Source: an uncultured Prevotellaceae bacterium (GTDB lineage Bacteria > Bacteroidota > Bacteroidia > Bacteroidales > Muribaculaceae). Taken from it: a stretch of DNA of 64,000 nt. Under the pieces are notes generated by a model that made no database searches, was not told where the DNA came from, and worked only from the letters and a program-made list of their open reading frames with translations. The translations under genes were made by a program, and so were the position numbers. Shown in pieces: positions 1 through 64,000 of this stretch; position 1 is the first letter of the stretch; every line of letters starts with the position of its first letter. The stretch is taken from positions 1-64,000 of the forward strand of contig ONJS01000018.1 in NCBI GenBank assembly GCA_900318205.1. The letters are read 5' to 3'.

Positions 1-1129
1 AGTCGAGAAAGAAAGTGTAATACTCGATGAGGGTCTGCTGGCGCACCAAATCGGCTACAATAACGTCGGCGAACCTCTCGTAGGCAACAACCGAGGCGGA
101 TGAGCGTGTGGGATTAAGCGCCATCAGGTGGGCGGGCTGTACTTCCTGCGGGTTCCAGTTGGAGGGAATGAGGGAGTTACGCACGCCGAGCACGAACTGA
201 TTGAGGGCAGTGACATAGAACACCTGACAGTCGCTGTCGGTGCTCTTCTTGGGACTGGTTGACTGTGCCACCGTCGCCGTGGGGATGACGGCAGAGAACG
301 AGCGCACGGCATCGGTGCCAAGGCTGCCGATCTGCACAAACTCTCCAAGGCCGCTATCGGCACTCTGATTCCAGCGGTAGGTGTTGCCGGTGTCCTTGTG
401 GCAGTAGATGGTGCCAGGTTGAGGTGTGCCGATGTCAACAATCCCAACCTGTTCAACGCTGGTCTTCTTGAACAGCTTTCTATATGGCACGTTGTTGTTG
501 TTCAGTCCGTCTTCGAGGTAGATGGAGCCCACGGGAATGTCATCCCAGTTGTAAGTGTCCAGTTCGAGTGGCGAAATGGGCACGACGTTGTACAGCACAA
601 CCTCTGGCCACTGGCCGGGTGTAAGCCTCGACGACATTGCTTTGCCGTTAAGCAAGTCGGCCTTGTTGGTAATCGCCGTCTCAACTTGCGTCGCCTTGGT
701 CATCGCTGCAGATGCGTTCGACTCGGCGTTTTCGGCCTTGGAGTAGGCAGAGTTGATCTTATTAAACGTAGTGGCAGTAATGATACCAGCCTTCGTCGTT
801 GACGCAATCGGCAAAGTGGATGACACCACTGTTCCGCCTGCGTTAGTGACCTTCAGCGTCACAGTCGCACCGTCATCACTGGCCACAACGGACGCGCTCA
901 CCAGTTCCTTTGCATTGATGAGTGCCAACAGCCCTGATGTGTCCTGTGACGACGCGGCCTCAATGAGCTGGCGGAGCACATAGAACGTAATGCGCTTGCC
1001 GCCGGAGACCTCAAAAGAGTCGTTATCGTTCAAAGCGGTGACTGGCGTCAGCTGCGCTATGGTCTTGCTGTTGGTGGCAAGAGCCGAGAGTACCGCATTG
1101 ATAATCTCTTGTTTCTCTTCGCTTGTCAT
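1..1129 (-). CDS. Tail fibre protein, N-terminal part (cut by window edge)
   Basis: Open frame from ATG at 1129 down to base 2 with no stop, so 376 codons are visible and the C terminus lies outside the window. The product starts MTSEEKQEIINAVLSAL and has an Ala/Ser/Thr-rich helical stretch at about residues 125-155, typical of trimeric phage fibre stalks, followed by beta-rich repeats. It begins 4 nt after the upstream tail gene ends, so it is co-transcribed with the distal tail genes. If the genome is circular, its frame (codons starting at positions equal to 1 modulo 3) is exactly the frame of the truncated gene at the right edge, and the two could be one very large fibre. Fibre assignment comes from position and composition, not from a recognised domain. 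Confidence 0.7.
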   Translation of the reverse strand, partial: MTSEEKQEIINAVLSALATNSKTIAQLTPVTALNDNDSFEVSGGKRITFYVLRQLIEAASSQDTSGLLALINAKELVSASVVASDDGATVTLKVTNAGGTVVSSTLPIASTTKAGIITATTFNKINSAYSKAENAESNASAAMTKATQVETAITNKADLLNGKAMSSRLTPGQWPEVVLYNVVPISPLELDTYNWDDIPVGSIYLEDGLNNNNVPYRKLFKKTSVEQVGIVDIGTPQPGTIYCHKDTGNTYRWNQSADSGLGEFVQIGSLGTDAVRSFSAVIPTATVAQSTSPKKSTDSDCQVFYVTALNQFVLGVRNSLIPSNWNPQEVQPAHLMALNPTRSSASVVAYERFADVIVADLVRQQTLIEYYTFFLD

Positions 1130-1132
1130 AAA

Positions 1133-1978
1133 TCAATAAATTAACCGGTTAATATTATTTTCACTGTCTAACTTGCGGTAGTAGTCCTCATCAACGCGAC
1201 GGATGGCCACATGGTTAGCCGCCTCGATGACAGGATTGAGTAGTGTCACCTTTTGCACGACCTGAGTGATTACAAATGAGTTCAGCAACTCATCCAAGGC
1301 GGTCACCTCGGGCACGTTGGACTCTTTTCGTGCATACCTTACACCATCAAAATAGACGTAGCTGCACGTCAAAAGGCGGTTAAGTAGTTCGCCAAACCAA
1401 ATAGGCACTCCGTCACCTTCCCCCATGGTAAATGACTTGGACGTGCTGTCCATTCCGTAGAGTTCCACGATGTCGGCACTATCTGTTACAAACTGCTCAT
1501 TCTCCACACCGAAAGACCAACCACCATCCTTGAATCCGCCAGGGACACGGAAATCAAAGAAAGTAGGCATATTGTCGATGAGGAATACCGCATCGTCACG
1601 CTGGCGGTTGTCTTTCATCGCATATTGGATGAGTGTGGTTTGCTGTAGCTCCAGTTCGCAATCGGTGACTTTGAACGGCTCACTGGTGCCAACGCCATCC
1701 ATTACGATATAGTAGTAGCCGTTACTCAGGCAGTGGATGGTAGCAAAGAATAGCATGTCGGTGCCGTTCATGTCCCACTCGCTCCAGTCAATGGTGTATA
1801 ACTCCGTATTGTCGCAGGCGTTATACACTTTTGTTGTTGGCGGCGTATCTCCTGTCACGCCGATGAGCTGCAACTGTATCTTGTCAGTCGGCGCAAAGGT
1901 CTGGACGTAGTAACTTGGCACTCCGTTGCGGCCCTTGCGCGGCTGAAAGAATATCGGGCTGAATGGTGATAGTATCAT
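1133..1978 (-). CDS. Distal tail / baseplate protein, 281 aa, unknown family
   Basis: I do not recognise a named domain. The protein is beta-rich with many aromatic residues and no signal peptide or membrane segment. Its ATG overlaps the stop of the preceding 706-aa tail gene as ATGA, and the fibre gene follows after 3 bases, so the three are translationally coupled. Position between tape-measure/tail-tip genes and fibre suggests a distal tail or fibre-attachment component of the virion. This is an inference from gene order. Confidence 0.7.
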   Translation of the reverse strand: MILSPFSPIFFQPRKGRNGVPSYYVQTFAPTDKIQLQLIGVTGDTPPTTKVYNACDNTELYTIDWSEWDMNGTDMLFFATIHCLSNGYYYIVMDGVGTSEPFKVTDCELELQQTTLIQYAMKDNRQRDDAVFLIDNMPTFFDFRVPGGFKDGGWSFGVENEQFVTDSADIVELYGMDSTSKSFTMGEGDGVPIWFGELLNRLLTCSYVYFDGVRYARKESNVPEVTALDELLNSFVITQVVQKVTLLNPVIEAANHVAIRRVDEDYYRKLDSENNINRLIY

Positions 1979-4095
1979 AGTTCCGTGATGTCTTTAATGA
2001 TGAGTTCGTAATCCATGCCGCTCTGCCTGCCATAGCGGGCATTGGCCTTGCTGATGAAGCCTCGGTAACGGTATCCGTTGTGGTCTATGCTGATGAGGCC
2101 GTCCCAATCGACGGGCAGTATCATGTCATCGGTGGTGAACTCCAGCACACCGGCAGTAAACAGCGCAGTGTTGGCGGTAATGGTGACATCACTCAGGGCG
2201 TTGTCTCCGTCGCTCGACGTCATCTTTAGCGTCACGGCCTTGCCGTTGCCCATGGCGGCGATGAAGCCCACGTTGTTGGCGATGCACACGCTCGGCGCAT
2301 AGGCGGTGTTCTTTGACGCGGCATAGGTGAGCGTGCTGTTCTCCACCTCGGCACACACGAAGAAAACATCCTCGTCGTTCTTGTCATCGGTGGTGTCGCT
2401 CTGCTTCTCGCCCTTGCGCAGCGTGAACTCGATGCCGTAAGAGTCTGCCCTGTACTTGCTGATGAGCGACAACTTCTTATCGGTGGCACTGTAGCCAGTG
2501 GCGTAGTAGTTGGTGAAGTTCTTCTCCAGACGGCCGTTGATTTCGCCGTACTCCTTCTTGGCATACCCCGCATCGACCTCGGTATATATCAGTCCTTCGG
2601 CTACGGTGTACTTGACACCACGCACCTCGCTGATGGCTTTGGTGGACGATGTGGAGAATACCGCCGAGCGGTGGAGGAACTGCACCTCGTTACCGACAAC
2701 ACGATAGGTGTACCCGAATACGGCTTCCATCCAGTCGCAAAACTGCTGGAACGTGCTATACACTTTGGCGTTGGCCATCTTGCGCAACGCCTCTGCGGGG
2801 AAGATGTAAGTCTTTGCCAACAGCCCTGCGGCGTCGGCTGCTATGCTTGCGGTGGCCGTCGGCGAGATGCTGGTGACAATCTGCTCCAGCAACTCGATGG
2901 GACGGATGGCACCGTAGGAGTAACTGTTGCGGGCTGGGTCTCTCCATGTCATGTCAAGTGTGGCGTCACGCCATATCATATCGTTGTCGAGGCCCAGCAT
3001 GAGGTAGTTGGTGGAACCGAGGCCGCTGACGGATGCCGATGCGGTGCAGTACCGGTCCTGATAGTAGAAAGCAGGGGCGCCCCTGTTCACCCATCCGTCA
3101 ACACCGCCGCGGTACTCATAGACGGTGTTTTGTAGCCAGTAGTCATCGTTCTGGTCGGAATAGGAATAGCTGCCCACGACACCGAACATGCCGATGAAGA
3201 GCCCGTCAGTGTGCTGCGCCGCTGCCGCCTGCAGGTCCGCAAGGGTGGCGTACTTCAAAGGCCATGAACCGGCACGGCTGCCGATCCACATGCGGCGCGT
3301 CAGTCCGTTGATGCGCTTCATCGTGATGTCGTTGTCAAACAGGGTGGCTACTTCGGTGGCCACTGTCGTCCCCTCGGTGCCGTAGTAGAACCTGAGATGC
3401 GCCACGTCGGTATCAGCGGCCATGGCATAGTCGGGGTTGAGGTAACACGTCACGGTGGCCTGCACGAAGATATGCACCGTAGGAGCGCCGGCTTGTACGA
3501 TGTTTGCGAAGAAACGCTGCTCCGAGGTGCCGTCATATCCGCTGCTGGCGTTCGACGGCTCGATGTAGTCCTGGGAGATGACGGTGGAGTTCGTCTCGTC
3601 CCAGCGCACGTCAACGATGCCAGCCTCCTGTGAGTTGTTGGGCAAGGTGAACTTCGCACTGTTGGCGAACTCCATGCGCTCGACGGTCACATGGTCGAGG
3701 TTGAAACCCGACACTGGCAGCTCGTATTTCTGGCCCTTCTTGCTTTTCAACAGCCCGGCAAGGGTGTTGTCGATGGCATGGATGGTAAGTGTCTTGGTCT
3801 CTATCTCCACGGTGGAGAAATCCAGCGGGCAACGGAACTGCTCAGTATAGGTCCAGTCGTTGTTCTTGGTGCTCACTGCGACAACAGCATCAGCAAGGAA
3901 ACCGTCGGCAAGGTAGAGATCTCGCAAGAGCCTGAACGCGGCACCGACAAACTTGAACTCGGAAGAGAACGAACGCATCACGCCGCTGTAGTCCTTGCGC
4001 TCCAGCGTGAACTCTATCTCGTCCCAGTTCTTGATGTCGGTGACGGATACCTCGTGGCTCGTGCCACCCGCGATGATATGCAGTTTCGTCTTCAT
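1975..4095 (-). CDS. Large distal tail protein (tail-tip/baseplate), 706 aa
   Basis: Long beta-rich protein without cysteine clusters or membrane segments, lying just before the fibre genes, where siphophages of Bacteroidales encode their tail-tip or baseplate proteins. The frame is open to a TTG at 4179, but I choose the ATG at 4095. The segment 4120-4171 is a near copy of three non-coding late promoters elsewhere, whose start point would fall near 4113. The ATG also has an AAGG sequence just upstream. With the longer start, the promoter box would lie inside the coding region. The 3' end overlaps the next gene as ATGA. Function is inferred from position only. Confidence 0.75.
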   Translation of the reverse strand: MKTKLHIIAGGTSHEVSVTDIKNWDEIEFTLERKDYSGVMRSFSSEFKFVGAAFRLLRDLYLADGFLADAVVAVSTKNNDWTYTEQFRCPLDFSTVEIETKTLTIHAIDNTLAGLLKSKKGQKYELPVSGFNLDHVTVERMEFANSAKFTLPNNSQEAGIVDVRWDETNSTVISQDYIEPSNASSGYDGTSEQRFFANIVQAGAPTVHIFVQATVTCYLNPDYAMAADTDVAHLRFYYGTEGTTVATEVATLFDNDITMKRINGLTRRMWIGSRAGSWPLKYATLADLQAAAAQHTDGLFIGMFGVVGSYSYSDQNDDYWLQNTVYEYRGGVDGWVNRGAPAFYYQDRYCTASASVSGLGSTNYLMLGLDNDMIWRDATLDMTWRDPARNSYSYGAIRPIELLEQIVTSISPTATASIAADAAGLLAKTYIFPAEALRKMANAKVYSTFQQFCDWMEAVFGYTYRVVGNEVQFLHRSAVFSTSSTKAISEVRGVKYTVAEGLIYTEVDAGYAKKEYGEINGRLEKNFTNYYATGYSATDKKLSLISKYRADSYGIEFTLRKGEKQSDTTDDKNDEDVFFVCAEVENSTLTYAASKNTAYAPSVCIANNVGFIAAMGNGKAVTLKMTSSDGDNALSDVTITANTALFTAGVLEFTTDDMILPVDWDGLISIDHNGYRYRGFISKANARYGRQSGMDYELIIKDITEL

Positions 4096-4119
4096 GCCCT
4101 TGCCGTAGTCGGTTTTGGG

Positions 4120-4171
4120 CAAATTTATAGAGAAAAGAAGGGCACCGTGGCGATTTACTGAAATCTCAAAT
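4120..4171 (-). promoter_or_regulatory. Late promoter, copy b (tail-tip and fibre operon)
   Basis: Read on the minus strand, a 25-bp box (4147-4171, core TTTGAGATTTCAGTAAATCGC) is followed by 19 bp and then TAAATTTG at 4120-4127. The same box-19-TAnnTTTG layout occurs at 18852-18903, 53767-53818 and 54839-54890. A terminator lies just upstream at 4267-4293, so this promoter would start a fresh late transcript for the distal tail and fibre genes. Confidence 0.65.
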
Positions 4172-4266
4172 TTTGGCAACGTGCCGAAAAGAGGGTTAAT
4201 TGTTTGATTTTCTTGATACTATTGCAACACTTTGCCGAAATGCTAATTTTTTAACGCATAAAACAA

Positions 4267-4293
4267 GCCCCCTGAATTTTACACTCAGAGGGC
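4267..4293 (-). terminator. Rho-independent terminator
   Basis: On the minus strand GCCCTCTGA pairs with TCAGGGGGC over 9 bp (one G-T pair) around a 9-nt loop and is followed by TTGTTTTATG. It ends the small middle-gene transcript (4885 to 4314) before the late promoter at 4120-4171. Confidence 0.75.
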
Positions 4294-4313
4294 GCGCTTA
4301 TTTCAGTGGATTA

Positions 4314-4613
4314 TCACTTTCCTTCGCCAATCCTGATGAAGTATTTGTAACCTTCCTTGCGGCCTTCGAGGATGGCAAGCGTGTTGCAGGCCATTGCGAC
4401 CTCACGAGGGGTAGCGAAGTTTACGGCGAACTTGATGGCCTTGATCTGCTTGTTGATTTTCCTTACTTCATTTTTCATCGCAAAAGTATTGGGAAGTAAA
4501 CCGTTGCGGATGCCCTCAAAAACTTTGTCCATGATATTTTGGCGGGCCGCATTCATCACTGCATCTGTGTCAATGTTGTTTAACACGTCTAATTCATTGT
4601 CAGTAGTCGTCAT
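4314..4613 (-). CDS. Small hypothetical protein, 99 aa
   Basis: Unrecognised, mostly helical, charged cytoplasmic protein. It is preceded by the shared leader element ATTGGTTTGACTT (plus-strand reading, 4627-4639) and followed by a terminator, so it is the last gene of a short operon with the 69-aa gene upstream. No motif suggests a function. Confidence 0.65.
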   Translation of the reverse strand: MTTTDNELDVLNNIDTDAVMNAARQNIMDKVFEGIRNGLLPNTFAMKNEVRKINKQIKAIKFAVNFATPREVAMACNTLAILEGRKEGYKYFIRIGEGK

Positions 4614-4675
4614 AGTGGTTCAGTTTATTGGTTTGACTTGTTTGCCCGTGTAGCCGATAGCGCAGCTTGGTTAAT

Positions 4676-4885
4676 TTATTTTCTTCCAGCACCACGATAC
4701 ATCGTAAAAGTGCCATCACCGTTGCTGTGGGTCCAATAGCTGCAAGCCCTCGCTTTTTTACGCCATACAAATGTAGGCACATTGTGACGTTCAGAGTAGT
4801 TCATTGCTGCCTCTTTTGCAAGTGCCATGTCGTTGGTCTCGAAGAATGACTCCTGGCTGGTGGTTGTGACTTTGATTGCGTTCAT
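4676..4885 (-). CDS. Small hypothetical protein, 69 aa
   Basis: Unrecognised basic protein with several aromatic residues towards the C terminus (FVWRKK, YWTHSNGDG). It follows directly on a promoter of the TTTG-19-GAAATTTG type and the common leader element, with the ATG at 4885 about 14 nt after the element. This suggests a regulated early or middle gene. Function unknown. Confidence 0.65.
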   Translation of the reverse strand: MNAIKVTTTSQESFFETNDMALAKEAAMNYSERHNVPTFVWRKKARACSYWTHSNGDGTFTMYRGAGRK

Positions 4886-4898
4886 AATTCTTTGGTTT

Positions 4899-4956
4899 TA
4901 ATTGGTTTGACTTATGTTTACACTGCAAATTTCGGGACGATTTCTCACCCACCAAA
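4899..4956 (-). promoter_or_regulatory. Promoter with leader element for the 69-aa gene
   Basis: Minus strand: TTTG at 4953-4956, 19 bp, then GAAATTTG at 4926-4933, matching the Bacteroidetes -33/-7 layout with one mismatch. A/T tracts lie further upstream. The leader element AAGTCAAACCAATTA follows at 4899-4914, just before the ATG. The core is nearly identical to the promoter at 51240-51271, including the spacer sequence ATCGTCCC. Confidence 0.65.
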
Positions 4957-4995
4957 CATTTTCACAACTTTTTTTCAAAAAAATGAACTTTTTTT

Positions 4996-5277
4996 TTATT
5001 TCACCATTTCACTCGGACACATCAGGACGTCGCCGCAAATGTAATCACTGGGGAAAATGGCGCTTTGGGCCTTGGCCATGACGGTGGCCATCATATTGAG
5101 AGGCAACGCGTCCTTGCCCTCCTCGTTAATGACCATAATGACATCGTCAGTCAGATAGACAATCTCAATGAGACCACCGACAAAGCCCTGCAACTCTTTC
5201 AGCTTGAAGTCGGCGCCATTGGCAGGGAAAACCCCTGCCGTGGTGGCGTCGCTCTTAATCAGTATAGCGCCTTTCAT
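4996..5277 (-). CDS. DUF3846-like protein, 93 aa
   Basis: The sequence has the layout of the DUF3846 family seen in phages and mobile elements: a central LQGFVGGLIEIVYL strand pair, then VINEEGKDALPLN and a C-terminal ICGDVLMC. The molecular role of the family is not known. The ATG overlaps the stop of the 110-aa gene upstream (ATGA), so both are made from the middle promoter at 5620-5719. Confidence 0.7.
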   Translation of the reverse strand: MKGAILIKSDATTAGVFPANGADFKLKELQGFVGGLIEIVYLTDDVIMVINEEGKDALPLNMMATVMAKAQSAIFPSDYICGDVLMCPSEMVK

Positions 5278-5606
5278 ATTGCGATGGCGATGAAGTTTTC
5301 AACTCTGAAGCTGCGGAATGCCTGCTTCTTGGTGTCGTAGTAACGCATAACGCCGAAGTTGGGCGCCTTGGTGCCACGTCCAGAGGTGATGCCGGCAGGA
5401 AGATTGCAGAGGGTGCCGTAGGCGACGCGGGCACTTCCATCTACTTTCTCATAGAAGAATTTAACGACACCATGCCTCATCATCTTGGCAAGGCGATACA
5501 GCGTCCAGGCTTTCTTCAAAGCTGCGCTCCAGGTGTACTCGCCGCTCACAAAAATGTGATGGGCATAACTCATGACTCTTACACGGAAATTGAAATTGGT
5601 CTGCAT
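5274..5606 (-). CDS. WYL_2/Sm-like SH3-type protein (DUF2693-like), 110 aa
   Basis: Contains the pattern SAALKKAWTLYRLAKMMRHGVVKFFYEKVDGSARVAYGTL (residues about 27-66), which resembles the DUF2693 or WYL_2 Sm-like SH3 beta-barrel family of small phage and plasmid proteins. These are thought to bind nucleic acid or ligands, but function is not established. First gene behind a middle promoter and leader element; translationally coupled to the DUF3846-like gene. Confidence 0.65.
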   Translation of the reverse strand: MQTNFNFRVRVMSYAHHIFVSGEYTWSAALKKAWTLYRLAKMMRHGVVKFFYEKVDGSARVAYGTLCNLPAGITSGRGTKAPNFGVMRYYDTKKQAFRSFRVENFIAIAI

Positions 5607-5619
5607 AACTTTAACAGTT

Positions 5620-5719
5620 TAATTGGTTTGACTTTAGTGTAATTCTTATTGAATTATCTACTGTAAAGTTAGCCAATATTTACGATAGACGCAAACAGAA
5701 TGACCGCCATTTTTACACC
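5620..5719 (-). promoter_or_regulatory. Middle promoter A1 with upstream box and leader element
   Basis: Minus strand order: 15-bp box GGTGTAAAAATGGCG (5705-5719), 9 bp, TTTG (5692-5695), 20 bp, TAACTTTA (5664-5671), then leader AAGTCAAACCAATTA (5620-5634) and ATG at 5606. The whole 100-bp block is repeated almost unchanged in front of the gene at 30367, including TTGGCTAACTTTACAGTAG. Confidence 0.7.
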
Positions 5720-5736
5720 TTAACATTTACTGACGT

Positions 5737-6213
5737 TTAGGACTCAAGCAGTGACTTTAGACGCTTGCGGGCGTAATAAATACGACTCTTTACCGTGCCT
5801 ACATTCGCGCCAGTCCTGGCCGCTATCTCCACGTAGTCGTAGCCCTCCGCATACAGCAAAAGCGAACGCATCTTCACATCCTTTGACGACATTGTCCTGA
5901 TGAGCGACAATAGCGAGCGGAAGGCCTCGGCGCTGGCCGGATCCTCACGGCCGCACACCGACCACACCTCATGCAGGGGACAAAACGAAACGAGACCGCA
6001 ACGGCGCCTCCTGCTTTTGAATGTGTTCGACATGATGGCCATTAACCACGGCTTAATGTCCTTTGTCCCGTCAAACCGCCGCGCGTTCGTCAGCGCCTTG
6101 ACTATGGTGTCGTGTGCAAGATCCTCGCCGTCGCTCTCATCGCAGGCCATGCGGCACGCAACGGCTCTAATCCATAGGTAGAGCCGCTCCACTTCTCGCT
6201 CGACGCAGTTCAT
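5737..6213 (-). CDS. Phage-encoded RNA polymerase sigma-70 family (ECF-like) factor, 158 aa
   Basis: Sigma region 2 is recognisable at about residues 12-60 (DESDGEDLAHDTIVKAL, then WLMAIMSNTFKSRRRR), and region 4 at about 118-155 (EGYDYVEIAARTGANVGTVKSRIYYARKRL), a classic helix-turn-helix. Regions 1.1 and 3 are absent, as in ECF sigma factors. It would direct host RNA polymerase to particular promoters. Its ATG overlaps the stop of the 62-aa gene upstream, and its own transcript starts below the terminator at 6457-6488. The four box-containing late promoters or the five middle promoters are candidate targets, but the link is inference. Confidence 0.85.
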   Translation of the reverse strand: MNCVEREVERLYLWIRAVACRMACDESDGEDLAHDTIVKALTNARRFDGTKDIKPWLMAIMSNTFKSRRRRCGLVSFCPLHEVWSVCGREDPASAEAFRSLLSLIRTMSSKDVKMRSLLLYAEGYDYVEIAARTGANVGTVKSRIYYARKRLKSLLES

Positions 6214-6398
6214 CGCCTCGGTCTCCTTGCCTCTTTGCGCATGGAGCGCGCCTGCCGGTGCAGCCTGTCAATCAGGTCGTCGATGCTGCCTTTTGTCCTG
6301 AGGGTTGACAATTGCGCCAATATAAGGTCGCATTTCTGCTCAATCACCGCCACCCTCACTGCTATGCGGTGTAACTCTTTCGATTCGTTGTGCTTCAT
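6210..6398 (-). CDS. Small hypothetical protein upstream of sigma factor, 62 aa
   Basis: Short, helical, highly basic C terminus (RKEARRPRR). Its stop overlaps the sigma gene start as ATGA, so the two are coupled. It could be a partner of the sigma factor, such as an anti-sigma or loading protein, but there is no sequence evidence for that. A possible -7 element TAATGTTG lies about 50 nt upstream. Confidence 0.55.
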   Translation of the reverse strand: MKHNESKELHRIAVRVAVIEQKCDLILAQLSTLRTKGSIDDLIDRLHRQARSMRKEARRPRR

Positions 6399-6456
6399 AA
6401 TCTCGATGTTTTACGCGATTATTACTCACAACATTACCGAAAAGTTCAAAACATGG

Positions 6457-6488
6457 AAAATGCCGCGCTGCATCACTGCAACACGGCA
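6457..6488 (-). terminator. Rho-independent terminator ending the head-tail operon
   Basis: On the minus strand a 12-bp stem (6477-6488 with 6461-6472, three G-T pairs) has a GTGA loop and is followed by TTTT at 6457-6460. It lies between the last gene after the tape measure and the sigma-factor cassette. Confidence 0.8.
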
Positions 6489-6520
6489 CTTCAGAGTATA
6501 TTCACTATTCCAACTTAAAA

Positions 6521-7102
6521 CTACTTCTTCTTTAATTTTGCGTTAAGCGCCTTCGCCATTTCATTGGCCTTGCGTACCATCGAGGCAAAAACACTCGCAC
6601 GGATGGTCTCGATGTCGATACTCATCTTGTTAAGTATCATCAAGTCGGCGACCATATCCTCGTAGCCCTTGCGGATGTCGTCCGGGGTGGTCTTTTCCTT
6701 GTTTGGTGCCTCGATGCCCATCCGCTTGAGTTCAAAGGTGGCGGAATTCAAACGCTGCTCAACTTCAACGGCAAGTCTATTGTCATCGAAGCGGGAGCAG
6801 TCAATGCCAGCTTGAGCCATCAAGTCCCGGACCTCATCGAAGGCTTTAAGCCCGACGAGCGACTTGAGAGCGCCGAAAAGTACTGACTTTGCTCGCAGCT
6901 TGGACTTCTTCTCATGGTCAACTATCATGGACTTGTAAGATGCAGGGCTGGCTATGGACTGGAACTCACGGGAGATATCCTCACGCGCCATGACAAGACG
7001 CTCTGGCTGGACTACCTCGTGCCGTCCCTTCAGCACGGACAAGTCGCCGCATTCAAGGTCAATGAACTCTGCAAGGGTCAGTTCGCTTAGTCTCGTTTTC
7101 AT
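6521..7102 (-). CDS. Tail-associated hypothetical protein, 193 aa
   Basis: Helical, lysine-rich protein with predicted coiled-coil character at the C terminus (KANEMAKALNAKLKKK). Its ATG overlaps the stop of the tape measure gene (ATGA) and a terminator follows. It is probably a tail component or tail-assembly factor. No family recognised. Confidence 0.65.
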   Translation of the reverse strand: MKTRLSELTLAEFIDLECGDLSVLKGRHEVVQPERLVMAREDISREFQSIASPASYKSMIVDHEKKSKLRAKSVLFGALKSLVGLKAFDEVRDLMAQAGIDCSRFDDNRLAVEVEQRLNSATFELKRMGIEAPNKEKTTPDDIRKGYEDMVADLMILNKMSIDIETIRASVFASMVRKANEMAKALNAKLKKK

Positions 7103-10100
7103 ATCCTTTCGTGTCTGTATTGGTCATATCTCGCCTTTGCAGCGTCGCGGCTCTGCTGCTTGATCATCGCACGCATCAGCCTGCCGAGTTCGCGCACGTC
7201 ACGTTGCAGGTCGCGGTAGTCGTTGTTCACCGTCACGTTAGGATGGTAGGCCGCTTGTATCAGTGGCATGATGTTGGGCAGTGGTAATGCAGCAATCACG
7301 TCACCATAGTTCACGGGCGGCTCGTTGGCGATAGTTTCAAGGAACTTCCGGCGGTCTTCATACACCTTTGCGCCCTCGGGGAGGTAGAGCATAGTGGGGA
7401 CATCTGGCGTTAACCAGAATTTGCCGTCGCTCTCAACAACCTCGCGCTTGCCGCCGTCACCGACGATTGCGGGGCCTCCCGGGTGGTACTCCGTGCCTCG
7501 CTTGTATGCCTTGATGGGCTGTGCGATGGCCGTGGCAAGCTGTATGGCACCCATAGCGGCTACCAGTGCCATGTTTACCCAGTTGGGCGAGGCTTTCATA
7601 ATGCCGAGGGCGGTGGCGATGGCGATTTGACTGATGTTGTTTGCTTTTTCGGCCACTGCCTGCTTGTATTCGGCTTTTGCTTTCTTCTTTGCCAGTTCCT
7701 CTTCACGCTTGGCGGTGGCGGCTTCGGCCTCACGCTTGCGCAACTCTGCCTCTTCCTGGGTGATGGCTCCACGCTCGGCAAGTTGTTCGATGTTGGCAAT
7801 CTGGGCATCGTATTGCGCCTGGTTGGCCTCCTGCTGCTCCTCAATCTTTGCTATCTCGCCATCAAAGAGCGTGGTTACCAGGCTTGTGATGTTGCCAATG
7901 GCGTCTGTTGCGGCATTCAGCCACTTTTCAGCGTTGGCGATGCGTTTGTCCCTGGCCTTCTGGTCGGCATCGTTGACGCGCTCTATGGCAGCGATTTCCG
8001 CATCAGCCTCAGCGTCGGCGATGTCGATTTGTGCCTCTGCAAGCTGCTTTGCGAGGTTGAGGGCGTCAGCGTGAGACATTCCCTGCTTTTCGAGCAATGA
8101 AACGGCACTATCAATGTCACCGCCATTGACCTGAGCGAGTAAGGCGTCAACCTGATCTGCAGCAACATTGAGGGCGGTCAGCTGCTTCTTGACGGATTCG
8201 AGTTGTGCTTTGGCGGTCTCGATGGCGTACTGCTCTTGCAACTCGGCACTCTTTCGCTGGTACTTGTCCTTTATGTCGGCAATCTTCTGCTCGTTATTGC
8301 CAACGGCGGCAAGTTCCTTTGCCTCCTGCTCTTGCAGGGCGACGAGCTGCTGCTTGAGGGCATTGTCGCGGATTACCTGCTCGGTAGCGGCGGTCTCTGC
8401 GAGTTTCTCCAATCGGCTCTTGTTGTAGGCTTCAAGCAATTCACGCTCCTGCTTATCGAACTTGTCATTAATGAGTCTTTTATCGGCATCAGTCCTTTCT
8501 GCCTCACGCAATTCAGCCTCACGTTGTGCTTTCAGCTGCTGGAGTTTTATATTTTTCTCTTCCTCGCTGCCTTCCTTGACCGATGCAAGGTGATTGGCGA
8601 GGTTGGTTTCATCTTTCTTCTTTTGGTAGTTGTATTCAGCCTCAGCCAGTGCGTGCTGCATTGCGGTCTGCAATTCAATACGGGCAACTCTCTCCTTTTC
8701 GCCATCGCCCTTGATGGCGTTGATCTTCTTCAACCATTGTAGTTTGATGTTGGCCATCTCCTTCTCGTGGTAGTTGGTCATCAATTCCATCCTTGCCTCA
8801 AGGCTTGCCTCCTCTGCCTTTAGGTCTTGCTGGCGCCGCTTTTCGGCTTCCTTTTCGGCCTCCTTGCGGGCTTTCTCGGCTTCTGGGTCTTTTGCATGGG
8901 TGGGATTTGCAACCTCCTTTCCTGAACCGCTTCCGGTTCCGTAACCATCGTCAGTATTGGCTCCGCTAACACTATTGACATCTATGTAGTCGATGTGGCC
9001 ACGGGCGGTACTGTTGAAACCATCCGTAAAAGCTTGGCCAATGTTTTCACCAGCAGCCCGAATGTCTCCAATGCCCTCTTTGATATACTTCGCCATACTT
9101 GACGTAATATCCTTCCATCCCTGCTTAATCTTATCCGAATCAAAAGTGATGATGCCCTCAATTATATCACCAAACGCCTTGATTTGTCGGCCAACATTCT
9201 TGAATGCGTCAATGATGAGGTTGCACACCAACTTGACAACCTCCCACATGACCTTGAATTGCGTAATGATATTGTTGACGGCTGCACGCAACAGCAAGCT
9301 CTCGTTATACCAGTCAATGAAATAGTTGATGGCTCTAACAACCCACTTGATTGCATTGATGAGTCCCTGCTGGATCCATATCTTAGCGTTGGTTGTCATC
9401 CTGGAAAATCCGCCATTGCCCATCTCGAACAGGGAGGCAACGACATTGTTTAACTCGGTCTGCGTTTCGACCTCCTTGACTTTAAGCCTCTGCAGACTAT
9501 CCTCTGCACCCAACAAGTCCTCGGTGCCTGCCTTTGCATCTGCCAGGAATGCAATGAACTCAGTGCCGATTTGGCTTTCACCGCGTGCACCGAAAAGCTC
9601 TTTCATCACAGCGGCAGTCTCACGACTGTTGGTGCCTGTCTCTTGCAGCTTTTGGGCAATTTCCTGCATGGCCTCGACAACGCTCTTTTTGCCCTTCTGG
9701 ATGTCGGTTGACATCTGAGTGGCATCAATGCCGATGGCCTTGAGGCTGTTTGCGGTGCTGATATTCATCGTGCGCAACTGCATGGAGGCCTTGCCCATCG
9801 CAGTCATGGACTTGCTCGTATCTGCACCGGCCTTCTCGATTTGCCCAGCAAACGCCACGAACTGATCTGCAGACAGTCCCATCTTTTCCATCGTTGGGGC
9901 GAAACGCTGCAAGATGTTGAGATAGTTTTCGCTGTTCACGCCGCCAGCGGCAAATCCCTTGTTGATGAGGTCGAGCGCTTCGTCGGCGGTGACGCCCATG
10001 TTATGGCTGATGGCCGTCGCTGCTTTGAGCGTCTGGGTGAAGTCCTTGCCGTAGGTATCTGCAACGGCCTGCGCCTTGTCGCGGACAGCACTCATGGCAT

Positions 10101-11394
10101 CTCCAGTCAATCCGGTGAAGAATTTCGTTTGACGGCTTGCTTCCAACAGTCCCTTGTTGTAGTCATACCACCACTTGAAGCCAGCGGCCACACCAGCGAT
10201 GCCGAGGAAAGCGAGCATATACGGATTAGACAGCAATCCTAACGCTGTCTGGCCGAATGCCTTGACTTTTGTTGTCAAGCCAGTGAGCACATTCCCTCCG
10301 TTTGAGGCGTTGGCCGCAAGTGACGTGAACGAGCTGCCGAGGTTGGAATTGATACCTGCAATCCTCATCATCTGATCAACGAGTCCAGTGCTGGCCTTTT
10401 GGTTCTCGCGCATGACTTTCTCGTTCTGCTCAATCTTTTTGGTGAGCTGGTCTATCTGGTCCTTTGCGTTGGGGGCGGCTGACTGGATGCGCTGCAAAGC
10501 GTCTCGCAGTACGACGTTCTGCTCTGCAGCCTCCTTCGATGACTTGGCCTCGGTTTCGAGTGCTCGCTGCAAGGCGCCAGTGTCCTTTACTCCTGCCTGG
10601 GCGGCGATGGCGTAATTGCCGACATTCCTTTGAAACTCTCCCATATCGGAGGCAAGGTCTTTCAGCCTGGCATCCAATTCGCCGATATTCGTCAAAAGCT
10701 GCTGGCCTTCGGCACTGTTCTTTTGCTCTTCGCTCATGTCCTTGTAGGCCATCTTCATGCGTTCAAGCTCAAGAGAGAGCTGCTTGTAGCTGCCCTCGGT
10801 GGCCTGGTTTGCCTTTTCCTCATTGTTGACGATTTTCTGCAATTCGCCCTTCTCAATCTTCAGCTCCACTGACTTCTTTTTGAGTTCAGTGAGTTGTGCG
10901 ATGGCAGCTTCATGGGTTATGTTGTTGTCCTTTTCGGCCTTCTCCACTTCACGCATCTGGGCACTCAGTGACTTCAGTTCCTGCTCCACCTCGACGAGGC
11001 GTGTCACATTGGAACTCATCGTGCCGAGTTGGGCGTCAGTGGCGTTTTTCCAGTCAGTCGTCACCTTTGCCGCCTCCCGGTACTGGCGGTTGATTTTTTC
11101 CTGCTCAGCCAACGCCCTCGATATGGTATTGGTGGTGTTTCCTAATGCGGTGTTCAGCTTCGTGGCGGCTCCCTGCATCTGGCTGCTCGCCTGAACCAGT
11201 TCACGGGACTGCACCTTAATGAGCGCGTCAAGCCTCTCAACGTCGCCGATGACTGAAACCTTTATATTAACACCAGCGATCATCTCTTTGCAAATCTTTA
11301 CATATCTGGACTTGACGGACTCCATCGTGTTCATGAATTCCGTCAACTGCTGCTTGGCCTCAGGGGCCACAAGGTCATCTATCTTAATACCCAT
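7099..11394 (-). CDS. Tail tape measure protein, 1431 aa
   Basis: Sets tail length and is carried inside the tail tube. Long coiled-coil regions (about residues 60-340 and 830-1250, rich in Glu/Lys/Ala/Gln) flank a central phage-minor-tail-like domain with hydrophobic segments (SNPYMLAFLGIAGVAAGFKW near residue 390; helices near 690-760). A TP901-like segment with GLTGDAMSAVRDKAQ and ELFGARGE motifs fits the PhageMin_Tail family. A second hydrophobic stretch at about 1290-1330 may help DNA entry through the inner membrane. It is the longest complete gene in the window and lies directly after the chaperone-like genes. Confidence 0.92.
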   Translation of the reverse strand: MGIKIDDLVAPEAKQQLTEFMNTMESVKSRYVKICKEMIAGVNIKVSVIGDVERLDALIKVQSRELVQASSQMQGAATKLNTALGNTTNTISRALAEQEKINRQYREAAKVTTDWKNATDAQLGTMSSNVTRLVEVEQELKSLSAQMREVEKAEKDNNITHEAAIAQLTELKKKSVELKIEKGELQKIVNNEEKANQATEGSYKQLSLELERMKMAYKDMSEEQKNSAEGQQLLTNIGELDARLKDLASDMGEFQRNVGNYAIAAQAGVKDTGALQRALETEAKSSKEAAEQNVVLRDALQRIQSAAPNAKDQIDQLTKKIEQNEKVMRENQKASTGLVDQMMRIAGINSNLGSSFTSLAANASNGGNVLTGLTTKVKAFGQTALGLLSNPYMLAFLGIAGVAAGFKWWYDYNKGLLEASRQTKFFTGLTGDAMSAVRDKAQAVADTYGKDFTQTLKAATAISHNMGVTADEALDLINKGFAAGGVNSENYLNILQRFAPTMEKMGLSADQFVAFAGQIEKAGADTSKSMTAMGKASMQLRTMNISTANSLKAIGIDATQMSTDIQKGKKSVVEAMQEIAQKLQETGTNSRETAAVMKELFGARGESQIGTEFIAFLADAKAGTEDLLGAEDSLQRLKVKEVETQTELNNVVASLFEMGNGGFSRMTTNAKIWIQQGLINAIKWVVRAINYFIDWYNESLLLRAAVNNIITQFKVMWEVVKLVCNLIIDAFKNVGRQIKAFGDIIEGIITFDSDKIKQGWKDITSSMAKYIKEGIGDIRAAGENIGQAFTDGFNSTARGHIDYIDVNSVSGANTDDGYGTGSGSGKEVANPTHAKDPEAEKARKEAEKEAEKRRQQDLKAEEASLEARMELMTNYHEKEMANIKLQWLKKINAIKGDGEKERVARIELQTAMQHALAEAEYNYQKKKDETNLANHLASVKEGSEEEKNIKLQQLKAQREAELREAERTDADKRLINDKFDKQERELLEAYNKSRLEKLAETAATEQVIRDNALKQQLVALQEQEAKELAAVGNNEQKIADIKDKYQRKSAELQEQYAIETAKAQLESVKKQLTALNVAADQVDALLAQVNGGDIDSAVSLLEKQGMSHADALNLAKQLAEAQIDIADAEADAEIAAIERVNDADQKARDKRIANAEKWLNAATDAIGNITSLVTTLFDGEIAKIEEQQEANQAQYDAQIANIEQLAERGAITQEEAELRKREAEAATAKREEELAKKKAKAEYKQAVAEKANNISQIAIATALGIMKASPNWVNMALVAAMGAIQLATAIAQPIKAYKRGTEYHPGGPAIVGDGGKREVVESDGKFWLTPDVPTMLYLPEGAKVYEDRRKFLETIANEPPVNYGDVIAALPLPNIMPLIQAAYHPNVTVNNDYRDLQRDVRELGRLMRAMIKQQSRDAAKARYDQYRHERI

Positions 11395-11406
11395 AACGCT
11401 ATATTT

Positions 11407-11595
11407 TTAGAGATAGTGTACATACTCTATAATCTTACCGCTGCCGCCAGTACCGCGGCAGTTGAATGAATAGGTGCCGTCATCCCTCAACCGCATCTCC
11501 ATGATGCACTCGTTGAGGATGGCGGCTTTCTTGGCAAGCGACTTCATTCGCTCGTACTCGCTCGCCCTTTGTTTGTTCTCGCACCAACAGCTCAT
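11407..11595 (-). CDS. Small protein before tape measure, 62 aa
   Basis: I use the ATG at 11595 because it overlaps the upstream stop as ATGA; a GTG at 11604 is also open. Basic N terminus with two cysteines (MSCWCENKQR), then a small beta-type C terminus. Position between tail tube and tape measure is where phages encode tail assembly chaperones, so this may be the second chaperone reading frame. No family recognised. Confidence 0.55.
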   Translation of the reverse strand: MSCWCENKQRASEYERMKSLAKKAAILNECIMEMRLRDDGTYSFNCRGTGGSGKIIEYVHYL

Positions 11596-12110
11596 AACCC
11601 GCACTCGTCAAAGAATTCCTGCAAATGTGGCAGGAGGTACTTTTCGTTGAAATACTCTACAGCGGTGCCGCAGATGTCGAACAACTCGTCACCGTATTTG
11701 CCGAGGATGCTCGGACCGTCACCGCTCTCCATTACCCTAATCTCTATCTGCTTATCACCGCTCACCGAATAAATCTCGCTGTAGAACTTGCCGTTGATGA
11801 ACAGGTTCGGAACGTCATACGGACGCGGGGGCAATCCAAGGAGTGTGCTCGACACTGGAGGCGTTATTTCACCCTTCCAGGCCTTGTAACGCTCGCTGCC
11901 GTGGAACCACATGCCGGGCTCTTCAAAGAACGGGTCATCGTCATACGACGGGGTGATGTAAGTGCCGTCACCTTTAAGACCGCTGTACATCTGCTCGGTG
12001 ATGAGATGCACAAACACGCCCTGATTGCCTTCCATGCACTCAAGGCACTTACCATCAAATCCATCTACCCAGCGCTTGACGGCATCGCAAACCTCATCTA
12101 ACGTAGCCAT
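11592..12110 (-). CDS. Tail assembly-region protein, 172 aa
   Basis: Acidic, soluble protein with aromatic-rich segments (GMWFHGSERYKAW) and no recognised domain. Located between the tail tube gene and the tape measure, with ATGA coupling to the following 62-aa gene. Possibly a tail assembly chaperone or minor tail protein. It is separated from the tail tube gene by a terminator, so it needs read-through or an unseen promoter. Confidence 0.6.
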   Translation of the reverse strand: MATLDEVCDAVKRWVDGFDGKCLECMEGNQGVFVHLITEQMYSGLKGDGTYITPSYDDDPFFEEPGMWFHGSERYKAWKGEITPPVSSTLLGLPPRPYDVPNLFINGKFYSEIYSVSGDKQIEIRVMESGDGPSILGKYGDELFDICGTAVEYFNEKYLLPHLQEFFDECGL

Positions 12111-12127
12111 AAGAGTAATCTATAAAA

Positions 12128-12159
12128 TTGGGCGGTGCAATCCGCATCACACCGCCCAA
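12128..12159 (-). terminator. Strong hairpin terminator after the tail tube genes
   Basis: Perfect 10-bp stem TTGGGCGGTG/CACCGCCCAA with a 12-nt loop, followed on the minus strand by TTTTATAG. A terminator directly after the tail tube gene would raise tube protein relative to the less abundant tape measure. Confidence 0.85.
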
Positions 12160-12176
12160 CGGTCGTAGGTAACTGT

Positions 12177-12368
12177 TTAATTCCCTTTCGGGGGTTTCTT
12201 CTTGCCCTGCTTGGGTGGGCACATCATATCGTACGCGTCGGCAAGGATTTTCCTGCGATCCTCAATCGGCCTGTCAAGCCAGAAGACTTCGGAAAACTCA
12301 GAGATGAAGTTTTCCTTTCCCATCGGGACGCAGGCCGACTCGACGAAATTGACTCCCTCGACAATCAT
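12177..12368 (-). CDS. Small protein after tail tube, 63 aa
   Basis: Short acidic helical protein with a lysine/proline-rich C terminus (GKKKPPKGN). Its start overlaps the stop of the tail tube gene as ATGA and a strong terminator follows. Possibly a small tail assembly chaperone. No recognised family. Confidence 0.6.
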   Translation of the reverse strand: MIVEGVNFVESACVPMGKENFISEFSEVFWLDRPIEDRRKILADAYDMMCPPKQGKKKPPKGN

Positions 12369-13198
12369 GGCGTGATACCTTCAATGCCGGCGTCATAGAG
12401 CGCAGACGGAGCCTTCAGCGCGGGAGTCGCTCCGTTGCTGACAGTCAGCGTCATTGTCTCTGTAGCATCATCGTAGGTCGCAGCGCTGATGCCGCTAAGC
12501 ACGGACGTCGCGTTGGTAGTGATGACTGCCGCGTACTTCGAGGTCAGGTCAAGGCCGCCGACCTTCTCGACGATCTTGTACTTGTTAGTGCCGGTATTCA
12601 CCAGTTCGACCTCGGTAAGGCTCATGAGGGCATCATTCACGTTGAAGTCAAGCTCAACGAAATCGAATTCCTCAACGGCATCGCGGGCGTTCTTGAACGC
12701 GAACGACACGGTGAGTGTGGCCGGGTTGCTGCTCGTGGGATGAGGCGTGGCGTTGCCGTAAAGCGTGGTGATGGGGAAACCACGGAGGTTGTCGCCAACA
12801 CGACGGCCATAGACAACATCGTTCTCATCGACATAGAACACCTCGAAAGGCAAGTTCATCGCCTTGCTCAACGACGCGGCAAGGTCGGGATAGTACTTGT
12901 CGAGGGTGAAGGTGTCGGTACGTGCGCTGATGCTGTTGACCTGCACACCGCCCCAGCCCTGACCGCTCGCCTGGGCCTCGCCGCCTTCCTTGGCGTACTC
13001 AACAAACGTCATGATGGGCATCAGCCTATTGGGACGGTCTGCATGGCAGGCCTCCCTGATGGACGATGCGGTGGCGTCCGTGGGCCAGTTCATGCCAACC
13101 TCAACGACAATCGCAGCTACGATGTGCGAGAGGTCGAGCGGACACTGCGACTTGCCGGTGTTCAGCAAACCGCGTTTGCAATTACGAATGTTTCTCAT
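12365..13198 (-). CDS. Major tail tube protein (putative), 277 aa
   Basis: Start taken as the ATG at 13198, which overlaps the upstream stop as ATGA; a TTG at 13213 also keeps the frame. The N-terminal two thirds is a beta-rich body, and the last 85 residues look like an added Ig-like domain (VELVNTGTNKYKIVEKVGG onwards). Gene order (connectors, then this, terminator, chaperone-like genes, tape measure) identifies it as the tail tube protein. The Ig-like addition at the C terminus is common on tail tube proteins and would decorate the tail surface. Confidence 0.7.
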   Translation of the reverse strand: MRNIRNCKRGLLNTGKSQCPLDLSHIVAAIVVEVGMNWPTDATASSIREACHADRPNRLMPIMTFVEYAKEGGEAQASGQGWGGVQVNSISARTDTFTLDKYYPDLAASLSKAMNLPFEVFYVDENDVVYGRRVGDNLRGFPITTLYGNATPHPTSSNPATLTVSFAFKNARDAVEEFDFVELDFNVNDALMSLTEVELVNTGTNKYKIVEKVGGLDLTSKYAAVITTNATSVLSGISAATYDDATETMTLTVSNGATPALKAPSALYDAGIEGITP

Positions 13199-13803
13199 CT
13201 TCTTCGTTGACAATTATTGATGTTAACTTTTAACTGTAAGTTCATGATGTTGATGGCGTCTATGGGCTCACTGACGGCGTTGCCCGCCGTGTCGATGTAA
13301 GCGCCATATCGGCCATAGGAGTAGTTTTCAGAGTACTCATGCGGTATCTTCCTGCCGTAGCCCCAGTAGAGGCGGTGGTCTCGCTCCAGCGCCTCCATCA
13401 GCCGATCGTAAATCGGCCTCAGGATGTGCTTGAACGAATAAACCTCACGCTGTTCGTTGCTCCACTCCTTGACGCTTGAGCACGCTATCAACAGTGACAC
13501 GTTGGCCTTGGTGTATAGCTGGTGCGTATCGGGGTCTTCCTGGTTGCGTTTCTCCTTGACTGGAGCAAACAGGCAGACCGCCGGGAATTTCCTGTCACTC
13601 GTCACCTCCGCCTTTGTCTTGTCATCAAGATCGTCCTTGAAGTATCGGGCATTTCCGAAAACGTAGGACAATTCAGGATTGGTGACTTCGACAAAGGACG
13701 TGGGGACGGTGGCAGGGTCAAGCACCTCGGGAACGGTGATTACCAGACCCTCGGAGGCACGCGCTACCACATCGCGGATAATGTCAACAATCTCGCTGCT
13801 CAT
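13195..13803 (-). CDS. Tail completion / neck protein, 202 aa
   Basis: Soluble protein with no recognised domain, overlapping its neighbours by 4 nt on both sides (ATGA). It lies between the head-tail connector and the tail tube gene, the usual place of the tail terminator or completion protein. Contains a conserved-looking core VSLLIACSSVKEWSNEQR. Assignment rests on gene order. Confidence 0.65.
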   Translation of the reverse strand: MSSEIVDIIRDVVARASEGLVITVPEVLDPATVPTSFVEVTNPELSYVFGNARYFKDDLDDKTKAEVTSDRKFPAVCLFAPVKEKRNQEDPDTHQLYTKANVSLLIACSSVKEWSNEQREVYSFKHILRPIYDRLMEALERDHRLYWGYGRKIPHEYSENYSYGRYGAYIDTAGNAVSEPIDAINIMNLQLKVNINNCQRRR

Positions 13804-14324
13804 AGGTTGAAAGGATTGATGCGTTTGGTCATGTTGTCAGATACCTCGACAAGGCAGTATGGCGCCGCGGACTGCAACGCCGCCCATGCCTTGAAGCGGG
13901 TGTTTCTTTTCACCATTTCATTCCAGATTGCCACTTGACGGCTGATGGGCGACACCGTTTCATTCTCGTTCTTCCAGATCACGAGGCCGCGGTCGGTGGC
14001 CTGCGTGTTGGAATCGCGGAGGATGTAAAAGAATACGTAGTCGGCGAACGACTCGCGCAGCTTTTCCAGCAGCACCTCGTAGTCGGCGTTGACGGTAAAA
14101 TCATGGTTCTCTTTTTCGGCCAGCTCCTTGTCTGCCAAGTAACCGTTAAGCGCGACGGCCATGGTGTCACCTACCACCTCGCAGAGGAAAGCGAGCTGGT
14201 AGTGCTCGACATAACCCATAATTGCCCTGTTGACGCTTAACGAGTTCTGTGCAGGCGTGGCAGCGTCCGAGGCGTTCATTATGTGCCTCGGGCCTTTGGT
14301 GAAATATGAAACATCAATAAGCAT
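13800..14324 (-). CDS. Head-tail connector-like protein (DUF6712-like), 174 aa
   Basis: All-helical protein starting MLIDVSYFTKGPRHIMNAS, a pattern I associate with the DUF6712 family of Bacteroidales phage connector-region proteins. That name is from memory and should be checked. Follows the capsid and coat-associated genes and precedes the tail completion gene, the normal connector/adaptor position. Confidence 0.65.
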   Translation of the reverse strand: MLIDVSYFTKGPRHIMNASDAATPAQNSLSVNRAIMGYVEHYQLAFLCEVVGDTMAVALNGYLADKELAEKENHDFTVNADYEVLLEKLRESFADYVFFYILRDSNTQATDRGLVIWKNENETVSPISRQVAIWNEMVKRNTRFKAWAALQSAAPYCLVEVSDNMTKRINPFNL

Positions 14325-14332
14325 GGTTACTC

Positions 14333-14737
14333 TTACTTATTAGCGCTTTTCTTTGACTTCTTGGGCGTTTTATCAGCGTTGGATTGAGCGTCCTTACTGT
14401 CGTCATTGGCAGTAACGTCCTTGCTGTCGTCCTCGGGATCTGCATCCTTGGCGTCCTGCTTTGGAGCGGACTCCTTGTCATCGTCGCCGTTGACGGTCTT
14501 GTCATCGGTAACGGGGACTTCGGGAACCTCGGGAGCGGGCTCCTGCTGTTGCTGTTCCTGCTCGGATTGCTCCTGCTCCTGATTTTGTTCCTCTTCGGGC
14601 GCACCGGGAGCGGGCTCCTGCTCGGGAGCAGCCTCATCGTAGGGAGTGACTTCGAGGTCACCCCTACTGATGCGGATGCGGTTCTCGCGAAGTACCTTAT
14701 CTACGGCTTTGCCTGAGATGATATACTTCTTGCACAT
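14333..14737 (-). CDS. Acidic low-complexity head-region protein, 134 aa
   Basis: The first 30 residues form a small globular-like segment (KKYIISGKAVDKVLRENRI). The remainder is a disordered, highly acidic tail rich in Glu, Gln, Pro and Asp that ends in Lys repeats. It starts 3 nt after the capsid gene ends. Similar short head-associated proteins may act in head completion or decoration. Function unknown. Confidence 0.65.
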   Translation of the reverse strand: MCKKYIISGKAVDKVLRENRIRISRGDLEVTPYDEAAPEQEPAPGAPEEEQNQEQEQSEQEQQQQEPAPEVPEVPVTDDKTVNGDDDKESAPKQDAKDADPEDDSKDVTANDDSKDAQSNADKTPKKSKKSANK

Positions 14738-14740
14738 GGA

Positions 14741-16291
14741 TTAGGCAGCTTTGGTGATTGCGGTCTTCAACGCGGCTACGCTGCCATAGGCGAACGCCCA
14801 AGGACAGTAAACGGGCATCATCAGCTCCATCTGGGCGATGCAAACGGTCTGGTTCTTCAGCTTCTCGGTCACACCTTCAGCGAACTCGATGTTCAGTGCG
14901 GTGTAGGTGACGAGGTTCACGCCATTGCGGAAGTCACCGAGGAAATACTTCCCGGTGGGGATGGCGTTGGTGCTGATGACAGGAACACCGCCGACGGTGA
15001 GATTACCGAAAGCGTCACGCACGAAGTCGAGGCGACGGCCGGTAGTGTCCTTCTCGGTCTGCATCTGGAAGAGCGTGATGGGGTTCATCAGAATGGCCGT
15101 GGGAGTGAACTCGCCATAGGTCATAACGGCAACGGCGGCCTCCAAAGCGTCTTGGCCGTTGGGATCCTCAACGCTCTTGAACGCGCTGTGGTTCAGCGTG
15201 AACGAAATCAGCTCGGGATGAGCCTCCTCGGCGTAGGCGATGCCGTCGATGATGAGGCGGGTGTCGGTCTCCTTGATCACCTCGAAGGTCTTGCCGTTAA
15301 GGGCGGTCTTGTTGGTGATGGTGTTGTCACTTGCGGTGAAGGTAATCTGCATACCGTCGCGCATAATGTCAACTGGACCATTGAGCACAATCACGATGCC
15401 GGTGCCGTTGGCGCGGCTCTCGATGCCGGCAACGCTACCTGCAGCGCCAGTGTAGATGGCGGTGCCAATGATGTTCTCAACGGGGAGTACACCCTCATAG
15501 CGGGTGATGCCAGTGGGATTGTCACCAGTGCCGTCACCGAACAGGATCTGCGCGTCCATAGCGTTGTAAACAGCCTCAGGCATGAGGTTGAGGATGAATG
15601 AGCGGACGTAGGCACGGCTCTTCATCATACGCTTGGAGATGCGGATGTAGTGGCCGACGCGGTTAACGCCTGCAGTCACCTCCTTCACCTTGAACGAGCT
15701 CTCGGGCAGCATGCCGTTCTCAGCGACATAGCGGGCGTTGCGGTCCACGTGGTAAATCTGCGTGTAGGCAATGCTCAGGTGCTCGGGCTCGATATCAAGC
15801 GTGGTGATGACATCCTTGAGGTGCTGCTTGTTGTGGCCCACCTGCGAAACGATGCGGTCACTCTGCTGGGCGATAAGGATGTTACCCTGGTAGTCGTTGG
15901 TCATGCTCACATCCTTCATGGTGAGGTTGGTGAAGCGACCAGTGGACTTGCAGCGGTTGGCAATGAAGTCCTTGTACTGCTCACTCTCCATCATCTCATC
16001 GACCTTATTGGCGAAGTCGTTGATCTGGTCGTTGGTGAAGCCGATTGACTTCATCTTGGCGATGTTCTCGCCGAGGGTCTTCACCTGATCGGCAAGGGCG
16101 GCGACGTCGTCATTCTTCTTGCCGAACTTCTCCTCATAGCCCTTGAGCAGATCTTCGACCTGCTCCTTGACCTTGTCGGGGGTGATGAAACCCTTTACAG
16201 CCTCATTCACGATGGCGTTCATCTTGGTCTCAAGCTGAGCCATGAATGCCTTCTGCTGGGCTTCAAGTTCTTTCTTCTGTTCTTCAGTCAT
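14741..16291 (-). CDS. Major capsid protein, HK97-like fold, 516 aa
   Basis: Forms the head shell. Start chosen at ATG 16291 (MTEEQKKELEAQQ); the upstream open frame is compositionally unlike protein and overlaps the protease gene. Residues 1-115 are a coiled-coil delta domain expected to be removed by the adjacent prohead protease. The body shows HK97-like features: an N-arm, MPEAVYNAMDAQILFGDGTGDNPTGI (spine helix and loop, residues about 235-260), and a C-terminal A-domain strand YCPWAFAYGSVAAL. An inserted beta domain at about residues 275-345 resembles an I-domain. Preceded by protease and portal genes. Confidence 0.9.
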   Translation of the reverse strand: MTEEQKKELEAQQKAFMAQLETKMNAIVNEAVKGFITPDKVKEQVEDLLKGYEEKFGKKNDDVAALADQVKTLGENIAKMKSIGFTNDQINDFANKVDEMMESEQYKDFIANRCKSTGRFTNLTMKDVSMTNDYQGNILIAQQSDRIVSQVGHNKQHLKDVITTLDIEPEHLSIAYTQIYHVDRNARYVAENGMLPESSFKVKEVTAGVNRVGHYIRISKRMMKSRAYVRSFILNLMPEAVYNAMDAQILFGDGTGDNPTGITRYEGVLPVENIIGTAIYTGAAGSVAGIESRANGTGIVIVLNGPVDIMRDGMQITFTASDNTITNKTALNGKTFEVIKETDTRLIIDGIAYAEEAHPELISFTLNHSAFKSVEDPNGQDALEAAVAVMTYGEFTPTAILMNPITLFQMQTEKDTTGRRLDFVRDAFGNLTVGGVPVISTNAIPTGKYFLGDFRNGVNLVTYTALNIEFAEGVTEKLKNQTVCIAQMELMMPVYCPWAFAYGSVAALKTAITKAA

Positions 16292-16328
16292 TGTCTTCTG
16301 ATTTTGAAAGGTTACTAAAAATAATCTA

Positions 16329-17405
16329 TCACTTTGGAAGACCTTCCCAAAACGGCAGAGTGCCATCATCGGCGGCTCCTTTGTTCTCGACGTCGTGTTC
16401 TTCGTCCTTCGGAGTGTCGATTGACGGCTCCTCGGACTTTCCATCTCCGCCGGGGGTGTCTTGCAATAGTTTGTTGGCTTGGTAAACTTTGCCCCAGCAA
16501 TGGGGGCAGCGGACGTAGTTGGTGAAATCCTCCAGGGACTTCTCGGTGATGTTCTCGACACCGCCCTCCTTGGAGAGCACGGCGTCGATGATGGCAATCA
16601 CCTCGGCACGGATTTCGGGTTCCATCTCCTGCACGCGCTCGGCAACGATGTCCTGACGCAGCCAGCCGATATACATGCCGGCGTTCTCGATCACCTGCTG
16701 CTGGAACGTGTGCAGCTGCTCATCGTCAAAGTCAAACTGGTGGCCGCAATAGGGGCAGGTGACGATGTTCCCGCCATTCAGGGCCTTCAACATTAATGTC
16801 AAGTCCATATCGAATTTCCTGCTTAACTGGTCGGTGAGATTGCACTTGGTCAAGGCCTGTCGCATGTACTCAACGGCATGGCGCACCTGCTCGTCGGTGG
16901 CGCTCTTGATGTCCACAAGGAACGTCGAGGGGTTGGCACCCCAACCCATGAGGGTGGAGTATTCATACAGACGCCACTCAAGCACCTTTGCGGGGTTTTC
17001 CTCGTCACGCTTGACGGCAGTCACGCCGATGGAGTGCTCCATCTCGTGGCCGCACTCCGCATTCAGCTTGTAGAGCTCCAGCACGTCATGTCCCAGCGAG
17101 GTGTTCTTGGCAATCCTGCCGGTCATGACAAGGTGAGTGTCGGTCTCGTGACCTTCAACGGGCACGCCAATCTGCTTGTGCACGTCATGGTCGAGGAACC
17201 ACTTCAGGCGCTTGAAGCCTTCCTGTAACGTCTTTTTGAACGAGCCGGGGACGCTGATGTCGCCCTGGGCGTCGATGATGTTGAATCCGTTGACCGCAAC
17301 AGTTACAAGTCCTTCCTGCTCGTCAACATCCTTTGCCTTGATGCCGTACCACTTACTCTTGTACGACATTTCCTTCTTCGGGTTCTGGTTGTTGTTCTTT
17401 CCCAT
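16329..17405 (-). CDS. Prohead serine protease (HK97 family) with two C-terminal zinc-ribbon pairs, 358 aa
   Basis: Cleaves the scaffold/delta domain of the capsid protein during head maturation. Family motifs: NGFNIIDAQGDISVPGSFKK (residues about 39-58), catalytic His in WFLDHDVHKQIG, and catalytic Ser in EHSIGVTAVK. Unusually, the C-terminal half carries two CxxC elements, CPYCGH (near 222) and CPHCWG (near 300), which together could bind one zinc ion, plus an acidic tail. The gene overlaps the portal gene by 53 nt. The C-terminal half may act as scaffold, as the operon lacks a separate scaffold gene. Confidence 0.85.
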   Translation of the reverse strand: MGKNNNQNPKKEMSYKSKWYGIKAKDVDEQEGLVTVAVNGFNIIDAQGDISVPGSFKKTLQEGFKRLKWFLDHDVHKQIGVPVEGHETDTHLVMTGRIAKNTSLGHDVLELYKLNAECGHEMEHSIGVTAVKRDEENPAKVLEWRLYEYSTLMGWGANPSTFLVDIKSATDEQVRHAVEYMRQALTKCNLTDQLSRKFDMDLTLMLKALNGGNIVTCPYCGHQFDFDDEQLHTFQQQVIENAGMYIGWLRQDIVAERVQEMEPEIRAEVIAIIDAVLSKEGGVENITEKSLEDFTNYVRCPHCWGKVYQANKLLQDTPGGDGKSEEPSIDTPKDEEHDVENKGAADDGTLPFWEGLPK

Positions 17406-18834
17406 CTTCCTGTTGGTTATTATCGTTAGTAATTTGTGAATTGAATACTCGCTTAATCTGCGACAACTCCTTGTCGGTCATCTGCCATTTCAGCTTGACG
17501 GCAAGAGGCAATTCGTTTTCGTCAATCATCGCCTCGCCGATCTGGGCACGCCAGTCGTTGAGTGTGATAAGTCCTTTGTCGAACTGATCTGCACAACGCT
17601 CGTTGATGAGTTTCTTGACCTCCTCGGCCTCCTTCAGTCCTTCCTGCAGACAATCAACGCCGCTGAAATCGCAGTCGAGATAATACTTGCTCCCGCCTTC
17701 CTCCATACGCAGGAATACGGTGAAGTCTTTGCAGAAACGCTTGGCCAACGGAATGACTACCGACGAATAGACGGCCTTTTCGGCTGTCGCCTGGTTGCTG
17801 AACGTGGACTGGTCCTTGCGAGGAACGAGCACGCTCGGAATGCCGTAGGCACCGGCAATCGTGATAGCGTCGGCAAGGGTCTCGTCGAAAGGCTGCAGCT
17901 CGCTGATTGAGAGGTTAGTCCGCACAAACGTCATGGGAATGTTTGACACCCCGAAAGGGAACTGGCCCTCGCCAAACCCGTAGTCCTCGGTGAGTTCCTT
18001 GACAAACTCCTTCTTCTCCTCGCTGGTCATGGCCACCGTGCCCGCTTTGTCCTGCTGCTGCTGGACGATGAATCCGACACCGCCGCGCTTGACGTAGATG
18101 ATGTTACGGGCGGAATACACGGCAATGAGGTTGCCGATGGGCTTGCGCAACGGAGCGAGTCGGCTCATGGACTTGAGGAAGCCGATGCGGCCGCCGTATG
18201 AGGGAAGGCCGTCGCGGTCGTGCCATACCTGCCAGGAGGGTATCAACTCACAGGCGTTGACACCGAAATTGAGCTTGTAGCCCGCAATGATGTCGTCGAT
18301 GCCTTCTGGAGTGCACCCGAACAGGGGAATGGAGTAGCCAATACGGGCACGCTCAATCTCCACCCTGTTACTCGGCAGGTTCCAATACGTGTCGCAATAC
18401 TTCCACTTCAGCGCGTCGGCCTTGAGGTGGTCACCCATCGCGGCACGCACATAGGCATTGCCGGTGCAGAGTTTATACACGAAGTGGTTGTAAATAAATT
18501 CGTACCAACCCATGAGGCAGTTGGGATTGTTCAGGATCCCGTTAACGGGATGGCTCAAACGCCACACCACGCTATCGTCATTCGTGCGCTTCACTACGAA
18601 ATTCGCTCCAGCGATGCGGCTGGCGATGAAGTCTATCGGCCAGAACACCTCGGGAACAGTCCTGAACAGCGTGAGGAAATTGTCACTGGCATATTCAGGA
18701 CGCAGGATGCCCTCTATCATCTCGGGTGTGATGACGGAGTATTTGTTCTTGCCTATGGGGGCGTTGACAACAGGGAGAAACTCTTCGGGCTTCTCTCCAG
18801 TCTCCTTCTTCTTGAATTTGTCAAATAATCCCAT
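17353..18834 (-). CDS. Portal protein, HK97 family, 493 aa
   Basis: Forms the dodecameric portal through which DNA is packaged. Family features: early segment FWPIDFIASRIAGANFVVKR, the conserved NPNCLMGWYEFIYNHFVYKLCTGNAYV (residues about 100-127), and a core ending in AGAYGIPSVLVPRKDQSTFSNQATAEKAVY. The C terminus is disordered and Gln/Glu-rich. Length is normal for the family. It is the first gene behind late promoter copy a and overlaps the protease gene, consistent with portal-protease-capsid order. Confidence 0.92.
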   Translation of the reverse strand: MGLFDKFKKKETGEKPEEFLPVVNAPIGKNKYSVITPEMIEGILRPEYASDNFLTLFRTVPEVFWPIDFIASRIAGANFVVKRTNDDSVVWRLSHPVNGILNNPNCLMGWYEFIYNHFVYKLCTGNAYVRAAMGDHLKADALKWKYCDTYWNLPSNRVEIERARIGYSIPLFGCTPEGIDDIIAGYKLNFGVNACELIPSWQVWHDRDGLPSYGGRIGFLKSMSRLAPLRKPIGNLIAVYSARNIIYVKRGGVGFIVQQQQDKAGTVAMTSEEKKEFVKELTEDYGFGEGQFPFGVSNIPMTFVRTNLSISELQPFDETLADAITIAGAYGIPSVLVPRKDQSTFSNQATAEKAVYSSVVIPLAKRFCKDFTVFLRMEEGGSKYYLDCDFSGVDCLQEGLKEAEEVKKLINERCADQFDKGLITLNDWRAQIGEAMIDENELPLAVKLKWQMTDKELSQIKRVFNSQITNDNNQQEDGKEQQPEPEEGNVVQE

Positions 18835-18851
18835 GCGTTAAGTGTTTTGTG

Positions 18852-18903
18852 CAAATGTAGTCGCATACTTTTTCGGTCGGTGCAATTTTTTGAAATCTCA
18901 AAA
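18852..18903 (-). promoter_or_regulatory. Late promoter, copy a (head-tail operon)
   Basis: Minus strand: 25-bp box at 18879-18903 (core TTTTGAGATTTCAAAAAATT), 19 bp, then TACATTTG at 18852-18859, a perfect -7 element; ATG of the portal gene lies 17 nt downstream. The box and spacing match the other three late promoters. Confidence 0.7.
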
Positions 18904-18910
18904 ACACGAA

Positions 18911-18929
18911 AAGAGGCAAAACGCCTCTT
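18911..18929 (-). terminator. Hairpin after the large terminase gene
   Basis: AAGAGGC pairs with GCCTCTT around a 5-nt loop on the minus strand, followed by TTTCGTGTTTTTG. The T-run is interrupted, so it may be a leaky terminator. It separates the terminase transcript from late promoter copy a. Confidence 0.55.
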
Positions 18930-18973
18930 AACTTGTTTGTCTTTAACGCATTATGAATCGTGGTGCAGCAAAC

Positions 18974-21007
18974 CTAAATTTTCACGGCATAGGAAACAAA
19001 GCCGCTCAGCAGCACGCTCGCCTCCATGTCGCGCCCCTTATCGGCATTGTAGTCCAGCAGATGAGTGACGAACTCGGAATAGTCCGCGCTCTCATTGACG
19101 GCCGTCTCGTTGAAAAGGACATAGGAACGGACGTAATCGCTCGTCGCGGCAATACGCCTGGCCGGGTCGTGTTCCTCATCGCACACCCTCACGGGCATAC
19201 CTGCATACACACGCAGCTTTCGCACGAACTGGTAATAGGCATCTCCGCATTCGACGATGCACATGTCGCCATTGCGCCCCTGGACGGCGGCGGCAATCTC
19301 GTCCGTCGAGGTGTTGTCATGGTACACCACATCGACCACACGCCACTTGTCGCCGACCTTGCAGCCCTCAAGCAGGCAGAACTTGCCGTTAATGTTTGGC
19401 AGCATATAGATGATGCGGCGCGAGATATCGGCCTTGTCAGATGTGGCAGGGTTATAGAAGTGCAGTGCGCCATCACGGGCGAAGAGATTGCGCTTGCGGC
19501 GGTTGCAGAACAATATGAACTCTTCCCTTAACAGGTCATGCACCACATAGCGGAAACAGTCGGAAAGGTGGCCGTGCTCCTCGTAGGTCTGGTTCGTGGT
19601 CTTATTCTTGACTTTCGTCTTGAGGATAGCGCCGTTAGCGTCCTTCTGCACGCTCAGGTAGTCCTCAATGGAGTTGCTGCAGTCCTTGCCGATGGTGATG
19701 TCTATGCCTGGCACTTCACCCTCTAATATGGCGTTGATGAATTCGCCAGTCATTGCCACGCTCGGGTTTTTGTCGCCAACGCAGTCAACAACCTCGACTC
19801 CCTCACGTTCCAGGGTGAATAAGAAAAGGTCGAGCCATGACCGCTTTTCGTCGTCGATGGTGTTTGCAGCTCTCGTGCTGGCATCGCCGTGAAGGTATAG
19901 TTTGTCGAAATAGCGCAACTGACGCAAGCGGTCGGCCAGGCGCTTGCCGGCACGCTTGACGGTGTTGTCAGGACTCTCGGCGCAGATCTCGTCAAACTGA
20001 CTGATGTGGTGCCCGTCCTCATTGACATACTGCCACAATGAAATGGAGATGTATGGCAATACGTTGTTATCGACGCTTACATGTATTGGGTAGTTCTGGT
20101 TGTATTCCACGGCCGAGGTGTGGGCACCCATATTGAACGAGCCGAAAAACTCGCTGCCAGTGCGTATGACACCCCACTCGCCAAGGGCATAGATGCGGAA
20201 GTAGTCAGGGTCTTTGAGTCGGTCTTTCTCAAAGTCTGTGACGCACTGCTCATCATAGAAGCCGAAAGTGCCGTCAGGACTTCCAACGACCCAAAAGTTA
20301 TTGAGGTAGGTGGATTGTATCAGCACGATATCCGGGGCGTGTTCCTCCATCTCTCCAGTGCGAGGGTTGAGGAATGTCTTTGCCTCGTTCATCCGCAGGG
20401 ACTTGACTTCTGTAAGTTCATCGGGGATTGTGCAGCCGTCAATGGTCACACGCATGGGAACGTCATGCCACTTCTCACCGTCAAGCCATGACTTCTTTAT
20501 CCAGTGGGTTTCCCGTATGGGGTTGAAAGTTCCAATGATCTGCTGGCCGCGCTTGCCCCTTAATCGCTTGCGGATTTGCTTGAAGTCGCTCTCCTCGAAC
20601 TCGCTGAACTCTTCAAGCTGCACGCGCTTGTAGTTCGATATACCTTTGATTTTCTCGCTGTCATCAAGGCCGGTGAAGTCGATTTTCGCGCCGTTGTAGG
20701 TGCAGCGGATGCTGTTCTTTGTGAACTTGAAATAGTCCTCCATGTTGAGCTGCTTGCACGACACGCGGAAGTCCTCAAAGATTGATTTCTCGATGCTGGC
20801 ACCGACCTTGCGGAAGATGAGCGTGTTTTCTCCGTCAAACAAAGTCATAATCAATATCACCTGGGCGGTGCTGTAGGACTTTGCCGAGGAACTGCCGCCG
20901 TAAAGGATGATAAAACGCACCGACGGAAGACGCAGGAACTTGAGCAGCTGCCACCCGTTCGGGTTGAACATCCGATAATCGAAGCGATATGTTACCTCAT
21001 TTGACAT
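18974..21007 (-). CDS. terL: Terminase large subunit, 677 aa
   Basis: DNA packaging motor. ATPase domain: Walker A LYGGSSSAKSYS at residues 35-46, Walker B/catalytic Glu in RVQLEEFSEF (about 129-138), and coupling motif IGTFNPIRETHW. The nuclease domain includes the acidic LHGDASTR (about 375) and later metal-site carboxylates near DCFRYVVHDLL. At 677 aa it is longer than usual (450-600); the extra C-terminal region (after about 540) contains a second beta/alpha unit, possibly a duplicated RNase H-like fold. Preceded by the small subunit. Ends with TAG. Confidence 0.93.
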   Translation of the reverse strand: MSNEVTYRFDYRMFNPNGWQLLKFLRLPSVRFIILYGGSSSAKSYSTAQVILIMTLFDGENTLIFRKVGASIEKSIFEDFRVSCKQLNMEDYFKFTKNSIRCTYNGAKIDFTGLDDSEKIKGISNYKRVQLEEFSEFEESDFKQIRKRLRGKRGQQIIGTFNPIRETHWIKKSWLDGEKWHDVPMRVTIDGCTIPDELTEVKSLRMNEAKTFLNPRTGEMEEHAPDIVLIQSTYLNNFWVVGSPDGTFGFYDEQCVTDFEKDRLKDPDYFRIYALGEWGVIRTGSEFFGSFNMGAHTSAVEYNQNYPIHVSVDNNVLPYISISLWQYVNEDGHHISQFDEICAESPDNTVKRAGKRLADRLRQLRYFDKLYLHGDASTRAANTIDDEKRSWLDLFLFTLEREGVEVVDCVGDKNPSVAMTGEFINAILEGEVPGIDITIGKDCSNSIEDYLSVQKDANGAILKTKVKNKTTNQTYEEHGHLSDCFRYVVHDLLREEFILFCNRRKRNLFARDGALHFYNPATSDKADISRRIIYMLPNINGKFCLLEGCKVGDKWRVVDVVYHDNTSTDEIAAAVQGRNGDMCIVECGDAYYQFVRKLRVYAGMPVRVCDEEHDPARRIAATSDYVRSYVLFNETAVNESADYSEFVTHLLDYNADKGRDMEASVLLSGFVSYAVKI

Positions 21008-21094
21008 TTTGCTTTATCTTCCTTTTTGACACAAGCGTCACTTTTGGTGGTTTTCATTGGCAATTTGCCAAAAATACAGTTGTGTTACATTTTG

Positions 21095-21637
21095 CTATTC
21101 CTCATCTTTGGGCAGACCAAAGTCCATGATGCGTTTTCCGTCAAGCGACACGCCGCCGTTGACGTTCACCTCCTTGGGTGCCTCCCAACCGTTCATGGAT
21201 GCCAACAGGCGCGCCGCCTCGGTCTTTCCGTTGAACTCGTAAGTCACCTCGCCGCGCTTGTTCTTGATCTTCTTGATGGCCTTCCTCATCCGCTTGGGCA
21301 TCTGGTTGGGAGCCTTTAACTTTGTCTTGCCGGTCGCCTCATCGACATAGTACATGTCAGAGGGGTCAACGTCGATGATGCCCATCAGCACCTCCTCGAC
21401 TCGCTTGCGGTCAACCTTGAACTGCTCTGCACGCTCGGCCATCAGCTCCTCGACCCTTGCTGAAACCTTGCTATCGTCGAGTAGTCTGCTGGCATTGCTC
21501 CAGATCGTCGCAGGTTTTTGGTTGGCGCAGTTGTATGCGAGGCGGTAGGCCTCGCTGGCGATGCCTATGTCAACGTAGTGCTGGCAGAACAGTTCCTGCT
21601 TTGGTGTGAGTCTCTTGTTTTTGTCTTTTTGTGCCAT
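21095..21637 (-). CDS. terS: Terminase small subunit (Terminase_2 type), 180 aa
   Basis: Recognises the packaging site and loads the large subunit. The N-terminal helix-turn-helix with LTPKQELFCQHYVDIGIASEAYRLAY (residues 11-36) is the family signature, and the oligomerisation helix follows (RVEELMAERAEQFKVDRKRVEEVLM). It lies 87 bp upstream of terL in the same direction. The intergenic gap has a TTGGCAATTTGCCAA inverted repeat. Ends with TAG. Confidence 0.88.
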   Translation of the reverse strand: MAQKDKNKRLTPKQELFCQHYVDIGIASEAYRLAYNCANQKPATIWSNASRLLDDSKVSARVEELMAERAEQFKVDRKRVEEVLMGIIDVDPSDMYYVDEATGKTKLKAPNQMPKRMRKAIKKIKNKRGEVTYEFNGKTEAARLLASMNGWEAPKEVNVNGGVSLDGKRIMDFGLPKDEE

Positions 21638-21701
21638 AGTGATGGTGCGTATAATTTAGGTTATTTGATGCGCATAAAAAAGCGTGAAATGTGCGTTAAA
21701 T

Positions 21702-21741
21702 GCGTTTTTGTGTTCCAAAAATGGCGTTTTGCGTTCCAAAA
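21702..21741. repeat. Tandem direct repeat upstream of terS
   Basis: GCGTTTTTGTGTTCCAAAA (21702-21720) and GCGTTTTGCGTTCCAAAA (21724-21741) are near-identical and spaced one repeat apart (22 bp). They sit between the divergent small terminase gene and the SLOG gene. Packaging (cos/pac) recognition site or operator are the main candidates; I cannot decide. Confidence 0.5.
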
Positions 21742-21826
21742 GGGCGGTAAATTGTTCGATTTTGTGACTTATCTTGATTTTCCCCGATTTTTATTTTTGT
21801 TTTTGATGATTTTTCCCGCTTTTTTC

Positions 21827-21884
21827 TTTGGAGTGTTGGGATTTTGACCGAAATTTGCAAAGTAATAAGTAAGTCAAACCACCA
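21827..21884 (+). promoter_or_regulatory. Promoter and leader element of the SLOG gene
   Basis: TTTG (21827-21830), 19 bp, GAAATTTG (21850-21857), then leader element AAGTCAAACCACC at 21872-21884 and ATG at 21897. This is the only plus-strand copy of the leader element and matches the promoter type at 4926-4956. Confidence 0.65.
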
Positions 21885-21896
21885 AAAAACTGAATA

Positions 21897-22241
21897 ATGG
21901 AACTTAAACTCGCTATCGTTGGCAGCAGGACAATCCAACAAGTCAACATCGCACGCATTATCAAGGACAACTTCGCAGACCCTGACGTGATCATCACGGG
22001 AGGGGCCAAAGGCGTCGATTCCATCGCCGAGGATTTCGCCCGCTCGCACGGCATTGAGCTGGTGATCTTCAGGCCGGACTATAAGGCACACCTCAGAGGC
22101 GCACCCATACGACGCAATGAACGCATAGTAAATGAGTGCAGTTACCTGCTCGCCATCTGGGACGGCAAGAGCAAGGGCACCAGATACACCATTAATTATG
22201 CGATTAAGATGGGTAAGCCTGTCCATGTCGTAAGGGTTTAA
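21897..22241 (+). CDS. SLOG-domain (YspA/DUF2493-like) nucleotide-binding protein, 114 aa
   Basis: Rossmann-like fold with IVGSRTIQQVN at the N terminus and the SLOG signature ITGGAKGVDSIAEDFARSHGIEL (residues about 34-56), then RNERIVNECSYLLAIWDGKSKGT. SLOG proteins bind nucleotides or nucleotide-derived ligands (DprA, LOG and YspA types) and occur in phages next to defence or nucleotide-metabolism genes. It is transcribed on its own on the plus strand and meets the ParB-phosphoribosyltransferase gene tail to tail with a 4-nt overlap. Confidence 0.8.
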   Translation: MELKLAIVGSRTIQQVNIARIIKDNFADPDVIITGGAKGVDSIAEDFARSHGIELVIFRPDYKAHLRGAPIRRNERIVNECSYLLAIWDGKSKGTRYTINYAIKMGKPVHVVRV

Positions 22242-23182
22242 TGGTTGTTGATGCCCATGATGTTGACGACGTTGTAGTCCTGCATCAGCGCGTTGCAGTG
22301 CAGCATCGTCGATCCCGTAGTGATGATGTCGTCAAAAAAGATGATTGACCGCTCAGCTGGCGGCGTCCACTCAAACTCGGGATGCACCCTGTTTTTATTC
22401 TTCGATACTATCAGATCCGCATGGTAAGGTATGCCAAGCATTCCGGCGAGCGCCTCACAGCAGCCGTCGGCGAAGTTATGCTCCTTATGGCGGCGCTTGG
22501 GAGCGGAAACGATGCACCATCCGTCGAGGTGACGGATGCCCAGCTGCCTGACGCAGGCCACGGCGTTCTCAGCGAAAACGGCCATGTTGTCGTCATTCTC
22601 CTTGATGTCGTAGATTGAATAGCCGTCCTTTGTCACGTTGAACAGCGAGAGGTAGCCGCGTTCCATCGCCTTGTGGAAACCGAAATGCGGCACGAGGTCT
22701 GACTTCGCGCCGCTGGACTTCTTGCCGCGCTGCCACGCCTTCTTTTTCTTCTCCTGCTGCTCCTGGTAGTCGCTGTCGGTGTCGAAGTCGATGCCGCAGT
22801 CAACGATGAGGCCGTCATCCCAGTTGAACGCCAGCTCCTCGGTGTCCCATTCGCCGAAATTGGAATTGTCCTTCAACAGGATCTGGCGCACCTGGTCCAT
22901 CGGGGTGTCTGCCGGGATGACCTTGCACGGGGCGTCGGCCATGCCGAGGTGACGCATGGCCTTGAGCCTCATGTTGCCGCCGATGACGACATACTTTGAG
23001 CCGCTCGGGTAAACGAGCAGCTCACGCAGATAGAGCATGTCGGGCTGTGTCCTTATGCTCTCGCAAAGCAGGTCGAACCTCTCGTCCTTGATGGTACGGG
23101 GATTCCGGGGCAGCCCCTTCAGCTGCCCTCGGTTCCCCACTATCTTGGCAAGAGGGATTATTTCAGTGTTGACGATTTCCAT
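22238..23182 (-). CDS. ParB/Srx-domain protein fused to a phosphoribosyltransferase domain, 314 aa
   Basis: Residues 1-110 are a ParB/sulfiredoxin-fold domain (RGQLKGLPRNPR, ELLVYPSGSKYVVIGGNMRLKAMRHLG). The second half is a ComF-type phosphoribosyltransferase with the PRPP-binding loop IIFFDDIITTGSTM (about 283-296) and cysteine-containing helix NFADGCCEALAGMLG. A linker with a lysine-rich patch joins them. A paralogous ParB-Srx protein at 32436-33101 shares the KGQLKGLPKNPR box and sits next to a glycosyltransferase. The pairing suggests a nucleotide- or DNA-modifying enzyme rather than a partition protein, which is inference. Immediately follows the epimerase gene in the operon. Confidence 0.8.
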   Translation of the reverse strand: MEIVNTEIIPLAKIVGNRGQLKGLPRNPRTIKDERFDLLCESIRTQPDMLYLRELLVYPSGSKYVVIGGNMRLKAMRHLGMADAPCKVIPADTPMDQVRQILLKDNSNFGEWDTEELAFNWDDGLIVDCGIDFDTDSDYQEQQEKKKKAWQRGKKSSGAKSDLVPHFGFHKAMERGYLSLFNVTKDGYSIYDIKENDDNMAVFAENAVACVRQLGIRHLDGWCIVSAPKRRHKEHNFADGCCEALAGMLGIPYHADLIVSKNKNRVHPEFEWTPPAERSIIFFDDIITTGSTMLHCNALMQDYNVVNIMGINNH

Positions 23183-24019
23183 CTATACACAAATATTGAC
23201 GTCTTCGATTTTCATACCGTCCCTCTCGCCTAAAATGGCGTCCAATCCTGCCTGCACGGTTTTGTAGTGCAAAGATAGTGAAATAATCCCATCCTCCACG
23301 CTCTGTCTGAAATTGTCACGCGGGCGCACCTCGCCGTTGAAGCGCAGTTTGCACCCGTTGCGGGCGCTCACCTCACGTGCGAAGTCGGCCACCGTCATCT
23401 CCTCGGGGTTCGCCACGTTGAGGATGCGGACCCGCCACGTCTGGTAACTTAATTCATTGTGCGGCATTATCATAACCTGATAGAGACCAGTCACCGCGTC
23501 CTCGATGTGGGTGAAATGGCGTTTGTTGTCGCCCATGTTGTAGATATCCACAACGTCGTCGTTCATGAGATGCCAAAGTAGAGTCCCCTCACGCGGATCG
23601 GGACCATAGACGTTGTGGAGACGCACGCCCCATGCGTCATCGTGGTAGAGGCGGGCGTACTGCTCATCAAACCGTTTGGAAAGTCCGTACATCGACGTGG
23701 CGTTTCCCGGAGCGGCGGTGGATGACGAGGCATACACCAGGCGAATGCCGCGGTTGGCGCACTCGGCACACACGCGGATGAAGGTGTCGATGTTGTCTTT
23801 GCGGATCTGCTCGGTGTCAGTGTTGAACACTGACGTCTGGGCGGCAAGGTGGAACACACCTGCAATACTGTCGGCCGTGTCAAGCACGCTGCCGATGTCC
23901 TCAACCTCGGTGCCGTCCTTTCGGTCTATGCCGATGACCTCATGGCCTTTTGCCGTGAGGAAAGCAACGAGGGCCGTTCCGATAAAGCCCCCGCTGCCGG
24001 TAACAATGTATTTACTCAT
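23183..24019 (-). CDS. NAD-dependent epimerase/dehydratase (SDR family), 278 aa
   Basis: Start at ATG 24019 (MSKYIVTGSGGFIGTALV), giving a canonical Rossmann GxxGxxG motif at residues 8-13. The catalytic Tyr-x3-Lys is YGLSK with an upstream SSS (YASSSTAAPGNATSMYGLSKR, about 104-124). GDNKRHFTHIEDAV is the usual substrate-binding region. The enzyme would act on an NDP-sugar. Stop (TAG) directly abuts the ATG of the ParB-phosphoribosyltransferase gene. A sugar nucleotide enzyme here fits the glycosyltransferase at 31.7 kb. Confidence 0.87.
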   Translation of the reverse strand: MSKYIVTGSGGFIGTALVAFLTAKGHEVIGIDRKDGTEVEDIGSVLDTADSIAGVFHLAAQTSVFNTDTEQIRKDNIDTFIRVCAECANRGIRLVYASSSTAAPGNATSMYGLSKRFDEQYARLYHDDAWGVRLHNVYGPDPREGTLLWHLMNDDVVDIYNMGDNKRHFTHIEDAVTGLYQVMIMPHNELSYQTWRVRILNVANPEEMTVADFAREVSARNGCKLRFNGEVRPRDNFRQSVEDGIISLSLHYKTVQAGLDAILGERDGMKIEDVNICV

Positions 24020-24023
24020 ATCT

Positions 24024-24230
24024 TCAGAAGTTTTTGAAAACACCTGCGAGCCACAGCAACGCCATGAATAAAGACCAGGTGCCAAGGGACGTGGCGACGA
24101 ACGTCATGCAGGCCTTGCGGCCCACAAGTTCGCCCTTGGTTCTTTTCTTGAACTCTCGCAGGCTTTGGATTAAACTGATTGTCGGTACCAATATCAGGAT
24201 GACCGAAGCGATGACAGACATTACCCTCAT
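24024..24230 (-). CDS. Small two-helix membrane protein, 68 aa
   Basis: Two predicted transmembrane segments (SVIASVILILVPTISLI and TSLGTWSLFMALLWLAGVF) around a basic loop. ATGA overlap with the gene upstream. Function unknown; possibly an accessory membrane protein of the phage. Confidence 0.65.
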   Translation of the reverse strand: MRVMSVIASVILILVPTISLIQSLREFKKRTKGELVGRKACMTFVATSLGTWSLFMALLWLAGVFKNF

Positions 24231-24535
24231 CGCCCTTCCTCCCTCAATTTCCTTATCAGTGCATCGACATAGCGGAGGATTGTGTTTGCCAGTTCCTCCT
24301 CGTTGGGCAGTCCGCTGTCGCCGGTGAAGTATTTCTCAAGCATCTCGGCGGCTGTCTCGATACGCAGCAGCTGCCAATACTCCTCGTCATGCTCGATGGT
24401 GGAGCCGTAGGGGTTCATCTGGGTGGCGATGACCTCTGCCTTTACCTCTTCGAGTGTCTTGTTCTGTCGCTTGGTTTGCAGTAGCTGGAGGACTGCGACG
24501 ACGGCCACCAGTACCATGAATGTTGTTAAAATCAT
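24227..24535 (-). CDS. Membrane-anchored small protein, 102 aa
   Basis: One N-terminal hydrophobic segment (TTFMVLVAVVAVLQLLQ), then a charged cytoplasmic helical domain. Stop overlaps the next start (ATGA). Not recognised. Confidence 0.65.
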   Translation of the reverse strand: MILTTFMVLVAVVAVLQLLQTKRQNKTLEEVKAEVIATQMNPYGSTIEHDEEYWQLLRIETAAEMLEKYFTGDSGLPNEEELANTILRYVDALIRKLREEGR

Positions 24536-24544
24536 AATGTTACT

Positions 24545-24739
24545 TTATTTTAGACGTAATTTAAGTTTGAAATTAAGTTTCTCGCATCTGCGCTTATAGA
24601 AGTCGCGCTCAATGGTTACAATGTTTATGACATCTATAATGTCATTTCCAGACAATTCATGTTTTTCAATGAATCGTTTCTTGTCTTCACAAGGTATTTT
24701 TTTTGTCAATACCCTTACTATTTCGTCAAATGTTACCAT
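24545..24739 (-). CDS. Small hypothetical protein, 64 aa
   Basis: Helical, charged; the C-terminal 25 residues are strongly basic (FYKRRCEKLNFKLKLRLK). Lies 3 nt below the MazG-like gene. Its local base composition is more A/T-rich than neighbours. Not recognised. Confidence 0.6.
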   Translation of the reverse strand: MVTFDEIVRVLTKKIPCEDKKRFIEKHELSGNDIIDVINIVTIERDFYKRRCEKLNFKLKLRLK

Positions 24740-24742
24740 AAC

Positions 24743-25312
24743 TCAGTATCTCTTGCCGTGCATGTATTCGCGTGTACGGTTGTATTCCATCTTGAGTTTG
24801 ATGTGCTCCATCAGGTCGAAGCCCATCCAGTGGGCCCTCAAAAAAAGATGGTAAAGCACTGTTTGCGGCGTGCTGTAACAGATATCCTCGACAATGGAGT
24901 ACATGGCCTCAGTGAATGACATTTGCCTGTATTCGGCAAATACACTACTGTTTCCTCTTTCTTGGAAATAGGCCTCGTTTAACCGTTCCGAGATATTGAC
25001 TAACGGCAGATCCTCCTTGCCGCAGTAGCTAAGGATTCGGATGGCTGCGTCGGCAATCTCGTCCTCCACTGTGTCCTTGACGTAACCTTCAAAGGCCTGT
25101 TCACAAGTGAAACCGTTAAGACTTTCATTAAAGGATTTGAGATTGGCGTGCCGGTCTTTCCTGTCGGCCTCTACCGCTTCCATGAGTTCACTGATGACTA
25201 AACACATGGCGTGCTGCTCCGAGTGTTGCTTGCGTTCAAACCCGTGCTCGCAGGCAATCTTGTGGCACTCATCACGCAGGCTGTTCAACTCTTCTAAGCT
25301 GGGTCGGTTCAT
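24743..25312 (-). CDS. MazG-like nucleotide pyrophosphohydrolase, 189 aa
   Basis: Start at ATG 25312, preceded by CGAGGA; a TTG at 25336 is less likely. The all-alpha NTP pyrophosphatase signature is visible as LVISELMEAVEADRK (EExE-like) near residue 37 and VEDEIADAAIRIL (ExxD) near 85. Such enzymes hydrolyse NTPs, dNTPs or modified nucleotides. In phages they clean the nucleotide pool or counter (p)ppGpp signalling. A role with the DNA-modification genes around it is possible. Confidence 0.75.
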   Translation of the reverse strand: MNRPSLEELNSLRDECHKIACEHGFERKQHSEQHAMCLVISELMEAVEADRKDRHANLKSFNESLNGFTCEQAFEGYVKDTVEDEIADAAIRILSYCGKEDLPLVNISERLNEAYFQERGNSSVFAEYRQMSFTEAMYSIVEDICYSTPQTVLYHLFLRAHWMGFDLMEHIKLKMEYNRTREYMHGKRY

Positions 25313-25598
25313 CGTTCCTCGGTTTAATTCGGTCAATGATCATCGTGAAATTCTCCATCGTCGTGCCGTTGTCGGTGATTGCGTTGATGAGTGTGTCGGC
25401 GTTCTCTTTGCCGTAGTTTTCCTCGATGAGGAAACGCAGCTTGTCGCCAGTCAAGCAACTTTTCAGTCTCGCACGCTCTATTACGTCTTCGCCACGTACG
25501 ACGAGGTAGTCAATGATTACAAGCAGCCCGACTAACATTGCAATCAGGCATAGGGATGATATGGCCCATCCCACAAGGCCGTTAAATTCTAAAGTCAT
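25272..25598 (-). CDS. Membrane-anchored small protein, 108 aa
   Basis: N-terminal hydrophobic segment (AISSLCLIAMLVGLLVIIDYLVV), then a soluble helical domain with a KENADTLINAI core. Overlaps the MazG-like gene by 41 nt. Not recognised. Confidence 0.6.
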   Translation of the reverse strand: MTLEFNGLVGWAISSLCLIAMLVGLLVIIDYLVVRGEDVIERARLKSCLTGDKLRFLIEENYGKENADTLINAITDNGTTMENFTMIIDRIKPRNDEPTQLRRVEQPA

Positions 25599-25615
25599 AG
25601 TGCTAATTGTTTGGT

Positions 25616-25891
25616 TTATTCGTTATCTTCTTCGTCAAAAAAGTCTATGGTCAGTTGGCGGTGCTTGGAGTTATATCCGCAACCGCCACGACGGTTGAGA
25701 TTGGGCTGCAGCCCGTCAGGATCGACAGGGGTACGGCCGTGTAGTCCGCAAAAGTCCTCTCCTGGCGGACGGCTCACAATCTCGCTGGTGATAAAGTCCC
25801 AGTTCAGCCAACTGCAAGAGCGGCAACGCGCTTTGACTTTCGGCGGTTCCCGCTCTTTCCATGCGTCCTGGCTATACAAAGAGTCATTCAT
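25616..25891 (-). CDS. Small putative zinc-binding protein, 91 aa
   Basis: Start at ATG 25891, overlapping the upstream stop. Contains ARCRSCSW (CxxC), FCGLHG and GGCGYN, so Cys/His residues suitable for a small zinc site, and an acidic C terminus FFDEEDNE. Resembles short phage zinc-ribbon proteins; no named family recognised. Confidence 0.6.
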   Translation of the reverse strand: MNDSLYSQDAWKEREPPKVKARCRSCSWLNWDFITSEIVSRPPGEDFCGLHGRTPVDPDGLQPNLNRRGGCGYNSKHRQLTIDFFDEEDNE

Positions 25892-26081
25892 GGCCTGGCA
25901 AAAGTTTAATGCAGGCAGGATAGGCGGTGTCGAAACCGTCAAACTGCTCAGGCTCATAACCCACATCAAAGTCAAGCAAGACCCTATACTCCTCGTCAAA
26001 GATGAAGATATCGGGGTCATTCTCCATCTCGTTCTCGTCACGCAGTGAGCAGGCGAGCTTTACCAGTTTCGACAGCTTCAC
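25884..26081 (-). CDS. Small acidic protein, 65 aa
   Basis: Begins with GTG inside the 3' end of the upstream gene (44-nt overlap) and overlaps the next start. Acidic C-terminal half (NDPDIFIFDEEYRVLLDFDVG). Unrecognised. The non-ATG start and long overlap make this less certain. Confidence 0.5.
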   Translation of the reverse strand: MKLSKLVKLACSLRDENEMENDPDIFIFDEEYRVLLDFDVGYEPEQFDGFDTAYPACIKLLPGHE

Positions 26082-26313
26082 GGGCTAAATCACAAATTTG
26101 ATTGTTAGATGAATACTTTCCGTTGGGATGCTCCATGTAGAGCAGATAGTAGTCCTGATAGCCGTCATCAGTCGGCGACTTCCAGTAGTGCAGTTCGACA
26201 GTACATTCTTTGACGTGTCCTATCGTCTCGATGAAGCGGGGTCTCTCACCCCACCGCTTTTCGCAGTATTTGACGAGGTCGGCATGGCCCCTGATGATTG
26301 CATAGGTTAACAT
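26038..26313 (-). CDS. Small hypothetical protein, 91 aa
   Basis: Mixed alpha/beta, begins MLTYAIIRGHADLVKYC. Start overlaps the stop of the 59-aa gene upstream. No recognised domain. Confidence 0.6.
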   Translation of the reverse strand: MLTYAIIRGHADLVKYCEKRWGERPRFIETIGHVKECTVELHYWKSPTDDGYQDYYLLYMEHPNGKYSSNNQICDLAREAVETGKARLLTA

Positions 26314-26486
26314 CTTGCATCTGGTTTGATTTCCTCAATTCTGTACCACAGCACGTCGGGCTCTTGGCATCCGAAATGCTCTCTCACATCCTCAATTTCG
26401 TAGGGACCGTGCATCTCAGTGTTGAGGACGGCTCCGCTAACTTCCTTGATGCTCACTTTCCAGTGGCGGATTGGTTTATTGCTCAT
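26307..26486 (-). CDS. Small hypothetical protein, 59 aa
   Basis: Open from ATG 26486 to TAA at 26307, reading MSNKPIRHWKVSIKEVSG. It overlaps both neighbours by 4-7 nt (ATGA and ATGTTAA), which strongly supports it despite its size. Beta-rich, unrecognised. Confidence 0.6.
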   Translation of the reverse strand: MSNKPIRHWKVSIKEVSGAVLNTEMHGPYEIEDVREHFGCQEPDVLWYRIEEIKPDARC

Positions 26487-26695
26487 AACTCGTCAAATTG
26501 TTTTTGAAGTTTGACAATCTTTTCTTCATTGCGTTTCAGTTGCTCTTCTATCGCCTGTTTGGCGATGTCATCATCAAAGCCATCCAGAATAGGGCAATGA
26601 CAGTTTAGCCTTTCTTTAAGAAACCTTATACTATATCCAATTAGCCGTATCGAGGTCTCTATAGCGTCGGCTTTTTCATGCTGTTCCCGTGTCAT
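26483..26695 (-). CDS. Small coiled-coil protein, 70 aa
   Basis: Nearly all helical; the last 25 residues form a heptad-like coiled coil (EEQLKRNEEKIVKLQKQ). Two cysteines in CHCP. ATGA overlaps on both sides. Unknown function. Confidence 0.6.
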   Translation of the reverse strand: MTREQHEKADAIETSIRLIGYSIRFLKERLNCHCPILDGFDDDIAKQAIEEQLKRNEEKIVKLQKQFDEL

Positions 26696-26802
26696 TTTCC
26701 ACCTCCTTTCACGACGGCAGTCTCATCGTAGCCGTTGACACCCTTGAGTGCGCCCTGCAGTCTGGCGAGCGTATCGGGTTTGAATGGTTTTTTCTTCTTC
26801 AT
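26692..26802 (-). CDS. Very small basic protein, 36 aa
   Basis: MKKKKPFKPDTLARLQGALK and 16 further residues to TGA. Overlaps the next gene start (ATGA) and the previous gene's stop, and GGAGG lies inside its 3' end as the Shine-Dalgarno of the next gene. Coupling on both sides is the main evidence. Confidence 0.5.
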   Translation of the reverse strand: MKKKKPFKPDTLARLQGALKGVNGYDETAVVKGGGK

Positions 26803-26975
26803 TGCTTGTCTTTGTTATAGATTGGTTTTGAATTGCAATACCACGGCTTGGGATGTTCTTTCTGCCAGTCAAGCCGCTCTTGAATGAGTTGTTTTTCTCT
26901 CTCCGATAGTGTGGGACCCACAACATTGCAGCCCCTTATCGTATAGTCTGGCTTTGGCTTTCCCTTCCGTTTCAT
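26799..26975 (-). CDS. Small basic protein, 58 aa
   Basis: Start at ATG 26975, which overlaps the upstream membrane gene as ATGA; the longer frame upstream reads as non-protein. Contains LSEREKQLIQERLDWQKEHP. Lys/Arg-rich, unrecognised. Confidence 0.55.
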   Translation of the reverse strand: MKRKGKPKPDYTIRGCNVVGPTLSEREKQLIQERLDWQKEHPKPWYCNSKPIYNKDKQ

Positions 26976-27139
26976 CTCAACAGTATTGAGGAAATGCCAT
27001 GGAATACGGCCGCGAGTACCGCGATGCCGATAACGGCAGCGACAAACAGCACCAGGCAAACGAACGCAGCTTTAGCCTCGGTCGCCTGGTCAGGTTCGCT
27101 CACACCGCTACTCATCTGAATTATGTCTTCCTTTGTCAT
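26972..27139 (-). CDS. Small membrane protein, 55 aa
   Basis: ATG 27139 to TGA overlapping the next start. One long transmembrane segment (AAFVCLVLFVAAVIGIAVLAAVF) after an acidic cytoplasmic N terminus. Overlaps the previous gene by 32 nt in another frame. Unknown role. Confidence 0.55.
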   Translation of the reverse strand: MTKEDIIQMSSGVSEPDQATEAKAAFVCLVLFVAAVIGIAVLAAVFHGISSILLR

Positions 27140-27503
27140 CGTCTCTCTTAATTGGGTTGTTAACTAACTCCTTGATGGCTGCATCAGCCAACACTCTGGC
27201 GTTGTGGGCAAGCTGCTTGGGGGTCGCATCCAGCTTGCCGAGGATGACGCTGCGGCGTTCCTGGCACAAGATCCGCGAAACTAACTCGTAACGACGCTGC
27301 TCCCAGTCCGGATCTTCGTATTTCTTTGGCGGTGGTGGCAGGGCCACAGGATCTATGACGTTCTTTTCCTGCTTTGGCTCGGGTTGTTGCATGGGGATTG
27401 GACTCATCGGCATCGTGAACAATGCCTTATTGCCTTTCCCGTAGTACGGTGACGCATAGTTCTTGCGCCGAAATATCTTGCTGAATAGTTCTTTTACGTT
27501 CAT
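27108..27503 (-). CDS. Hypothetical protein, 131 aa
   Basis: Start at ATG 27503 (MNVKELFSKIFRRKNY), overlapping the DnaA-like gene's stop as ATGA; the longer open frame is a shadow. Proline-rich middle (VALPPPPKKYEDPDWEQRR), then a helical segment. Unrecognised. Confidence 0.6.
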   Translation of the reverse strand: MNVKELFSKIFRRKNYASPYYGKGNKALFTMPMSPIPMQQPEPKQEKNVIDPVALPPPPKKYEDPDWEQRRYELVSRILCQERRSVILGKLDATPKQLAHNARVLADAAIKELVNNPIKRDDDKGRHNSDE

Positions 27504-27799
27504 AGTTTTTGGTCTTTGTATCTGTTCTCTAATTCTCGAATGGCACACGCTCCTCGACGGTTGAGCATTGGCATACGCAACCAGTCGTCGGCCTTGCGGT
27601 TGTAGTAGATCACCGTGGCGTGCGTCCTGTGTATCATCCGCCCTACCTCGGTAGTGCTCATCCCGCGCATAGAGCATAGGACGTAGCACACGACGGCACG
27701 GGCATCAGCATATTGCCTGTGACGCATCGCAGAGGTCACGGCTTCAACGGTGACGCCAAACAAGTCGGCGGCATCACGCAATATGTCGTTCTCTATCAT
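27500..27799 (-). CDS. Stand-alone DnaA domain IV-like DNA-binding protein, 99 aa
   Basis: Matches the C-terminal DNA-binding domain of DnaA (Bac_DnaA_C): TTEVGRMIHRTHATVIYYNRKADDWL at residues about 49-74 carries the helix-turn-helix and the HATV signature that reads DnaA boxes. No AAA+ ATPase domain is present. In phages, isolated domain IV proteins can act as origin-binding factors or block host DnaA. It overlaps the cytosine methyltransferase gene by 26 nt. Confidence 0.8.
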   Translation of the reverse strand: MIENDILRDAADLFGVTVEAVTSAMRHRQYADARAVVCYVLCSMRGMSTTEVGRMIHRTHATVIYYNRKADDWLRMPMLNRRGACAIRELENRYKDQKL

Positions 27800-29465
27800 A
27801 GCCTGTTAGTTTTGATGCAAGGGCCTCGCACAACACTCGGCTCATGTTGACCTCAACAGCATTTCCGATGTACTTCTTTTGCTCTGCCTGGGTGCCGATG
27901 AGCACATAGTCACTTGGGAAACCCTGAATGCGCTTCAGCTCTCCGATATTGAGCATACGCATCTTGATGTCAACGATGCAGTACATGGCCATAAACTCTT
28001 TTATCTTGACAGTCATGGGGCTGTCAGTATCATAGACCTCAATGCCTATGCCTTCCTCGGTGGTGATGAGGTATGGCGGCATCTTGTCCATTCTCGCTAT
28101 CAGAGTAAAGCAGGGTTTGTCAACCGACCCTCCGGCACTCGCAAATTGAGGGTTCATAAGAAAATGAGCAGTAGCAACACTAATCTGCCCAACAGTACAT
28201 ATTGTTGGTGCTGGATCTTCTACTGATGAACCGACATTGTTAAATCGAGCGTTCATAATCCAAGGCTTAACGCTAATGAGGTTATGCTTTGGGTTCGTAG
28301 TTACTGCGGGTGCCGGCTCATCAACGCTTGCAGGCGTTCCATTGCCGTATTTCATGTCCAAAAAGTGACTCGAAACCATCGCCAGTCGGTCAGTCGTTGT
28401 AATGGTGGGCGCCGGATCGTCAAGTGAATGGTTGAAGCCGTTGCCGTAGTAAGCCGAAATGAATGCGTGATGGTCTTTGGTGGTTATCGCTCCAGCTGGC
28501 CGCTCGATGGAGATATTTTTATCGTAGGGCTCTCCACTGAACTGCTTACTGAGGAACTGCACCTTTGCAAGTCCGAGTCGGTTCTGTGTGGCAACGGTGG
28601 GGCACGGCTCATCAATGCCAGGGGGATTGTAATTGCCTTGACGGTTGAATGAGTTGTACTTCACAAGAAATGCGTCCTTGCCTCCGGCCACGAACTTCAC
28701 AAGCCCGGCATAGATCCTTGCAAGGGTCTTCTCGCATAGAGGTTTCTTTCTTACGAAAATACTCGACCCATCACTATCAAGGTCGAGTACTTCGCGGACT
28801 GGTCGCCACTTGTCAAGGTTGTCATCATCCTTGCTGTGTGTGGGCTCTGGCCATACAATCGGCAGTCCCTTGCGTGCAAAGATTCCGAAATACCGCTTGC
28901 GTGAGGTATAGGCACCATAGTCGGCTGCATTCAGGATGCGACAGTCAAAGTCATATCCGTATGAGCGGACTTTCTTCACCCACCGCATATAGCACTTTCC
29001 TTTGTGCTTTGAGATAGGCTTGCCGTCAGGGTCTAAGTCGCCCCAGCACATGAACTCCTCGACATTCTCTATCTGGAGATAGTCGGGATTGATGGCTTCG
29101 ATGTAGCGGTAGAGGTGTTCTGCCAATGTCCTGCTGTCAGCGTCACGGGGTTGGCCGCCCTTTGCGCGGCTGAAATTCGTGCACTCCAGGGAGGCCCACA
29201 AAACGACATGGGCGTCTGGGTACTGCTCGCGGCACTCGTTGACGTGTTTGACCATCGGCGAAAGTTCCAGCGTTCGGATGTCCTCGGTATAGTGGAGCGC
29301 GTAGGGATGGTTTGCGGCATGGGAGGCGATGGCGTTGGCGTCGTGGTTGACGCAGGCTATCACTCTGGCACACTTGCCGCCGTTGAGCTGCGCGCGCTCA
29401 ACACCAGTGGACGTGCCACCTGCACCGCAAAACAAGTCAATGTAAAGTAGCCTGATGTCATTCAT
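27774..29465 (-). CDS. DNA 5-cytosine methyltransferase with repeated target-recognition region, 563 aa
   Basis: Transfers methyl from SAM to C5 of cytosine. Motif I LYIDLFCGAGGTSTG (7-21), motif IV SLECTNFSRAKGG with the catalytic Cys (Glu replaces the usual Pro of PC), motif VI IENVEEF, motif VIII DCRILNAADYGAYTSRKR, motifs IX-X RMLNIGELKRIQGFPSDY and YIGNAVEVNM. Between VIII and IX about 200 residues hold five repeats of the type DEPAPTITT...RLALV, an unusual modular target-recognition region. Phage use: protection from restriction. Overlaps its neighbours on both sides. Confidence 0.9.
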   Translation of the reverse strand: MNDIRLLYIDLFCGAGGTSTGVERAQLNGGKCARVIACVNHDANAIASHAANHPYALHYTEDIRTLELSPMVKHVNECREQYPDAHVVLWASLECTNFSRAKGGQPRDADSRTLAEHLYRYIEAINPDYLQIENVEEFMCWGDLDPDGKPISKHKGKCYMRWVKKVRSYGYDFDCRILNAADYGAYTSRKRYFGIFARKGLPIVWPEPTHSKDDDNLDKWRPVREVLDLDSDGSSIFVRKKPLCEKTLARIYAGLVKFVAGGKDAFLVKYNSFNRQGNYNPPGIDEPCPTVATQNRLGLAKVQFLSKQFSGEPYDKNISIERPAGAITTKDHHAFISAYYGNGFNHSLDDPAPTITTTDRLAMVSSHFLDMKYGNGTPASVDEPAPAVTTNPKHNLISVKPWIMNARFNNVGSSVEDPAPTICTVGQISVATAHFLMNPQFASAGGSVDKPCFTLIARMDKMPPYLITTEEGIGIEVYDTDSPMTVKIKEFMAMYCIVDIKMRMLNIGELKRIQGFPSDYVLIGTQAEQKKYIGNAVEVNMSRVLCEALASKLTGYDRERHIA

Positions 29466-29829
29466 TGGTCCACTCTTTTAGCTGCTCTTCCATGCACATC
29501 CTCACCTCACGGATGGCGATCTCTCGGCCTTTGAGGGTGTCGATGTACGTTTCAAGCTCGGTTGGCGTTTTGGCCACATAGTAGCCCTTACTTGTCGCTA
29601 TCAGGCGCTTGACGAGTCCATGACGCCTGATGTGGTTGATGAGTTTGCGCGTCCTGCCGTCACTGACGAAGAGGTAGCCCTTGTTATGGAGCGTCATCGT
29701 CATGCTTTTGTTGGTGATGGCACGGCATTCGCCGACTCTGATTTTGAGGCCGGTGACGACTAAGGGGAGTAAGACTTCCCTCTCGTAGTCTGTCAGCGGC
29801 TCGGTCTGTGTTTCAAAACCGTTCAGCAT
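29458..29829 (-). CDS. Winged-helix-like DNA-binding protein, 123 aa
   Basis: Has the pattern of a winged helix: LLPLVVTGLKIRVGECRAITNKSMTMTL, then a wing-like KGYLFVSDGRTRKLINHIRRHG. C-terminal helix is acidic. The leader element AAGTCAAACCAATAAT precedes it and overlaps the end of the upstream gene, so its expression may be tuned separately. DNA binding is a fold-level guess. Confidence 0.55.
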   Translation of the reverse strand: MLNGFETQTEPLTDYEREVLLPLVVTGLKIRVGECRAITNKSMTMTLHNKGYLFVSDGRTRKLINHIRRHGLVKRLIATSKGYYVAKTPTELETYIDTLKGREIAIREVRMCMEEQLKEWTNE

Positions 29830-29842
29830 GATTTCAGTTTGA

Positions 29843-30367
29843 TTATTGGTTTGACTTTATCTTGGGGAATGAGCGGCGGTTTATCTTGGTGTCTTCCGCT
29901 CCTACAGGAATGCAGATATATCGCTCTGCCAGCGAGTCGTAGTAGAGGAACTGCATCTCGTCCCAGCGGTTAACGTAGTGGCCGCCGGCAAGGATGGTGT
30001 CACCGCTCTTGATGACCTTGCCGCTGAGGAATTTCACCTCGTAGCGCTTGAACTGTTCAAAGAAGGCATCGTAGTCAAAGAGGTCGCTCACGTCGTTGCC
30101 GTCCTCATCGCTGAGGGTAACAGCTTCGATGGCCTCAAGGTTGCCGGCCTCGAAGTGGTAGCCGTACTCGGTGCCGAACGCGTGGTCAAAGGAGTCGTCG
30201 ATGAACTTGACTTCAAAGGTGGCGTCAAGGGTAACGTAGAAGCCATGCAGATCCTCGAAGTCCATACTGCAGTAGCAATCGTCCTCGGTATCGGGCTCAA
30301 ATCCGTAATTGTCAATCTTGTCGTACAGTTCCTTGTAGAACTCGGTAGGCAGTGTCGTTGCTTTCAT
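29843..30367 (-). CDS. Hypothetical acidic protein, 174 aa
   Basis: Strongly acidic, aromatic-rich (YGFEPDTEDDCYCSMDFEDL). First gene behind middle promoter A2. Its last codons (KSNQ stop) are formed by the leader element of the next gene. No recognised domain. Acidic phage proteins of this size sometimes mimic DNA, but there is no direct evidence here. Confidence 0.65.
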   Translation of the reverse strand: MKATTLPTEFYKELYDKIDNYGFEPDTEDDCYCSMDFEDLHGFYVTLDATFEVKFIDDSFDHAFGTEYGYHFEAGNLEAIEAVTLSDEDGNDVSDLFDYDAFFEQFKRYEVKFLSGKVIKSGDTILAGGHYVNRWDEMQFLYYDSLAERYICIPVGAEDTKINRRSFPKIKSNQ

Positions 30368-30380
30368 AATCTATTGGTTA

Positions 30381-30468
30381 TAATTGGTTTGACTTATTGA
30401 ATTATCTACTGTAAAGTTAGCCAAGATTTACGAGATATGCAATCGTCGCTCCCCGCCATTTTTACACC
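30381..30468 (-). promoter_or_regulatory. Middle promoter A2 with upstream box and leader element
   Basis: Minus strand: box GGTGTAAAAATGGCG (30454-30468), 10 bp, ATTG (30440-30443), 20 bp, TAACTTTA (30412-30419), leader element AAGTCAAACCAATTA (30381-30395), ATG 30367. Duplicate of the block at 5620-5719. It heads the roughly 8-kb operon down to 22238. Confidence 0.7.
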
Positions 30469-30486
30469 TTAACATTTACTGACGTT

Positions 30487-31047
30487 TTAGAATGGGACGT
30501 CAGCGTTTTCGGCTTTTTGAGCAGCAACCATCTCTTTGACTTGCGACTCAAGGCGCTGGATCTTCAACTCGGTATTCCTTATTTTGGCATTGAATTTCTC
30601 TACAACGTCATCGTTGCCGTTGAAAAAGATATTACTTGACTGACTTTCGATATAGTCTTTCAGTCTGTTCTTATATCTTGACAGCAACGCTTTCGCTGCA
30701 GTCAGGTCACTCAACGCCTCACCAAATCCTAATCCAAGTCCAGTGGTCTTGTCATAGAAACAAACGTAATACTGGACATTGCATCTCGGATATTGGCATA
30801 CGAGCCTGGCATATCTCCAACGGATTACCCACAAATAGCGGTCGTACTGATGCCTGGGCATATCGTACAGGAAAACACGCTTCGACCATTGCGAGCCATG
30901 CGACTGAAGGCATACCGCACCATCTTCCTTTTCCGGTATGTCGATGTAGTAGCTCACCTGGACCCACTTTTCAATGCCCATAGACTTCTCTGCCGCCGCA
31001 TGGGCTTTGGCGTAAAGCATCCACTCGCTATAAATCTCTTTTGCCAT
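30487..31047 (-). CDS. Hypothetical protein with C-terminal coiled coil, 186 aa
   Basis: N-terminal two thirds is mixed alpha/beta with tryptophans (SQWSKRVFLYDMPRHQYDRYLWVIRWRYARLV); the last 50 residues are a coiled coil (KFNAKIRNTELKIQRLESQV). Ends with VPF, reminiscent of the acidic tip bound by SSB partners but not acidic enough to claim. Preceded by a terminator, so expression needs read-through. Unknown function. Confidence 0.65.
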   Translation of the reverse strand: MAKEIYSEWMLYAKAHAAAEKSMGIEKWVQVSYYIDIPEKEDGAVCLQSHGSQWSKRVFLYDMPRHQYDRYLWVIRWRYARLVCQYPRCNVQYYVCFYDKTTGLGLGFGEALSDLTAAKALLSRYKNRLKDYIESQSSNIFFNGNDDVVEKFNAKIRNTELKIQRLESQVKEMVAAQKAENADVPF

Positions 31048-31062
31048 AGACAGTAAAAAACA

Positions 31063-31086
31063 GCACCGCCAATGTCGAGGCGGTGC
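31063..31086 (-). terminator. Rho-independent terminator
   Basis: GCACCGCC pairs with GGCGGTGC around an 8-nt loop, followed on the minus strand by TGTTTTTTAC. Ends the transcript of the RarA-C-like gene from promoter B1. Confidence 0.8.
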
Positions 31087-31092
31087 CGAATT

Positions 31093-31626
31093 TTAATAAA
31101 CCAAATCGTCGAACAGTCCGGGCTGACGCGGGTGGAGCGCCTCAAGTTCCTCCCTGAAGAACTCCTCCTTTGTCCTGCCCGCCTTCTTGCCCTTGCGGGT
31201 GTGGATGTCGAAAGTGTAATCCGGAACGGGCAACGGCTGTGCCCTCACGTCCTCGATCCACCGCTCCACATCCACGTCCTGACGGTCGTAGATGAAGTTC
31301 TGCAGGTGGTCGGCGTCACGGCACTTGCGGCAGTCGCACAGCAACAGCACGGCCTTGCTCACGAATATACGGCCTTTCGGCTCCTTGGCGCCCTTGTTCA
31401 CCAGTTCGTGCCCCTGCCACAACGCCTCAATCTCTTGCGTGATGAGGCCGTAGCAGTCTTCGGCGCTGATGGTGAATAGACGCTTCCAAACATAGTCACG
31501 ATAGCCGCTGGACCACAACTCCAGGGCAAAGAAACCAGCAACTCGCACGTCGGCACGCCTGATGGCCTTCTGCATCGCCGACGAGCACTCAAAGAAATCA
31601 TATCCACTCTTTGTTCTCAGTATCAT
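31093..31626 (-). CDS. RarA/MgsA C-terminal-like protein with clamp-binding motif, 177 aa
   Basis: Start at ATG 31626 with AGGAG 6 nt upstream; the longer frame runs through the -7 element. Residues about 9-45 (ECSSAMQKAIRRADVRVAGFFALELWSSGYRDYVWKRL) and ISAEDCYGL resemble the C-terminal oligomerisation domain of the AAA+ protein RarA (MgsA), yet the ATPase part is missing. The C terminus reads RQPGLFDDL, a QxxLF-type beta-clamp motif. It could bind host clamp or replication-fork factors. It has its own promoter and terminator. Role inferred from the domain match. Confidence 0.65.
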   Translation of the reverse strand: MILRTKSGYDFFECSSAMQKAIRRADVRVAGFFALELWSSGYRDYVWKRLFTISAEDCYGLITQEIEALWQGHELVNKGAKEPKGRIFVSKAVLLLCDCRKCRDADHLQNFIYDRQDVDVERWIEDVRAQPLPVPDYTFDIHTRKGKKAGRTKEEFFREELEALHPRQPGLFDDLVY

Positions 31627-31638
31627 ATCAACTCCTTT

Positions 31639-31706
31639 CGTTTGACACATAAAGTTAGGCATAATTGGCGGATGACAGGCAACGCAGCAGCCGCCATTTT
31701 AACGCC
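31639..31706 (-). promoter_or_regulatory. Middle promoter B1
   Basis: Minus strand: box GGCGTTAAAATGGCG (31692-31706), 8 bp, GTTG (31680-31683), 22 bp, TAACTTTA (31650-31657), then the variant leader GTGTCAAACGA (31638-31648). Sequence TGCCTGTNATCCGCCAA in the spacer is shared with promoter B2 at 45.3 kb. Confidence 0.6.
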
Positions 31707-31723
31707 TTAACTCTTTGTAACGA

Positions 31724-32476
31724 TTAGTATTTGAATTTCGCCGATATGTTGTACTGGACCATCGAGCGGGTCTTGTCCTTCCCGTTGTTGGTCGGGCCCT
31801 TCAAGGCGATACTGTCACCGAAATGCTTCTTGATGAAAAGTATTGAGCGCCGCTCCTCTTCCTGATTGCGGAAGGCGGCAAGGCCACCGGCATTGACAAA
31901 CGTCCCCTTCTGGGAGAAATTGTAACGCAGGTCGGTCAATATGCGCCGCTCTTTGTACTTCATGTAGCAGCTGATCCAAAAGTCCTCCTTGAGCTTCAGC
32001 TCCTCGTTCCACCATACGTTTTTATCGTAGCGGACACCGTAGGCGCAACCGGTAATCATCTTGCTCAGGGAGTAGTAACCGCTCTCGTCGTACATCACGG
32101 GACTGATGCGTGACGTGAAGCCGAACAGATGGACGTCCAGCATACACGCCAACTCGTACAGGCTCTCGATGATGTGGGTGATTTTCTCGGGGTCACGGAT
32201 GACTCCAGTCTCGCCCTTTTCGGCTGTGAGGCATTTGACGACGTGGACATCGTCGTCAAGCATGAACAGGTCACCGAAATGCCGTGCCATCCAGTTGCGT
32301 TTGGGTATAAGACCTATCACGCTATCGGGGTGGGTCACTATTTCGCACTCGGGGTTGTGCTCACGGTAGGCGCCTTCCTGGCTCTCGGGGACGCAGATGA
32401 TGGGGTCAACGACAAGGCGCTTGGAAAGCACCATGTCATGACGCTTGTGGCTGGGGATCACTATCTTCAAGGGCAT
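31724..32476 (-). CDS. TAGT-like (TET/JBP-associated type) GT-A glycosyltransferase, 250 aa
   Basis: GT-A fold nucleotide-sugar transferase: IVIPSHKRHD at the N terminus, GLIPKRNWMARHFGDLFMLDDDVHVV with the metal-binding DDD, and a later FSQKGTFVNAGG acceptor-side segment. The layout matches the TET-associated glycosyltransferases predicted to sugar-modify hydroxymethylated bases in phage DNA, though no TET dioxygenase gene is in this window. I choose ATG 32476 (a start at 32503 is possible). It overlaps the ParB-Srx gene, indicating joint action. Substrate not known. Confidence 0.65.
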   Translation of the reverse strand: MPLKIVIPSHKRHDMVLSKRLVVDPIICVPESQEGAYREHNPECEIVTHPDSVIGLIPKRNWMARHFGDLFMLDDDVHVVKCLTAEKGETGVIRDPEKITHIIESLYELACMLDVHLFGFTSRISPVMYDESGYYSLSKMITGCAYGVRYDKNVWWNEELKLKEDFWISCYMKYKERRILTDLRYNFSQKGTFVNAGGLAAFRNQEEERRSILFIKKHFGDSIALKGPTNNGKDKTRSMVQYNISAKFKY

Positions 32477-33101
32477 TTCGTACGTCTTTGATGTCAATAA
32501 CATTCGATTTGCTCACTTTACCTGTCTTGTACGACCTCATGCGCTGCATACCCAGACGCTCACGAAGCCAATTACTATCGACCTCGCTTGCAGACTGGAT
32601 GATGAACAGCTCATGCTTTTCGTCGTACTTGGGGATTAAAGGATAGAGGGCGGTGTCGTCAGTGATGGCGTCAAACCGCTCCTTGAACTCGTCCGTCTCC
32701 TTTTCAGGTGCGAACTCGATCCCCCAGTCCTGCAACTCGCTCTTGTCCCACTCGTTGGTCAGGATGTCCATGTCAGTCTCACCGAAACTCACATTGTCCT
32801 TTGTGGCATACTCACGCAGTTTCTTGGGCTTTGTCTTAGCGTCAAGCACCTTGCACGGCAACTCGGTATATCCGAGCTCCCTGCAGGCACGCAGGCGTAG
32901 ATTGCCGCAAACTACGATGTACCTGCCATTGTCGTAAGGAAAAACGATGAGTTCCCGGAGTTCGAGCATCTCTGGACTTTCCTCAATGCTCTTTTTCATC
33001 GCCTCATAGCGGTAGTCTCGGAAAAATCTCGGGTTCTTTGGCAGACCCTTCAGCTGGCCCTTGTTGTAGTCCAGCAGTGCAATATGGATTGTTTGTGTCA
33101 T
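32436..33101 (-). CDS. ParB/Srx-fold protein paired with glycosyltransferase, 221 aa
   Basis: N-terminal ParB-like domain with KGQLKGLPKNPR (residues 14-25), MLELRELIVFPYDNGRYIVVCGNLRLRACRELG, and TKDNVSFGETD. It lacks a helix-turn-helix, so it is not a partition ParB. It is a paralogue of the N-terminal half of the ParB-phosphoribosyltransferase fusion at 22238-23182. ParB/Srx domains bind CTP/ATP and some act as kinases or nucleases; several are linked to phage base modification. Overlaps the glycosyltransferase gene. Confidence 0.75.
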   Translation of the reverse strand: MTQTIHIALLDYNKGQLKGLPKNPRFFRDYRYEAMKKSIEESPEMLELRELIVFPYDNGRYIVVCGNLRLRACRELGYTELPCKVLDAKTKPKKLREYATKDNVSFGETDMDILTNEWDKSELQDWGIEFAPEKETDEFKERFDAITDDTALYPLIPKYDEKHELFIIQSASEVDSNWLRERLGMQRMRSYKTGKVSKSNVIDIKDVRNALEDSDPQPQAS

Positions 33102-33151
33102 TTGTTGTCATCATCACTTTAATCATCATCACTCAACAACCGACACGGCCA

Positions 33152-33445
33152 CTACTGCTCCACAATCTGCCTGACGAGTCCCTCAATGTCGGAGCACCCG
33201 ATATGTTGCAGATACTCCATCATCGAGACTATCACCTCGCCGGCAGCCTCCTCTCGCAGGGTGTAGCCCTCGAAACGTGACGGCGCCTCGGGTTGTGCCT
33301 TGCTGTCCATCTGCGCCTGATGCAGCTTGCACCAGGCACGGGTTTCCTTCAAGACAATAACCATCGGCGAACTCTCTTCGCGGTACTCACCACGTGCAAT
33401 GGAAAGTCCGTGCGACTTCATCGCATAGATGTTTAACTTGATCAT
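33152..33445 (-). CDS. Hypothetical protein, 97 aa
   Basis: Soluble, mixed alpha/beta protein, MIKLNIYAMKSHGLSIARGEY at the start. No recognised domain. Lies between the helicase-methyltransferase and the ParB-Srx gene; the 90-bp gap upstream holds a GCTCC/GGAGC hairpin without T-run. Confidence 0.6.
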   Translation of the reverse strand: MIKLNIYAMKSHGLSIARGEYREESSPMVIVLKETRAWCKLHQAQMDSKAQPEAPSRFEGYTLREEAAGEVIVSMMEYLQHIGCSDIEGLVRQIVEQ

Positions 33446-33536
33446 CGTCGTGACTATGTTTTATTGGTTGTCTGTTAACTTCACTCTCTATGGCTCCTGA
33501 TGGAGCGCGGTGGGCGGTCTGATATGTTCCATAAGT

Positions 33537-35735
33537 TCAAAAGTCAAATAGTGTAGGTTGTTTGGCCACCAACTCGGCCTTCTTGATATTCTTCACTGCG
33601 ACATCGAAATAGCTGTCTTTGAGTTCACAGCCGATGCCGCGGCGGTCCGCCTTGACGGCCTCATAGATTTCGCTGCCGATACCGAGGAACGGCGTAAACA
33701 CCACCTCGCCCGGGTTGCTCCATAAATGCACAAGCCGCTCGATGACGCCGAGCTGCAACGGGCAAATGTGTTTCTCGTCGCCCATCGCGGTACCCTCATT
33801 GGAATTAAGCACGTCAGTGCGCTTGATGTCCATCCACACGGGACTTGCCCAGCGCTGCCACGTCTCCAAGGGGAAATTCTGCTTGTCAAGGGCGGTGATC
33901 GGCTCCCAGTCCTTTTCATCACCCTCCCACTTCTTGAAGATGGTGATGTACTCGGCCATGCCGATGCCCGTCTTGCTGCTGTCACTCGTGACTTGCTTGT
34001 ACAGCAGGCGCTGCGTCTTGGTGCGTTGCATCTCCAGTACCGGGTCGGTCCAAATGGTAACTTTGGAGTGCAGTTTGAAATCCGCTTCAAGTACGTGGCG
34101 GGTGTGGTCGCCAGTGAAATCGTACATGCCGGTATAGCCTGACGAGTTCTTGTAAACCCCCAAGTCCTTGGTGTGACAGCACATCAGCCTGCCTGGCTTG
34201 AGGATGCGGTAAAGCTCTCTGAGCAGGAAGGCGTATTGCTTGAAGAAATCCTCGTGGGTTTCGTTGTTGCCCATGTCGTGGATATAGTTGGAGTATGTGA
34301 ACAACGAACTGAAGGGGGGGGAATAAATAATCAAGTCCACGCTGTTATCGGGAATACGCTTGATTTCGATGGTGGTATCACCTTTCATCAGGAAAACCTT
34401 ATCGTCGCGGTACTCCCTGTAGTCGTAGTCATTCAGCAGGCCGTACTTGCGCTCGTTGATATTGGCATTGATTTCCTGCTGCATTTCCTCAAACGCCTTC
34501 TGCTTTTTCAGAATAATATCTCTTGTGTTGCTCATTGTGTCAGTGATTACTAAGTGGATGTTCACGTCGCCCTTGCGGCCGAAACGGTAGGAGCGGCGCA
34601 CTTGCTGGTAGAAATCCTCAAACGAGAAATCAGGTGCGGCGAAGATCTGCGTGCCGCATGACTGGAAATTCATGCCATAGCCGCAAATCTTGGCCTTACT
34701 GATGAGGATGCGGATTTTGCCGTCGGCAAAGTCAAGCAGGGCGCGCTCCTTGTGATCGTCGCTGTCACTGCCTTTGACCTCCACGGCCTCGGGCAACAGC
34801 TTACGCAATTCCTCGCCTTCTTTGTTCTGCTTCACCCAGATGAGCACCTGGCCGTCAGTGTCCTCAGCGAGTTTGGCGACGACACGCAGACGCTCGTCCA
34901 TCGTGTTGCGTAACTCGGCATTGAAGTTGGTGGCGTTGACGATGCCAGTGGCGAATAGCTGCCCCTGCTGGGGTGCCACTTCAACGACATGCTCGTAATA
35001 GTTGAGTTTGGGCAACTTGAACAGCTTGCCAGTCTTGACAAATCCGATATCTGCTGGGTTCTCGAACATGATAGCCCATGAGGCGATCCAGCCGTAGAAA
35101 TCCGCTTTGGCATGACCTTTCAGGCGGTAGTTGTTCATACCCTCGTCACGGACAAACCACTTAGAGCGCATGTCCTGAGCGTCTAAGACATCCAGGAACT
35201 CGCTATGGTTGCCTATCTCATTGAGGTCGTTGGGTGATGGTGTGGCGCTGCAGCATAGCTTGTAGGGGGTACGCTTAAATCGCTCAGTCAACAACCGCCT
35301 GTAATGGCCAGTGAAATTCTTGAGGATGGAACTCTCATCAAGGACAATGCCGACGAATTTGCCAATGTCGATATTTTCTATCTGCTCGTAGTTGGTGATG
35401 GCTATCTGGGTGTCATCGTCCATGTCCCGATACAGTTTGACGGTGTAACCGAAGCGCTCACCCTCCGCAATGGTCTGACGGCTCACCGAAAGTGGTGCAA
35501 GGATAAGGACGGGACGGTTTTCGTGATCTGCAACTTTCAACGCCCATTCAAGCTGCATGAGTGTCTTGCCGTTGCCGCAACCGGCAAAGATTGCGCCCTT
35601 GCCGTTTTTCAGCATCTTGCGCACGCAAAAGCGCTGGAAGTCGAACAGCTTAGGATTGAGGTCGCTTTCCTCAACATCGAAACCGCTCTTTTTGACGGTA
35701 ACTTTCTTTGTCTCAAGGAACTCAAAGTAGTCCAT
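33537..35735 (-). CDS. SF2 helicase fused to an N4/N6 DNA methyltransferase, 732 aa
   Basis: Start at ATG 35735 (MDYFEFLETKK). Helicase half (about 1-430): motif I FAGCGNGKTLMQL, motif II GIVLDESSILKN, motif III CSATPSPND, motif VI QQVRRSYRFGRKG. Methyltransferase half: catalytic motif IV IIYSPPFSSLFTYS (about 480) and SAM-binding motif I FTPFLGIGSEIYEAV with GIGCELKDSYFD (about 690), the order of a beta-class enzyme. The C terminus QPTLFDF is a clamp-binding motif. Such a fusion could translocate and methylate phage DNA at replication. It sits downstream of ParB behind a terminator. Confidence 0.88.
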   Translation of the reverse strand: MDYFEFLETKKVTVKKSGFDVEESDLNPKLFDFQRFCVRKMLKNGKGAIFAGCGNGKTLMQLEWALKVADHENRPVLILAPLSVSRQTIAEGERFGYTVKLYRDMDDDTQIAITNYEQIENIDIGKFVGIVLDESSILKNFTGHYRRLLTERFKRTPYKLCCSATPSPNDLNEIGNHSEFLDVLDAQDMRSKWFVRDEGMNNYRLKGHAKADFYGWIASWAIMFENPADIGFVKTGKLFKLPKLNYYEHVVEVAPQQGQLFATGIVNATNFNAELRNTMDERLRVVAKLAEDTDGQVLIWVKQNKEGEELRKLLPEAVEVKGSDSDDHKERALLDFADGKIRILISKAKICGYGMNFQSCGTQIFAAPDFSFEDFYQQVRRSYRFGRKGDVNIHLVITDTMSNTRDIILKKQKAFEEMQQEINANINERKYGLLNDYDYREYRDDKVFLMKGDTTIEIKRIPDNSVDLIIYSPPFSSLFTYSNYIHDMGNNETHEDFFKQYAFLLRELYRILKPGRLMCCHTKDLGVYKNSSGYTGMYDFTGDHTRHVLEADFKLHSKVTIWTDPVLEMQRTKTQRLLYKQVTSDSSKTGIGMAEYITIFKKWEGDEKDWEPITALDKQNFPLETWQRWASPVWMDIKRTDVLNSNEGTAMGDEKHICPLQLGVIERLVHLWSNPGEVVFTPFLGIGSEIYEAVKADRRGIGCELKDSYFDVAVKNIKKAELVAKQPTLFDF

Positions 35736-35745
35736 AGTGATGATA

Positions 35746-35783
35746 CATAAAAGAGCGAGTGCCGACTGGGTGCCGGTACTCGC
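35746..35783 (-). terminator. Hairpin terminator after parB
   Basis: GCGAGTACCG pairs with CGGCACTCGC (one mismatch) on the minus strand, followed by TCTTTTATG. Separates parB from the helicase-methyltransferase gene. Confidence 0.6.
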
Positions 35784-35805
35784 ATGGTGATGATGTAATG
35801 GTCTG

Positions 35806-37455
35806 TTACTTCTTCTTTCCCTCGACAGTGTAGCCCATAGCATCGAGCTTATCGGCTATCTTCTTGGTCTTTTTCTCGTGGTTGGTATTGAATTCATCAA
35901 CTACCTTGGCCAGTCCTTCAGGGTTCCAACGCTCGGCAACATACTCCTTCACCTTCGATGCGTAAATGGTGTAGCCGCTATCAGTAGAACTCAACTCATG
36001 ACGCAACCACTCGCGCATGATTTTGGGATGGTCCTCGGTGTGACTGGAAACGTATTCAAAATAAGCGTCCATTGGAAGCCTTGAACCAGTACCCATGAGT
36101 AGGCTGCGGAATTCATAGCAGCAATCCCTCAGCATGTAGGCGATGATGGAAACCATCTCGAAATATTGCAACTCGGCAGAGCTAAGGGTTGTCGCGGAGT
36201 ATGTGAAAAGGACGGAAAGGGCAGTCTCTTTCTCTTGCTTGCACTTGTCACTGGCTTTCTTGTACTTCTCGGCCAGCTGGGTGGCGGTGACGCCCTCCTG
36301 GATTGTCGCATTGTCAACACCCTCGGCGTCTTTCCGTATCTCATAGCAACGCTCTTCGATGTCAACGCCGGAATAGTAGGAGACGATAGTCAGGCAGCGG
36401 CAAACTTCGTGGTTCTCGATTTTCTGCTGCAACCGCTCATCGTCATTGTTATAGCGGCTGTAACCAGCAAAGAGATTGCCGCGCTCAAATACCTCATAGC
36501 CTTTGGCCTTGAGTTGCTCAACAAACCGATTGGCGCCCTCTTTATCATAGCAGTACGAAAAGTCGCTCACTATGGCGATCTTTCCATATTCGAGCGGCTC
36601 GCCGACTTTGATGATGTTGTCTGCATGGGCATCGACAACACTCATCATGTAGGACATCTTTTTCTCAAGGAATTTGACTTTACTGATGCAGCGTGCAGTA
36701 TCGTCATCGGCTTTCATCTCGTAGAAGATGCAGCCGGTATTCGCGGTGTTAAGGGGGCAATCGGCGCATTTGATGCCGCATGAGCCCTCAAAGTCATCCT
36801 GGCCGTTCTTGGACCATGCCGACTGCCTGATGTACTGGAAAATCTCATTGAGGTAGCGCGCCGCCATCTCCTTTCCAATGTAGGAATAGTTCTGGTGGCG
36901 TTCCAGGAATTTGCGCTGCGCGTCCTCATCGAGTTTGCAGACAATCATCGCGGCGCTGATGGCCATCTTTTCGTCCTTGACCATCATCAGCAGCTCGGGG
37001 ATGAGGCTGTTGAGTTTGATGCGGTCACTCACAAAGCGTTGCGACTTTCCGAAACGTGCCGCAATCTCCTCGGTGGTGTCGCCTCGCTCTCTGAGTTTGC
37101 CGAATGCGAATGCCTCTTCCACCGGATCTACATCTTTACGCTGTAGATTCTCGGTAATCATGGCATCATACGCCTCGGCATCACTCATAACTCGCACGAG
37201 GCACGGCACTTTGTAACCCTCATCGGCAATCATGCACATGGCGCGGTAGCGACGCTCACCGCATACAATCTCGTAGTGACTGGCGGCAAACGGGTCAGTG
37301 TCCGATGAGTTGATGGGTCTTACTGTGATTGGCTGCAACAGTCCCTGCTCCTTGATGCTCTGCGCAAGCTCTTGCAGGTCTTCCTGCTCGAAGGTCTTGC
37401 GTGGGTTCATCGGTGACGGTTGGATGTGCCCAATCGGAATTGCTTGTACTTCCAT
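35806..37455 (-). CDS. ParB/RepB/Spo0J family protein, 549 aa
   Basis: Start at ATG 37455; the apparent extension upstream is the translated leader element. N-terminal ParB CTPase domain with PSPMNPRKTFEQEDLQELAQSI and GERRYRAM, then a KorB/Spo0J-type helix-turn-helix (TTEEIAARFGKSQRFVSDRIKL, about 136-157). The long C-terminal half (after 240) is unusual and has a cysteine cluster (CGIKCADCPLNTANTGC) that may bind zinc or an Fe-S cluster. No ParA is present, so a role as DNA-binding regulator or plasmid-like maintenance factor is more likely than standard partition. Confidence 0.85.
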   Translation of the reverse strand: MEVQAIPIGHIQPSPMNPRKTFEQEDLQELAQSIKEQGLLQPITVRPINSSDTDPFAASHYEIVCGERRYRAMCMIADEGYKVPCLVRVMSDAEAYDAMITENLQRKDVDPVEEAFAFGKLRERGDTTEEIAARFGKSQRFVSDRIKLNSLIPELLMMVKDEKMAISAAMIVCKLDEDAQRKFLERHQNYSYIGKEMAARYLNEIFQYIRQSAWSKNGQDDFEGSCGIKCADCPLNTANTGCIFYEMKADDDTARCISKVKFLEKKMSYMMSVVDAHADNIIKVGEPLEYGKIAIVSDFSYCYDKEGANRFVEQLKAKGYEVFERGNLFAGYSRYNNDDERLQQKIENHEVCRCLTIVSYYSGVDIEERCYEIRKDAEGVDNATIQEGVTATQLAEKYKKASDKCKQEKETALSVLFTYSATTLSSAELQYFEMVSIIAYMLRDCCYEFRSLLMGTGSRLPMDAYFEYVSSHTEDHPKIMREWLRHELSSTDSGYTIYASKVKEYVAERWNPEGLAKVVDEFNTNHEKKTKKIADKLDAMGYTVEGKKK

Positions 37456-37469
37456 TGTTCTTTTGGTTT

Positions 37470-37570
37470 TTAATTGGTTTGACTTATGTTGTAAATGTGT
37501 CTCATTTACATCAGTAAAGTTAGTGCATTTTGACGAGATTACCAAACGAAAACTTCGCCTTTTTTACACC
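37470..37570 (-). promoter_or_regulatory. Middle promoter D upstream of parB
   Basis: Minus strand: box GGTGTAAAAAAGGCG (37556-37570), 9 bp, TTTG (37543-37546), 20 bp, TAACTTTA (37515-37522), then a GTAAATGAGACACATTTAC inverted repeat, leader element AAGTCAAACCAATTA at 37470-37484, ATG 37455. The box overlaps the end of the 72-aa gene upstream. Confidence 0.7.
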
Positions 37571-37757
37571 ATTTTTTGTCACGGATTGACAGGAAACCGC
37601 GTGCCTCGCATTGCTTCAAAAGCTGCATCTGCTCCACGTCCACCTCGCAGGGGCTTTCGCCGTTGATGGTGGTGTAGTGAGGGATGTTGAACTTTTTGCG
37701 GATCTGCTCTATCGCCTCGGGGTCGCACTTCTTCCAGTAGATTACGCATTTAATCAT
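37539..37757 (-). CDS. Small hypothetical protein, 72 aa
   Basis: Start at ATG 37757, overlapping the upstream stop as ATGA. Begins MIKCVIYWKKCDPEAIEQIR; contains four cysteines. Unrecognised. Its 3' end overlaps the parB promoter. Confidence 0.6.
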   Translation of the reverse strand: MIKCVIYWKKCDPEAIEQIRKKFNIPHYTTINGESPCEVDVEQMQLLKQCEARGFLSIRDKKWCKKGEVFVW

Positions 37758-38479
37758 GTCAACGCCCTCCATAGAATGTTGATAAACCATAACACGCCCT
37801 CAATCTGGTCTTGTATGCGGTTCCGCATCTGCCATGCCTCGAATGCGGTGTGGCACTCTGGCAGGCCTGCACGTCGGCACCATTCCTCGGGGCTGATGGT
37901 GTCGCCTCGTGACTCACGCTCTTTCCATGCCTCGGCGCTCTCCAGTGCTGCTATCTTGGCATTTCTCTCATCCACGAACACGTCCAGAGCCTCGGTAATC
38001 CGCATCGGGTCAACGACGCCGTAGAAGTGGCCATACTTGCCGGTCTTGAAGCGGTAAAAGAAAAGCAGCAGTTCACTTGCTTTGAGGTGGCCGTACTCTT
38101 TGGCGATTACCTCGGCAAGAAACTCTGCTTGACGGTCGTTGAGCGTCCCTTTGCTGTTGCAGTACACGACGAGGTCAAAAATCTGCGGCATGAGCCACGT
38201 AGCCGGAAACCCATCGCCGTAGGTCTTGGCCATGAGTCCCAGTGTTGGAGCGGTGCCAAAAATCGCACGCTCCTCATTCTTCGCGGCTATCAGCTGCGTG
38301 TCCGGGTTGAACGTCTGCATGAACTGCTCATGGCTTCCGTATCTCTTCAGCACGAGCTTTGTCTTCTGCAATACGTCGGGCGATAGTTGCTGCGTAGTCA
38401 CGGGCAAGATTGTCTCGTTCCTGCTGTCGCTGGTCGCCGACTCCCTGGTTAGGAGGTCTCTTACTCTTTCTGGCTTCAT
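37754..38479 (-). CDS. Hypothetical replication-region protein, 241 aa
   Basis: Start taken as ATG 38479 (TTG at 38509 is also open). It overlaps the replication-initiator gene by 152 nt in another frame. Contains the helical core RQAEFLAEVIAKEYGHLKASELLLFFYRFKTGKYGHFYGVVDP, a pattern I have seen in proteins of Bacteroidales mobile elements (possibly DUF6633), but I cannot name a function. A helicase-loader role would fit the location. Confidence 0.6.
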   Translation of the reverse strand: MKPERVRDLLTRESATSDSRNETILPVTTQQLSPDVLQKTKLVLKRYGSHEQFMQTFNPDTQLIAAKNEERAIFGTAPTLGLMAKTYGDGFPATWLMPQIFDLVVYCNSKGTLNDRQAEFLAEVIAKEYGHLKASELLLFFYRFKTGKYGHFYGVVDPMRITEALDVFVDERNAKIAALESAEAWKERESRGDTISPEEWCRRAGLPECHTAFEAWQMRNRIQDQIEGVLWFINILWRALT

Positions 38480-39203
38480 TGATTTTGTCGAATATCCATT
38501 TGTTTGCAAAACTATCCCAATTACGGATTTTTACGCCGTGCGTGTTACGCCAGCCCAGTCCGTCGTAGTGATAAAAGAAAATCCTTGCCTCATCCTGCCA
38601 GTTCGGCAACTCGTTTGCCGATTGCCGAAATACCGCCTCAACCTCCTTGAGGGTGGGTGGAACGAAATCATCTTGACTTTTTGGCTTTCTCGGTTTTGGC
38701 GGAGGTGTGAAAAGAACGCCCTCAGGCGGTTCTTTTTTTCTTTTATCTTTCTTTTTTTCTTGTAATATATTATTTTCTTCTCTTTCTTTTAATTCTTGTT
38801 CGGGTGGAATTGGTGGTGTAACTACTGGTGTAGTCACTGGTGTAATAGGTGGTGTAGTCACTGGTGGAATATTTACACTACCTTCATCGCAATCGCCCTG
38901 ATAACGGGCGAAGTTGAGTATAACGGTTTTTACTCCGTAGGAATATTTAATGCGCTTGATTTCTCCTGTCTTTTCGAGCGTCTTCAGCGCATTGATGACA
39001 GTCTTACGGGATAGCCCGGTATTGTACTCCAGCGAGGAGATTGATATGGTCGTTTCGCCTCGTAGGATTTCAATGCCATGACGGTTTGTCGTCTTACTGT
39101 TGGCGGCAAACAACAGATCCTCAAACACCATCCTGACGGACGGGTTTTGGTAATGTTGCCAATCCCGCATCTTACGATGTAGTTTAATCCATCCGTCACT
39201 CAT
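38328..39203 (-). CDS. Replication initiation / replisome organiser protein, 291 aa
   Basis: N-terminal winged helix (MSDGWIKLHRKMRDWQHYQNPS, SSLEYNTGLSRKTVINALKTLEKTGEI) like phage O-type or DnaD-type initiators. A Pro/Thr linker (repeats of PPVTTPPITP) leads to a C-terminal DnaD-like segment FFYHYDGLGWRNTHGVKIRNW with DSFANKWIF. It would bind the phage origin and recruit the host helicase. The repetitive DNA at 38810-38870 (about 60 bp) codes the linker and may itself be origin-like. The last 150 nt overlap the downstream gene. Confidence 0.75.
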   Translation of the reverse strand: MSDGWIKLHRKMRDWQHYQNPSVRMVFEDLLFAANSKTTNRHGIEILRGETTISISSLEYNTGLSRKTVINALKTLEKTGEIKRIKYSYGVKTVILNFARYQGDCDEGSVNIPPVTTPPITPVTTPVVTPPIPPEQELKEREENNILQEKKKDKRKKEPPEGVLFTPPPKPRKPKSQDDFVPPTLKEVEAVFRQSANELPNWQDEARIFFYHYDGLGWRNTHGVKIRNWDSFANKWIFDKINEARKSKRPPNQGVGDQRQQERDNLARDYAATIARRIAEDKARAEEIRKP

Positions 39204-39649
39204 CGGTATTTAGCGTATCGTTCTGTGACTTGCTTGATGTACGGTTCGGGGTCGATGTGCAGATAGAGGCATAGGGCAGTGACAAACTCAAAGATGCCGT
39301 GACATACAACGTAAACGCTACCGTGAGCCTCCACGAGTTTCTGCCAGGCCTTTTGGTTGTCGCTCTGCGAGCCGGCACTGCTGCCCTTGCGCTTAGGGAC
39401 TTTCATCTCTATGCAGAGGCTTGCCTTGCCTCCATGAGGATGTAGCAATATGAGGTCTGATACACCGCTAACGGCACCCTCATACTTCATCATGGCGCCA
39501 GTACGGCCGTCTCGACGGCCACCGTTAGGAACAGCAAAGAGCAGGTCCGCAACATCAGGGAACGTCTGCCGAAACCAGCAGACGCAAGTGTGCTGTATCT
39601 TGCTCTCGCTATATGTGCGCTCTATCTGTAAAATCTCCTCTTGTGTCAT
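39200..39649 (-). CDS. VRR-NUC domain nuclease, 149 aa
   Basis: PD-(D/E)XK fold. Signature PNGGRRDGRTGAMMKYEGAVSGVSDLILLHP (about 41-71) with catalytic D in GVSDL and E-x-K in CIEMKVPKRKGS, then SDNQKAWQ. These nucleases cut branched DNA (Holliday-junction resolvase-like) and often follow SNF2 helicases in phages. ATGA overlap with both the helicase upstream and the initiator downstream. Confidence 0.87.
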   Translation of the reverse strand: MTQEEILQIERTYSESKIQHTCVCWFRQTFPDVADLLFAVPNGGRRDGRTGAMMKYEGAVSGVSDLILLHPHGGKASLCIEMKVPKRKGSSAGSQSDNQKAWQKLVEAHGSVYVVCHGIFEFVTALCLYLHIDPEPYIKQVTERYAKYR

Positions 39650-41382
39650 AGCCTGTCACTAAACAAGTTCATTGTGATGTTAACTATATCCTCGTCAATC
39701 TGCGTGGTGGTGCCTGTGACCTCGTTGGCAATGTCCTTCTTGGTCTGAATGACCTTGTACATATAGCGGTCGATTGTCTTGCTACCGAGGAAGTAATAAC
39801 AGTTGACGTTGTTCTTTTGCCCGTTGCGGTGTGCCCTATCCTCGGCCTGCTCGCAATCGCTGTACGTCCAGGGAAACTCGATGAACGCCACACGACTTGC
39901 GGCGGTAAGCGTCAAGCCTGTGCCGCCGCTCTTGTAGTTGAGGATTATGAGTTTCGTTTCAGGGTCGTTCTGGAACTTGTCAACGGCTCTCTGCTTCTCA
40001 CGCACGTTGTCGCTGCCGGTCACCGTCACGGCATCAGGGAAATGCTCTTTAAGCGCCTCCACGACTTCCTTGAGGTAGGCGAAAAGGATTAGCTTCTCTC
40101 CACCGTCAATGACATCGTGAACGAAATCCGCAACGGCATTTATTTTACCCCTTGCGGCTATCTGCTTGAGTATTCCCATCTGTACCATGATCTGCCCGCG
40201 CATGGCACGCTGCACCTTGTCGTCGTCCGCATTCTTGTAAGTACGCAGGTATTTGATGACGTCTTTCTCTGCAGCGTCATATTCTGAGCGGTTGGTGATA
40301 TCGCATTCAATATACTGGCGGCTCTTGTCTGGAAGCTGTGTAAGTACCGACTTTTTCTCTCTGCGAAAAAAACAGCAATTCCACAACCGCCAATTAAGCT
40401 CCTTCATATTGGATGACTGCTTTGGCCCGTCGCAGTACCGGGCGACAAATCTCTTGTAACCTCCGAAATCCTCCAGACGGTCAAGTATCTTGAGCTGCTG
40501 GATGAGGTCGGTGTTATTGTTGACTACTGGAGTGCCCGTCAACTCAAAAACCCACTTTTTGCCCCGGCAAATACCCTCGACGAATTTGCTCTGCTGTGTC
40601 TTTGACGATTTACATTTGTGACTTTCGTCGATGATTACCGACTTGAACAGCTTAATGCGATCATCAAAGATGATGTGCCGCAACGTCAACTTCGAGTGCT
40701 CTCTAATCTCAGTGACAAAGAACTTTTTCAGGCTCTCATAGTTGGTGATGAACACATCGCAAAGCGGCTCGCCGTCCGCCTTTTTCATCTCGATGAAACG
40801 GTGCCAGTTGTAACGGTTGGTGTCGTCGAGGATGATGGCGTTGCGCCCTGCAAACTTCTTGAACTCTCGTTGCCAGTTGATTTTCAGCGACGCGGGGCAA
40901 ATGATGAGTGTAGGTAATGTCTCTCCATATTTCGCCGCCTCCTTGTGGGCTTTGATGACTGCACAAATCGCCTGCAGTGTCTTTCCGAGGCCTGGCTGAT
41001 CGCCGAAGATGCAACGCTTGTGCTGCAAGGCATACTGCACCCCTTCAAGTTGGTACTGGTAAGGGTCGAGCAGCATGTAGTGGTCGCCATCAATGCCCGA
41101 CAGGGTCGGCAGCTCGTAGGTGATGTCCCTCGCATCATTGCGTCGCTTGATGTCGCTGCAATAGCGCATCTGGACTGACCATTGCGCCATCGCCTCGACA
41201 TACCAGCGGGCGTCGCGGTTTGGAGGGTACGAGTAGTGCACTTTCTGCACCACCCAGGCCCTGTCAGTCGCATCCCACTTGGGCTGACTGGGAATGCGCT
41301 TGACGACATCAATCATTCGTGGGTTATAATCAAACTGGAGTTTGAATGTGTTGGGGGTTTCCGTTATAAAGAACGGCCTCAT
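39646..41382 (-). CDS. SNF2-family helicase, 578 aa
   Basis: Motif I CIFGDQPGLGKTLQAI (about 127), motif II SVIIDESHKCKSS, motif III FELTGTPVVNN, motif V SGGTGLTLTAASRVAF, motif VI QAEDRAHRNGQKN. Resembles SMARCAL1-like annealing helicases carried by many phages with a VRR-NUC partner. The N terminus (ITETPNTFKLQFDYNPRMID) is a HARP-like domain. It would remodel forks or recombination intermediates. Confidence 0.9.
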   Translation of the reverse strand: MRPFFITETPNTFKLQFDYNPRMIDVVKRIPSQPKWDATDRAWVVQKVHYSYPPNRDARWYVEAMAQWSVQMRYCSDIKRRNDARDITYELPTLSGIDGDHYMLLDPYQYQLEGVQYALQHKRCIFGDQPGLGKTLQAICAVIKAHKEAAKYGETLPTLIICPASLKINWQREFKKFAGRNAIILDDTNRYNWHRFIEMKKADGEPLCDVFITNYESLKKFFVTEIREHSKLTLRHIIFDDRIKLFKSVIIDESHKCKSSKTQQSKFVEGICRGKKWVFELTGTPVVNNNTDLIQQLKILDRLEDFGGYKRFVARYCDGPKQSSNMKELNWRLWNCCFFRREKKSVLTQLPDKSRQYIECDITNRSEYDAAEKDVIKYLRTYKNADDDKVQRAMRGQIMVQMGILKQIAARGKINAVADFVHDVIDGGEKLILFAYLKEVVEALKEHFPDAVTVTGSDNVREKQRAVDKFQNDPETKLIILNYKSGGTGLTLTAASRVAFIEFPWTYSDCEQAEDRAHRNGQKNNVNCYYFLGSKTIDRYMYKVIQTKKDIANEVTGTTTQIDEDIVNITMNLFSDRL

Positions 41383-41933
41383 GCGGGTACAGCCTCTCCA
41401 ACGGGCACTTCATTGGCGGCATTAACCTCTGCAAACGGGTCATCGGGGTTGCCGTCGAAGTCAATCTCATGCTGGACTACCGCCCACTTCTTCTCACTCA
41501 CATACAGCTCTGCCTCGTATATGAGCGCCTTTACAGCGTCACGCAGATCCTCGCAGCGCTCATAGGGCTCCGTCTCGGGGTCAAATCCGGTAAGGGGTGC
41601 GTTGAGGTTGAGGGTCTTTGATGTGCCGAGTGTTCGCTTGCCGGTGATTACGCACTGCTGGTCGAGGTCGAAACCCTTGACGGTTACGCCAGTGACCGAA
41701 ATGCGGTGCAGCAGGTCCTCGTTCTCGACGCTGCCGAGGTTGTCCCAGTCAATCATGGGCACCTCTCGCTGCTCGGTAAGTTCGGCAAAATAGGGGATGA
41801 GGTCGTTAAGTCTCGCTTTGAAATCCTCATGCACCGGGTTTTTGCCTTTGAGGCAAACGTCGTTGCCGTCATCATCAACAAAGGCGACCTCCAACGTGCC
41901 GCCTTTGCTCAATTTCGCTCTTGTGATGTTCAT
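41379..41933 (-). CDS. Hypothetical protein, 184 aa
   Basis: Start at ATG 41933 (MNITRAKLSKGGTLEVAF); the longer frame is a shadow. Begins with a small beta domain, then a helical region; acidic C terminus. It sits in the recombination/replication operon and overlaps the helicase start by 4 nt. Unrecognised. Confidence 0.6.
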   Translation of the reverse strand: MNITRAKLSKGGTLEVAFVDDDGNDVCLKGKNPVHEDFKARLNDLIPYFAELTEQREVPMIDWDNLGSVENEDLLHRISVTGVTVKGFDLDQQCVITGKRTLGTSKTLNLNAPLTGFDPETEPYERCEDLRDAVKALIYEAELYVSEKKWAVVQHEIDFDGNPDDPFAEVNAANEVPVGEAVPA

Positions 41934-41940
41934 AATGATG

Positions 41941-42420
41941 TCAATAATTAAAATCGATAAATAACTGTACTCCGTGAGGCTCACGGTAGCCTGGGTGACT
42001 CGCCAAATAAGCCGTACGGAGTTTCTCTCTGATAAGTTCACGCTCTTTCTTGCTGACGTTGTACTGGTCGGAGTCGTAGTTGACCTGTAACGCACGTTCA
42101 AGGCTTCCTTGGACGTACTTATCATCCATGAAGATTGAATATACAGTGTACATTCGATTGGCATGCACGCGGTCACTCTCTTCCTCTGAAGTCTGCACGC
42201 GGCTATAGGCTACGTTGATGTAGCGTGACACACCATCGTAGCCGTCTTTGTTGTAGCGAGGGCCGGGATCGTCATTAAGGAAAATGACGGTTAACGCCTC
42301 CCGTTTGACGACCTTATTGAGCTTGGCCCACCCGTAGTACACTCTAAGACGCATGGGGCCTTTTGGCTTTGGCCCTTGCTTTGCTTCAAGCAACTTCAAT
42401 TGGTCAGTGAGTAGGCTCAT
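41941..42420 (-). CDS. Hypothetical protein (RusA-region position), 159 aa
   Basis: Soluble protein, basic, with NKVVKREALTVIFLNDDPGPRY and a C-terminal YREPHGVQLFIDFNY. The C-terminal part reads like a nuclease or resolvase scaffold, but no catalytic motif can be placed. Overlaps the 50-aa gene start. Confidence 0.55.
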   Translation of the reverse strand: MSLLTDQLKLLEAKQGPKPKGPMRLRVYYGWAKLNKVVKREALTVIFLNDDPGPRYNKDGYDGVSRYINVAYSRVQTSEEESDRVHANRMYTVYSIFMDDKYVQGSLERALQVNYDSDQYNVSKKERELIREKLRTAYLASHPGYREPHGVQLFIDFNY

Positions 42421-42569
42421 CGTTTGTTTTGGCTTGCAAGAAACCTCTTTACTCCAGCTTCCATATTTCTGCGGGTTCCTTCAGGAATCGCATTCTCGTA
42501 ATCCTCTTCAGTCCACATATCGTATGGCTTGAGGTTTACAACACTTCCGGAATTCCTTCTATTTTTCAT
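42417..42569 (-). CDS. Small basic protein, 50 aa
   Basis: ATG 42569 (MKNRRNSGSVVNLKPYDMW), ends KRFLASQNKR, overlapping the next gene (ATGA) and beginning 2 nt after the NinB-like stop. Unrecognised. Confidence 0.55.
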   Translation of the reverse strand: MKNRRNSGSVVNLKPYDMWTEEDYENAIPEGTRRNMEAGVKRFLASQNKR

Positions 42570-42570
42570 A

Positions 42571-42987
42571 TTAACGGTATCTGTAATGTTGCACAAACTC
42601 TTGGTAATACCTGTCAGCAGGCAGAGGCAGTGTAATGCCCCATTCAGTAGCGGCATCAGCCTGGACCTTATTCATAAAGTTGGACATCTGCACGGTGTTC
42701 ATTCCGCTCGTGCCACCGACAACCGAAAACCGCCTGCCTCCAACTTCAGTCTCACGCATCAGGAACTTACTGCAGTAGTAGTCGTGCCAGTCCTGTTTTT
42801 CAGTTCCCGTGTTCTCTTCCATGCACTTGAACCACATCCACATGAGCGCGTTCTGGCTGACGGTGCGTGGCTCGGTCTTGCGCTTGATGGTGACGGTATA
42901 GACACCGTTGCGGAGCTGGGAGCATAGGAAGTCGAAGGACTTCTCCATGCTCACCTGCCCGTCACGTTTGGTCAGTGTCGTTTCCAT
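42571..42987 (-). CDS. NinB-like recombination protein, 138 aa
   Basis: Start at ATG 42987. The core EPRTVSQNALMWMWFKCMEENTGTEKQDWHDYYCSKFL (about 38-75) resembles the NinB/Orf family of phage recombination mediators that bind single-stranded DNA and SSB. Adjacent to the SSB gene, which fits. Family call is from pattern memory. Confidence 0.65.
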   Translation of the reverse strand: METTLTKRDGQVSMEKSFDFLCSQLRNGVYTVTIKRKTEPRTVSQNALMWMWFKCMEENTGTEKQDWHDYYCSKFLMRETEVGGRRFSVVGGTSGMNTVQMSNFMNKVQADAATEWGITLPLPADRYYQEFVQHYRYR

Positions 42988-42988
42988 A

Positions 42989-43558
42989 TCACGAAAACGG
43001 CAAGTCATTCACTCCAGGGCCTTGGTAGGGCGTCTGGGGTTGCTGCATCGGCGCGGCCTGCGGCGGCTGGTACTGCGGTTGCTGCACTGGCGGCTGGTAC
43101 TGCTGTCCCGGCATGGGCGCGGGCTGATAGGATTGCGTCTGCTGCACTGGCCTCGGCTGCTGATATTGGGGTGCCGCCTGGGGCTGATATGGCTGTTGGC
43201 CTTGCTGCTGATGCTGTGACGCCTGTTGCGGCTGTCCCAGCAGCTCCATGTCATCGACAACGACCTCAGTCTGATAGCGTTTGACGCCATCGCGTCCCTC
43301 CCATGCGCGGGTGGTCAACTTGCCCCTGATATGGACCTTAGTGCCTTTGCGTACATAACGCTCGCATACGTCGGCAATGCCTCTCCATGCGACTATGTTG
43401 TGCCACTCCGTGCGCTCGGGCACCTGCGTGCCGTCGCTCTTGGTGTAGGCTCGGTCAGTAGTGGCCAATGTGAACTGGGCGAACTTCGTGCCCTGCACTT
43501 CTCGGACTTCTGGGTCTTTGCCCACGTTACCGAGTAGAAAAACCATGTTAACGCTCAT
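42989..43558 (-). CDS. ssb: Single-stranded DNA-binding protein, 189 aa
   Basis: OB-fold domain in the first 110 residues (MSVNMVFLLGNVGKDPEVR, ATTDRAYT, RTEWHNIVAWRGIADVCERYVRKGTKVHIRGKL), then a Gln/Pro-rich disordered linker of about 70 residues and the acidic tip NDLPFS used to recruit partner proteins. Near-standard length. Overlaps the exonuclease gene by 4 nt. Confidence 0.95.
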   Translation of the reverse strand: MSVNMVFLLGNVGKDPEVREVQGTKFAQFTLATTDRAYTKSDGTQVPERTEWHNIVAWRGIADVCERYVRKGTKVHIRGKLTTRAWEGRDGVKRYQTEVVVDDMELLGQPQQASQHQQQGQQPYQPQAAPQYQQPRPVQQTQSYQPAPMPGQQYQPPVQQPQYQPPQAAPMQQPQTPYQGPGVNDLPFS

Positions 43559-44619
43559 TTTTTCTCATTCAGTTTAAGGGTGAAACTTCCAGCCCTGACA
43601 CTTGTAGTCGAATACTCGCTGAACAAGTCGGGATGATCTTCTTTGAACTTCTTGCTGTTGAAGCTGGTGACGAGGCTGTCTTTGGCGATAGTCGCACTGA
43701 ATGCCTCGCACTTAAAGGATTTGATGCCGTTCTCGATCATGGAGGCTTTGAGTCCCTTCTTGAACTCGTCCATGAGGGTGTCGATTTCCTGCTGTCGCTT
43801 GAGCAGGTTGGTGATTGCATGGATAACCTCCAGCGACACGACTCCGGACTGCTCCTGCACGGCGGGAAGGTTGTTGCCCCGCATGATTTCCAGCATTTCG
43901 GGGTCGCCAGTCCACTCATATTCCCAGTGGCCATCAACCCACGTCGCTTTGGTGTGCTCAAGCAAAGCCTTGACGAAATCGTCAGGTTGTCGCTCGATGA
44001 TCCAGAACTCGCCCTTATCGTGACGTAGCCAGTTGGCGGCAAGGCCCTCGACCTTATCGCCCGTCTGCTTCTCGTACAGGTAGGCATACACGCTCAACTG
44101 CCAAGATAGGTAGAGTTTCAAGCCAGCGACACCACCCGGGTAGTAGTCCAGGTTGTTGGTCTTGGTATCGACAAGCCATGTGCCTTGCGTCACGATCTTG
44201 CGCCACACGTTGTCAATGTTGGATGCATACTGGGCGTTGTCGCTGATGGTGTACTCGTTGGCGATGGGCTCGAAGCCCTCACGGTGCTTGATGTAGGTCT
44301 CCAGCTCTTTGGCAACGTCAAAGGGACCGAACACCTGCGTGCCGTAGTCCCTTGTGTAATGCCATATTGCCGGGTGCTTGGTCTGCTTGATGCGGATTTC
44401 GTCGTAGGTCTCGATGGACTTGTGCACGGCTGACCCGTAGGCACCAGCGCGAGGGATGGCCACCTGCTTGACGTACTCGGGGGCACCAGGGTAAACGCCG
44501 AGGTTGAGTATCGCATGGATGAGGCCAGTGATACCGCTCAGGCGCTTCGTGCCAAGCCAGTAGCCATGAGGATCTTCCTCAAAGCGTACTGGCGACTTGG
44601 GTAAGGCTAACTTCGTCAT
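43555..44619 (-). CDS. RecB-like PD-(D/E)XK exonuclease, 354 aa
   Basis: Catalytic core: NIDNVWRKI (Asp), LVDTKTNNLDY (D-x-T-K) and QLSVYAYLYEKQTGD (Gln motif) at about residues 130-190, as in Cas4/RecB nucleases. N-terminal part (TKRLSGITGLIHAILN) matches phage recombination exonucleases. With the ERF annealase next to it, it forms the phage homologous-recombination pair. Confidence 0.85.
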   Translation of the reverse strand: MTKLALPKSPVRFEEDPHGYWLGTKRLSGITGLIHAILNLGVYPGAPEYVKQVAIPRAGAYGSAVHKSIETYDEIRIKQTKHPAIWHYTRDYGTQVFGPFDVAKELETYIKHREGFEPIANEYTISDNAQYASNIDNVWRKIVTQGTWLVDTKTNNLDYYPGGVAGLKLYLSWQLSVYAYLYEKQTGDKVEGLAANWLRHDKGEFWIIERQPDDFVKALLEHTKATWVDGHWEYEWTGDPEMLEIMRGNNLPAVQEQSGVVSLEVIHAITNLLKRQQEIDTLMDEFKKGLKASMIENGIKSFKCEAFSATIAKDSLVTSFNSKKFKEDHPDLFSEYSTTSVRAGSFTLKLNEKK

Positions 44620-45281
44620 GACTGCTGCAACTCGTTAGCTTTCTTGATGCAGGCATCATAGAACTCGGTACCCTTGGCACACATGGCAGGGTACTCGGTG
44701 GAATACTTCTGCCATACGTTCGTGTACTCCTCATTGTTCGTTGCGGCTTCAAGGTCGGCGAGTGCCTGCTTCAAGACCTCGCCGGTAAAAGCAACGGCAT
44801 TGGCTCCAGTGGCCTTCTTGGTCGTTCGCTTACTTGTCGGCTCCTTGAATGTCGCTTGGTTTCCACAAGCGGCATTGGCGTCGTCGTCGGTGTCGGCCAC
44901 GATGCCGAGGATGGCGCAATAGGTATAGCGTTTAAGATAGGTAATCGCGGAGCCGAGTGCCTGGTAGTCGCTGGGCTGGCCGATGGTAATCTCACTCCTG
45001 AACCACTGGCCGCTTTTGTGGGTAAGCATGGTTACAAGCGTGCCGTTGCTGATGATCTGCGTGACGGCGAGGCCGTGCTTGCTCATCGTAGGAACCGCTG
45101 CCTTGACGCACGTTGACAGGTCGGCATACTTGAAAGTGTAAGAGCTTCCCGTGCGGGTCTTGACGCTCACTTCCTTGCTTAACTCAGGTTGTTTCAACTC
45201 GGACTGAAAAGCCGAGAGGGCCGCCGAAATCTCGTTAATCTCTGCACTCATGAATGTTGTGGTTTGTCCTTCCATGTTCAT
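44616..45281 (-). CDS. ERF-family single-strand annealing protein, 221 aa
   Basis: ERF signature: AALSAFQSELKQPELSKEV, YKYADLS-type segment (FKYADLSTCVKAAVP), and the conserved QALGSAITYLKRYTYCAILGI (about 107-127). Anneals complementary single strands during recombination. Two in-frame ATGs at the start (45281 preferred by the leader spacing). First gene of the B2 operon. Confidence 0.92.
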   Translation of the reverse strand: MNMEGQTTTFMSAEINEISAALSAFQSELKQPELSKEVSVKTRTGSSYTFKYADLSTCVKAAVPTMSKHGLAVTQIISNGTLVTMLTHKSGQWFRSEITIGQPSDYQALGSAITYLKRYTYCAILGIVADTDDDANAACGNQATFKEPTSKRTTKKATGANAVAFTGEVLKQALADLEAATNNEEYTNVWQKYSTEYPAMCAKGTEFYDACIKKANELQQS

Positions 45282-45287
45282 TCAGTT

Positions 45288-45375
45288 TAATTGGTTTGAC
45301 TTATGAATTAACTCACTGTAAAGTTAGTCAGTTTTGGCGGATTACAGGCAACACAAGTGCCGCCATTTTAACGCC
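45288..45375 (-). promoter_or_regulatory. Middle promoter B2 upstream of ERF gene
   Basis: Minus strand: box GGCGTTAAAATGGCG (45361-45375), 8 bp, GTTG (45349-45352), 22 bp, TAACTTTA (45319-45326), leader AAGTCAAACCAATTA (45288-45302). Same spacing as promoter B1. Confidence 0.65.
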
Positions 45376-45618
45376 TTAACTCTTTGTAACGATTGGCCCG
45401 ATTTGCTCCTGCCACTTCTCGAACACCCTGCAAATGGTGTCCTTGAATTTGGGGAGGTCCTGGGCGTGGATAAAGATGCGGTGACGTGTTCCATTGTTGC
45501 CCTGCGTAGGGGCTTCAACGATTTGGAGATAGGGATCGCCCTTCACGTCTTCGCGGGCATCGAAATGATACGCACGGGTGCCTGCGAACTGGGTCTCAGT
45601 AAATATTACATTCTCCAT
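45376..45618 (-). CDS. Small protein, PUR/DUF3276-like, 80 aa
   Basis: YHFDAREDVKGDPYLQIVE and RHRIFIHAQDLPKFKDTI resemble one PUR-type repeat of DUF3276 proteins, which bind single-stranded nucleic acid. Located just upstream of the recombination operon. It could assist ERF/SSB. Moderate similarity by eye only. Confidence 0.55.
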   Translation of the reverse strand: MENVIFTETQFAGTRAYHFDAREDVKGDPYLQIVEAPTQGNNGTRHRIFIHAQDLPKFKDTICRVFEKWQEQIGPIVTKS

Positions 45619-45641
45619 TGTGATGATGATTAAGTGATGAT

Positions 45642-45709
45642 GTGGCAGCTCTGGAATCGAACCAGAGACACGCCGCCTCTCTACCTCGACGTGCCCACCG
45701 TGACTGCCT
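45642..45709 (-). tRNA. tRNA-like element 1 (degenerate)
   Basis: Minus strand: perfect T-arm TCTGG-TTCGATT-CCAGA followed by GCTGCCA, which pairs mostly with AGGCAGT 67 nt upstream. The middle is short (36 nt) and does not give a normal D-arm or anticodon arm; CACG/CGTG can pair around a long loop. A true tRNA is doubtful. Confidence 0.35.
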
Positions 45710-45860
45710 TTCCTGCAAGTACCCCGCAGGACGGGTGATGAGAAACCATCAACGCCTCACGGCGGTAATGGTCACAAATGTTTCATTTAATTGTAATTAA
45801 CCTCTAATACCATTAACATAAACCTTAAAACTAATACCAATGAAAACAAAACGTGAATTG

Positions 45861-45932
45861 TGGTCGTGGCTGGAGTCGAACCAGCGATTGCCGCATTAGG
45901 TTGCGGAGTTCATCCGTCGGAACTTCACGACC
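45861..45932 (-). tRNA. tRNA-like element 2, cloverleaf with possible CUA anticodon
   Basis: 72 nt that fold as a complete cloverleaf: acceptor GGTCGTG/CACGACC (7 of 7 pairs) with discriminator A, D-stem GTTC/GAAC, anticodon stem CCGCA/TGCGG, T-stem GCTGG/CCAGC with loop TTCGACT. Deviations: the anticodon loop is only 6 nt (ACCTAA), U8 and U33 are missing. Its loop contains CTA, which would be an amber suppressor, but the frame of the anticodon is uncertain. CCA is not encoded. Confidence 0.5.
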
Positions 45933-46107
45933 AGAAACCGCCACCGCTTCACAACGGCAGCGGAATGAAGCAAATAGTCTAAAAAAAGAAAGCCTTCAAC
46001 CAGTATCGTCAGTGCACTTATCCATCTCCAGTGAATAAGGCGTAACCCCTCCGACTTGGCAAAAAACTTATGAAAAAGTATTACTTTATCAGCACTTTTG
46101 AATGCTT

Positions 46108-46199
46108 GCGGGACTTGCGGAATCGAACCGCCGCGAAACTGCCGCTTTTCGAGAAACAAACATATTTGTGGATTTTGCAGCCCCACACCTGTAGCCCCA
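46108..46199 (-). tRNA. tRNA-like element 3 (partial)
   Basis: T-loop TTCGATT with a 4-bp stem GCGG/CCGC, followed by AGTCCCG, which can pair with TGGGGCT (two copies, at 46193-46199 and 46179-46185). No canonical anticodon arm found. Possibly a decayed tRNA. Confidence 0.3.
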
Positions 46200-46239
46200 A
46201 ATAAGCCCGCCACACGCAGAGGAATGGCGGGCACTCCAT

Positions 46240-46422
46240 TTTTTTATTAACTTTTAATTTGGATGATATGAAGAAAAACTATCCTTTCCGCAGATCCGCT
46301 GCGGCCCGGTGTTGAGTGCCCGGCCGATGCAAGCCGGGCGTTAGTTTGATTGTTTTGAATTATGATTACACCCTCACGGGCTTTTTGTGCCAGCGCGGGT
46401 CTTGCTCCCGCCGGCGCCCTGG
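46240..46422. other. Non-coding stretch with strong hairpins
   Basis: No plausible gene. Contains hairpin GCCCGGC/GCCGGGC with an 8-nt loop (46348-46372 region), CCGCAG/CTGCGG nearby, and a GC-rich stem just after the stop of the 58-aa gene (CCAGCGCGGG with CCCGC..CTGG, about 46390-46422). Could encode a structured RNA together with the tRNA-like elements. Confidence 0.35.
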
Positions 46423-46599
46423 TTAGACGTCACTGGCTTTGCCCTGCTGCTCATCCATCAGGAAGCGGTAAAGGATGATAGCTGCAGGGATCCAGATGCA
46501 CAGCCAAAGGAACAGGTCAGCTATTGACTCCGCATCATCAGGAGTACATAAAACAAGAAAAAAACACACGGTAGCGGTAAAGTGCTTCAATACTTTCAT
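46423..46599 (-). CDS. Small membrane protein, 58 aa
   Basis: ATG 46599 (MKVLKHFTATVCFFLVLCTP) to TAA at 46423. Two hydrophobic segments: an N-terminal one that could be a signal peptide and SIADLFLWLCIWIPAAIILY. The leader element lies 13-26 nt upstream of the ATG, which supports a real gene. Unknown role. Confidence 0.6.
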   Translation of the reverse strand: MKVLKHFTATVCFFLVLCTPDDAESIADLFLWLCIWIPAAIILYRFLMDEQQGKASDV

Positions 46600-46628
46600 A
46601 GTCGTTTGGTTTTATTGGTTTGACTTCA

Positions 46629-46862
46629 TTATTTTCTCATGTTCCTGCAATGACGCAACACGTCGGCGGCGTTGCAGTACCAGCGCCCGTTCTGCTTAAC
46701 GGACTTCTTGTCGGCTCTGATTGCGCCGCTCTCAACAAGGCGCACGAGGCGCTCACGGCCTCCCACAATCTTGGCGGCAGTGGTCTTGCAAAAAAATTGG
46801 TTTGCCATCGCCAAAAAGATATTCTCAAGGTGGATGGCGGCGGTGTCAATGGGCTGTTTCAT
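46629..46862 (-). CDS. Small HTH DNA-binding protein (excisionase-like), 77 aa
   Basis: KTTAAKIVGGRERLVRLVESGAIRADKKS (about 26-54) looks like a MerR/excisionase-type winged helix in which a helix-turn-helix chooses a site, followed by NGRWYCNAADVLRH. Size and position near the integrase side suit an excisionase or a regulator. Overlaps the gene upstream (ATGA). Confidence 0.6.
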   Translation of the reverse strand: MKQPIDTAAIHLENIFLAMANQFFCKTTAAKIVGGRERLVRLVESGAIRADKKSVKQNGRWYCNAADVLRHCRNMRK

Positions 46863-47053
46863 GCTACTCTCGTTACGATGATTGACTTGGTGGGTGCGTT
46901 CTGCTTGGTGGTGAATTTCTTGCCATTGCAGCGGTCAACCGCCAAGTCCCTGTACATGATTGTGCTCACACTGCCCGCCTGCTCGATGGGGAAAGACGCG
47001 CATCCCCCGATTTCAAGTTCTCTCAATGTCTGGGCTATTGACTTCTTTTCCAT
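46859..47053 (-). CDS. Small conserved-type phage regulator, 64 aa
   Basis: MEKKSIAQTLRELEIGG, then SFPIEQAGSVSTI and a basic KKFTTKQNAPTKSIIVTRVA end. I recognise the pattern from small proteins found repeatedly in Bacteroidales phages, probably DNA-binding, but no named function. ATGA-coupled to the HTH gene. Confidence 0.6.
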   Translation of the reverse strand: MEKKSIAQTLRELEIGGCASFPIEQAGSVSTIMYRDLAVDRCNGKKFTTKQNAPTKSIIVTRVA

Positions 47054-47078
47054 GTTATAAAGAATTGGTGAATATTGG

Positions 47079-47201
47079 GGCCGGTGGCAGGGCTCGAACC
47101 TGCGCTCGTCAAGTGTCCGTCCGTATGGATCGGGCTTTAGTCGTCGGTCTGGCCAACTGACTGGCTCCCTATCGCAGGAGAGCCACGGCGACTACACCAG
47201 C
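47079..47201 (-). ncRNA. tRNA-like structured RNA 4, 123 nt, encoded CCA
   Basis: Closing stem GCTGGTG/CACCGGC (7 bp, one G-T), discriminator C and encoded CCA (47076-47078), and perfect T-arm GCAGG-TTCGAGC-CCTGC. Between them, a 6-bp stem TAGTCG/CGACTA encloses hairpin GGCTCTC/GGGAGCC. The remainder includes a CTAAA sequence in the place of an anticodon loop. Too long for a normal tRNA, so either an expanded tRNA or a tRNA-like RNA. Confidence 0.4.
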
Positions 47202-47230
47202 CTATCATAGTAGAATTATCAAAGTGTCAA

Positions 47231-47392
47231 TTACTCATGGATGGACTTCACGCCATCCATATCGTGGCCAGCTGTGTAGCTGGACTTCTCGCAGGCACGG
47301 CCTTTCACTCTCGCTCGGATGTCACTCTTATTGCGTTCACCGCTCGCCCGTGAGGGGGTCATGGCGGTTAGGCTACTTTCCTGCCTGCTCAT
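47231..47392 (-). CDS. Possible small basic protein, 53 aa (low confidence)
   Basis: Open from ATG 47392 (MSRQESSLTAMTPSRASGER) to TAA at 47231. The ATG overlaps the stop of a 15-codon frame upstream (ATGA). Composition is Ser/Arg-rich and there is no recognised domain; the stretch may instead be untranslated RNA between tRNA-like elements 4 and 5. Confidence 0.25.
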   Translation of the reverse strand: MSRQESSLTAMTPSRASGERNKSDIRARVKGRACEKSSYTAGHDMDGVKSIHE

Positions 47393-47477
47393 CGCTCGGG
47401 TTGCCGCCTTTGGCGGTACTTCCAGCGGTTTGCCATCATGTCAAGGGACTCTACTTTGGCGTCCTTGCGGACTTTTG

Positions 47478-47567
47478 GGCGGCAGGCGGGAGTCGAACCC
47501 GCGACACGTGTATTGGCCCATTTCAGGTCACACGCTTCCTCCGTGCCTCTATACGGGCTACTGCCGC
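47478..47567 (-). tRNA. tRNA-like element 5, class II type, possible Ser(GGA)
   Basis: 90 nt with acceptor GCGGCAG/CTGCCGC (7 of 7), T-arm GCGGG-TTCGACT-CCCGC, D-like stem GCC/GGC and anticodon-like stem CACG-GAGGAAG-CGTG whose 7-nt loop would present GGA (Ser). A long variable region of about 25 nt fits class II tRNAs such as Ser. U33 is replaced by A, and the D and anticodon stems compete for bases, so a functional tRNA is uncertain. Confidence 0.45.
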
Positions 47568-47584
47568 TATCTAATTGGTTTGTC

Positions 47585-47776
47585 CTACACTTTCACAATG
47601 CAGTTTGTCGTTTCCAGTTTGCCGTTCACGAACTCGCAGCCGTAGAGTTTGGCACCCCAAACGTGGGGATTGCGGTCTGCCTCAGCGAGTGCCTTCCTGG
47701 CTGCCTTCTCGTCGTTGTAAACATCCTCAGTCATGTGATGCTCGCTATACACGATTGAAAGTTTGTAGAGTTTCAT
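47585..47776 (-). CDS. Small hypothetical protein, 63 aa
   Basis: MKLYKLSIVYSEHHMTEDVYN, then a helical KAARKALAEADRNP and a beta C terminus. Preceded by the leader element AAGTCAAACCAA at 47794-47806. Unrecognised. Confidence 0.6.
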   Translation of the reverse strand: MKLYKLSIVYSEHHMTEDVYNDEKAARKALAEADRNPHVWGAKLYGCEFVNGKLETTNCIVKV

Positions 47777-47816
47777 AGTCAGTGTCGCTTTGGTTTGGTT
47801 TGACTTACGGAGTGGG

Positions 47817-48278
47817 TTACTTAGAGAGGAATATCAGAAGGCCGTCGATGTCGATGTCGTTGCCCTCGGTCAGAGCGGTGAGGTAGTCGCCCTTGCTGAT
47901 TTCATATTTATCAATGAGCGCGTTGAGAGTCTTCTTGAGGATTTCACACTGACGGTAGTATTGCAGATGATATTTGCCGGAGGAGTCCGACTTTGCGTTC
48001 GCATCAGCGAGTAACTTTTCAAGTTCACGGATTTTCTCGTTGTTCTCGCAGATCTCGTTAGTCGCGTTGTCTCTCTCTGCATTGATGGCGGCGAGCTTTT
48101 CATTGGCCGCTGCAAGTTGGGCCTTCAATGCGTTGTACTCCTCGGCAGCTCGGTGCTGCATGTCAATAAGTCGCTTGATTTCATCGCGGGCTGCATCAGA
48201 GAATTTGCGCAGCTCGTCCTCGTTCATTTCATTAGTTGGTTTGATGCCGTCAATAAAGCATTTAATGTTAGTTTCCAT
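47817..48278 (-). CDS. Coiled-coil protein, first gene of leftward early operon, 153 aa
   Basis: Residues 20-110 form a long coiled coil (EYNALKAQLAAANEKLAAINAERDNA and neighbours). First gene transcribed leftward from the repressor-controlled promoter at 48360. Its role may be regulatory (anti-repressor or antiterminator position), but there is no domain evidence. Confidence 0.65.
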   Translation of the reverse strand: METNIKCFIDGIKPTNEMNEDELRKFSDAARDEIKRLIDMQHRAAEEYNALKAQLAAANEKLAAINAERDNATNEICENNEKIRELEKLLADANAKSDSSGKYHLQYYRQCEILKKTLNALIDKYEISKGDYLTALTEGNDIDIDGLLIFLSK

Positions 48279-48359
48279 TGTGGTTAATTTTTTGAGTTAT
48301 ACATTGTTGTTGTTTCAAACAAATACACTATATTTGCGGTGTTAGTTTGTTTGTTGATG

Positions 48360-48421
48360 CAAAGGTAGGTCGTTTGACCTAATTAACCAAACAAAAAACG
48401 AAAAATTTTGGTCATTTGACC
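48360..48421. promoter_or_regulatory. Divergent lysogeny switch: leftward promoter and two operators
   Basis: Leftward promoter: TTTG (48388-48391 region, minus strand), about 20 bp, perfect -7 TACCTTTG (48360-48367). Operator 1 AGGTC-GTTT-GACCT (48367-48380) lies inside that spacer. Operator 2 TGGTC-ATTT-GACCT (48409-48422) overlaps a rightward TTTG-18-AACATTTG promoter for the repressor. A further rightward -7 TATATTTG is at 48329-48336. This layout lets the repressor at 48446 shut off the leftward early operon and control itself. Confidence 0.6.
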
Positions 48422-48445
48422 TATTTTTAACATTTGTTTTGAATT

Positions 48446-48841
48446 ATGGCTAATGTAACAAAAGATGAAATCCTTACTCGCTTGAATGATTTTCGCGAGT
48501 ATTGCGGCATGAGCAAAGCTACTTTTGCCGCGTCGATTGGAATGGAGCAAACAACAGTCAATAATCAGTTCCTGGGCAAACGTAGCTTGTCGCTTGACTT
48601 GGTGCTATCTACGCTCAATGCGTTTAGTGAGTTGTCTGGAGAGTGGTTACTGCGTGATCGTGGCGATATGCTCATTTCCAAATACAGCGATACGCCAGAG
48701 GCAATGCAGCTCAAATACTCTGAGCGCATAGAAAAACTCATCTCTACAATTGAAACACTTCAAGAGACAATTGACCTAAGGAATAGGTTGATTGAATCGT
48801 TGCAGTCTGAGGTCGAACAACTCAAAAAACAAGTCAATTGA
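48446..48841 (+). CDS. XRE-family phage repressor with coiled-coil C terminus, 131 aa
   Basis: N-terminal helix-turn-helix of the XRE/Cro-CI type: LTRLNDFREYCGMSKATFAASIGMEQTTVNNQFLG (about 10-44). The C-terminal half is a leucine-zipper-like coiled coil (IEKLISTIETLQETIDLRNRLIESLQ) that would drive dimerisation. There is no S24 self-cleavage domain. It lies next to palindromic operators and opposite the leftward early operon, so it is the likely lysogeny repressor. Confidence 0.82.
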   Translation: MANVTKDEILTRLNDFREYCGMSKATFAASIGMEQTTVNNQFLGKRSLSLDLVLSTLNAFSELSGEWLLRDRGDMLISKYSDTPEAMQLKYSERIEKLISTIETLQETIDLRNRLIESLQSEVEQLKKQVN

Positions 48842-48842
48842 T

Positions 48843-49442
48843 ATGAAACAGATCCTTTTTTCCTTTCTTGCTGTGTTTGCACTCTCATTGAGTTCTCAAA
48901 CAACAATCGCCTCTCTCGGTTCAATCCACAATAAACTCGTGGAGCGCAACCTTGAACTAAAAGCATACTTCAATAATGAAGAACTATCGAGGGTAGAAAT
49001 TGAGTGCCCAACATCAGGCTACACGGTCGGCACTATATGCGTCAAGGCCGAGGATCTTCCTCAATTCAGGGAAATCATGGGCAAGATAAGGCCAGGTATG
49101 GCGATGCTTGTTGAAATGGTTGAGGCAAACGGATACGGCGAAGTAAGTACCGGCTTTGATAACATCCCTATAAAGGTCACATATAAATGGGACGGAATTA
49201 GACAAGAGAGTGACGGAGATTTGGAGATATTCTTGGCGCATGACGCAAAAGGCAAATATACGTCAGGTATCAGGCACAAGGCCTTTGATGACTCGGATGA
49301 TAATTTTGTTAGTCCGTTTTTCCTGCAATTCAAGTCTCTTTACGAGGTTGACTACATGCTACTGCTGTTGAGCGACGACAATATCAAGCTGTCATCAAAG
49401 AAAGACGACCTGCTAATTAAAATATATAACGATACGCATTGA
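48843..49442 (+). CDS. Secreted protein co-expressed with the repressor, 199 aa
   Basis: Start at ATG 48843, 1 nt after the repressor stop. Typical signal peptide MKQILFSFLAVFALSLSSQT with no lipobox Cys, so periplasmic or outer-membrane targeted. The mature part is soluble, acidic and unrecognised. Because it follows the repressor, it should be made in lysogens, as expected for a lysogenic-conversion or superinfection-exclusion gene. That role is inference. Confidence 0.65.
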   Translation: MKQILFSFLAVFALSLSSQTTIASLGSIHNKLVERNLELKAYFNNEELSRVEIECPTSGYTVGTICVKAEDLPQFREIMGKIRPGMAMLVEMVEANGYGEVSTGFDNIPIKVTYKWDGIRQESDGDLEIFLAHDAKGKYTSGIRHKAFDDSDDNFVSPFFLQFKSLYEVDYMLLLLSDDNIKLSSKKDDLLIKIYNDTH

Positions 49443-49701
49443 ACCCACGCAATAATTACCGAATTATTGTCCCTCCGATTTCTCGAAACCTACGAAACAC
49501 CCATATTTTCAAGGCGTAGCAGCGATAATACCACAAATTTTTTTTAAGTTAGTAGGTGTTTTCACAATAAATCGCACAAATGCCGAACAATTCGGGAGTT
49601 TAGAGGTAATAATAATCGAGAAACCGTCCAGCGGTGGACCGCTGCGAATGTCAAAAAACAATCGATTAACTCATTTTATTACCGTTTTATTGTCGAAAAT
49701 C
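49443..49701 (+). other. Intergenic region upstream of the integrase
   Basis: No gene. Holds an A/T-rich inverted repeat CAATAATT-ACCG-AATTATTG (49450-49469), a T-rich run after a CCACAAATTTTTT sequence, and a tight palindrome CAGCGGT-GG-ACCGCTG (49629-49644) about 60 nt before the integrase ATG. Candidate places for attP, an integrase/excisionase arm site or an operator. The core attachment sequence cannot be recognised without the host junctions. Confidence 0.4.
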
Positions 49702-50877
49702 ATGGCAACTATAAGAACAGTCATCGTGCCTACTAAGGCACTCAAAGGAGGGCGTCACAAAGTCCGAATCTCAATCGCCCATAACGGCCAAACACGCTAC
49801 ATCCCAACCAATGTAATTATAGATAATGTACGCGAGTTCAAGAACGGACTCGTCGTTGGCAGGGGCGACGCGGCTTACATGAACACAAAATTGCGTAAAC
49901 TCGTCCAGCAGTACCAGAACGCAATCGACGAACTGGAGTACGTTGATGGACTCTCATGCCCCGAACTGGTCTATGCAATCACACACTCCGAGTTCAACCG
50001 CCACAAGACTTTCAAGGAAGTCTATGAGAAATATATGGAGGTGGCCAACATCACGGACGGCACGCGCAAAGGCTACAGGGGACACTACCGCTGCATTACG
50101 GCGTTCATGGAAGAGAACACCCTACTGGAGCGCATCAACCACCTCACGCTCGCAGGACTCAACAAATTCATGCTCGAACGCGGCTACACGGCAAACACCA
50201 GGCGTGACAAGCTCGTGTTCATTATGGTGCTTATCAACTTCGCCGAAAGGTGCCGATATGCCGTTCCTCAGTATAACCCATTCATCGGTTACGACCTGCC
50301 GGCTCAGGAGGTGAGGCAGTCATGGCTCTCGGTGGACGAGGTTCGCAGGATCCGCGACGCGGAATGCCCGAAACGCTCAGTGGAGATTTGCCGCGATGTG
50401 TTCATGTTGTCTTACTACCTGGGAGGCATCAACGTAGTTGACCTACTCTCGGTGGACTTCAACGAGTGCAAAAGGAATATCCATTACATCCGCTCAAAGA
50501 CAAAGAACAAACCGAAGCTGAACAAGTTCGTGGAGTTCGCTATCCCGGACGAGGCAAAGCCCATCATCGCCAAATATAAAGGCGGTGACGGCCGCCTCTT
50601 TTTCGGTGACTTCCACAACCGCAACAGACTTCATTACCTTTTCGTGGAGCACATGAAAAGCCTTGCCGAAATCGCAGGACTGAAATACCTGATTTTCTAT
50701 TCAGCACGCAAGTCGTTCGCACAGCACGCCTTCCAACTGGGAGTCAGCGAGAGCGTCGTGGACTACATCCTCGGACACCGCGTCGATAAGGTGAGTACAG
50801 CACTTTACAGCTATATTTCAGTCACCCCAAAGCAGGCGAGCGATGCCGTGAGGATGGTGCTTGACAATTTGAGGTAA
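49702..50877 (+). CDS. int: Tyrosine recombinase (phage integrase), 391 aa
   Basis: Start at ATG 49702 (MATIRTVIVPTKALKGGRHK). N-terminal arm-binding domain, SAM-like core-binding domain (FNRHKTFKEVYEKYMEVANI, about 110-130), catalytic domain with ARKSFAQHAFQLGVSESVVDYILGHR (Arg, His) and tyrosine in ALYSYISV. The usual first Arg position reads LGGINVVDLLSVDF, lacking Arg, as in IntDOT-type Bacteroidales recombinases. Catalyses integration and excision of the prophage. Confidence 0.9.
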   Translation: MATIRTVIVPTKALKGGRHKVRISIAHNGQTRYIPTNVIIDNVREFKNGLVVGRGDAAYMNTKLRKLVQQYQNAIDELEYVDGLSCPELVYAITHSEFNRHKTFKEVYEKYMEVANITDGTRKGYRGHYRCITAFMEENTLLERINHLTLAGLNKFMLERGYTANTRRDKLVFIMVLINFAERCRYAVPQYNPFIGYDLPAQEVRQSWLSVDEVRRIRDAECPKRSVEICRDVFMLSYYLGGINVVDLLSVDFNECKRNIHYIRSKTKNKPKLNKFVEFAIPDEAKPIIAKYKGGDGRLFFGDFHNRNRLHYLFVEHMKSLAEIAGLKYLIFYSARKSFAQHAFQLGVSESVVDYILGHRVDKVSTALYSYISVTPKQASDAVRMVLDNLR

Positions 50878-51011
50878 AAAATTTCGGCTCAAGCTATTGC
50901 GCAGTCGGAAAATATGCCTACCTTTGCCGTATCAATATTGCTGCACTTTCATAAGTTCAGTTTATATTGGTTTGACTTACGGAGCGGGCGGGTGGTTCCC
51001 CCGCTCCAAAT
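50878..51011 (-). other. Non-coding region with orphan leader element
   Basis: The leader element CCGTAAGTCAAACCAATATAA (rc of 50960-50979) is followed by ATG at 50952, but only a 6-codon frame (MKVQQY) follows, so it may be the remnant of a lost gene or the 5' end of an RNA. No other gene seen. Confidence 0.35.
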
Positions 51012-51042
51012 TTTGCCAGTTCATTGAAATAGCATAACTTTG
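51012..51042 (+). promoter_or_regulatory. Perfect Bacteroidetes promoter for a structured RNA
   Basis: TTTG (51012-51015), exactly 19 bp, TAACTTTG (51035-51042): both elements match consensus. The predicted start lies at about 51046-51049, which is the first base of the 15-bp closing stem of the RNA downstream. Confidence 0.75.
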
Positions 51043-51045
51043 CAA

Positions 51046-51186
51046 GGCAATCAAAACCAAGCGGGGGAGGCTCCCGTCTTTTTGGCCTCCCCCTTGGAAT
51101 TAAATCTTAACGATTATCGTTAGCTTTAATTTCCAAATCCTAATCGAAAATCTGACTTCCATAGGTGCTTGGTTTTGATTGTTTTG
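51046..51186 (+). ncRNA. Structured non-coding RNA, about 140 nt
   Basis: 15-bp perfect closing stem (51048-51062 with 51167-51181), hairpin GGGGGAGGC/GCCTCCCCC with a 13-nt loop (51063-51093), and a long A/T-rich hairpin TTGGAATTAAA/TTTAATTTCCAA enclosing TAACGAT-T-ATCGTTA (51094-51136). The remaining 30 nt (51137-51166) are unpaired. TTTTG follows the closing stem, giving a terminator-like end. No reading frame. The reverse complement folds similarly, but the promoter favours the plus strand. No known RNA family recognised. Confidence 0.65.
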
Positions 51187-51239
51187 CTTTCACTTTAGGG
51201 GGTCTGCTTGCCCTTTGTAAACACTCATTGTTTACATTA

Positions 51240-51271
51240 CAAATTTCGGGACGATTTTATACCCCACCAAA
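51240..51271 (-). promoter_or_regulatory. Leftward promoter facing the structured RNA
   Basis: Minus strand TTTG (51268-51271), 20 bp, GAAATTTG (51240-51247), near copy of the promoter at 4926-4956 with flanking A/T tracts. It would transcribe antisense through the RNA gene at 51046-51186. Confidence 0.55.
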
Positions 51272-51299
51272 TTTTTTCACAAAAAAATCACTATTTTTT

Positions 51300-51542
51300 C
51301 AAACTTTTTTCACTGAATTTCAACCCGTTAAATAATGGGCGCATCCGTCATGGACACGCCCAAAACGAGCGTCCCTCATCATCACTTTTCATCATCACGG
51401 AACGCCCGCTCTTATTACTCACGAAAGGTGGAAAAGTTCAAAAAAGTGGCCACGTTTCACAACGCAGCCACCTAAGTATAACTCATATTATTACCCCATG
51501 TTCGGTAAAATTGTAGTCAACTAATAACTAAACAAATCACAT
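51300..51542. other. Intergenic region with several hairpins, no gene
   Basis: Between the integrase side and the lysis operon. Besides the terminator at 51440-51471, it holds GGGCG..CGCCC (about 51330-51360) and GCGTTCC..GGGACGC (about 51375-51405) stems on the minus strand, each followed by T-containing sequence, and a repeated ATCATCACTT. Together these look like a tandem terminator array. Confidence 0.45.
51440..51471 (-). terminator. Strong terminator of the lysis operon
   Basis: 11-bp stem (51446-51456 with 51461-51471, two G-T pairs) closed by a GTGA loop and followed on the minus strand by TTTTTT at 51440-51445. Confidence 0.85.
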
Positions 51543-52163
51543 TCAGAATATCTTCCATTTCGCCTTCGCTCCGATAAACGGCTCGAAGTTGTTAGTTACC
51601 TCAGACTTCTTGACGCCTCCTTCTATGCCCAGCTGCAGACGTTTGTCATTGTTGATCGTCAGCTCGCCACTGGCATAGGGCTGCCAAAACTTGGATGTGG
51701 TTCCGTAATCAATACCGGCATTGACAGACAACGACCATTTATTGGGAGGCTTCATTCTCGTTATCGTCTCGGTAATCAGCTGCGTCTCATTATAGACGAA
51801 GATGCTGTCCAGGGAAGGCTCGAACCCGCTGACATACGCATCGTAGTTCTTCCCGCCGTAGTGCTTAGATGTGATTGGCACCTCCACCGCTACGCTGTCA
51901 TGCAGCGTCAGGTATTCCACACTGGTGACGGTGTCGCTCTTGAACAACGGCAGCCATTTGATGACCGTCTTGGTCAAGAAACTGTCCTTCGGTGCGGGAA
52001 GATACTCGGGAACCGTGTCGTGAAGCGTTACGGTGTCACGTGAGACACTTTCGTCCAGGGGACGGTCGTACATACCTTTCGCAACCAAAAAGCCGCACAG
52101 GAGGCACAGGATGGCCGATGCAGCAAAGATAATGAGATGTTTCTTGCTTACCTTGTTAACCAT
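51543..52163 (-). CDS. Membrane-anchored lysis-region protein, 206 aa
   Basis: N-terminal transmembrane anchor (LIIFAASAILCLLCGFLVAKG), a central linker with repeated DTVTLHDTVPEYL-type motifs, and a beta-rich C terminus (WSLSVNAGIDYGTTSKFWQPYASGEL) resembling an outer-membrane beta-structure. Last gene of the lysis operon. A spanin-like bridge between membranes would fit its position and topology, but no spanin motif can be shown. Confidence 0.6.
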   Translation of the reverse strand: MVNKVSKKHLIIFAASAILCLLCGFLVAKGMYDRPLDESVSRDTVTLHDTVPEYLPAPKDSFLTKTVIKWLPLFKSDTVTSVEYLTLHDSVAVEVPITSKHYGGKNYDAYVSGFEPSLDSIFVYNETQLITETITRMKPPNKWSLSVNAGIDYGTTSKFWQPYASGELTINNDKRLQLGIEGGVKKSEVTNNFEPFIGAKAKWKIF

Positions 52164-52176
52164 AACATTGACAGTA

Positions 52177-52347
52177 TTAAAATGAATTGTATTGCGACGT
52201 TAAGAGATGATGCACAAACACTGTGGCAATGGCCAGAATAGCAATGCCCGCACACACGATGAAGATGATTAGACCCGCGTTCACCCTCGCACGATCTCTG
52301 CGCATCTGCCTGTTCATCTTCTCGTCGATGCTCAACTTCCTGCTCAT
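52177..52347 (-). CDS. Small membrane protein of the lysis operon, 56 aa
   Basis: ATG 52347 (MSRKLSIDEKMNRQMRRDRA) to TAA at 52177, starting in ATGA overlap with the amidase stop. Charged N terminus and one transmembrane segment (GLIIFIVCAGIAILAIATVFV). Possibly an auxiliary holin or spanin component. Confidence 0.65.
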   Translation of the reverse strand: MSRKLSIDEKMNRQMRRDRARVNAGLIIFIVCAGIAILAIATVFVHHLLTSQYNSF

Positions 52348-52982
52348 AACCCTGCGTATTCTTTTTTAGCGTCAAAGCATGGACAATCTTTTTTTGCAAA
52401 TTCCCGGTGGCCGTGGATGGTGGCATTGGGGTACATGCGCTTCAGATCCCTCAGTAACTTCAGCAGGCCGTCCTTTTGCGCCTGCGTGCGCGTGTCCTTT
52501 GGTGGCAGCTTGCTATACGGCACGTTAGGGATATTCTTCAGACCTCCGACATAGCAGACTCCAATGCTGTGCGGATTGTGGTTTTTGCAGTGGGCACCAC
52601 TTACGTTGATGTTGCGTCCAGCGTGAACAGAGCCGTCAAGATAGATAACGAAATGATATCCGATGTCGCTGAAACCCCTCTCCTTGATGTGCATTTTCCT
52701 GATTTGCTCAACTGTCATCGGGACACCCTCAGGCGATGCGGTACAATGTACGATAATCTCCGTGATGGTGCGTTTTGACTTTAGGTTGAGTTGCCCACCA
52801 AGTCCAAGGGCATCCCAAGTCTTACTGCCCACGATGCCGTCGGCAACAAGTCCGTACTTCTTTTGGAACTGCTTAACGGCCTCCTCGGTCAATGGACCGA
52901 AAATGCCGTCCTCGTACAGATGCAAAGCACGCTGGAGCTGCTTGACATCTTCGCCCTTACTTCCCTTTCTCAAAGTCCTCAT
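52344..52982 (-). CDS. Endolysin: N-acetylmuramoyl-L-alanine amidase with peptidoglycan-binding domain, 212 aa
   Basis: Residues 1-62 are a PG_binding_1 domain (DVKQLQRALHLYEDGIFGPLTEEAVKQFQKKYGLVADGIVG). The rest is an Amidase_2 zinc enzyme: EIIVHCTASPEG with the first zinc His, DIGYHFVIYLDG, and HGHREFAKKDCPCFD with the zinc His and Cys. Cleaves the amide between MurNAc and L-alanine for host lysis. No signal peptide, so it relies on the holin. Starts inside the holin's 3' end. Confidence 0.92.
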   Translation of the reverse strand: MRTLRKGSKGEDVKQLQRALHLYEDGIFGPLTEEAVKQFQKKYGLVADGIVGSKTWDALGLGGQLNLKSKRTITEIIVHCTASPEGVPMTVEQIRKMHIKERGFSDIGYHFVIYLDGSVHAGRNINVSGAHCKNHNPHSIGVCYVGGLKNIPNVPYSKLPPKDTRTQAQKDGLLKLLRDLKRMYPNATIHGHREFAKKDCPCFDAKKEYAGL

Positions 52983-53496
52983 AGTTGTTCTCCTTTCTTA
53001 TCCTCTTTACTGGTTTCTTTTTGAAGTCGTGCAGGTTGACATCGAAATGCCTCTCGGTCTTATCGACCATGATTTTTTGCAGCACCTTGTAAAAGTGGCC
53101 GTCCTCCTCACTGCGGCAACTGCTCTCGTTTTCGAGGATAGACCAAAGCTGTTCAAAGCAGATAACACCAGTGGCCACATAGGACAGCGGGATTGCCACA
53201 TGGATGAACACCCAATGCTCGAGCAGGTAAGCCAGGAAGATGAGCGTCAACCGCTTCGGGATGGTGTGACGTATCACCTTACCGAAAGCGAATGAGGTAA
53301 ACTTCGCCTCGTGCCTCTTCGTCTCATCAGGATATTTGACGTGCACGCGCTTATCGAGTTGGTAAGCGGTGAATGCGTCGTACAAAATGAACACGATAGC
53401 AACAATGACCAGCGGGAATGCTGGCTGAAACTCTTCGACCAACCAACCAACCGCACCACCTATTAAGGCAAATATCAACTTCGGAATATTACACAT
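52957..53496 (-). CDS. Holin-like membrane protein, 179 aa
   Basis: Start at ATG 53496 with AGGAGG 7 nt upstream. Hydrophobic segments at LIFALIGGAVGWLV, PLVIVAIVFILYDAFTAY and LTLIFLAYLLEHWVFIHVAIPLSYVATGVI, then a basic soluble tail. Matches the toxin-secretion/phage lysis holin type common in Bacteroidales phages. Directly precedes the endolysin. Confidence 0.75.
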   Translation of the reverse strand: MCNIPKLIFALIGGAVGWLVEEFQPAFPLVIVAIVFILYDAFTAYQLDKRVHVKYPDETKRHEAKFTSFAFGKVIRHTIPKRLTLIFLAYLLEHWVFIHVAIPLSYVATGVICFEQLWSILENESSCRSEEDGHFYKVLQKIMVDKTERHFDVNLHDFKKKPVKRIRKENNYEDFEKGK

Positions 53497-53507
53497 GGCA
53501 AACCCTC

Positions 53508-53741
53508 CTATAACAGCCATAGCAGGCAACCGACGGCAACACCAACGGAAACGCCTATCTCATTGTCGCGGATGTCACCCCAGTCCCAACGATTGCCGGG
53601 CTCGCGGCTATCATCCCACTCTTTCACAAAGCCCATCAGTGACGGGACCAATAAACACACCGTGACAGAAAACCAAAGCGGCTGATGGAATATGCGGTAG
53701 GTCACCATGAGCACGAAACCCATAGCGCAACAACATCCCAT
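53508..53741 (-). CDS. Small membrane protein, YfiM/DUF2279-like, 77 aa
   Basis: Start chosen at ATG 53741 because an ATG at 53762 would sit only 4 nt from the late promoter -7 element. Two or three hydrophobic segments and the motif GFVKEWDD..RWDWGDIRDNEIG, which resembles YfiM-type small proteins found beside phage lysis genes. No lipobox. Confidence 0.6.
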   Translation of the reverse strand: MGCCCAMGFVLMVTYRIFHQPLWFSVTVCLLVPSLMGFVKEWDDSREPGNRWDWGDIRDNEIGVSVGVAVGCLLWLL

Positions 53742-53766
53742 GTGCAAATATCTGTCAACCATACCC

Positions 53767-53818
53767 CAAAATTAGGGACGGTCTTACCCACGGCAAGCGA
53801 TTTCCTGAAATCTCAAAA
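53767..53818 (-). promoter_or_regulatory. Late promoter, copy c (lysis genes)
   Basis: Minus strand: box 53794-53818 (core TTTTGAGATTTCAGGAAATC), 19 bp, perfect TAATTTTG at 53767-53774. Drives the small membrane protein, holin and endolysin. Confidence 0.7.
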
Positions 53819-53870
53819 TCGGAAATCGCGTAAAATAGTAAGTAATAAGGATTTGCGGATTTTGCTATTT

Positions 53871-54323
53871 TTATAGCAGGGCAAAAATGACATTGGAGAA
53901 TATCCCCAACTCTATCCACCACATCCAGCGCTTGTGGTTGATGGCGGCAATCAGGAAAGAGGCGGCCAACGGCAGTAGCTGGGCGCCGTTGAAGATGAGC
54001 CATGCCACCGATGCAGCACCCATGACGATGGCGGCTCCGTAATGGATGCGGCTCACCCATGAGTCTCGGAACTGCGGCGACGCGGCAACGAAAAGCACGG
54101 AGGCACAAGCAAGGAAGGCACAGAACTCCAGCTGGCCGGCACTCACCCACGGCACAAACAGCAAGATGCCCACGGCGGCAAGGGTGGCACTGAACGTCCA
54201 CCGCCTGCCGACGTGGTAATAGGTCTCGCTGATGCTCTCGGGGACACCGTGCCTAACAATATACATGGCAAGGTAGAGAACCAGCACGACAGCCGCCGCT
54301 ATGACGCTACAACTCAATAACAT
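53871..54323 (-). CDS. Multi-spanning membrane protein, 150 aa
   Basis: Start at ATG 54323 (MLLSCSVIAAAVVLVLYLAMYIV). Five to six predicted transmembrane helices. Overlaps the upstream DUF4376-like gene by 17 nt. No family recognised. In the lysis operon, so possibly a pinholin/antiholin-type or inner-membrane protein. Confidence 0.65.
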   Translation of the reverse strand: MLLSCSVIAAAVVLVLYLAMYIVRHGVPESISETYYHVGRRWTFSATLAAVGILLFVPWVSAGQLEFCAFLACASVLFVAASPQFRDSWVSRIHYGAAIVMGAASVAWLIFNGAQLLPLAASFLIAAINHKRWMWWIELGIFSNVIFALL

Positions 54324-54816
54324 TTTCGTAGCAACTCCAATCGACGCTGTCCTTCTCCATCCATCCGCGCTGGTAGGTGGCCTGAATGAACTGGATGGCT
54401 TGCAGGTAGAAGCTCTGAAGTTCTTCCAACGTGGTAAACTCATGGTAGGTTGGCTCCTCTGCAGTACCAAACTTGAACGTTACAGGAAGTACGCCCTGGC
54501 CGTTCATCTGCACGGCGAGGTCATAGATAGCCTTGTAGTTCGTTTGGTTCTCAAGCGACAGCCAAACCCTATATTGCGTGCCATCAACGGCAGTCCACAC
54601 AAAACCGCTAAGGATGGTCTCGTCAACATCCTCGTTGATGGCGCTGATGATCATCTCCTTGATTTCATCAAGCGTGGGCCTGTATTCGACAGTTCCACGG
54701 AACTGCCATTTGCCATTCTCATCTTCACCGAAGCCGTAAAACACCTCGTGACGGCGTACTCCTATCTTCTGGATGCCGTCAAAACGCTCTATTGCGCCGT
54801 AACATTTCTGCATCAT
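54307..54816 (-). CDS. DUF4376-like tail fibre assembly protein, 169 aa
   Basis: Pattern LDEIKEMIISAINEDVDETILSGFVWT-VDGTQYRVWLSLENQTNYKAIYDLAVQ (about 48-105) resembles DUF4376-type phage tail-fibre assembly proteins. Two ATGs in tandem at the start. First gene of the transcript from late promoter copy d, directly after the reverse transcriptase. It may be a folding factor for the giant receptor-binding protein. By-eye family call. Confidence 0.6.
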   Translation of the reverse strand: MMQKCYGAIERFDGIQKIGVRRHEVFYGFGEDENGKWQFRGTVEYRPTLDEIKEMIISAINEDVDETILSGFVWTAVDGTQYRVWLSLENQTNYKAIYDLAVQMNGQGVLPVTFKFGTAEEPTYHEFTTLEELQSFYLQAIQFIQATYQRGWMEKDSVDWSCYENVIEL

Positions 54817-54838
54817 AATCGAAAAATTTAAGTTTGCA

Positions 54839-54890
54839 CAAAGTTACGGAGAGTTTTTCAAGAGCCAATCGTTTTACTGAAATCTCAAAA
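54839..54890 (-). promoter_or_regulatory. Late promoter, copy d (fibre assembly and membrane protein)
   Basis: Minus strand: box 54866-54890 (core TTTTGAGATTTCAGTAAAAC), 19 bp, perfect TAACTTTG at 54839-54846, ATG 22 nt downstream. Box starts 1 nt after the reverse transcriptase stop codon. Confidence 0.7.
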
Positions 54891-54891
54891 T

Positions 54892-56190
54892 CTATGAAAA
54901 CTTGTATTTGACTTTGTTGCCGTCGAAAACCTCACTGACTATGGTTGTTTCAAAAGGAAATCCGTTCTCCATTTCCCTGATCTGGTCGAGGATGTTTTTC
55001 ATTTCCTCCGAAGCGGTAAAGAACTTGCCCCACTCTTTTGTGGCAGGGTCGAGGAAACTCACGATGTAGCGATCCTCTCCCTGGCTCGTTTTTATTCCGC
55101 TCTCGTAGTCGTGTACTTCAATAACTTTATTGACGATGGCTCCAAGGCGCATCATCTTGCCGGGGAAACGCTTCTTTCCATCGGCAGGCGTGTATGTCAC
55201 GCCCATCTCGCTAAACTTTTTCATTTTCTTTCCTGTTAATGTCTCGTATAGATGGTTACAGTCTCCATGTATAGCCATGCCCTTAAACGATCCAATGAGG
55301 GCAACACGCCGCTTCCTGGACTTCACCTTGGCCATGTGGCGGGCGAATTTCTTCTTGGTGCGCTTCCTTACCAGCGAATGGGTTCCGAAACTGATATAGC
55401 CGAGGAAGTCTATACCCTCACTCACGGGGCGCACGCACTCGTTAGGCTTTATCTCCAGCCCAAGTGCGGCGAGCTGGTCTTTCAGCATGTCGCGCCAGAT
55501 CCACAACTGCCGCTTGTCGCCGTGAAGCATGACAATGTCATCGCAGTAGCGGTAGTAATAGCGCACGCGAGCCACTTCCTTCATGGAGTGGTCCACGCTG
55601 TCAAGTATGATGTTTCCGAAGCACTGAGACGAACGCAGACCTATGATAATGCCATTCGGCGTCACGCGGATGAAGTTCTCAAGTATCGGCAACAGGGTTT
55701 TGTCCTTGATGTAACGGCACACGACATCGTACATCAAGTCTTGGTCGATGCTCTCAAAGAATTTCTTGATGTCACACTTGTAATAATACCTGGTGCCCTC
55801 AGGGTCGTTCCTGATGTCACGGGTGAGGATATTGTGCAGGTAGTGCATACCCCTGCCCTTGATGGATGCGGCACTTGTGGGTATCTGCGACCTGTAGCAC
55901 ACCTCATCCACGATATTCATGATGGCGTGGCACCCTATGCGCTGGATGACTGGCGGAGCCTGTACAGTCCTTATCTTGGGACCGTCAGTGACGAGCATCT
56001 CATGCAGGGCCGTGATACGAAAAGAGCCGTCTCGGATGGCGGCCATCAGTCGTTCGATGATTTGGTCCTTACGAGCACGGAGTATTTCTTTGCGGTACTT
56101 GTTCTTCAAGTCGCTAATCACGTCATCGAAGCTGACGCTCATGTTGCCCGGCTCGATGATCCGTTCTATCAAGTTGCCAAATCTCTTCAT
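54892..56190 (-). CDS. DGR reverse transcriptase, 432 aa
   Basis: Copies the template RNA into mutagenic cDNA for DGR retrohoming. Motifs: RYYYKCDIKKFFESID (motif 3/A region), GIIIGLRSSQCFGNIIL (motif 4; the SQ ending is typical of DGR enzymes), YYYRYCDDIVMLHGDKRQL with the catalytic YCDD (motif 5), LGLEIKPNECVRPVSEGIDFLGY (motifs 6-7). A C-terminal extension of about 130 residues follows. It lies directly after the template repeat; the target gene is just upstream on the same strand. Confidence 0.96.
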   Translation of the reverse strand: MKRFGNLIERIIEPGNMSVSFDDVISDLKNKYRKEILRARKDQIIERLMAAIRDGSFRITALHEMLVTDGPKIRTVQAPPVIQRIGCHAIMNIVDEVCYRSQIPTSAASIKGRGMHYLHNILTRDIRNDPEGTRYYYKCDIKKFFESIDQDLMYDVVCRYIKDKTLLPILENFIRVTPNGIIIGLRSSQCFGNIILDSVDHSMKEVARVRYYYRYCDDIVMLHGDKRQLWIWRDMLKDQLAALGLEIKPNECVRPVSEGIDFLGYISFGTHSLVRKRTKKKFARHMAKVKSRKRRVALIGSFKGMAIHGDCNHLYETLTGKKMKKFSEMGVTYTPADGKKRFPGKMMRLGAIVNKVIEVHDYESGIKTSQGEDRYIVSFLDPATKEWGKFFTASEEMKNILDQIREMENGFPFETTIVSEVFDGNKVKYKFS

Positions 56191-56377
56191 CTTTGCCTTC
56201 AGGCGTGTGGCTCATCACTTCCGCTTTCGCTACTCACAATATGCCACAATTTCTTTTGTTCCGGTCTTCTGGAGGAAATTAACTTCCATCGTAGGTTTGC
56301 CGAGGCTCATGTCCCTCGCTCATGCAGTTGCGACACGTCGCGGTTGTAGAGGAACGATTGTTACCCATAGAGGGATG

Positions 56378-56500
56378 CCTTGAATTTAAGCCGAGCACCG
56401 TTGTTGCTGTTCGTGTTCGACGAAGCGCGGTTCGCATTAACGTAGGCGAGACCGCCGTTCGCGTTCGTATTGTTGCCGCCGCGAGACACAACCCGGCCTA
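56378..56500 (-). repeat. DGR template repeat (TR)
   Basis: A 122-nt block 291 bp away from, and aligned without gaps to, the 3' end of the giant receptor gene. All 17 mismatches fall where the coding-strand TR has A: ten A-to-G and three A-to-T within 56401-56480, the rest near the 3' end (three in one AAA codon). No mismatch is at C, G or T. This is the signature of adenine-specific DGR mutagenesis. The alignment ends at 56500 in the 5' direction. Confidence 0.95.
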
Positions 56501-56601
56501 CGTTGGGACAATCCACCTTTCGGGAGGCAAAATTACACAATCCGACGAAAAAAACAAGCAGAGGACTCCAAAAAAGTCCTCCACCTGTTTTCATTTCGGG
56601 A

Positions 56602-56630
56602 GAGTGAGCAGCCGCAAGCGGCTCTCACTC
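56602..56630. repeat. DGR-type hairpin downstream of the variable repeat
   Basis: GAGTGAG-AGCCGC-TT-GCGGCT-(G)-CTCACTC, 13 bp with one bulge, located between the receptor gene stop and the template repeat. Hairpin/cruciform elements at this place are known to help DGR retrohoming. Confidence 0.7.
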
Positions 56631-56648
56631 TACGCTTTTTCGAGCACG

Positions 56649-59600
56649 TCAACGCTCAACGATAACGCCCCTGAAGGCAAGCCGAGCACCGCTGTAGCCG
56701 TACGCGCTCGACGAAGCGCGGTTCGCACCAACGTAGGCGAGACCGCCGTCCGCGCTCGCATAGCTGCCGCCGCGAGACACAACCCGGCCTGTTGATGCGC
56801 TGTACTCTTGCTGGTCACAATAGTAGGTATTATAGCTGCTGTTATCAACCAGCTTACTCGGAACCATGTCGCAGTAACGGCCCCAGCGAACGCGGGCAAT
56901 CTCGGTTGAACCAGATACGCCGCGCACCGCACGTTCGCTTTTGGCGACTGGATCATAGACACGCCAGATGTTGTCAACGCTGCTACCAGAAGGCACGGAG
57001 CACCTATTGCGATAGTAGGCAGCGATGCTGCTGACATTCACTGCAACATTGTCCACCCAACACCATCCGTTACCCCATGGATCCTCAATGCCGAGGCTCC
57101 TGCGGCTTCCGTCGCCGAGATGGATGGAGTCACTGCCGCCGGTGGCGGTGTTGAAACCAGCGGCACCGATGACCGCACCGATATGTCTGCGGCCGTGCAC
57201 CGCCATCCACAAGATAGCGAATATCTTGTGCTGTTCGTAGTCGATGAGCTGGTAGCCTTTCCCTCGCATCTTGGCGACATTGCGGAAGTCAATCCAGCTC
57301 CACTTCGTCACGGTGGACGAGTCACTGTTCACGATATCAAGTTCGCCGTCGCTGTCATACACCCAACCAGTAGCGGCACCATCCGAATTAGTTCCCCACC
57401 TGATGCCTTTGCCACTTAGTGAGCGAAGCACGGGAATGGTCTTTTGTGTGCCGCCGACAGTGACGGTCTTGGTGATGTTGGCGGCAAAATAGGTGCCAAC
57501 TAACGAAGGCTCATTCTCGACCCAGTCGGGCTCGATGGCCTCGATGGCCGTGCTGTCAACACCGATGCAGCCGACACTGGCACTTGCAAGTGCCGTGAAC
57601 ACAAACCACTTGGCACCGGCCGGAACGCTGGTAAACAGGTAATCACCAGCAACGTAGTCGTTGTTGGCGTTTGTGATGTTGGCAACAAGCTTGCTGATGA
57701 CTTTTCCGTCAGCGTCCAGGAATAGGCATGCCAATGCACTGCTGCTCACACCTGGCCAGCGTACCTGCTTCATGCCCTCGACATCAAAGCGGCAAGTGTT
57801 GTAGGATACATTACTCGTCAGATTTTCAACATCAAACACGTCACCGACGGCGAAGTCATCACTTACAACGCTCTTCGAGGCTTCAAGGATGATGTCAGAC
57901 GCCGCGGCCCGGCGTACGGTGGTGGCTGAACTGCGTGGCATATCATCGTCTGCGGATAGGAACAGATACTTGCGCTGATTGAGGTGGTCGTTTATGCCCT
58001 TGTACCAGAAATGCGGCAGCTTTGTCATGATGTCGTATCCGAGTCCGTCGCTATCAGTCCTATCGAGATAGTCGCCGCTCTTCAGATAGTTGATGTCGCT
58101 GTCGTCTATCTGCTCGGCCTGCATGTAGGCCTCATCATTGCCGCTGGCGGGAACGAAGGTGCACTTGTAGCTGTGGATCTTCGACTTGATGAGGCTTATA
58201 TGGCCGCTCGGAGTGTACTTGTTGTTGCCGTTGACACCGCTCGTGCCGTTCTCCAGGTTGGTCATGTTGGCATCGTCGGTCATTGTGTCGTCAAAGACCA
58301 TTCCAGTGTACTGTGCGTTATACACGTCCAACTCGGGGAAGTAACGCTTGATGTTAGCCAGTACGGCGGTGTCAATGTAGTCACTCATCACCCACACACC
58401 CGTCAAGCCAGAGCACTGCCCAATCTCGGAGTATGCGGTACCATCGGCGGCAAGGCCAGTCACACCCATAGCCATCAGGGCAAGCAGCGTGGCGCTGGGC
58501 CCGGTGACGTTGATGTCTGCAAGCCTCAACTTGCCGATATTGGCACCAGCATTCACGATGTCGGCCAACAGCTGGGCGCCGTCAATCAGTGGACAGCCGC
58601 CAATCATCAGCTTGGTCACGGCAGACATGCCTCCGTCGAAGCTGAGGCCACCAGGGTAACTCAACTTGGGAAGGTTGACCATCGTCAAGTCTGTAACAGT
58701 GGATGGCAGCGACAAAGAGCTCACAGGCGAGGTCTCTGCAAGCGACAGGTTAGTCAACTGCGATCCCTCGGCAAGCAACATCTCCAGTCGCGGGCAACGG
58801 CTGGCATTTACGTTGGTGATTACGGTGTCCCTGATGTCGAGGTGCTTCAGGAACGGCAGCTCGCCGAGGTTGAGGTTGCGCAACGCACCGTAAGAACCGA
58901 TGCCCATGGTGGTGTGGCCTTCTCCACCAATCTCTATCTTCTCGGCCAGTGTAAACACGTTGAAGTTGGCCACATCACTCAACGAAATTTCGTTGAAATT
59001 GATTTCTGAGATGCGGTCACACTGGTAGATATAGAGCAGAGCGCCCTCAATGCTTGTGCCGTCGGTGCGGTTAAAGCCAGTGAATGTGTGGCTATCTCCT
59101 GCCTCCAGGTAAACGCTCTCCTTCAGGTCACCAGAGCTGTCAATACCGAGACCGAAATAACCAGTCTTTGCAGCCTTAATGGTGATGCCTGCACCGGTGG
59201 CGCAGTTGATACGCGCACTGAACACGCCAGTGAAGAAAAGGCCAGTGCGATAGTAGCCGTCACGGAAGCGGAAGCGAGTGTTGATAATGGCGGGGATGCT
59301 CGTCAACCTCAGACCGTGGAGTGCATAGAAGTAGATGGCATCAGCCGTGGGCGTGAAGCTGATGAATTTGCGCTCACCATCATACGAGCTCACGGTCTTC
59401 TGCCACTTGTAGCAAATCATATCCATAAAGAAGTGCATTGCACCCTCTGGACTGAACGGGGCCATCGTCAGCCCGTCAAATGTCGACTGGGCCGAACGCA
59501 GGGCCGCGATGACGGTCTGCATAGAAATCTCTGCTCCAGCATCGTCCAAGACAACAGGCTGCTGATAGATATTGTTCCACAAGATGGAGCCGTAGCCCGC

Positions 59601-62600
59601 ATAGGGGTTATTGTAACCAGTGGCTATATCGGTGGGCTTGTTGGGATCTACCTCGGGGTCAACGGTGGCACCGCCGTCGTTGTCCTTACCAAGCAGACCA
59701 TCGGCATCATAGATCTTGTTGGGGTACATAATCAGCGCAGGCTGGTAGCCGCTAAAGGTCTGGTTGCACCACGAATTCTGATACACGCCATTGATGACGC
59801 TCTGACCCTCGTCGAGGAAGAACATTGGCTGCATGTTCTTTGCCTGCTGGTCGACGGCCAACAGGTAGTCGGTGAAACCGTCATAGACCATCAGTGCCCT
59901 CGGGTTGGCAAAGTAGCGCAGGTGGTTGTACCAGACGCTCTTGAAGCCCGATACCTTGGTATAGTCGCACGAGTTGCAGAAGCGCAGGAAGGCGTACAGG
60001 TTATAGGGCACCTTCTTGCCCATGGCGAGGTCTATCTGCAGCTGGTCGTTGTCAACCATGCACTCAAAGAACTGCGTCCATGCGGGATAAGGTCCGGTGA
60101 CTTCGCCTGACGCCTCAAGCTTCTGCACCCACGACGCGGAAGTCTCGACGGGCGCCATCATGTCGGCTATGCTTGATACGCCCATGAACCAGTCCATGCC
60201 GGTGTAGGCCAACAGCTCATAGCCGTCCACGGGATTAAGCACGTCACCAGCGATCACCCAGTTACCGTTCACCTGTCGCATCGTGCCTGTCGTGTCCACC
60301 CACGCGCCGTTCTGCCAGCGCATGAACTTGTATGACGACCCGCAATACATGGACAGCAGTACGGGGTGGTTCTGGTCGAAATCGGACGGGTCTTCGGAAA
60401 GGAAGCGGGTCTTAACCTTCTCGATAGTGTTGTCCTCAGGCAGACCGAAATACTCGGTAAAGCTCTCGTCCTGGTAGTTCAAACAGCCGAGGTTATAGCC
60501 CGGGGTGTCCTTAAAACCGAGGGCCACCTGCTCGCCTTTGTCCTCCTTCCAGTTTCCCTTGGCGTAGAAGTAGATATTCGCTCCCGTACCGTCCGGGTCG
60601 CGGAACATGGCAATGGGATGGTTGGCAGTCGAATGGTTCAACTGCAAGCCCGTCAACACAATGTCATTAAGCGTGTAGGTGCCGTTAAAGAAACGCTGAG
60701 CGGGTGTAAGGAACTTGCCGCCCAATGCACGATATGCCGCGTTCATCATGTTGCAGGCACCACAGTCGTTGGCGTTGGTGCTGTCGGAGAAGTCGACCTT
60801 GGTAGTGATGACATCCACTGGGATGGTATTCTCACCGACGCGGATCTTGTTCTTTGCAAACAGCGCTACGGCCTCGTCCCACAGCGAACCATCGTAACCC
60901 ATTGCGACAATCTCCTCACGCGTATGCAGCGGCTTGATGATGCAAACATCTTTGTAGGTTTCACCATCAACAACATACGTCGTCTTATTCTTGCTCTTGC
61001 GGGCAAGGTTGTAGCGGGCGTTCTTTATGGGACGCTTGGCCGATGTCGTGCCTTGATTGCGCTTGCGCACGTTGTAGGATATGAAGTCACGCCACGGACG
61101 TTTCGGGTCGCGGTAGGTCAGGTTGATAAACACTTGATCACTCGTTGATGTGGTGTTGTCAAGGCTCTCAATGTCACTGCCCTGGAAAGGCGACTCAATG
61201 AGGTATGACACATCACGCTCGGCCATTTTCGACATCGTGGGACCGTTAGCGGTATTGCCGCCCCACACGTCCTCGAACTCATACTCGGACATCATGGCGG
61301 TTGCTTCGGTCAACTTGACCAAGTAATTGTAGAACGACTGCTGCCAACCGACGTAGTTGTTCCACCCAATCAGGTAGTACAGGTAGAAGTCGCCATCCTC
61401 GCCTTTGAACTTGATGCTATTAGGCTGGATGAGGTTTGATCCGCTGGGCACATATCCCAGACATGCGGCCTCTTCACCGTTGAGATACAGCTTGATGAGC
61501 GAGTAGCGTGTGCCGTCCTTCTCAACATAGTTCGTGCCGGGCTCGACAACGATGCCCACCGTCACCTTCTCGCCGATAGGATAACGGCGCTCCTCCCTGT
61601 CGTGGTTACCAGTCTTGCATACGATGACCACGCTCTTGCCGTCAACATAGAAGCCTGCGCCAGCGGTGGGGTCGTAGCACTCCATGAGGCGCGTGGCATC
61701 ATTCTTGATGTTGTTGGCGGCGAACTGGAACAGAATGGCATAGCCGCTACTCTCGATGCCCGCATTTGAGAACGGGGCATCGTTCAGCTCAGCGGTCACA
61801 CCTTCCTTGATGGCAAGGGCATTCGCACCGAGGAAGTTGTTGAAGCCGTTCGACGACCAGTTTGAACCGGTCACGGCGATGTTGTAGCGGTCGTTTTGGC
61901 CGCTGACGATGCTGTGGTCTGCCTCGCTGTTGGTGCGGTTCGAGAAGTTGAAGTGGTAGTTTGCGCCCTCGGTCAATGCGGCATCAATGGCACTGCCACG
62001 GATGACAAGCACGACTCGGTTGCTCGCACCGTAGGCGCCGCAGTGAGCTCGGTAGGTCAGAGTGTCCTCATCGTTGCCGCTGGTAATCTGGCGAACGAAG
62101 GTAGCCACATTATTGCGAGCAATGCCGATGGAGTTGAGCGTCACGCCGTTCTCCTTGATGTCAACTGATGCGGTATAGTGTTGCGGGTCGTAGGCAGCAA
62201 TCTCAAGTATCACGCTGTCATAGCGGCGGATAAAGCCGTTGTTCTTGTCATTGTAGCGGATGGCCACGATGGGAGTATTGGTGCCAACAGCCACAACCAT
62301 TACAGACGAGTAGATGATGTTGCCTTTCACTCCGCTGGCAATGTCCGTGCCCTGGATGCGGATGGGATAACTGCCATGATACAGGATCTCGCCGCCACCG
62401 AAGGCATTGTTCGGGCTGATGCTGATGTTGTGGGCATAGGTGTCGGTGATAGTGGCCTCGCCAAGCGTGCGCCATGCGTTGTTGTAGAACAGCTCCACCT
62501 TGGCCAGGATGCTGCCCTGGTTGTTGGGGAACTTGTACATGGGCAGGGACTTCACATTGTCGGTGCGGAATACCACGCTGGCCTCGGTGTAGTTCAGCAC

Positions 62601-64000
62601 CTGGACGCTCTCGACGGTCACATCCACGGCAACCACGTTAATGGCTCGCTGGGCTGTCGCCCCGGAGGTGTCATAGGCGATGAGCTGCAGGCGACGTGTA
62701 GTCGCAGCGGTGAAGAAAGACGACAGGTCGAACACGAAGTCATAGGTGCTGCTGGTGGCCGACGATGCCTTGTTGAGACTGCGGTTTGAGTAGAGCACGG
62801 CACCTGAGTCACGGTCGATGATGTCAACGCGCTCGATAGTGTCGGTCATCTCGTTATTGCCGTCCATCGTCACGCTACGGATGGCTGCCCTCAGTACGAA
62901 GGAACCTCCAGCTGCGGCGTAGAACGGCGACTGCTCGAAGTTGATGGCAAATGTCTTGGTCGTTCCGCTGCCACTGCCGCCGCCCTTGGGGATGGCGAAA
63001 GGCAGGAAGTCGGGGACGCGGTTGCCATCAACGTTTACCAGCACAAAGTAGTAGTTGTTCTCGTTGTCTGCATTCTCGACGAGCTGCTCGGCCTCTTCGA
63101 CGGAGAGCATCTCCATCCCCTTTGCAAGGTGGTTGTATGCGCCACCGGTAGAGAAGGCGTCCTCGCCATTATCCTCGGGATCGTCGCTCGTTTCCACTTG
63201 CTCCTCGTTTCCTCCACCGCCGAAGTCCTTCCACAAGTCAGCGACGCCAAAGTCGCTCACGTTGCCGTTGAACTGCTTGGTCTCCCAGAGATTGTCGCCA
63301 ATCTGATATGTAATGACAAGTCCTGACTTCTTATATGTGATGCCAGTGGCAGACTCCTTCGCTGTGATAGCTGCGATGGCATATTGGAGCGTATAGTACT
63401 GGGACTGCGTGCAGTTGCCGCATAGCTTGACCACGTTGATGATGGCCTCGTCGCCTGCGGCAAGTCCTGCCATATCTACCCAGTTTTCCTGGTTGGTGAA
63501 ATTGTTCTCGGTGGTGTCACTGCCGATGTACTGGTAGGTCTTCCAAGTGCTCTCGCCGACCTCGAAGGTAATCTGCATGCCAGTGGCGGCAAGACCCTTT
63601 GCGTAGGTGGCGGAGATAGCCGTGCCGAGGTTGTAGTAGCCCTGGGTGGGCACCTCGTTGGTGACGTTGTAGCAGTTGCCAACGGATGCGCTGCCGCCGA
63701 ACTCCTTCCAGTCGTCGACGTTGCTCCAGTTCGTGCCCTTCCACTGGTAGGACTTCAACCCGTTTGCGGTGCTCAGGGTGATGACCACGCCCTTTTGGCG
63801 CACGTAGTCGTAGCCGTTGCCTGAGGTGAGCGACACGAACTGCGACAGGCTGACGTTCTCGCTCTGCTTGCTCGTGAGGACGTTGCCGTTAAAGAACAGG
63901 CGTGCCTCAAGGGCGGGGTCAGAGATGGCGGTCAGTGACGATATATCGGTATTGTAGTAATACGACACGTCATTGGACGTGCAGATGTAGAGCTTGTTGC
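56649..64000 (-). CDS. Giant receptor-binding protein, DGR target (N terminus cut by window edge)
   Basis: The frame is open to the window end; a GTG at 63968 is not a convincing start because codons upstream continue (NKLYICTSND). At least 2450 aa. In order: three beta repeats ending in W-x-x-FGG type motifs (first 260 residues), an Ig-like region, a LamG/ConA-like lectin domain (about 640-860), a large central region, leucine-rich repeats (about 1750-1900), and a C-terminal C-type-lectin/FGE-like fold ending GRVVSRGGSYASADGGLAYV. The variable repeat codes the last 40 residues, so the ligand-binding surface is diversified. It is the host-adhesion protein. Confidence 0.9.
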   Translation of the reverse strand, partial: NKLYICTSNDVSYYYNTDISSLTAISDPALEARLFFNGNVLTSKQSENVSLSQFVSLTSGNGYDYVRQKGVVITLSTANGLKSYQWKGTNWSNVDDWKEFGGSASVGNCYNVTNEVPTQGYYNLGTAISATYAKGLAATGMQITFEVGESTWKTYQYIGSDTTENNFTNQENWVDMAGLAAGDEAIINVVKLCGNCTQSQYYTLQYAIAAITAKESATGITYKKSGLVITYQIGDNLWETKQFNGNVSDFGVADLWKDFGGGGNEEQVETSDDPEDNGEDAFSTGGAYNHLAKGMEMLSVEEAEQLVENADNENNYYFVLVNVDGNRVPDFLPFAIPKGGGSGSGTTKTFAINFEQSPFYAAAGGSFVLRAAIRSVTMDGNNEMTDTIERVDIIDRDSGAVLYSNRSLNKASSATSSTYDFVFDLSSFFTAATTRRLQLIAYDTSGATAQRAINVVAVDVTVESVQVLNYTEASVVFRTDNVKSLPMYKFPNNQGSILAKVELFYNNAWRTLGEATITDTYAHNISISPNNAFGGGEILYHGSYPIRIQGTDIASGVKGNIIYSSVMVVAVGTNTPIVAIRYNDKNNGFIRRYDSVILEIAAYDPQHYTASVDIKENGVTLNSIGIARNNVATFVRQITSGNDEDTLTYRAHCGAYGASNRVVLVIRGSAIDAALTEGANYHFNFSNRTNSEADHSIVSGQNDRYNIAVTGSNWSSNGFNNFLGANALAIKEGVTAELNDAPFSNAGIESSGYAILFQFAANNIKNDATRLMECYDPTAGAGFYVDGKSVVIVCKTGNHDREERRYPIGEKVTVGIVVEPGTNYVEKDGTRYSLIKLYLNGEEAACLGYVPSGSNLIQPNSIKFKGEDGDFYLYYLIGWNNYVGWQQSFYNYLVKLTEATAMMSEYEFEDVWGGNTANGPTMSKMAERDVSYLIESPFQGSDIESLDNTTSTSDQVFINLTYRDPKRPWRDFISYNVRKRNQGTTSAKRPIKNARYNLARKSKNKTTYVVDGETYKDVCIIKPLHTREEIVAMGYDGSLWDEAVALFAKNKIRVGENTIPVDVITTKVDFSDSTNANDCGACNMMNAAYRALGGKFLTPAQRFFNGTYTLNDIVLTGLQLNHSTANHPIAMFRDPDGTGANIYFYAKGNWKEDKGEQVALGFKDTPGYNLGCLNYQDESFTEYFGLPEDNTIEKVKTRFLSEDPSDFDQNHPVLLSMYCGSSYKFMRWQNGAWVDTTGTMRQVNGNWVIAGDVLNPVDGYELLAYTGMDWFMGVSSIADMMAPVETSASWVQKLEASGEVTGPYPAWTQFFECMVDNDQLQIDLAMGKKVPYNLYAFLRFCNSCDYTKVSGFKSVWYNHLRYFANPRALMVYDGFTDYLLAVDQQAKNMQPMFFLDEGQSVINGVYQNSWCNQTFSGYQPALIMYPNKIYDADGLLGKDNDGGATVDPEVDPNKPTDIATGYNNPYAGYGSILWNNIYQQPVVLDDAGAEISMQTVIAALRSAQSTFDGLTMAPFSPEGAMHFFMDMICYKWQKTVSSYDGERKFISFTPTADAIYFYALHGLRLTSIPAIINTRFRFRDGYYRTGLFFTGVFSARINCATGAGITIKAAKTGYFGLGIDSSGDLKESVYLEAGDSHTFTGFNRTDGTSIEGALLYIYQCDRISEINFNEISLSDVANFNVFTLAEKIEIGGEGHTTMGIGSYGALRNLNLGELPFLKHLDIRDTVITNVNASRCPRLEMLLAEGSQLTNLSLAETSPVSSLSLPSTVTDLTMVNLPKLSYPGGLSFDGGMSAVTKLMIGGCPLIDGAQLLADIVNAGANIGKLRLADINVTGPSATLLALMAMGVTGLAADGTAYSEIGQCSGLTGVWVMSDYIDTAVLANIKRYFPELDVYNAQYTGMVFDDTMTDDANMTNLENGTSGVNGNNKYTPSGHISLIKSKIHSYKCTFVPASGNDEAYMQAEQIDDSDINYLKSGDYLDRTDSDGLGYDIMTKLPHFWYKGINDHLNQRKYLFLSADDDMPRSSATTVRRAAASDIILEASKSVVSDDFAVGDVFDVENLTSNVSYNTCRFDVEGMKQVRWPGVSSSALACLFLDADGKVISKLVANITNANNDYVAGDYLFTSVPAGAKWFVFTALASASVGCIGVDSTAIEAIEPDWVENEPSLVGTYFAANITKTVTVGGTQKTIPVLRSLSGKGIRWGTNSDGAATGWVYDSDGELDIVNSDSSTVTKWSWIDFRNVAKMRGKGYQLIDYEQHKIFAILWMAVHGRRHIGAVIGAAGFNTATGGSDSIHLGDGSRRSLGIEDPWGNGWCWVDNVAVNVSSIAAYYRNRCSVPSGSSVDNIWRVYDPVAKSERAVRGVSGSTEIARVRWGRYCDMVPSKLVDNSSYNTYYCDQQEYSASTGRVVSRGGSYASADGGLAYVGANRASSSAYGYSGARLAFRGVIVER
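56669..56791 (-). repeat. DGR variable repeat (VR)
   Basis: Inside the last 48 codons of the receptor gene. Codons that are AAC/AAT/AAA in the template appear as Ser, Tyr, Ala, Asp, Gly and others. For example, template-encoded NNT-NAN corresponds to SYA-SAD. The flanking conserved blocks RVVSRGG and GGLAYV are unchanged. Confidence 0.95.

Follow-up and report, generated by a model that had tools for sequence, protein, structure and literature searches.

The target domains of diversity-generating retroelements (DGRs) have a C-type lectin (or Ig-like) fold, and the reverse transcriptase (RT) of such an element carries the hallmark motif [IVL]GxxxSQ. In elements of the BPP-1 type, a stem-loop lies directly behind the variable repeat (VR), which has an IMH block at its 3' end. 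The BPP-1 element (AY029185) runs from the target gene with its VR to the template repeat (TR), a spacer and the RT gene, with avd between VR and TR. PMC12875486 describes the spacer as folding, recruiting bRT-Avd and priming cDNA; the same paper has the BPP-1 DGR stopped by lack of Avd. The other system of interest is that of the hankyphages, which have a Mu-like transposase (PMC6199706) and for which PMC12135933 describes activity in culture and uses the name tail fibre for the counterpart of the target considered below.

The window (the whole stretch of 64,000 nucleotides analysed here) belongs to a circular contig of 64,153 bp, with a terminal overlap of 99 nt, that carries a tailed-phage gene set as well as an integrase gene (phrog_1); the host is a Bacteroidales bacterium. 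In all likelihood this tailed, integrase-bearing phage has a DGR related to that of the hankyphages, in which a transcript of TR, RT-3 RNA and RT would give rise to a cDNA with errors at adenines that replaces VR. The features concerned are collected in Table 1.

Table 1. Features of the DGR locus and its target gene, in positions of the window
Feature	Position	Strand	Remarks
DUF4376 protein, neighbour	54307..54816	-	Same position behind RT in hankyphage
DGR-type reverse transcriptase, 432 aa	54892..56190	-	ORF intact; IGLRSSQ, YCDD
RT C-terminal extension, residues 323-431	54895..55224	-	Well conserved; family phrog_19665 is its stand-alone form
RT-3 RNA (Rfam RF03068), structured TR-RT spacer	56206..56359	-	53.9 bits; gathering threshold 40.5
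TR	56378..56499	-	122-nt direct repeat
Presumed Bacteroides-type promoter before TR	56528..56558	-	CTTG - 19 nt - TAATTTTG; overlaps T run
Hairpin then T run, terminator-like, after fibre gene	56548..56581	-	T run overlapped by the presumed promoter
Inverted repeat (imperfect hairpin)	56603..56629	-	Starts 40 nt beyond VR
VR, final codons of fibre	56669..56790	-	122-nt direct repeat
Giant tail-fibre ORF (target), 2439 aa from GTG in window	56649..63968	-	Frame open to 63998, continues across contig end
Fibre N-terminal part	2..1129	-	Joined via circular contig ends: 99-nt overlap, common frame

The cassette itself is of a known kind and is akin to the hankyphage DGR. In hankyphage p00 (BK010646), VR, TR, RT-3 RNA (146.6 bits) and RT follow in the window's order, the RT shows 49% identity across the full 432 aa, including the C-terminal domain, a DUF4376 protein likewise lies behind the RT, and the fibre is a distant relative (27% over its C-terminal half). 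Unlike the hankyphage with its transposase, the window phage has an integrase instead, and a search of 18 window proteins found no transposase. RT-3 before a related RT (50-81% identical), and a fibre related to the window's, also occur in the Bacteroidales contigs L003, L022 and L027 as well as in Bacteroides phage BKO1-TP3 (PQ571269), which has the DUF4376 gene behind the RT too. Both BKO1-TP3 and L006 have a single merged repeat, whereas TR and VR are separate in the window. (A megablast comparison of positions 45000-64000 with phage records gave no match.) BPP-1 shares with the window the order of the elements, a related RT and an Rfam RNA at the corresponding place. It differs in having avd (bAvd, 123 bits), of which no homologue was found on the window's contig, in the RNA itself (Phage_DGR rather than RT-3), in an RT of 328 aa that lacks the C-terminal domain of the 432-aa enzyme, and in its target, Mtd, which has no similarity to the window's fibre end.

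TR and VR are 86% identical over 122 nt. Read on the minus strand, all 17 mismatches occur where the TR copy has an adenine (12 A to G, 3 A to T and 2 A to C), for which the hypergeometric P is 4.7e-13 given 30 adenines among 122 positions. The outermost change is 2 nt from the end of the repeat, and 14 amino acids are altered; most of the 30 TR adenines sit in AAC or AAT codons. VR is followed by 20 nt up to and including the fibre stop codon, and it is the sole other copy of TR in the genome assembly. The earlier note's description of a 122-nt template repeat and of a variable repeat at the very end of a giant fibre gene, with differences at template adenines exclusively, is thus confirmed; its count of 13 of 24 adenines referred to a core that it left undefined, and over the whole repeat 17 of 30 differ. 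In NCBIfam the RT matches group II and defence RTs, as would suit a repeat pair formed when the 3' end of the fibre gene was simply duplicated and then drifted, with the RT of a retron or of a group II intron beside it. All of these matches lie far under the cut-offs, and such an identity was therefore rejected. The duplication is in effect refuted, its probability being negligible, by the confinement of 17 of 17 changes to adenines, by the A-biased TR/VR pairs seen in 26 of 29 and in 19 of 24 loci, and by the top PDB match of the enzyme.

That match, by sequence, is to the BPP-1 DGR RT (98.4 bits; next best, 47.9), which is also the top Foldseek match (E 4e-17); identity to BPP-1 brt is 28% over 321 positions. 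The RT reading frame is intact and contains the active-site motifs YCDD and GLRSSQ, as previously noted, and the identification of the locus as a DGR is borne out by the TR/VR pattern, the RT family and the RT fold. The description of the DGR as complete needs qualifying, because no avd was found. A bAvd search gave no match on the window's contig, the DUF4376 neighbour included, and one sub-threshold match elsewhere in the genome, while the BPP-1 positive control was found. Among the records of relatives, several of them fragmentary, 0 of 18 have an Avd by a search that covers homologues only. The C-terminal domain of the RT may partly take over the function that Avd has in BPP-1. Its residues 356-431 are modelled as b-b-b-a-b-b with an OB-like strand order; alignment A1 tends to overstate how well the domain is conserved, since two of the six peptide patterns with which RT relatives were collected lie within it.

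The spacer between TR and RT matches RT-3 above the gathering threshold, although the match is modest and contains mismatched pairs. (RT-3 is a catalogued Rfam family whose name is provisional; RT-3, RT-17 and RT-14 are listed merely as "RT" RNAs.) When 297 genomes were searched with the RNA only, 28 of 28 matches lay directly upstream of a related RT, and all 28 lay directly behind a TR-like repeat, with a second copy found for 27. At 23 loci an A-biased TR/VR pair is present within 1.5 kb, the TR ending 14-39 nt upstream of the RNA; at 4 further loci the partner copy is about 26 kb off on the opposite strand. Loci L062-L066 had been taken for single-repeat elements, a view dropped for four of the five once this distant partner appeared in their genomes; in G258, a genome search found no second copy. 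RT-3 is absent above threshold at L014, L021 and L032, yet the L014 sequence is much alike. Folded by itself, the window spacer did not outperform shuffled sequences (z -0.01), and a single 4-pair helix was all that RNAalifold recovered from the MAFFT spacer alignment; because both were uninformative, the hairpin was tested around its conserved loop. Over 38 sets, 150 of 152 pairs are kept, as against a mean of 118.7 and a maximum of 130 in re-optimised shuffles.

Because a related RT and a TR-like repeat flank every one of the 28 matches, because that repeat has a second copy in 27 cases, and because Phage_DGR occupies the same slot in BPP-1, RT-3 is very probably the RNA that recruits the RT of this DGR and would prime its cDNA. 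It stops 15 nt short of the start codon of the RT gene, a leader-like position, which could mean that RT-3 is a cis-regulator of RT expression that stands outside the cDNA machinery. That explanation is unlikely: RT-3 also directly follows TR, at 14-39 nt in 23 of 28 cases; the same slot holds RT-17, and in one weak match RT-14, in other DGRs; and in BPP-1 the RNA of this slot is described as recruiting and priming (PMC12875486). The Rfam family in this slot varies with the lineage, which points to a general scheme made up of a template, a folded RNA and an enzyme. Cases such as the window's thus suggest a function for the provisionally named RT-3, and the tie between RNA and DGR offers a handle for RNA-based DGR finding and marks the stretch on which priming can be tested. 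A literature search found no paper that links RT-3 with DGRs, though the defining paper (10.1093/nar/gkx699) may already comment on it. PMC7657543 and PMC11701678, which name RT-3 or its accession, lack the word "retroelement"; PMC8143477 mentions DGRs and cites the paper defining the RT RNAs for other genes. Phage_DGR, by name or accession, gave no match in the literature.

A wider proposal is that the Bacteroidales phages have an Avd-free DGR in which RT-3 and the RT-fused OB-like domain recruit and prime, with RT-3, RT-17 and RT-14 as template-RNA cores of separate lineages; the chances of this are about even. With a domain fused to its RT and no Avd found, this DGR is possibly a simpler system to study.

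The element before TR, which we take to be a Bacteroides-type promoter from its consensus TAnnTTTG, recurs no more than 80 nt from TR at 29 of 43 loci, as against 2.8% of random windows, and is missing at 14. It would drive a single transcript comprising TR, the RT-3 spacer and the RT mRNA. RT-3 would then fold, bind the RT and, by analogy with BPP-1, supply the start of the cDNA at the 3' end of TR. The RT would copy TR, misreading adenines, and the cDNA would replace VR in the fibre gene while the template stays, so that up to 16 fibre-tip codons could vary (14 residues differ here). A BPP-1-like stem-loop is not present directly behind VR in the window and is unconvincing across loci: the best hairpin of each of 38 loci falls somewhere from +2 to +101, and 13 of them score above 95% of shuffles. 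Six relatives have hairpins of the form AGCCGC..GCGGCT, located between +65 and +101. The inverted repeat in the window is perhaps a terminator or the counterpart of the BPP-1 stem-loop.

The DGR had been said to appear active, and for its relatives this stands. Six sister-phage pairs have identical TRs; within these pairs, 85 of 173 template-A sites in VR differ, as does 1 of 533 other sites, and because of this the lineage, as represented by sister phages of related DGRs, is judged active from sequence comparison; of the window phage there is one sequence. Among 101 genomes of the genus no close sister turned up, and L002 is identical to it over the 19,106 bases compared. That single sequence, together with the lack of an Avd homologue, would fit a DGR that was formerly active and is now silent in the window phage, its 17 differences being old and the element a relic or one waiting for lytic growth. 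Such silence is quite unlikely, given that the RT frame and motifs are intact, that TR retains 30 adenines, mostly in AAC or AAT codons, that sister phages with related RTs have diversified with flanks near-unchanged, and that hankyphages are active in culture (PMC12135933).

The earlier note placed VR at the 3' end of a giant fibre gene, which is correct; the ORF is incomplete in the window and continues in its first positions (Table 1), giving a whole fibre of about 2,840 aa that spans the contig ends. In the relative L027, both parts lie on one stretch in the same order. Residues 156-2437 match PHROG 14959, a family of unknown function; the reading as a phage tail fibre is upheld by conservation of the giant ORF in relatives, the tailed-phage genes and the hankyphage counterpart named tail fibre. 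The C-type lectin fold predicted for the C-terminus did not find confirmation: the AlphaFold model from 16 sequences failed (pLDDT 34), Pfam gave no match of weight on 16 members of the fibre-end alignment, and the fibre-end profile had chance-level matches alone among PDB sequences (best E 0.22). Variation at the fibre tip may allow the phage to switch to new Bacteroidales receptors. By hhalign (98.5%), the fibre end does resemble the protein of Phocaeicola phage PV4-TP1 that carries a VR.

All 17 mismatches between the template repeat (TR) and the variable repeat (VR) of the diversity-generating retroelement (DGR), which are 122 nt each and 86% identical, fall on TR adenines (A to G 12, A to T 3, A to C 2; chance P = 4.7e-13), as the earlier note had claimed. 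In the VR, 17 of the 30 template adenines are altered, with 14 residue differences, and the 3.6-Mb genome assembly contains no copy of the TR other than the VR; one 17-nt match on a different contig is no better than chance. Behind the reverse transcriptase (RT) gene, a 54-nt direct repeat (74%) is seen at 53767-53820 and 54839-54892; it is perhaps a shared regulatory element.

Layout of the DGR and its candidate transcription signals
Feature	Position	Strand	Remark
Fibre gene with VR at its 3' end	VR 56790-56669	minus	
Hairpin and T run	56581-56548	minus	behind fibre gene
Bacteroides-type promoter, CTTG-19 nt-TAATTTTG	56558-56528	minus	overlaps hairpin/T run
Intergenic stretch between fibre gene and TR		minus	
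TR	56499-56378	minus	
Spacer between TR and RT		minus	
RT gene	56190-54892	minus	

Evidence that such elements are active comes from related loci (L-numbers). In six pairs (L007/L008, L012/L013, L015/L017, L022/L084, L069/L073 and L074/L075; L016/L017 repeats L015/L017 and was kept out) the TR is identical and the VR different, with differences at 85/173 template-A sites versus 1/533 other sites. The 300 nt upstream, compared in all pairs but L012/L013, are identical in L007/L008 and L074/L075, 98% identical in L022/L084 and L069/L073, and 90% in L015/L017. Both repeats are identical in L015/L016, L019/L020 and L080/L081; in ten further pairs, whose TRs are 93-98% identical, differences are found at 11-17 A sites and at 2-9 others. 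L022 and L024, from Bacteroidales MAGs, belong to genomes of the window's own genus, and the RTs of L022 and L084 are 81% and 78% identical to the window RT; no close sister of the window's phage was found among 101 genomes of its genus. For hankyphage (Bacteroides phage p00, BK010646), whose DGR is among the closest known, PMC12135933 reports DGR activity measured in culture.

The spacer between TR and RT matches the structured RNA RT-3 (Rfam RF03068) at 56359-56206 (53.9 bits; gathering score 40.5). Among loci fetched by RT similarity, RT-3 was over threshold in 8/8, 7/11 and 7/7 loci of three sets; of the 28 loci from the two RT pattern searches, these scans covered 23 (all but L008, L016, L018, L020 and L029). 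The exceptions are L019, which has RT-17 instead, L021, L032, and L014, whose sequence is much like that of RT-3 loci though no match exceeds the threshold. As an independent test, the 297 genomes of the bacterial family were searched by RNA only. This yielded 28 RT-3 matches in 19 genomes (26 over threshold); three of the 28, the window and two contigs already fetched, were known beforehand. A related RT begins within about 92 nt downstream in 28/28, and 23/28 have an A-biased TR/VR pair (A accounting for at least 75% of the mismatches) no more than 1.5 kb away, with 14-39 nt between the end of the TR and RT-3. Of the remaining five, four have a second repeat copy about 26 kb off on the opposite strand; in the fifth, in genome G258, a second copy was sought and none found. 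Among 395 genomes across the phylum, with few of the order sampled, RT-3 was seen in the window's own genome only. Its presence in hankyphage shows that the RNA also occurs in Bacteroides phages; in Bordetella phage BPP-1 (AY029185), the same slot between TR and the RT gene brt matches Rfam Phage_DGR (104.7 bits). Judging from its position and from the analogy with BPP-1 (PMC12875486), RT-3 is probably a primer RNA. In other DGRs RT-17 and one weak RT-14 occupy the TR-RT slot (L019 9912-10000, L119-L121, L122); all three RT-17 matches, one over threshold, and the single RT-14 match, under threshold, lie at DGRs with A-biased repeats.

An RT-3 hairpin with its loop near C-G-N-G has 3 or 4 of 4 pairs in 41/41 sequences, with 22 different arm pairs (best placement per sequence). 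Tested against 2000 shuffles that underwent the same re-optimisation, 150/152 pairs are kept, whereas the shuffles keep 118.7 on average and 130 at most. Another helix (CGGC/GCCG) shows both-side changes at 3/4 pairs and is broken in some sequences. The Rfam 15 paper (PMC11701678) describes eight additional covarying pairs in RT-3 upon refolding.

Because a hairpin and T run lie behind the fibre gene and a promoter lies before the TR, the TR, RT-3 and RT probably form one transcript, separate from that of the fibre. The second promoter box begins 36 nt before the TR. TAnnTTTG, which we take to be the consensus of this box, occurs within 80 nt before the TR in 29 of 43 mutually related loci (absent from 14), at 30-40 nt in 23 of the 29, and in 232/8162 random windows of the same loci, a control unmatched for base composition. 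Excluded from the count were near-identical copies (L008, L016, L020, L081), non-RT-3 loci (L019, L021, L032) and loci without a TR/VR pair in the pair search (L006, L014, L031).

The RT matches Pfam RVT_1 and, across residues 1-421, PHROG 1423. The BPP-1 DGR RT is the best match of a 20-relative profile among PDB sequences (98.4 bits; next 47.9) and the best fold match of an AlphaFold model (mean pLDDT 76, pTM 0.59). Residues 323-431 extend beyond the BPP-1 RT (328 aa); they match the stand-alone family phrog_19665 and nothing in Pfam. For residues 356-431 the model shows three strands, then a helix (395-405) and two more strands, a predicted order known from OB folds. Invariant positions among relatives are 48/112 in residues 321-432, a count biased by the way in which relatives were gathered, versus 73/320 in the remainder. 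Position and the BPP-1 analogy (PMC12875486) suggest that this C-terminal domain may have a functional role.

A profile of Avd, the BPP-1 accessory protein, recovers BPP-1 Avd (123 bits); it matched nothing in the window's contig or in 18 records of relatives, of which several are fragments and four are DGRs without RT-3. A sub-threshold Avd-like protein elsewhere in the host genome (L033, G000:C30, 169710-170033; 25.8 bits) could be an unrelated four-helix protein or part of another element. PMC6199706 likens a small hankyphage ORF near the RT to Avd on the grounds of its isoelectric point and weight; this may be the ORF behind the hankyphage RT, which encodes a DUF4376 protein, as does the one behind the window's RT.

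PHROG matches among 18 window proteins searched are to large terminase, portal, major head protein, tape measure, amidase/endolysin and integrase; they indicate a tailed and probably temperate phage. Window 45000-64000 has no megablast match among phage records. DGRs are widely catalogued in phages of gut Bacteroidetes, according to PMC8144416. The 64,153-bp contig has a 99-nt overlap between its ends. Assemblers leave such overlaps on circular contigs, so the DNA, about 64,054 bp long, is either a circular molecule or phage DNA that is circularly permuted; the assembly is cut within the fibre gene. Since the fibre frame crosses the contig ends to join an ORF at window 2-1129, and L027 has counterparts of both parts on a single stretch, the fibre has a length of about 2,840 aa, of which the window frame alone shows 2,439 aa. 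The VR position and other DGR phages suggest that fibre variation would change the receptor. At 45860-45932 ARAGORN calls a single unusual tRNA-like gene whose anticodon has only two bases.

Some relatives have unusual repeats. In L006 (9700-9860) and L031 (Bacteroides phage BKO1-TP3, 5650-5780) a single merged repeat replaces TR and VR; the fibre frame continues directly into a TR-like repeat, immediately followed by RT-3, so that the fibre end itself serves as template. A search of the fetched stretches at 70% identity found no second copy, and the merged repeat is either a recombination collapse or a self-templating form. In four hankyphage-like loci (L063-L066) the partner copies (L099-L102) are on the opposite strand, about 26 kb away from TR/RT. 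In L065 (genome G051) and L066 (G097) the RT-3-adjacent repeat differs from that of L062 at 13 and 9 adenines, respectively, as though a diversified copy had overwritten the template.
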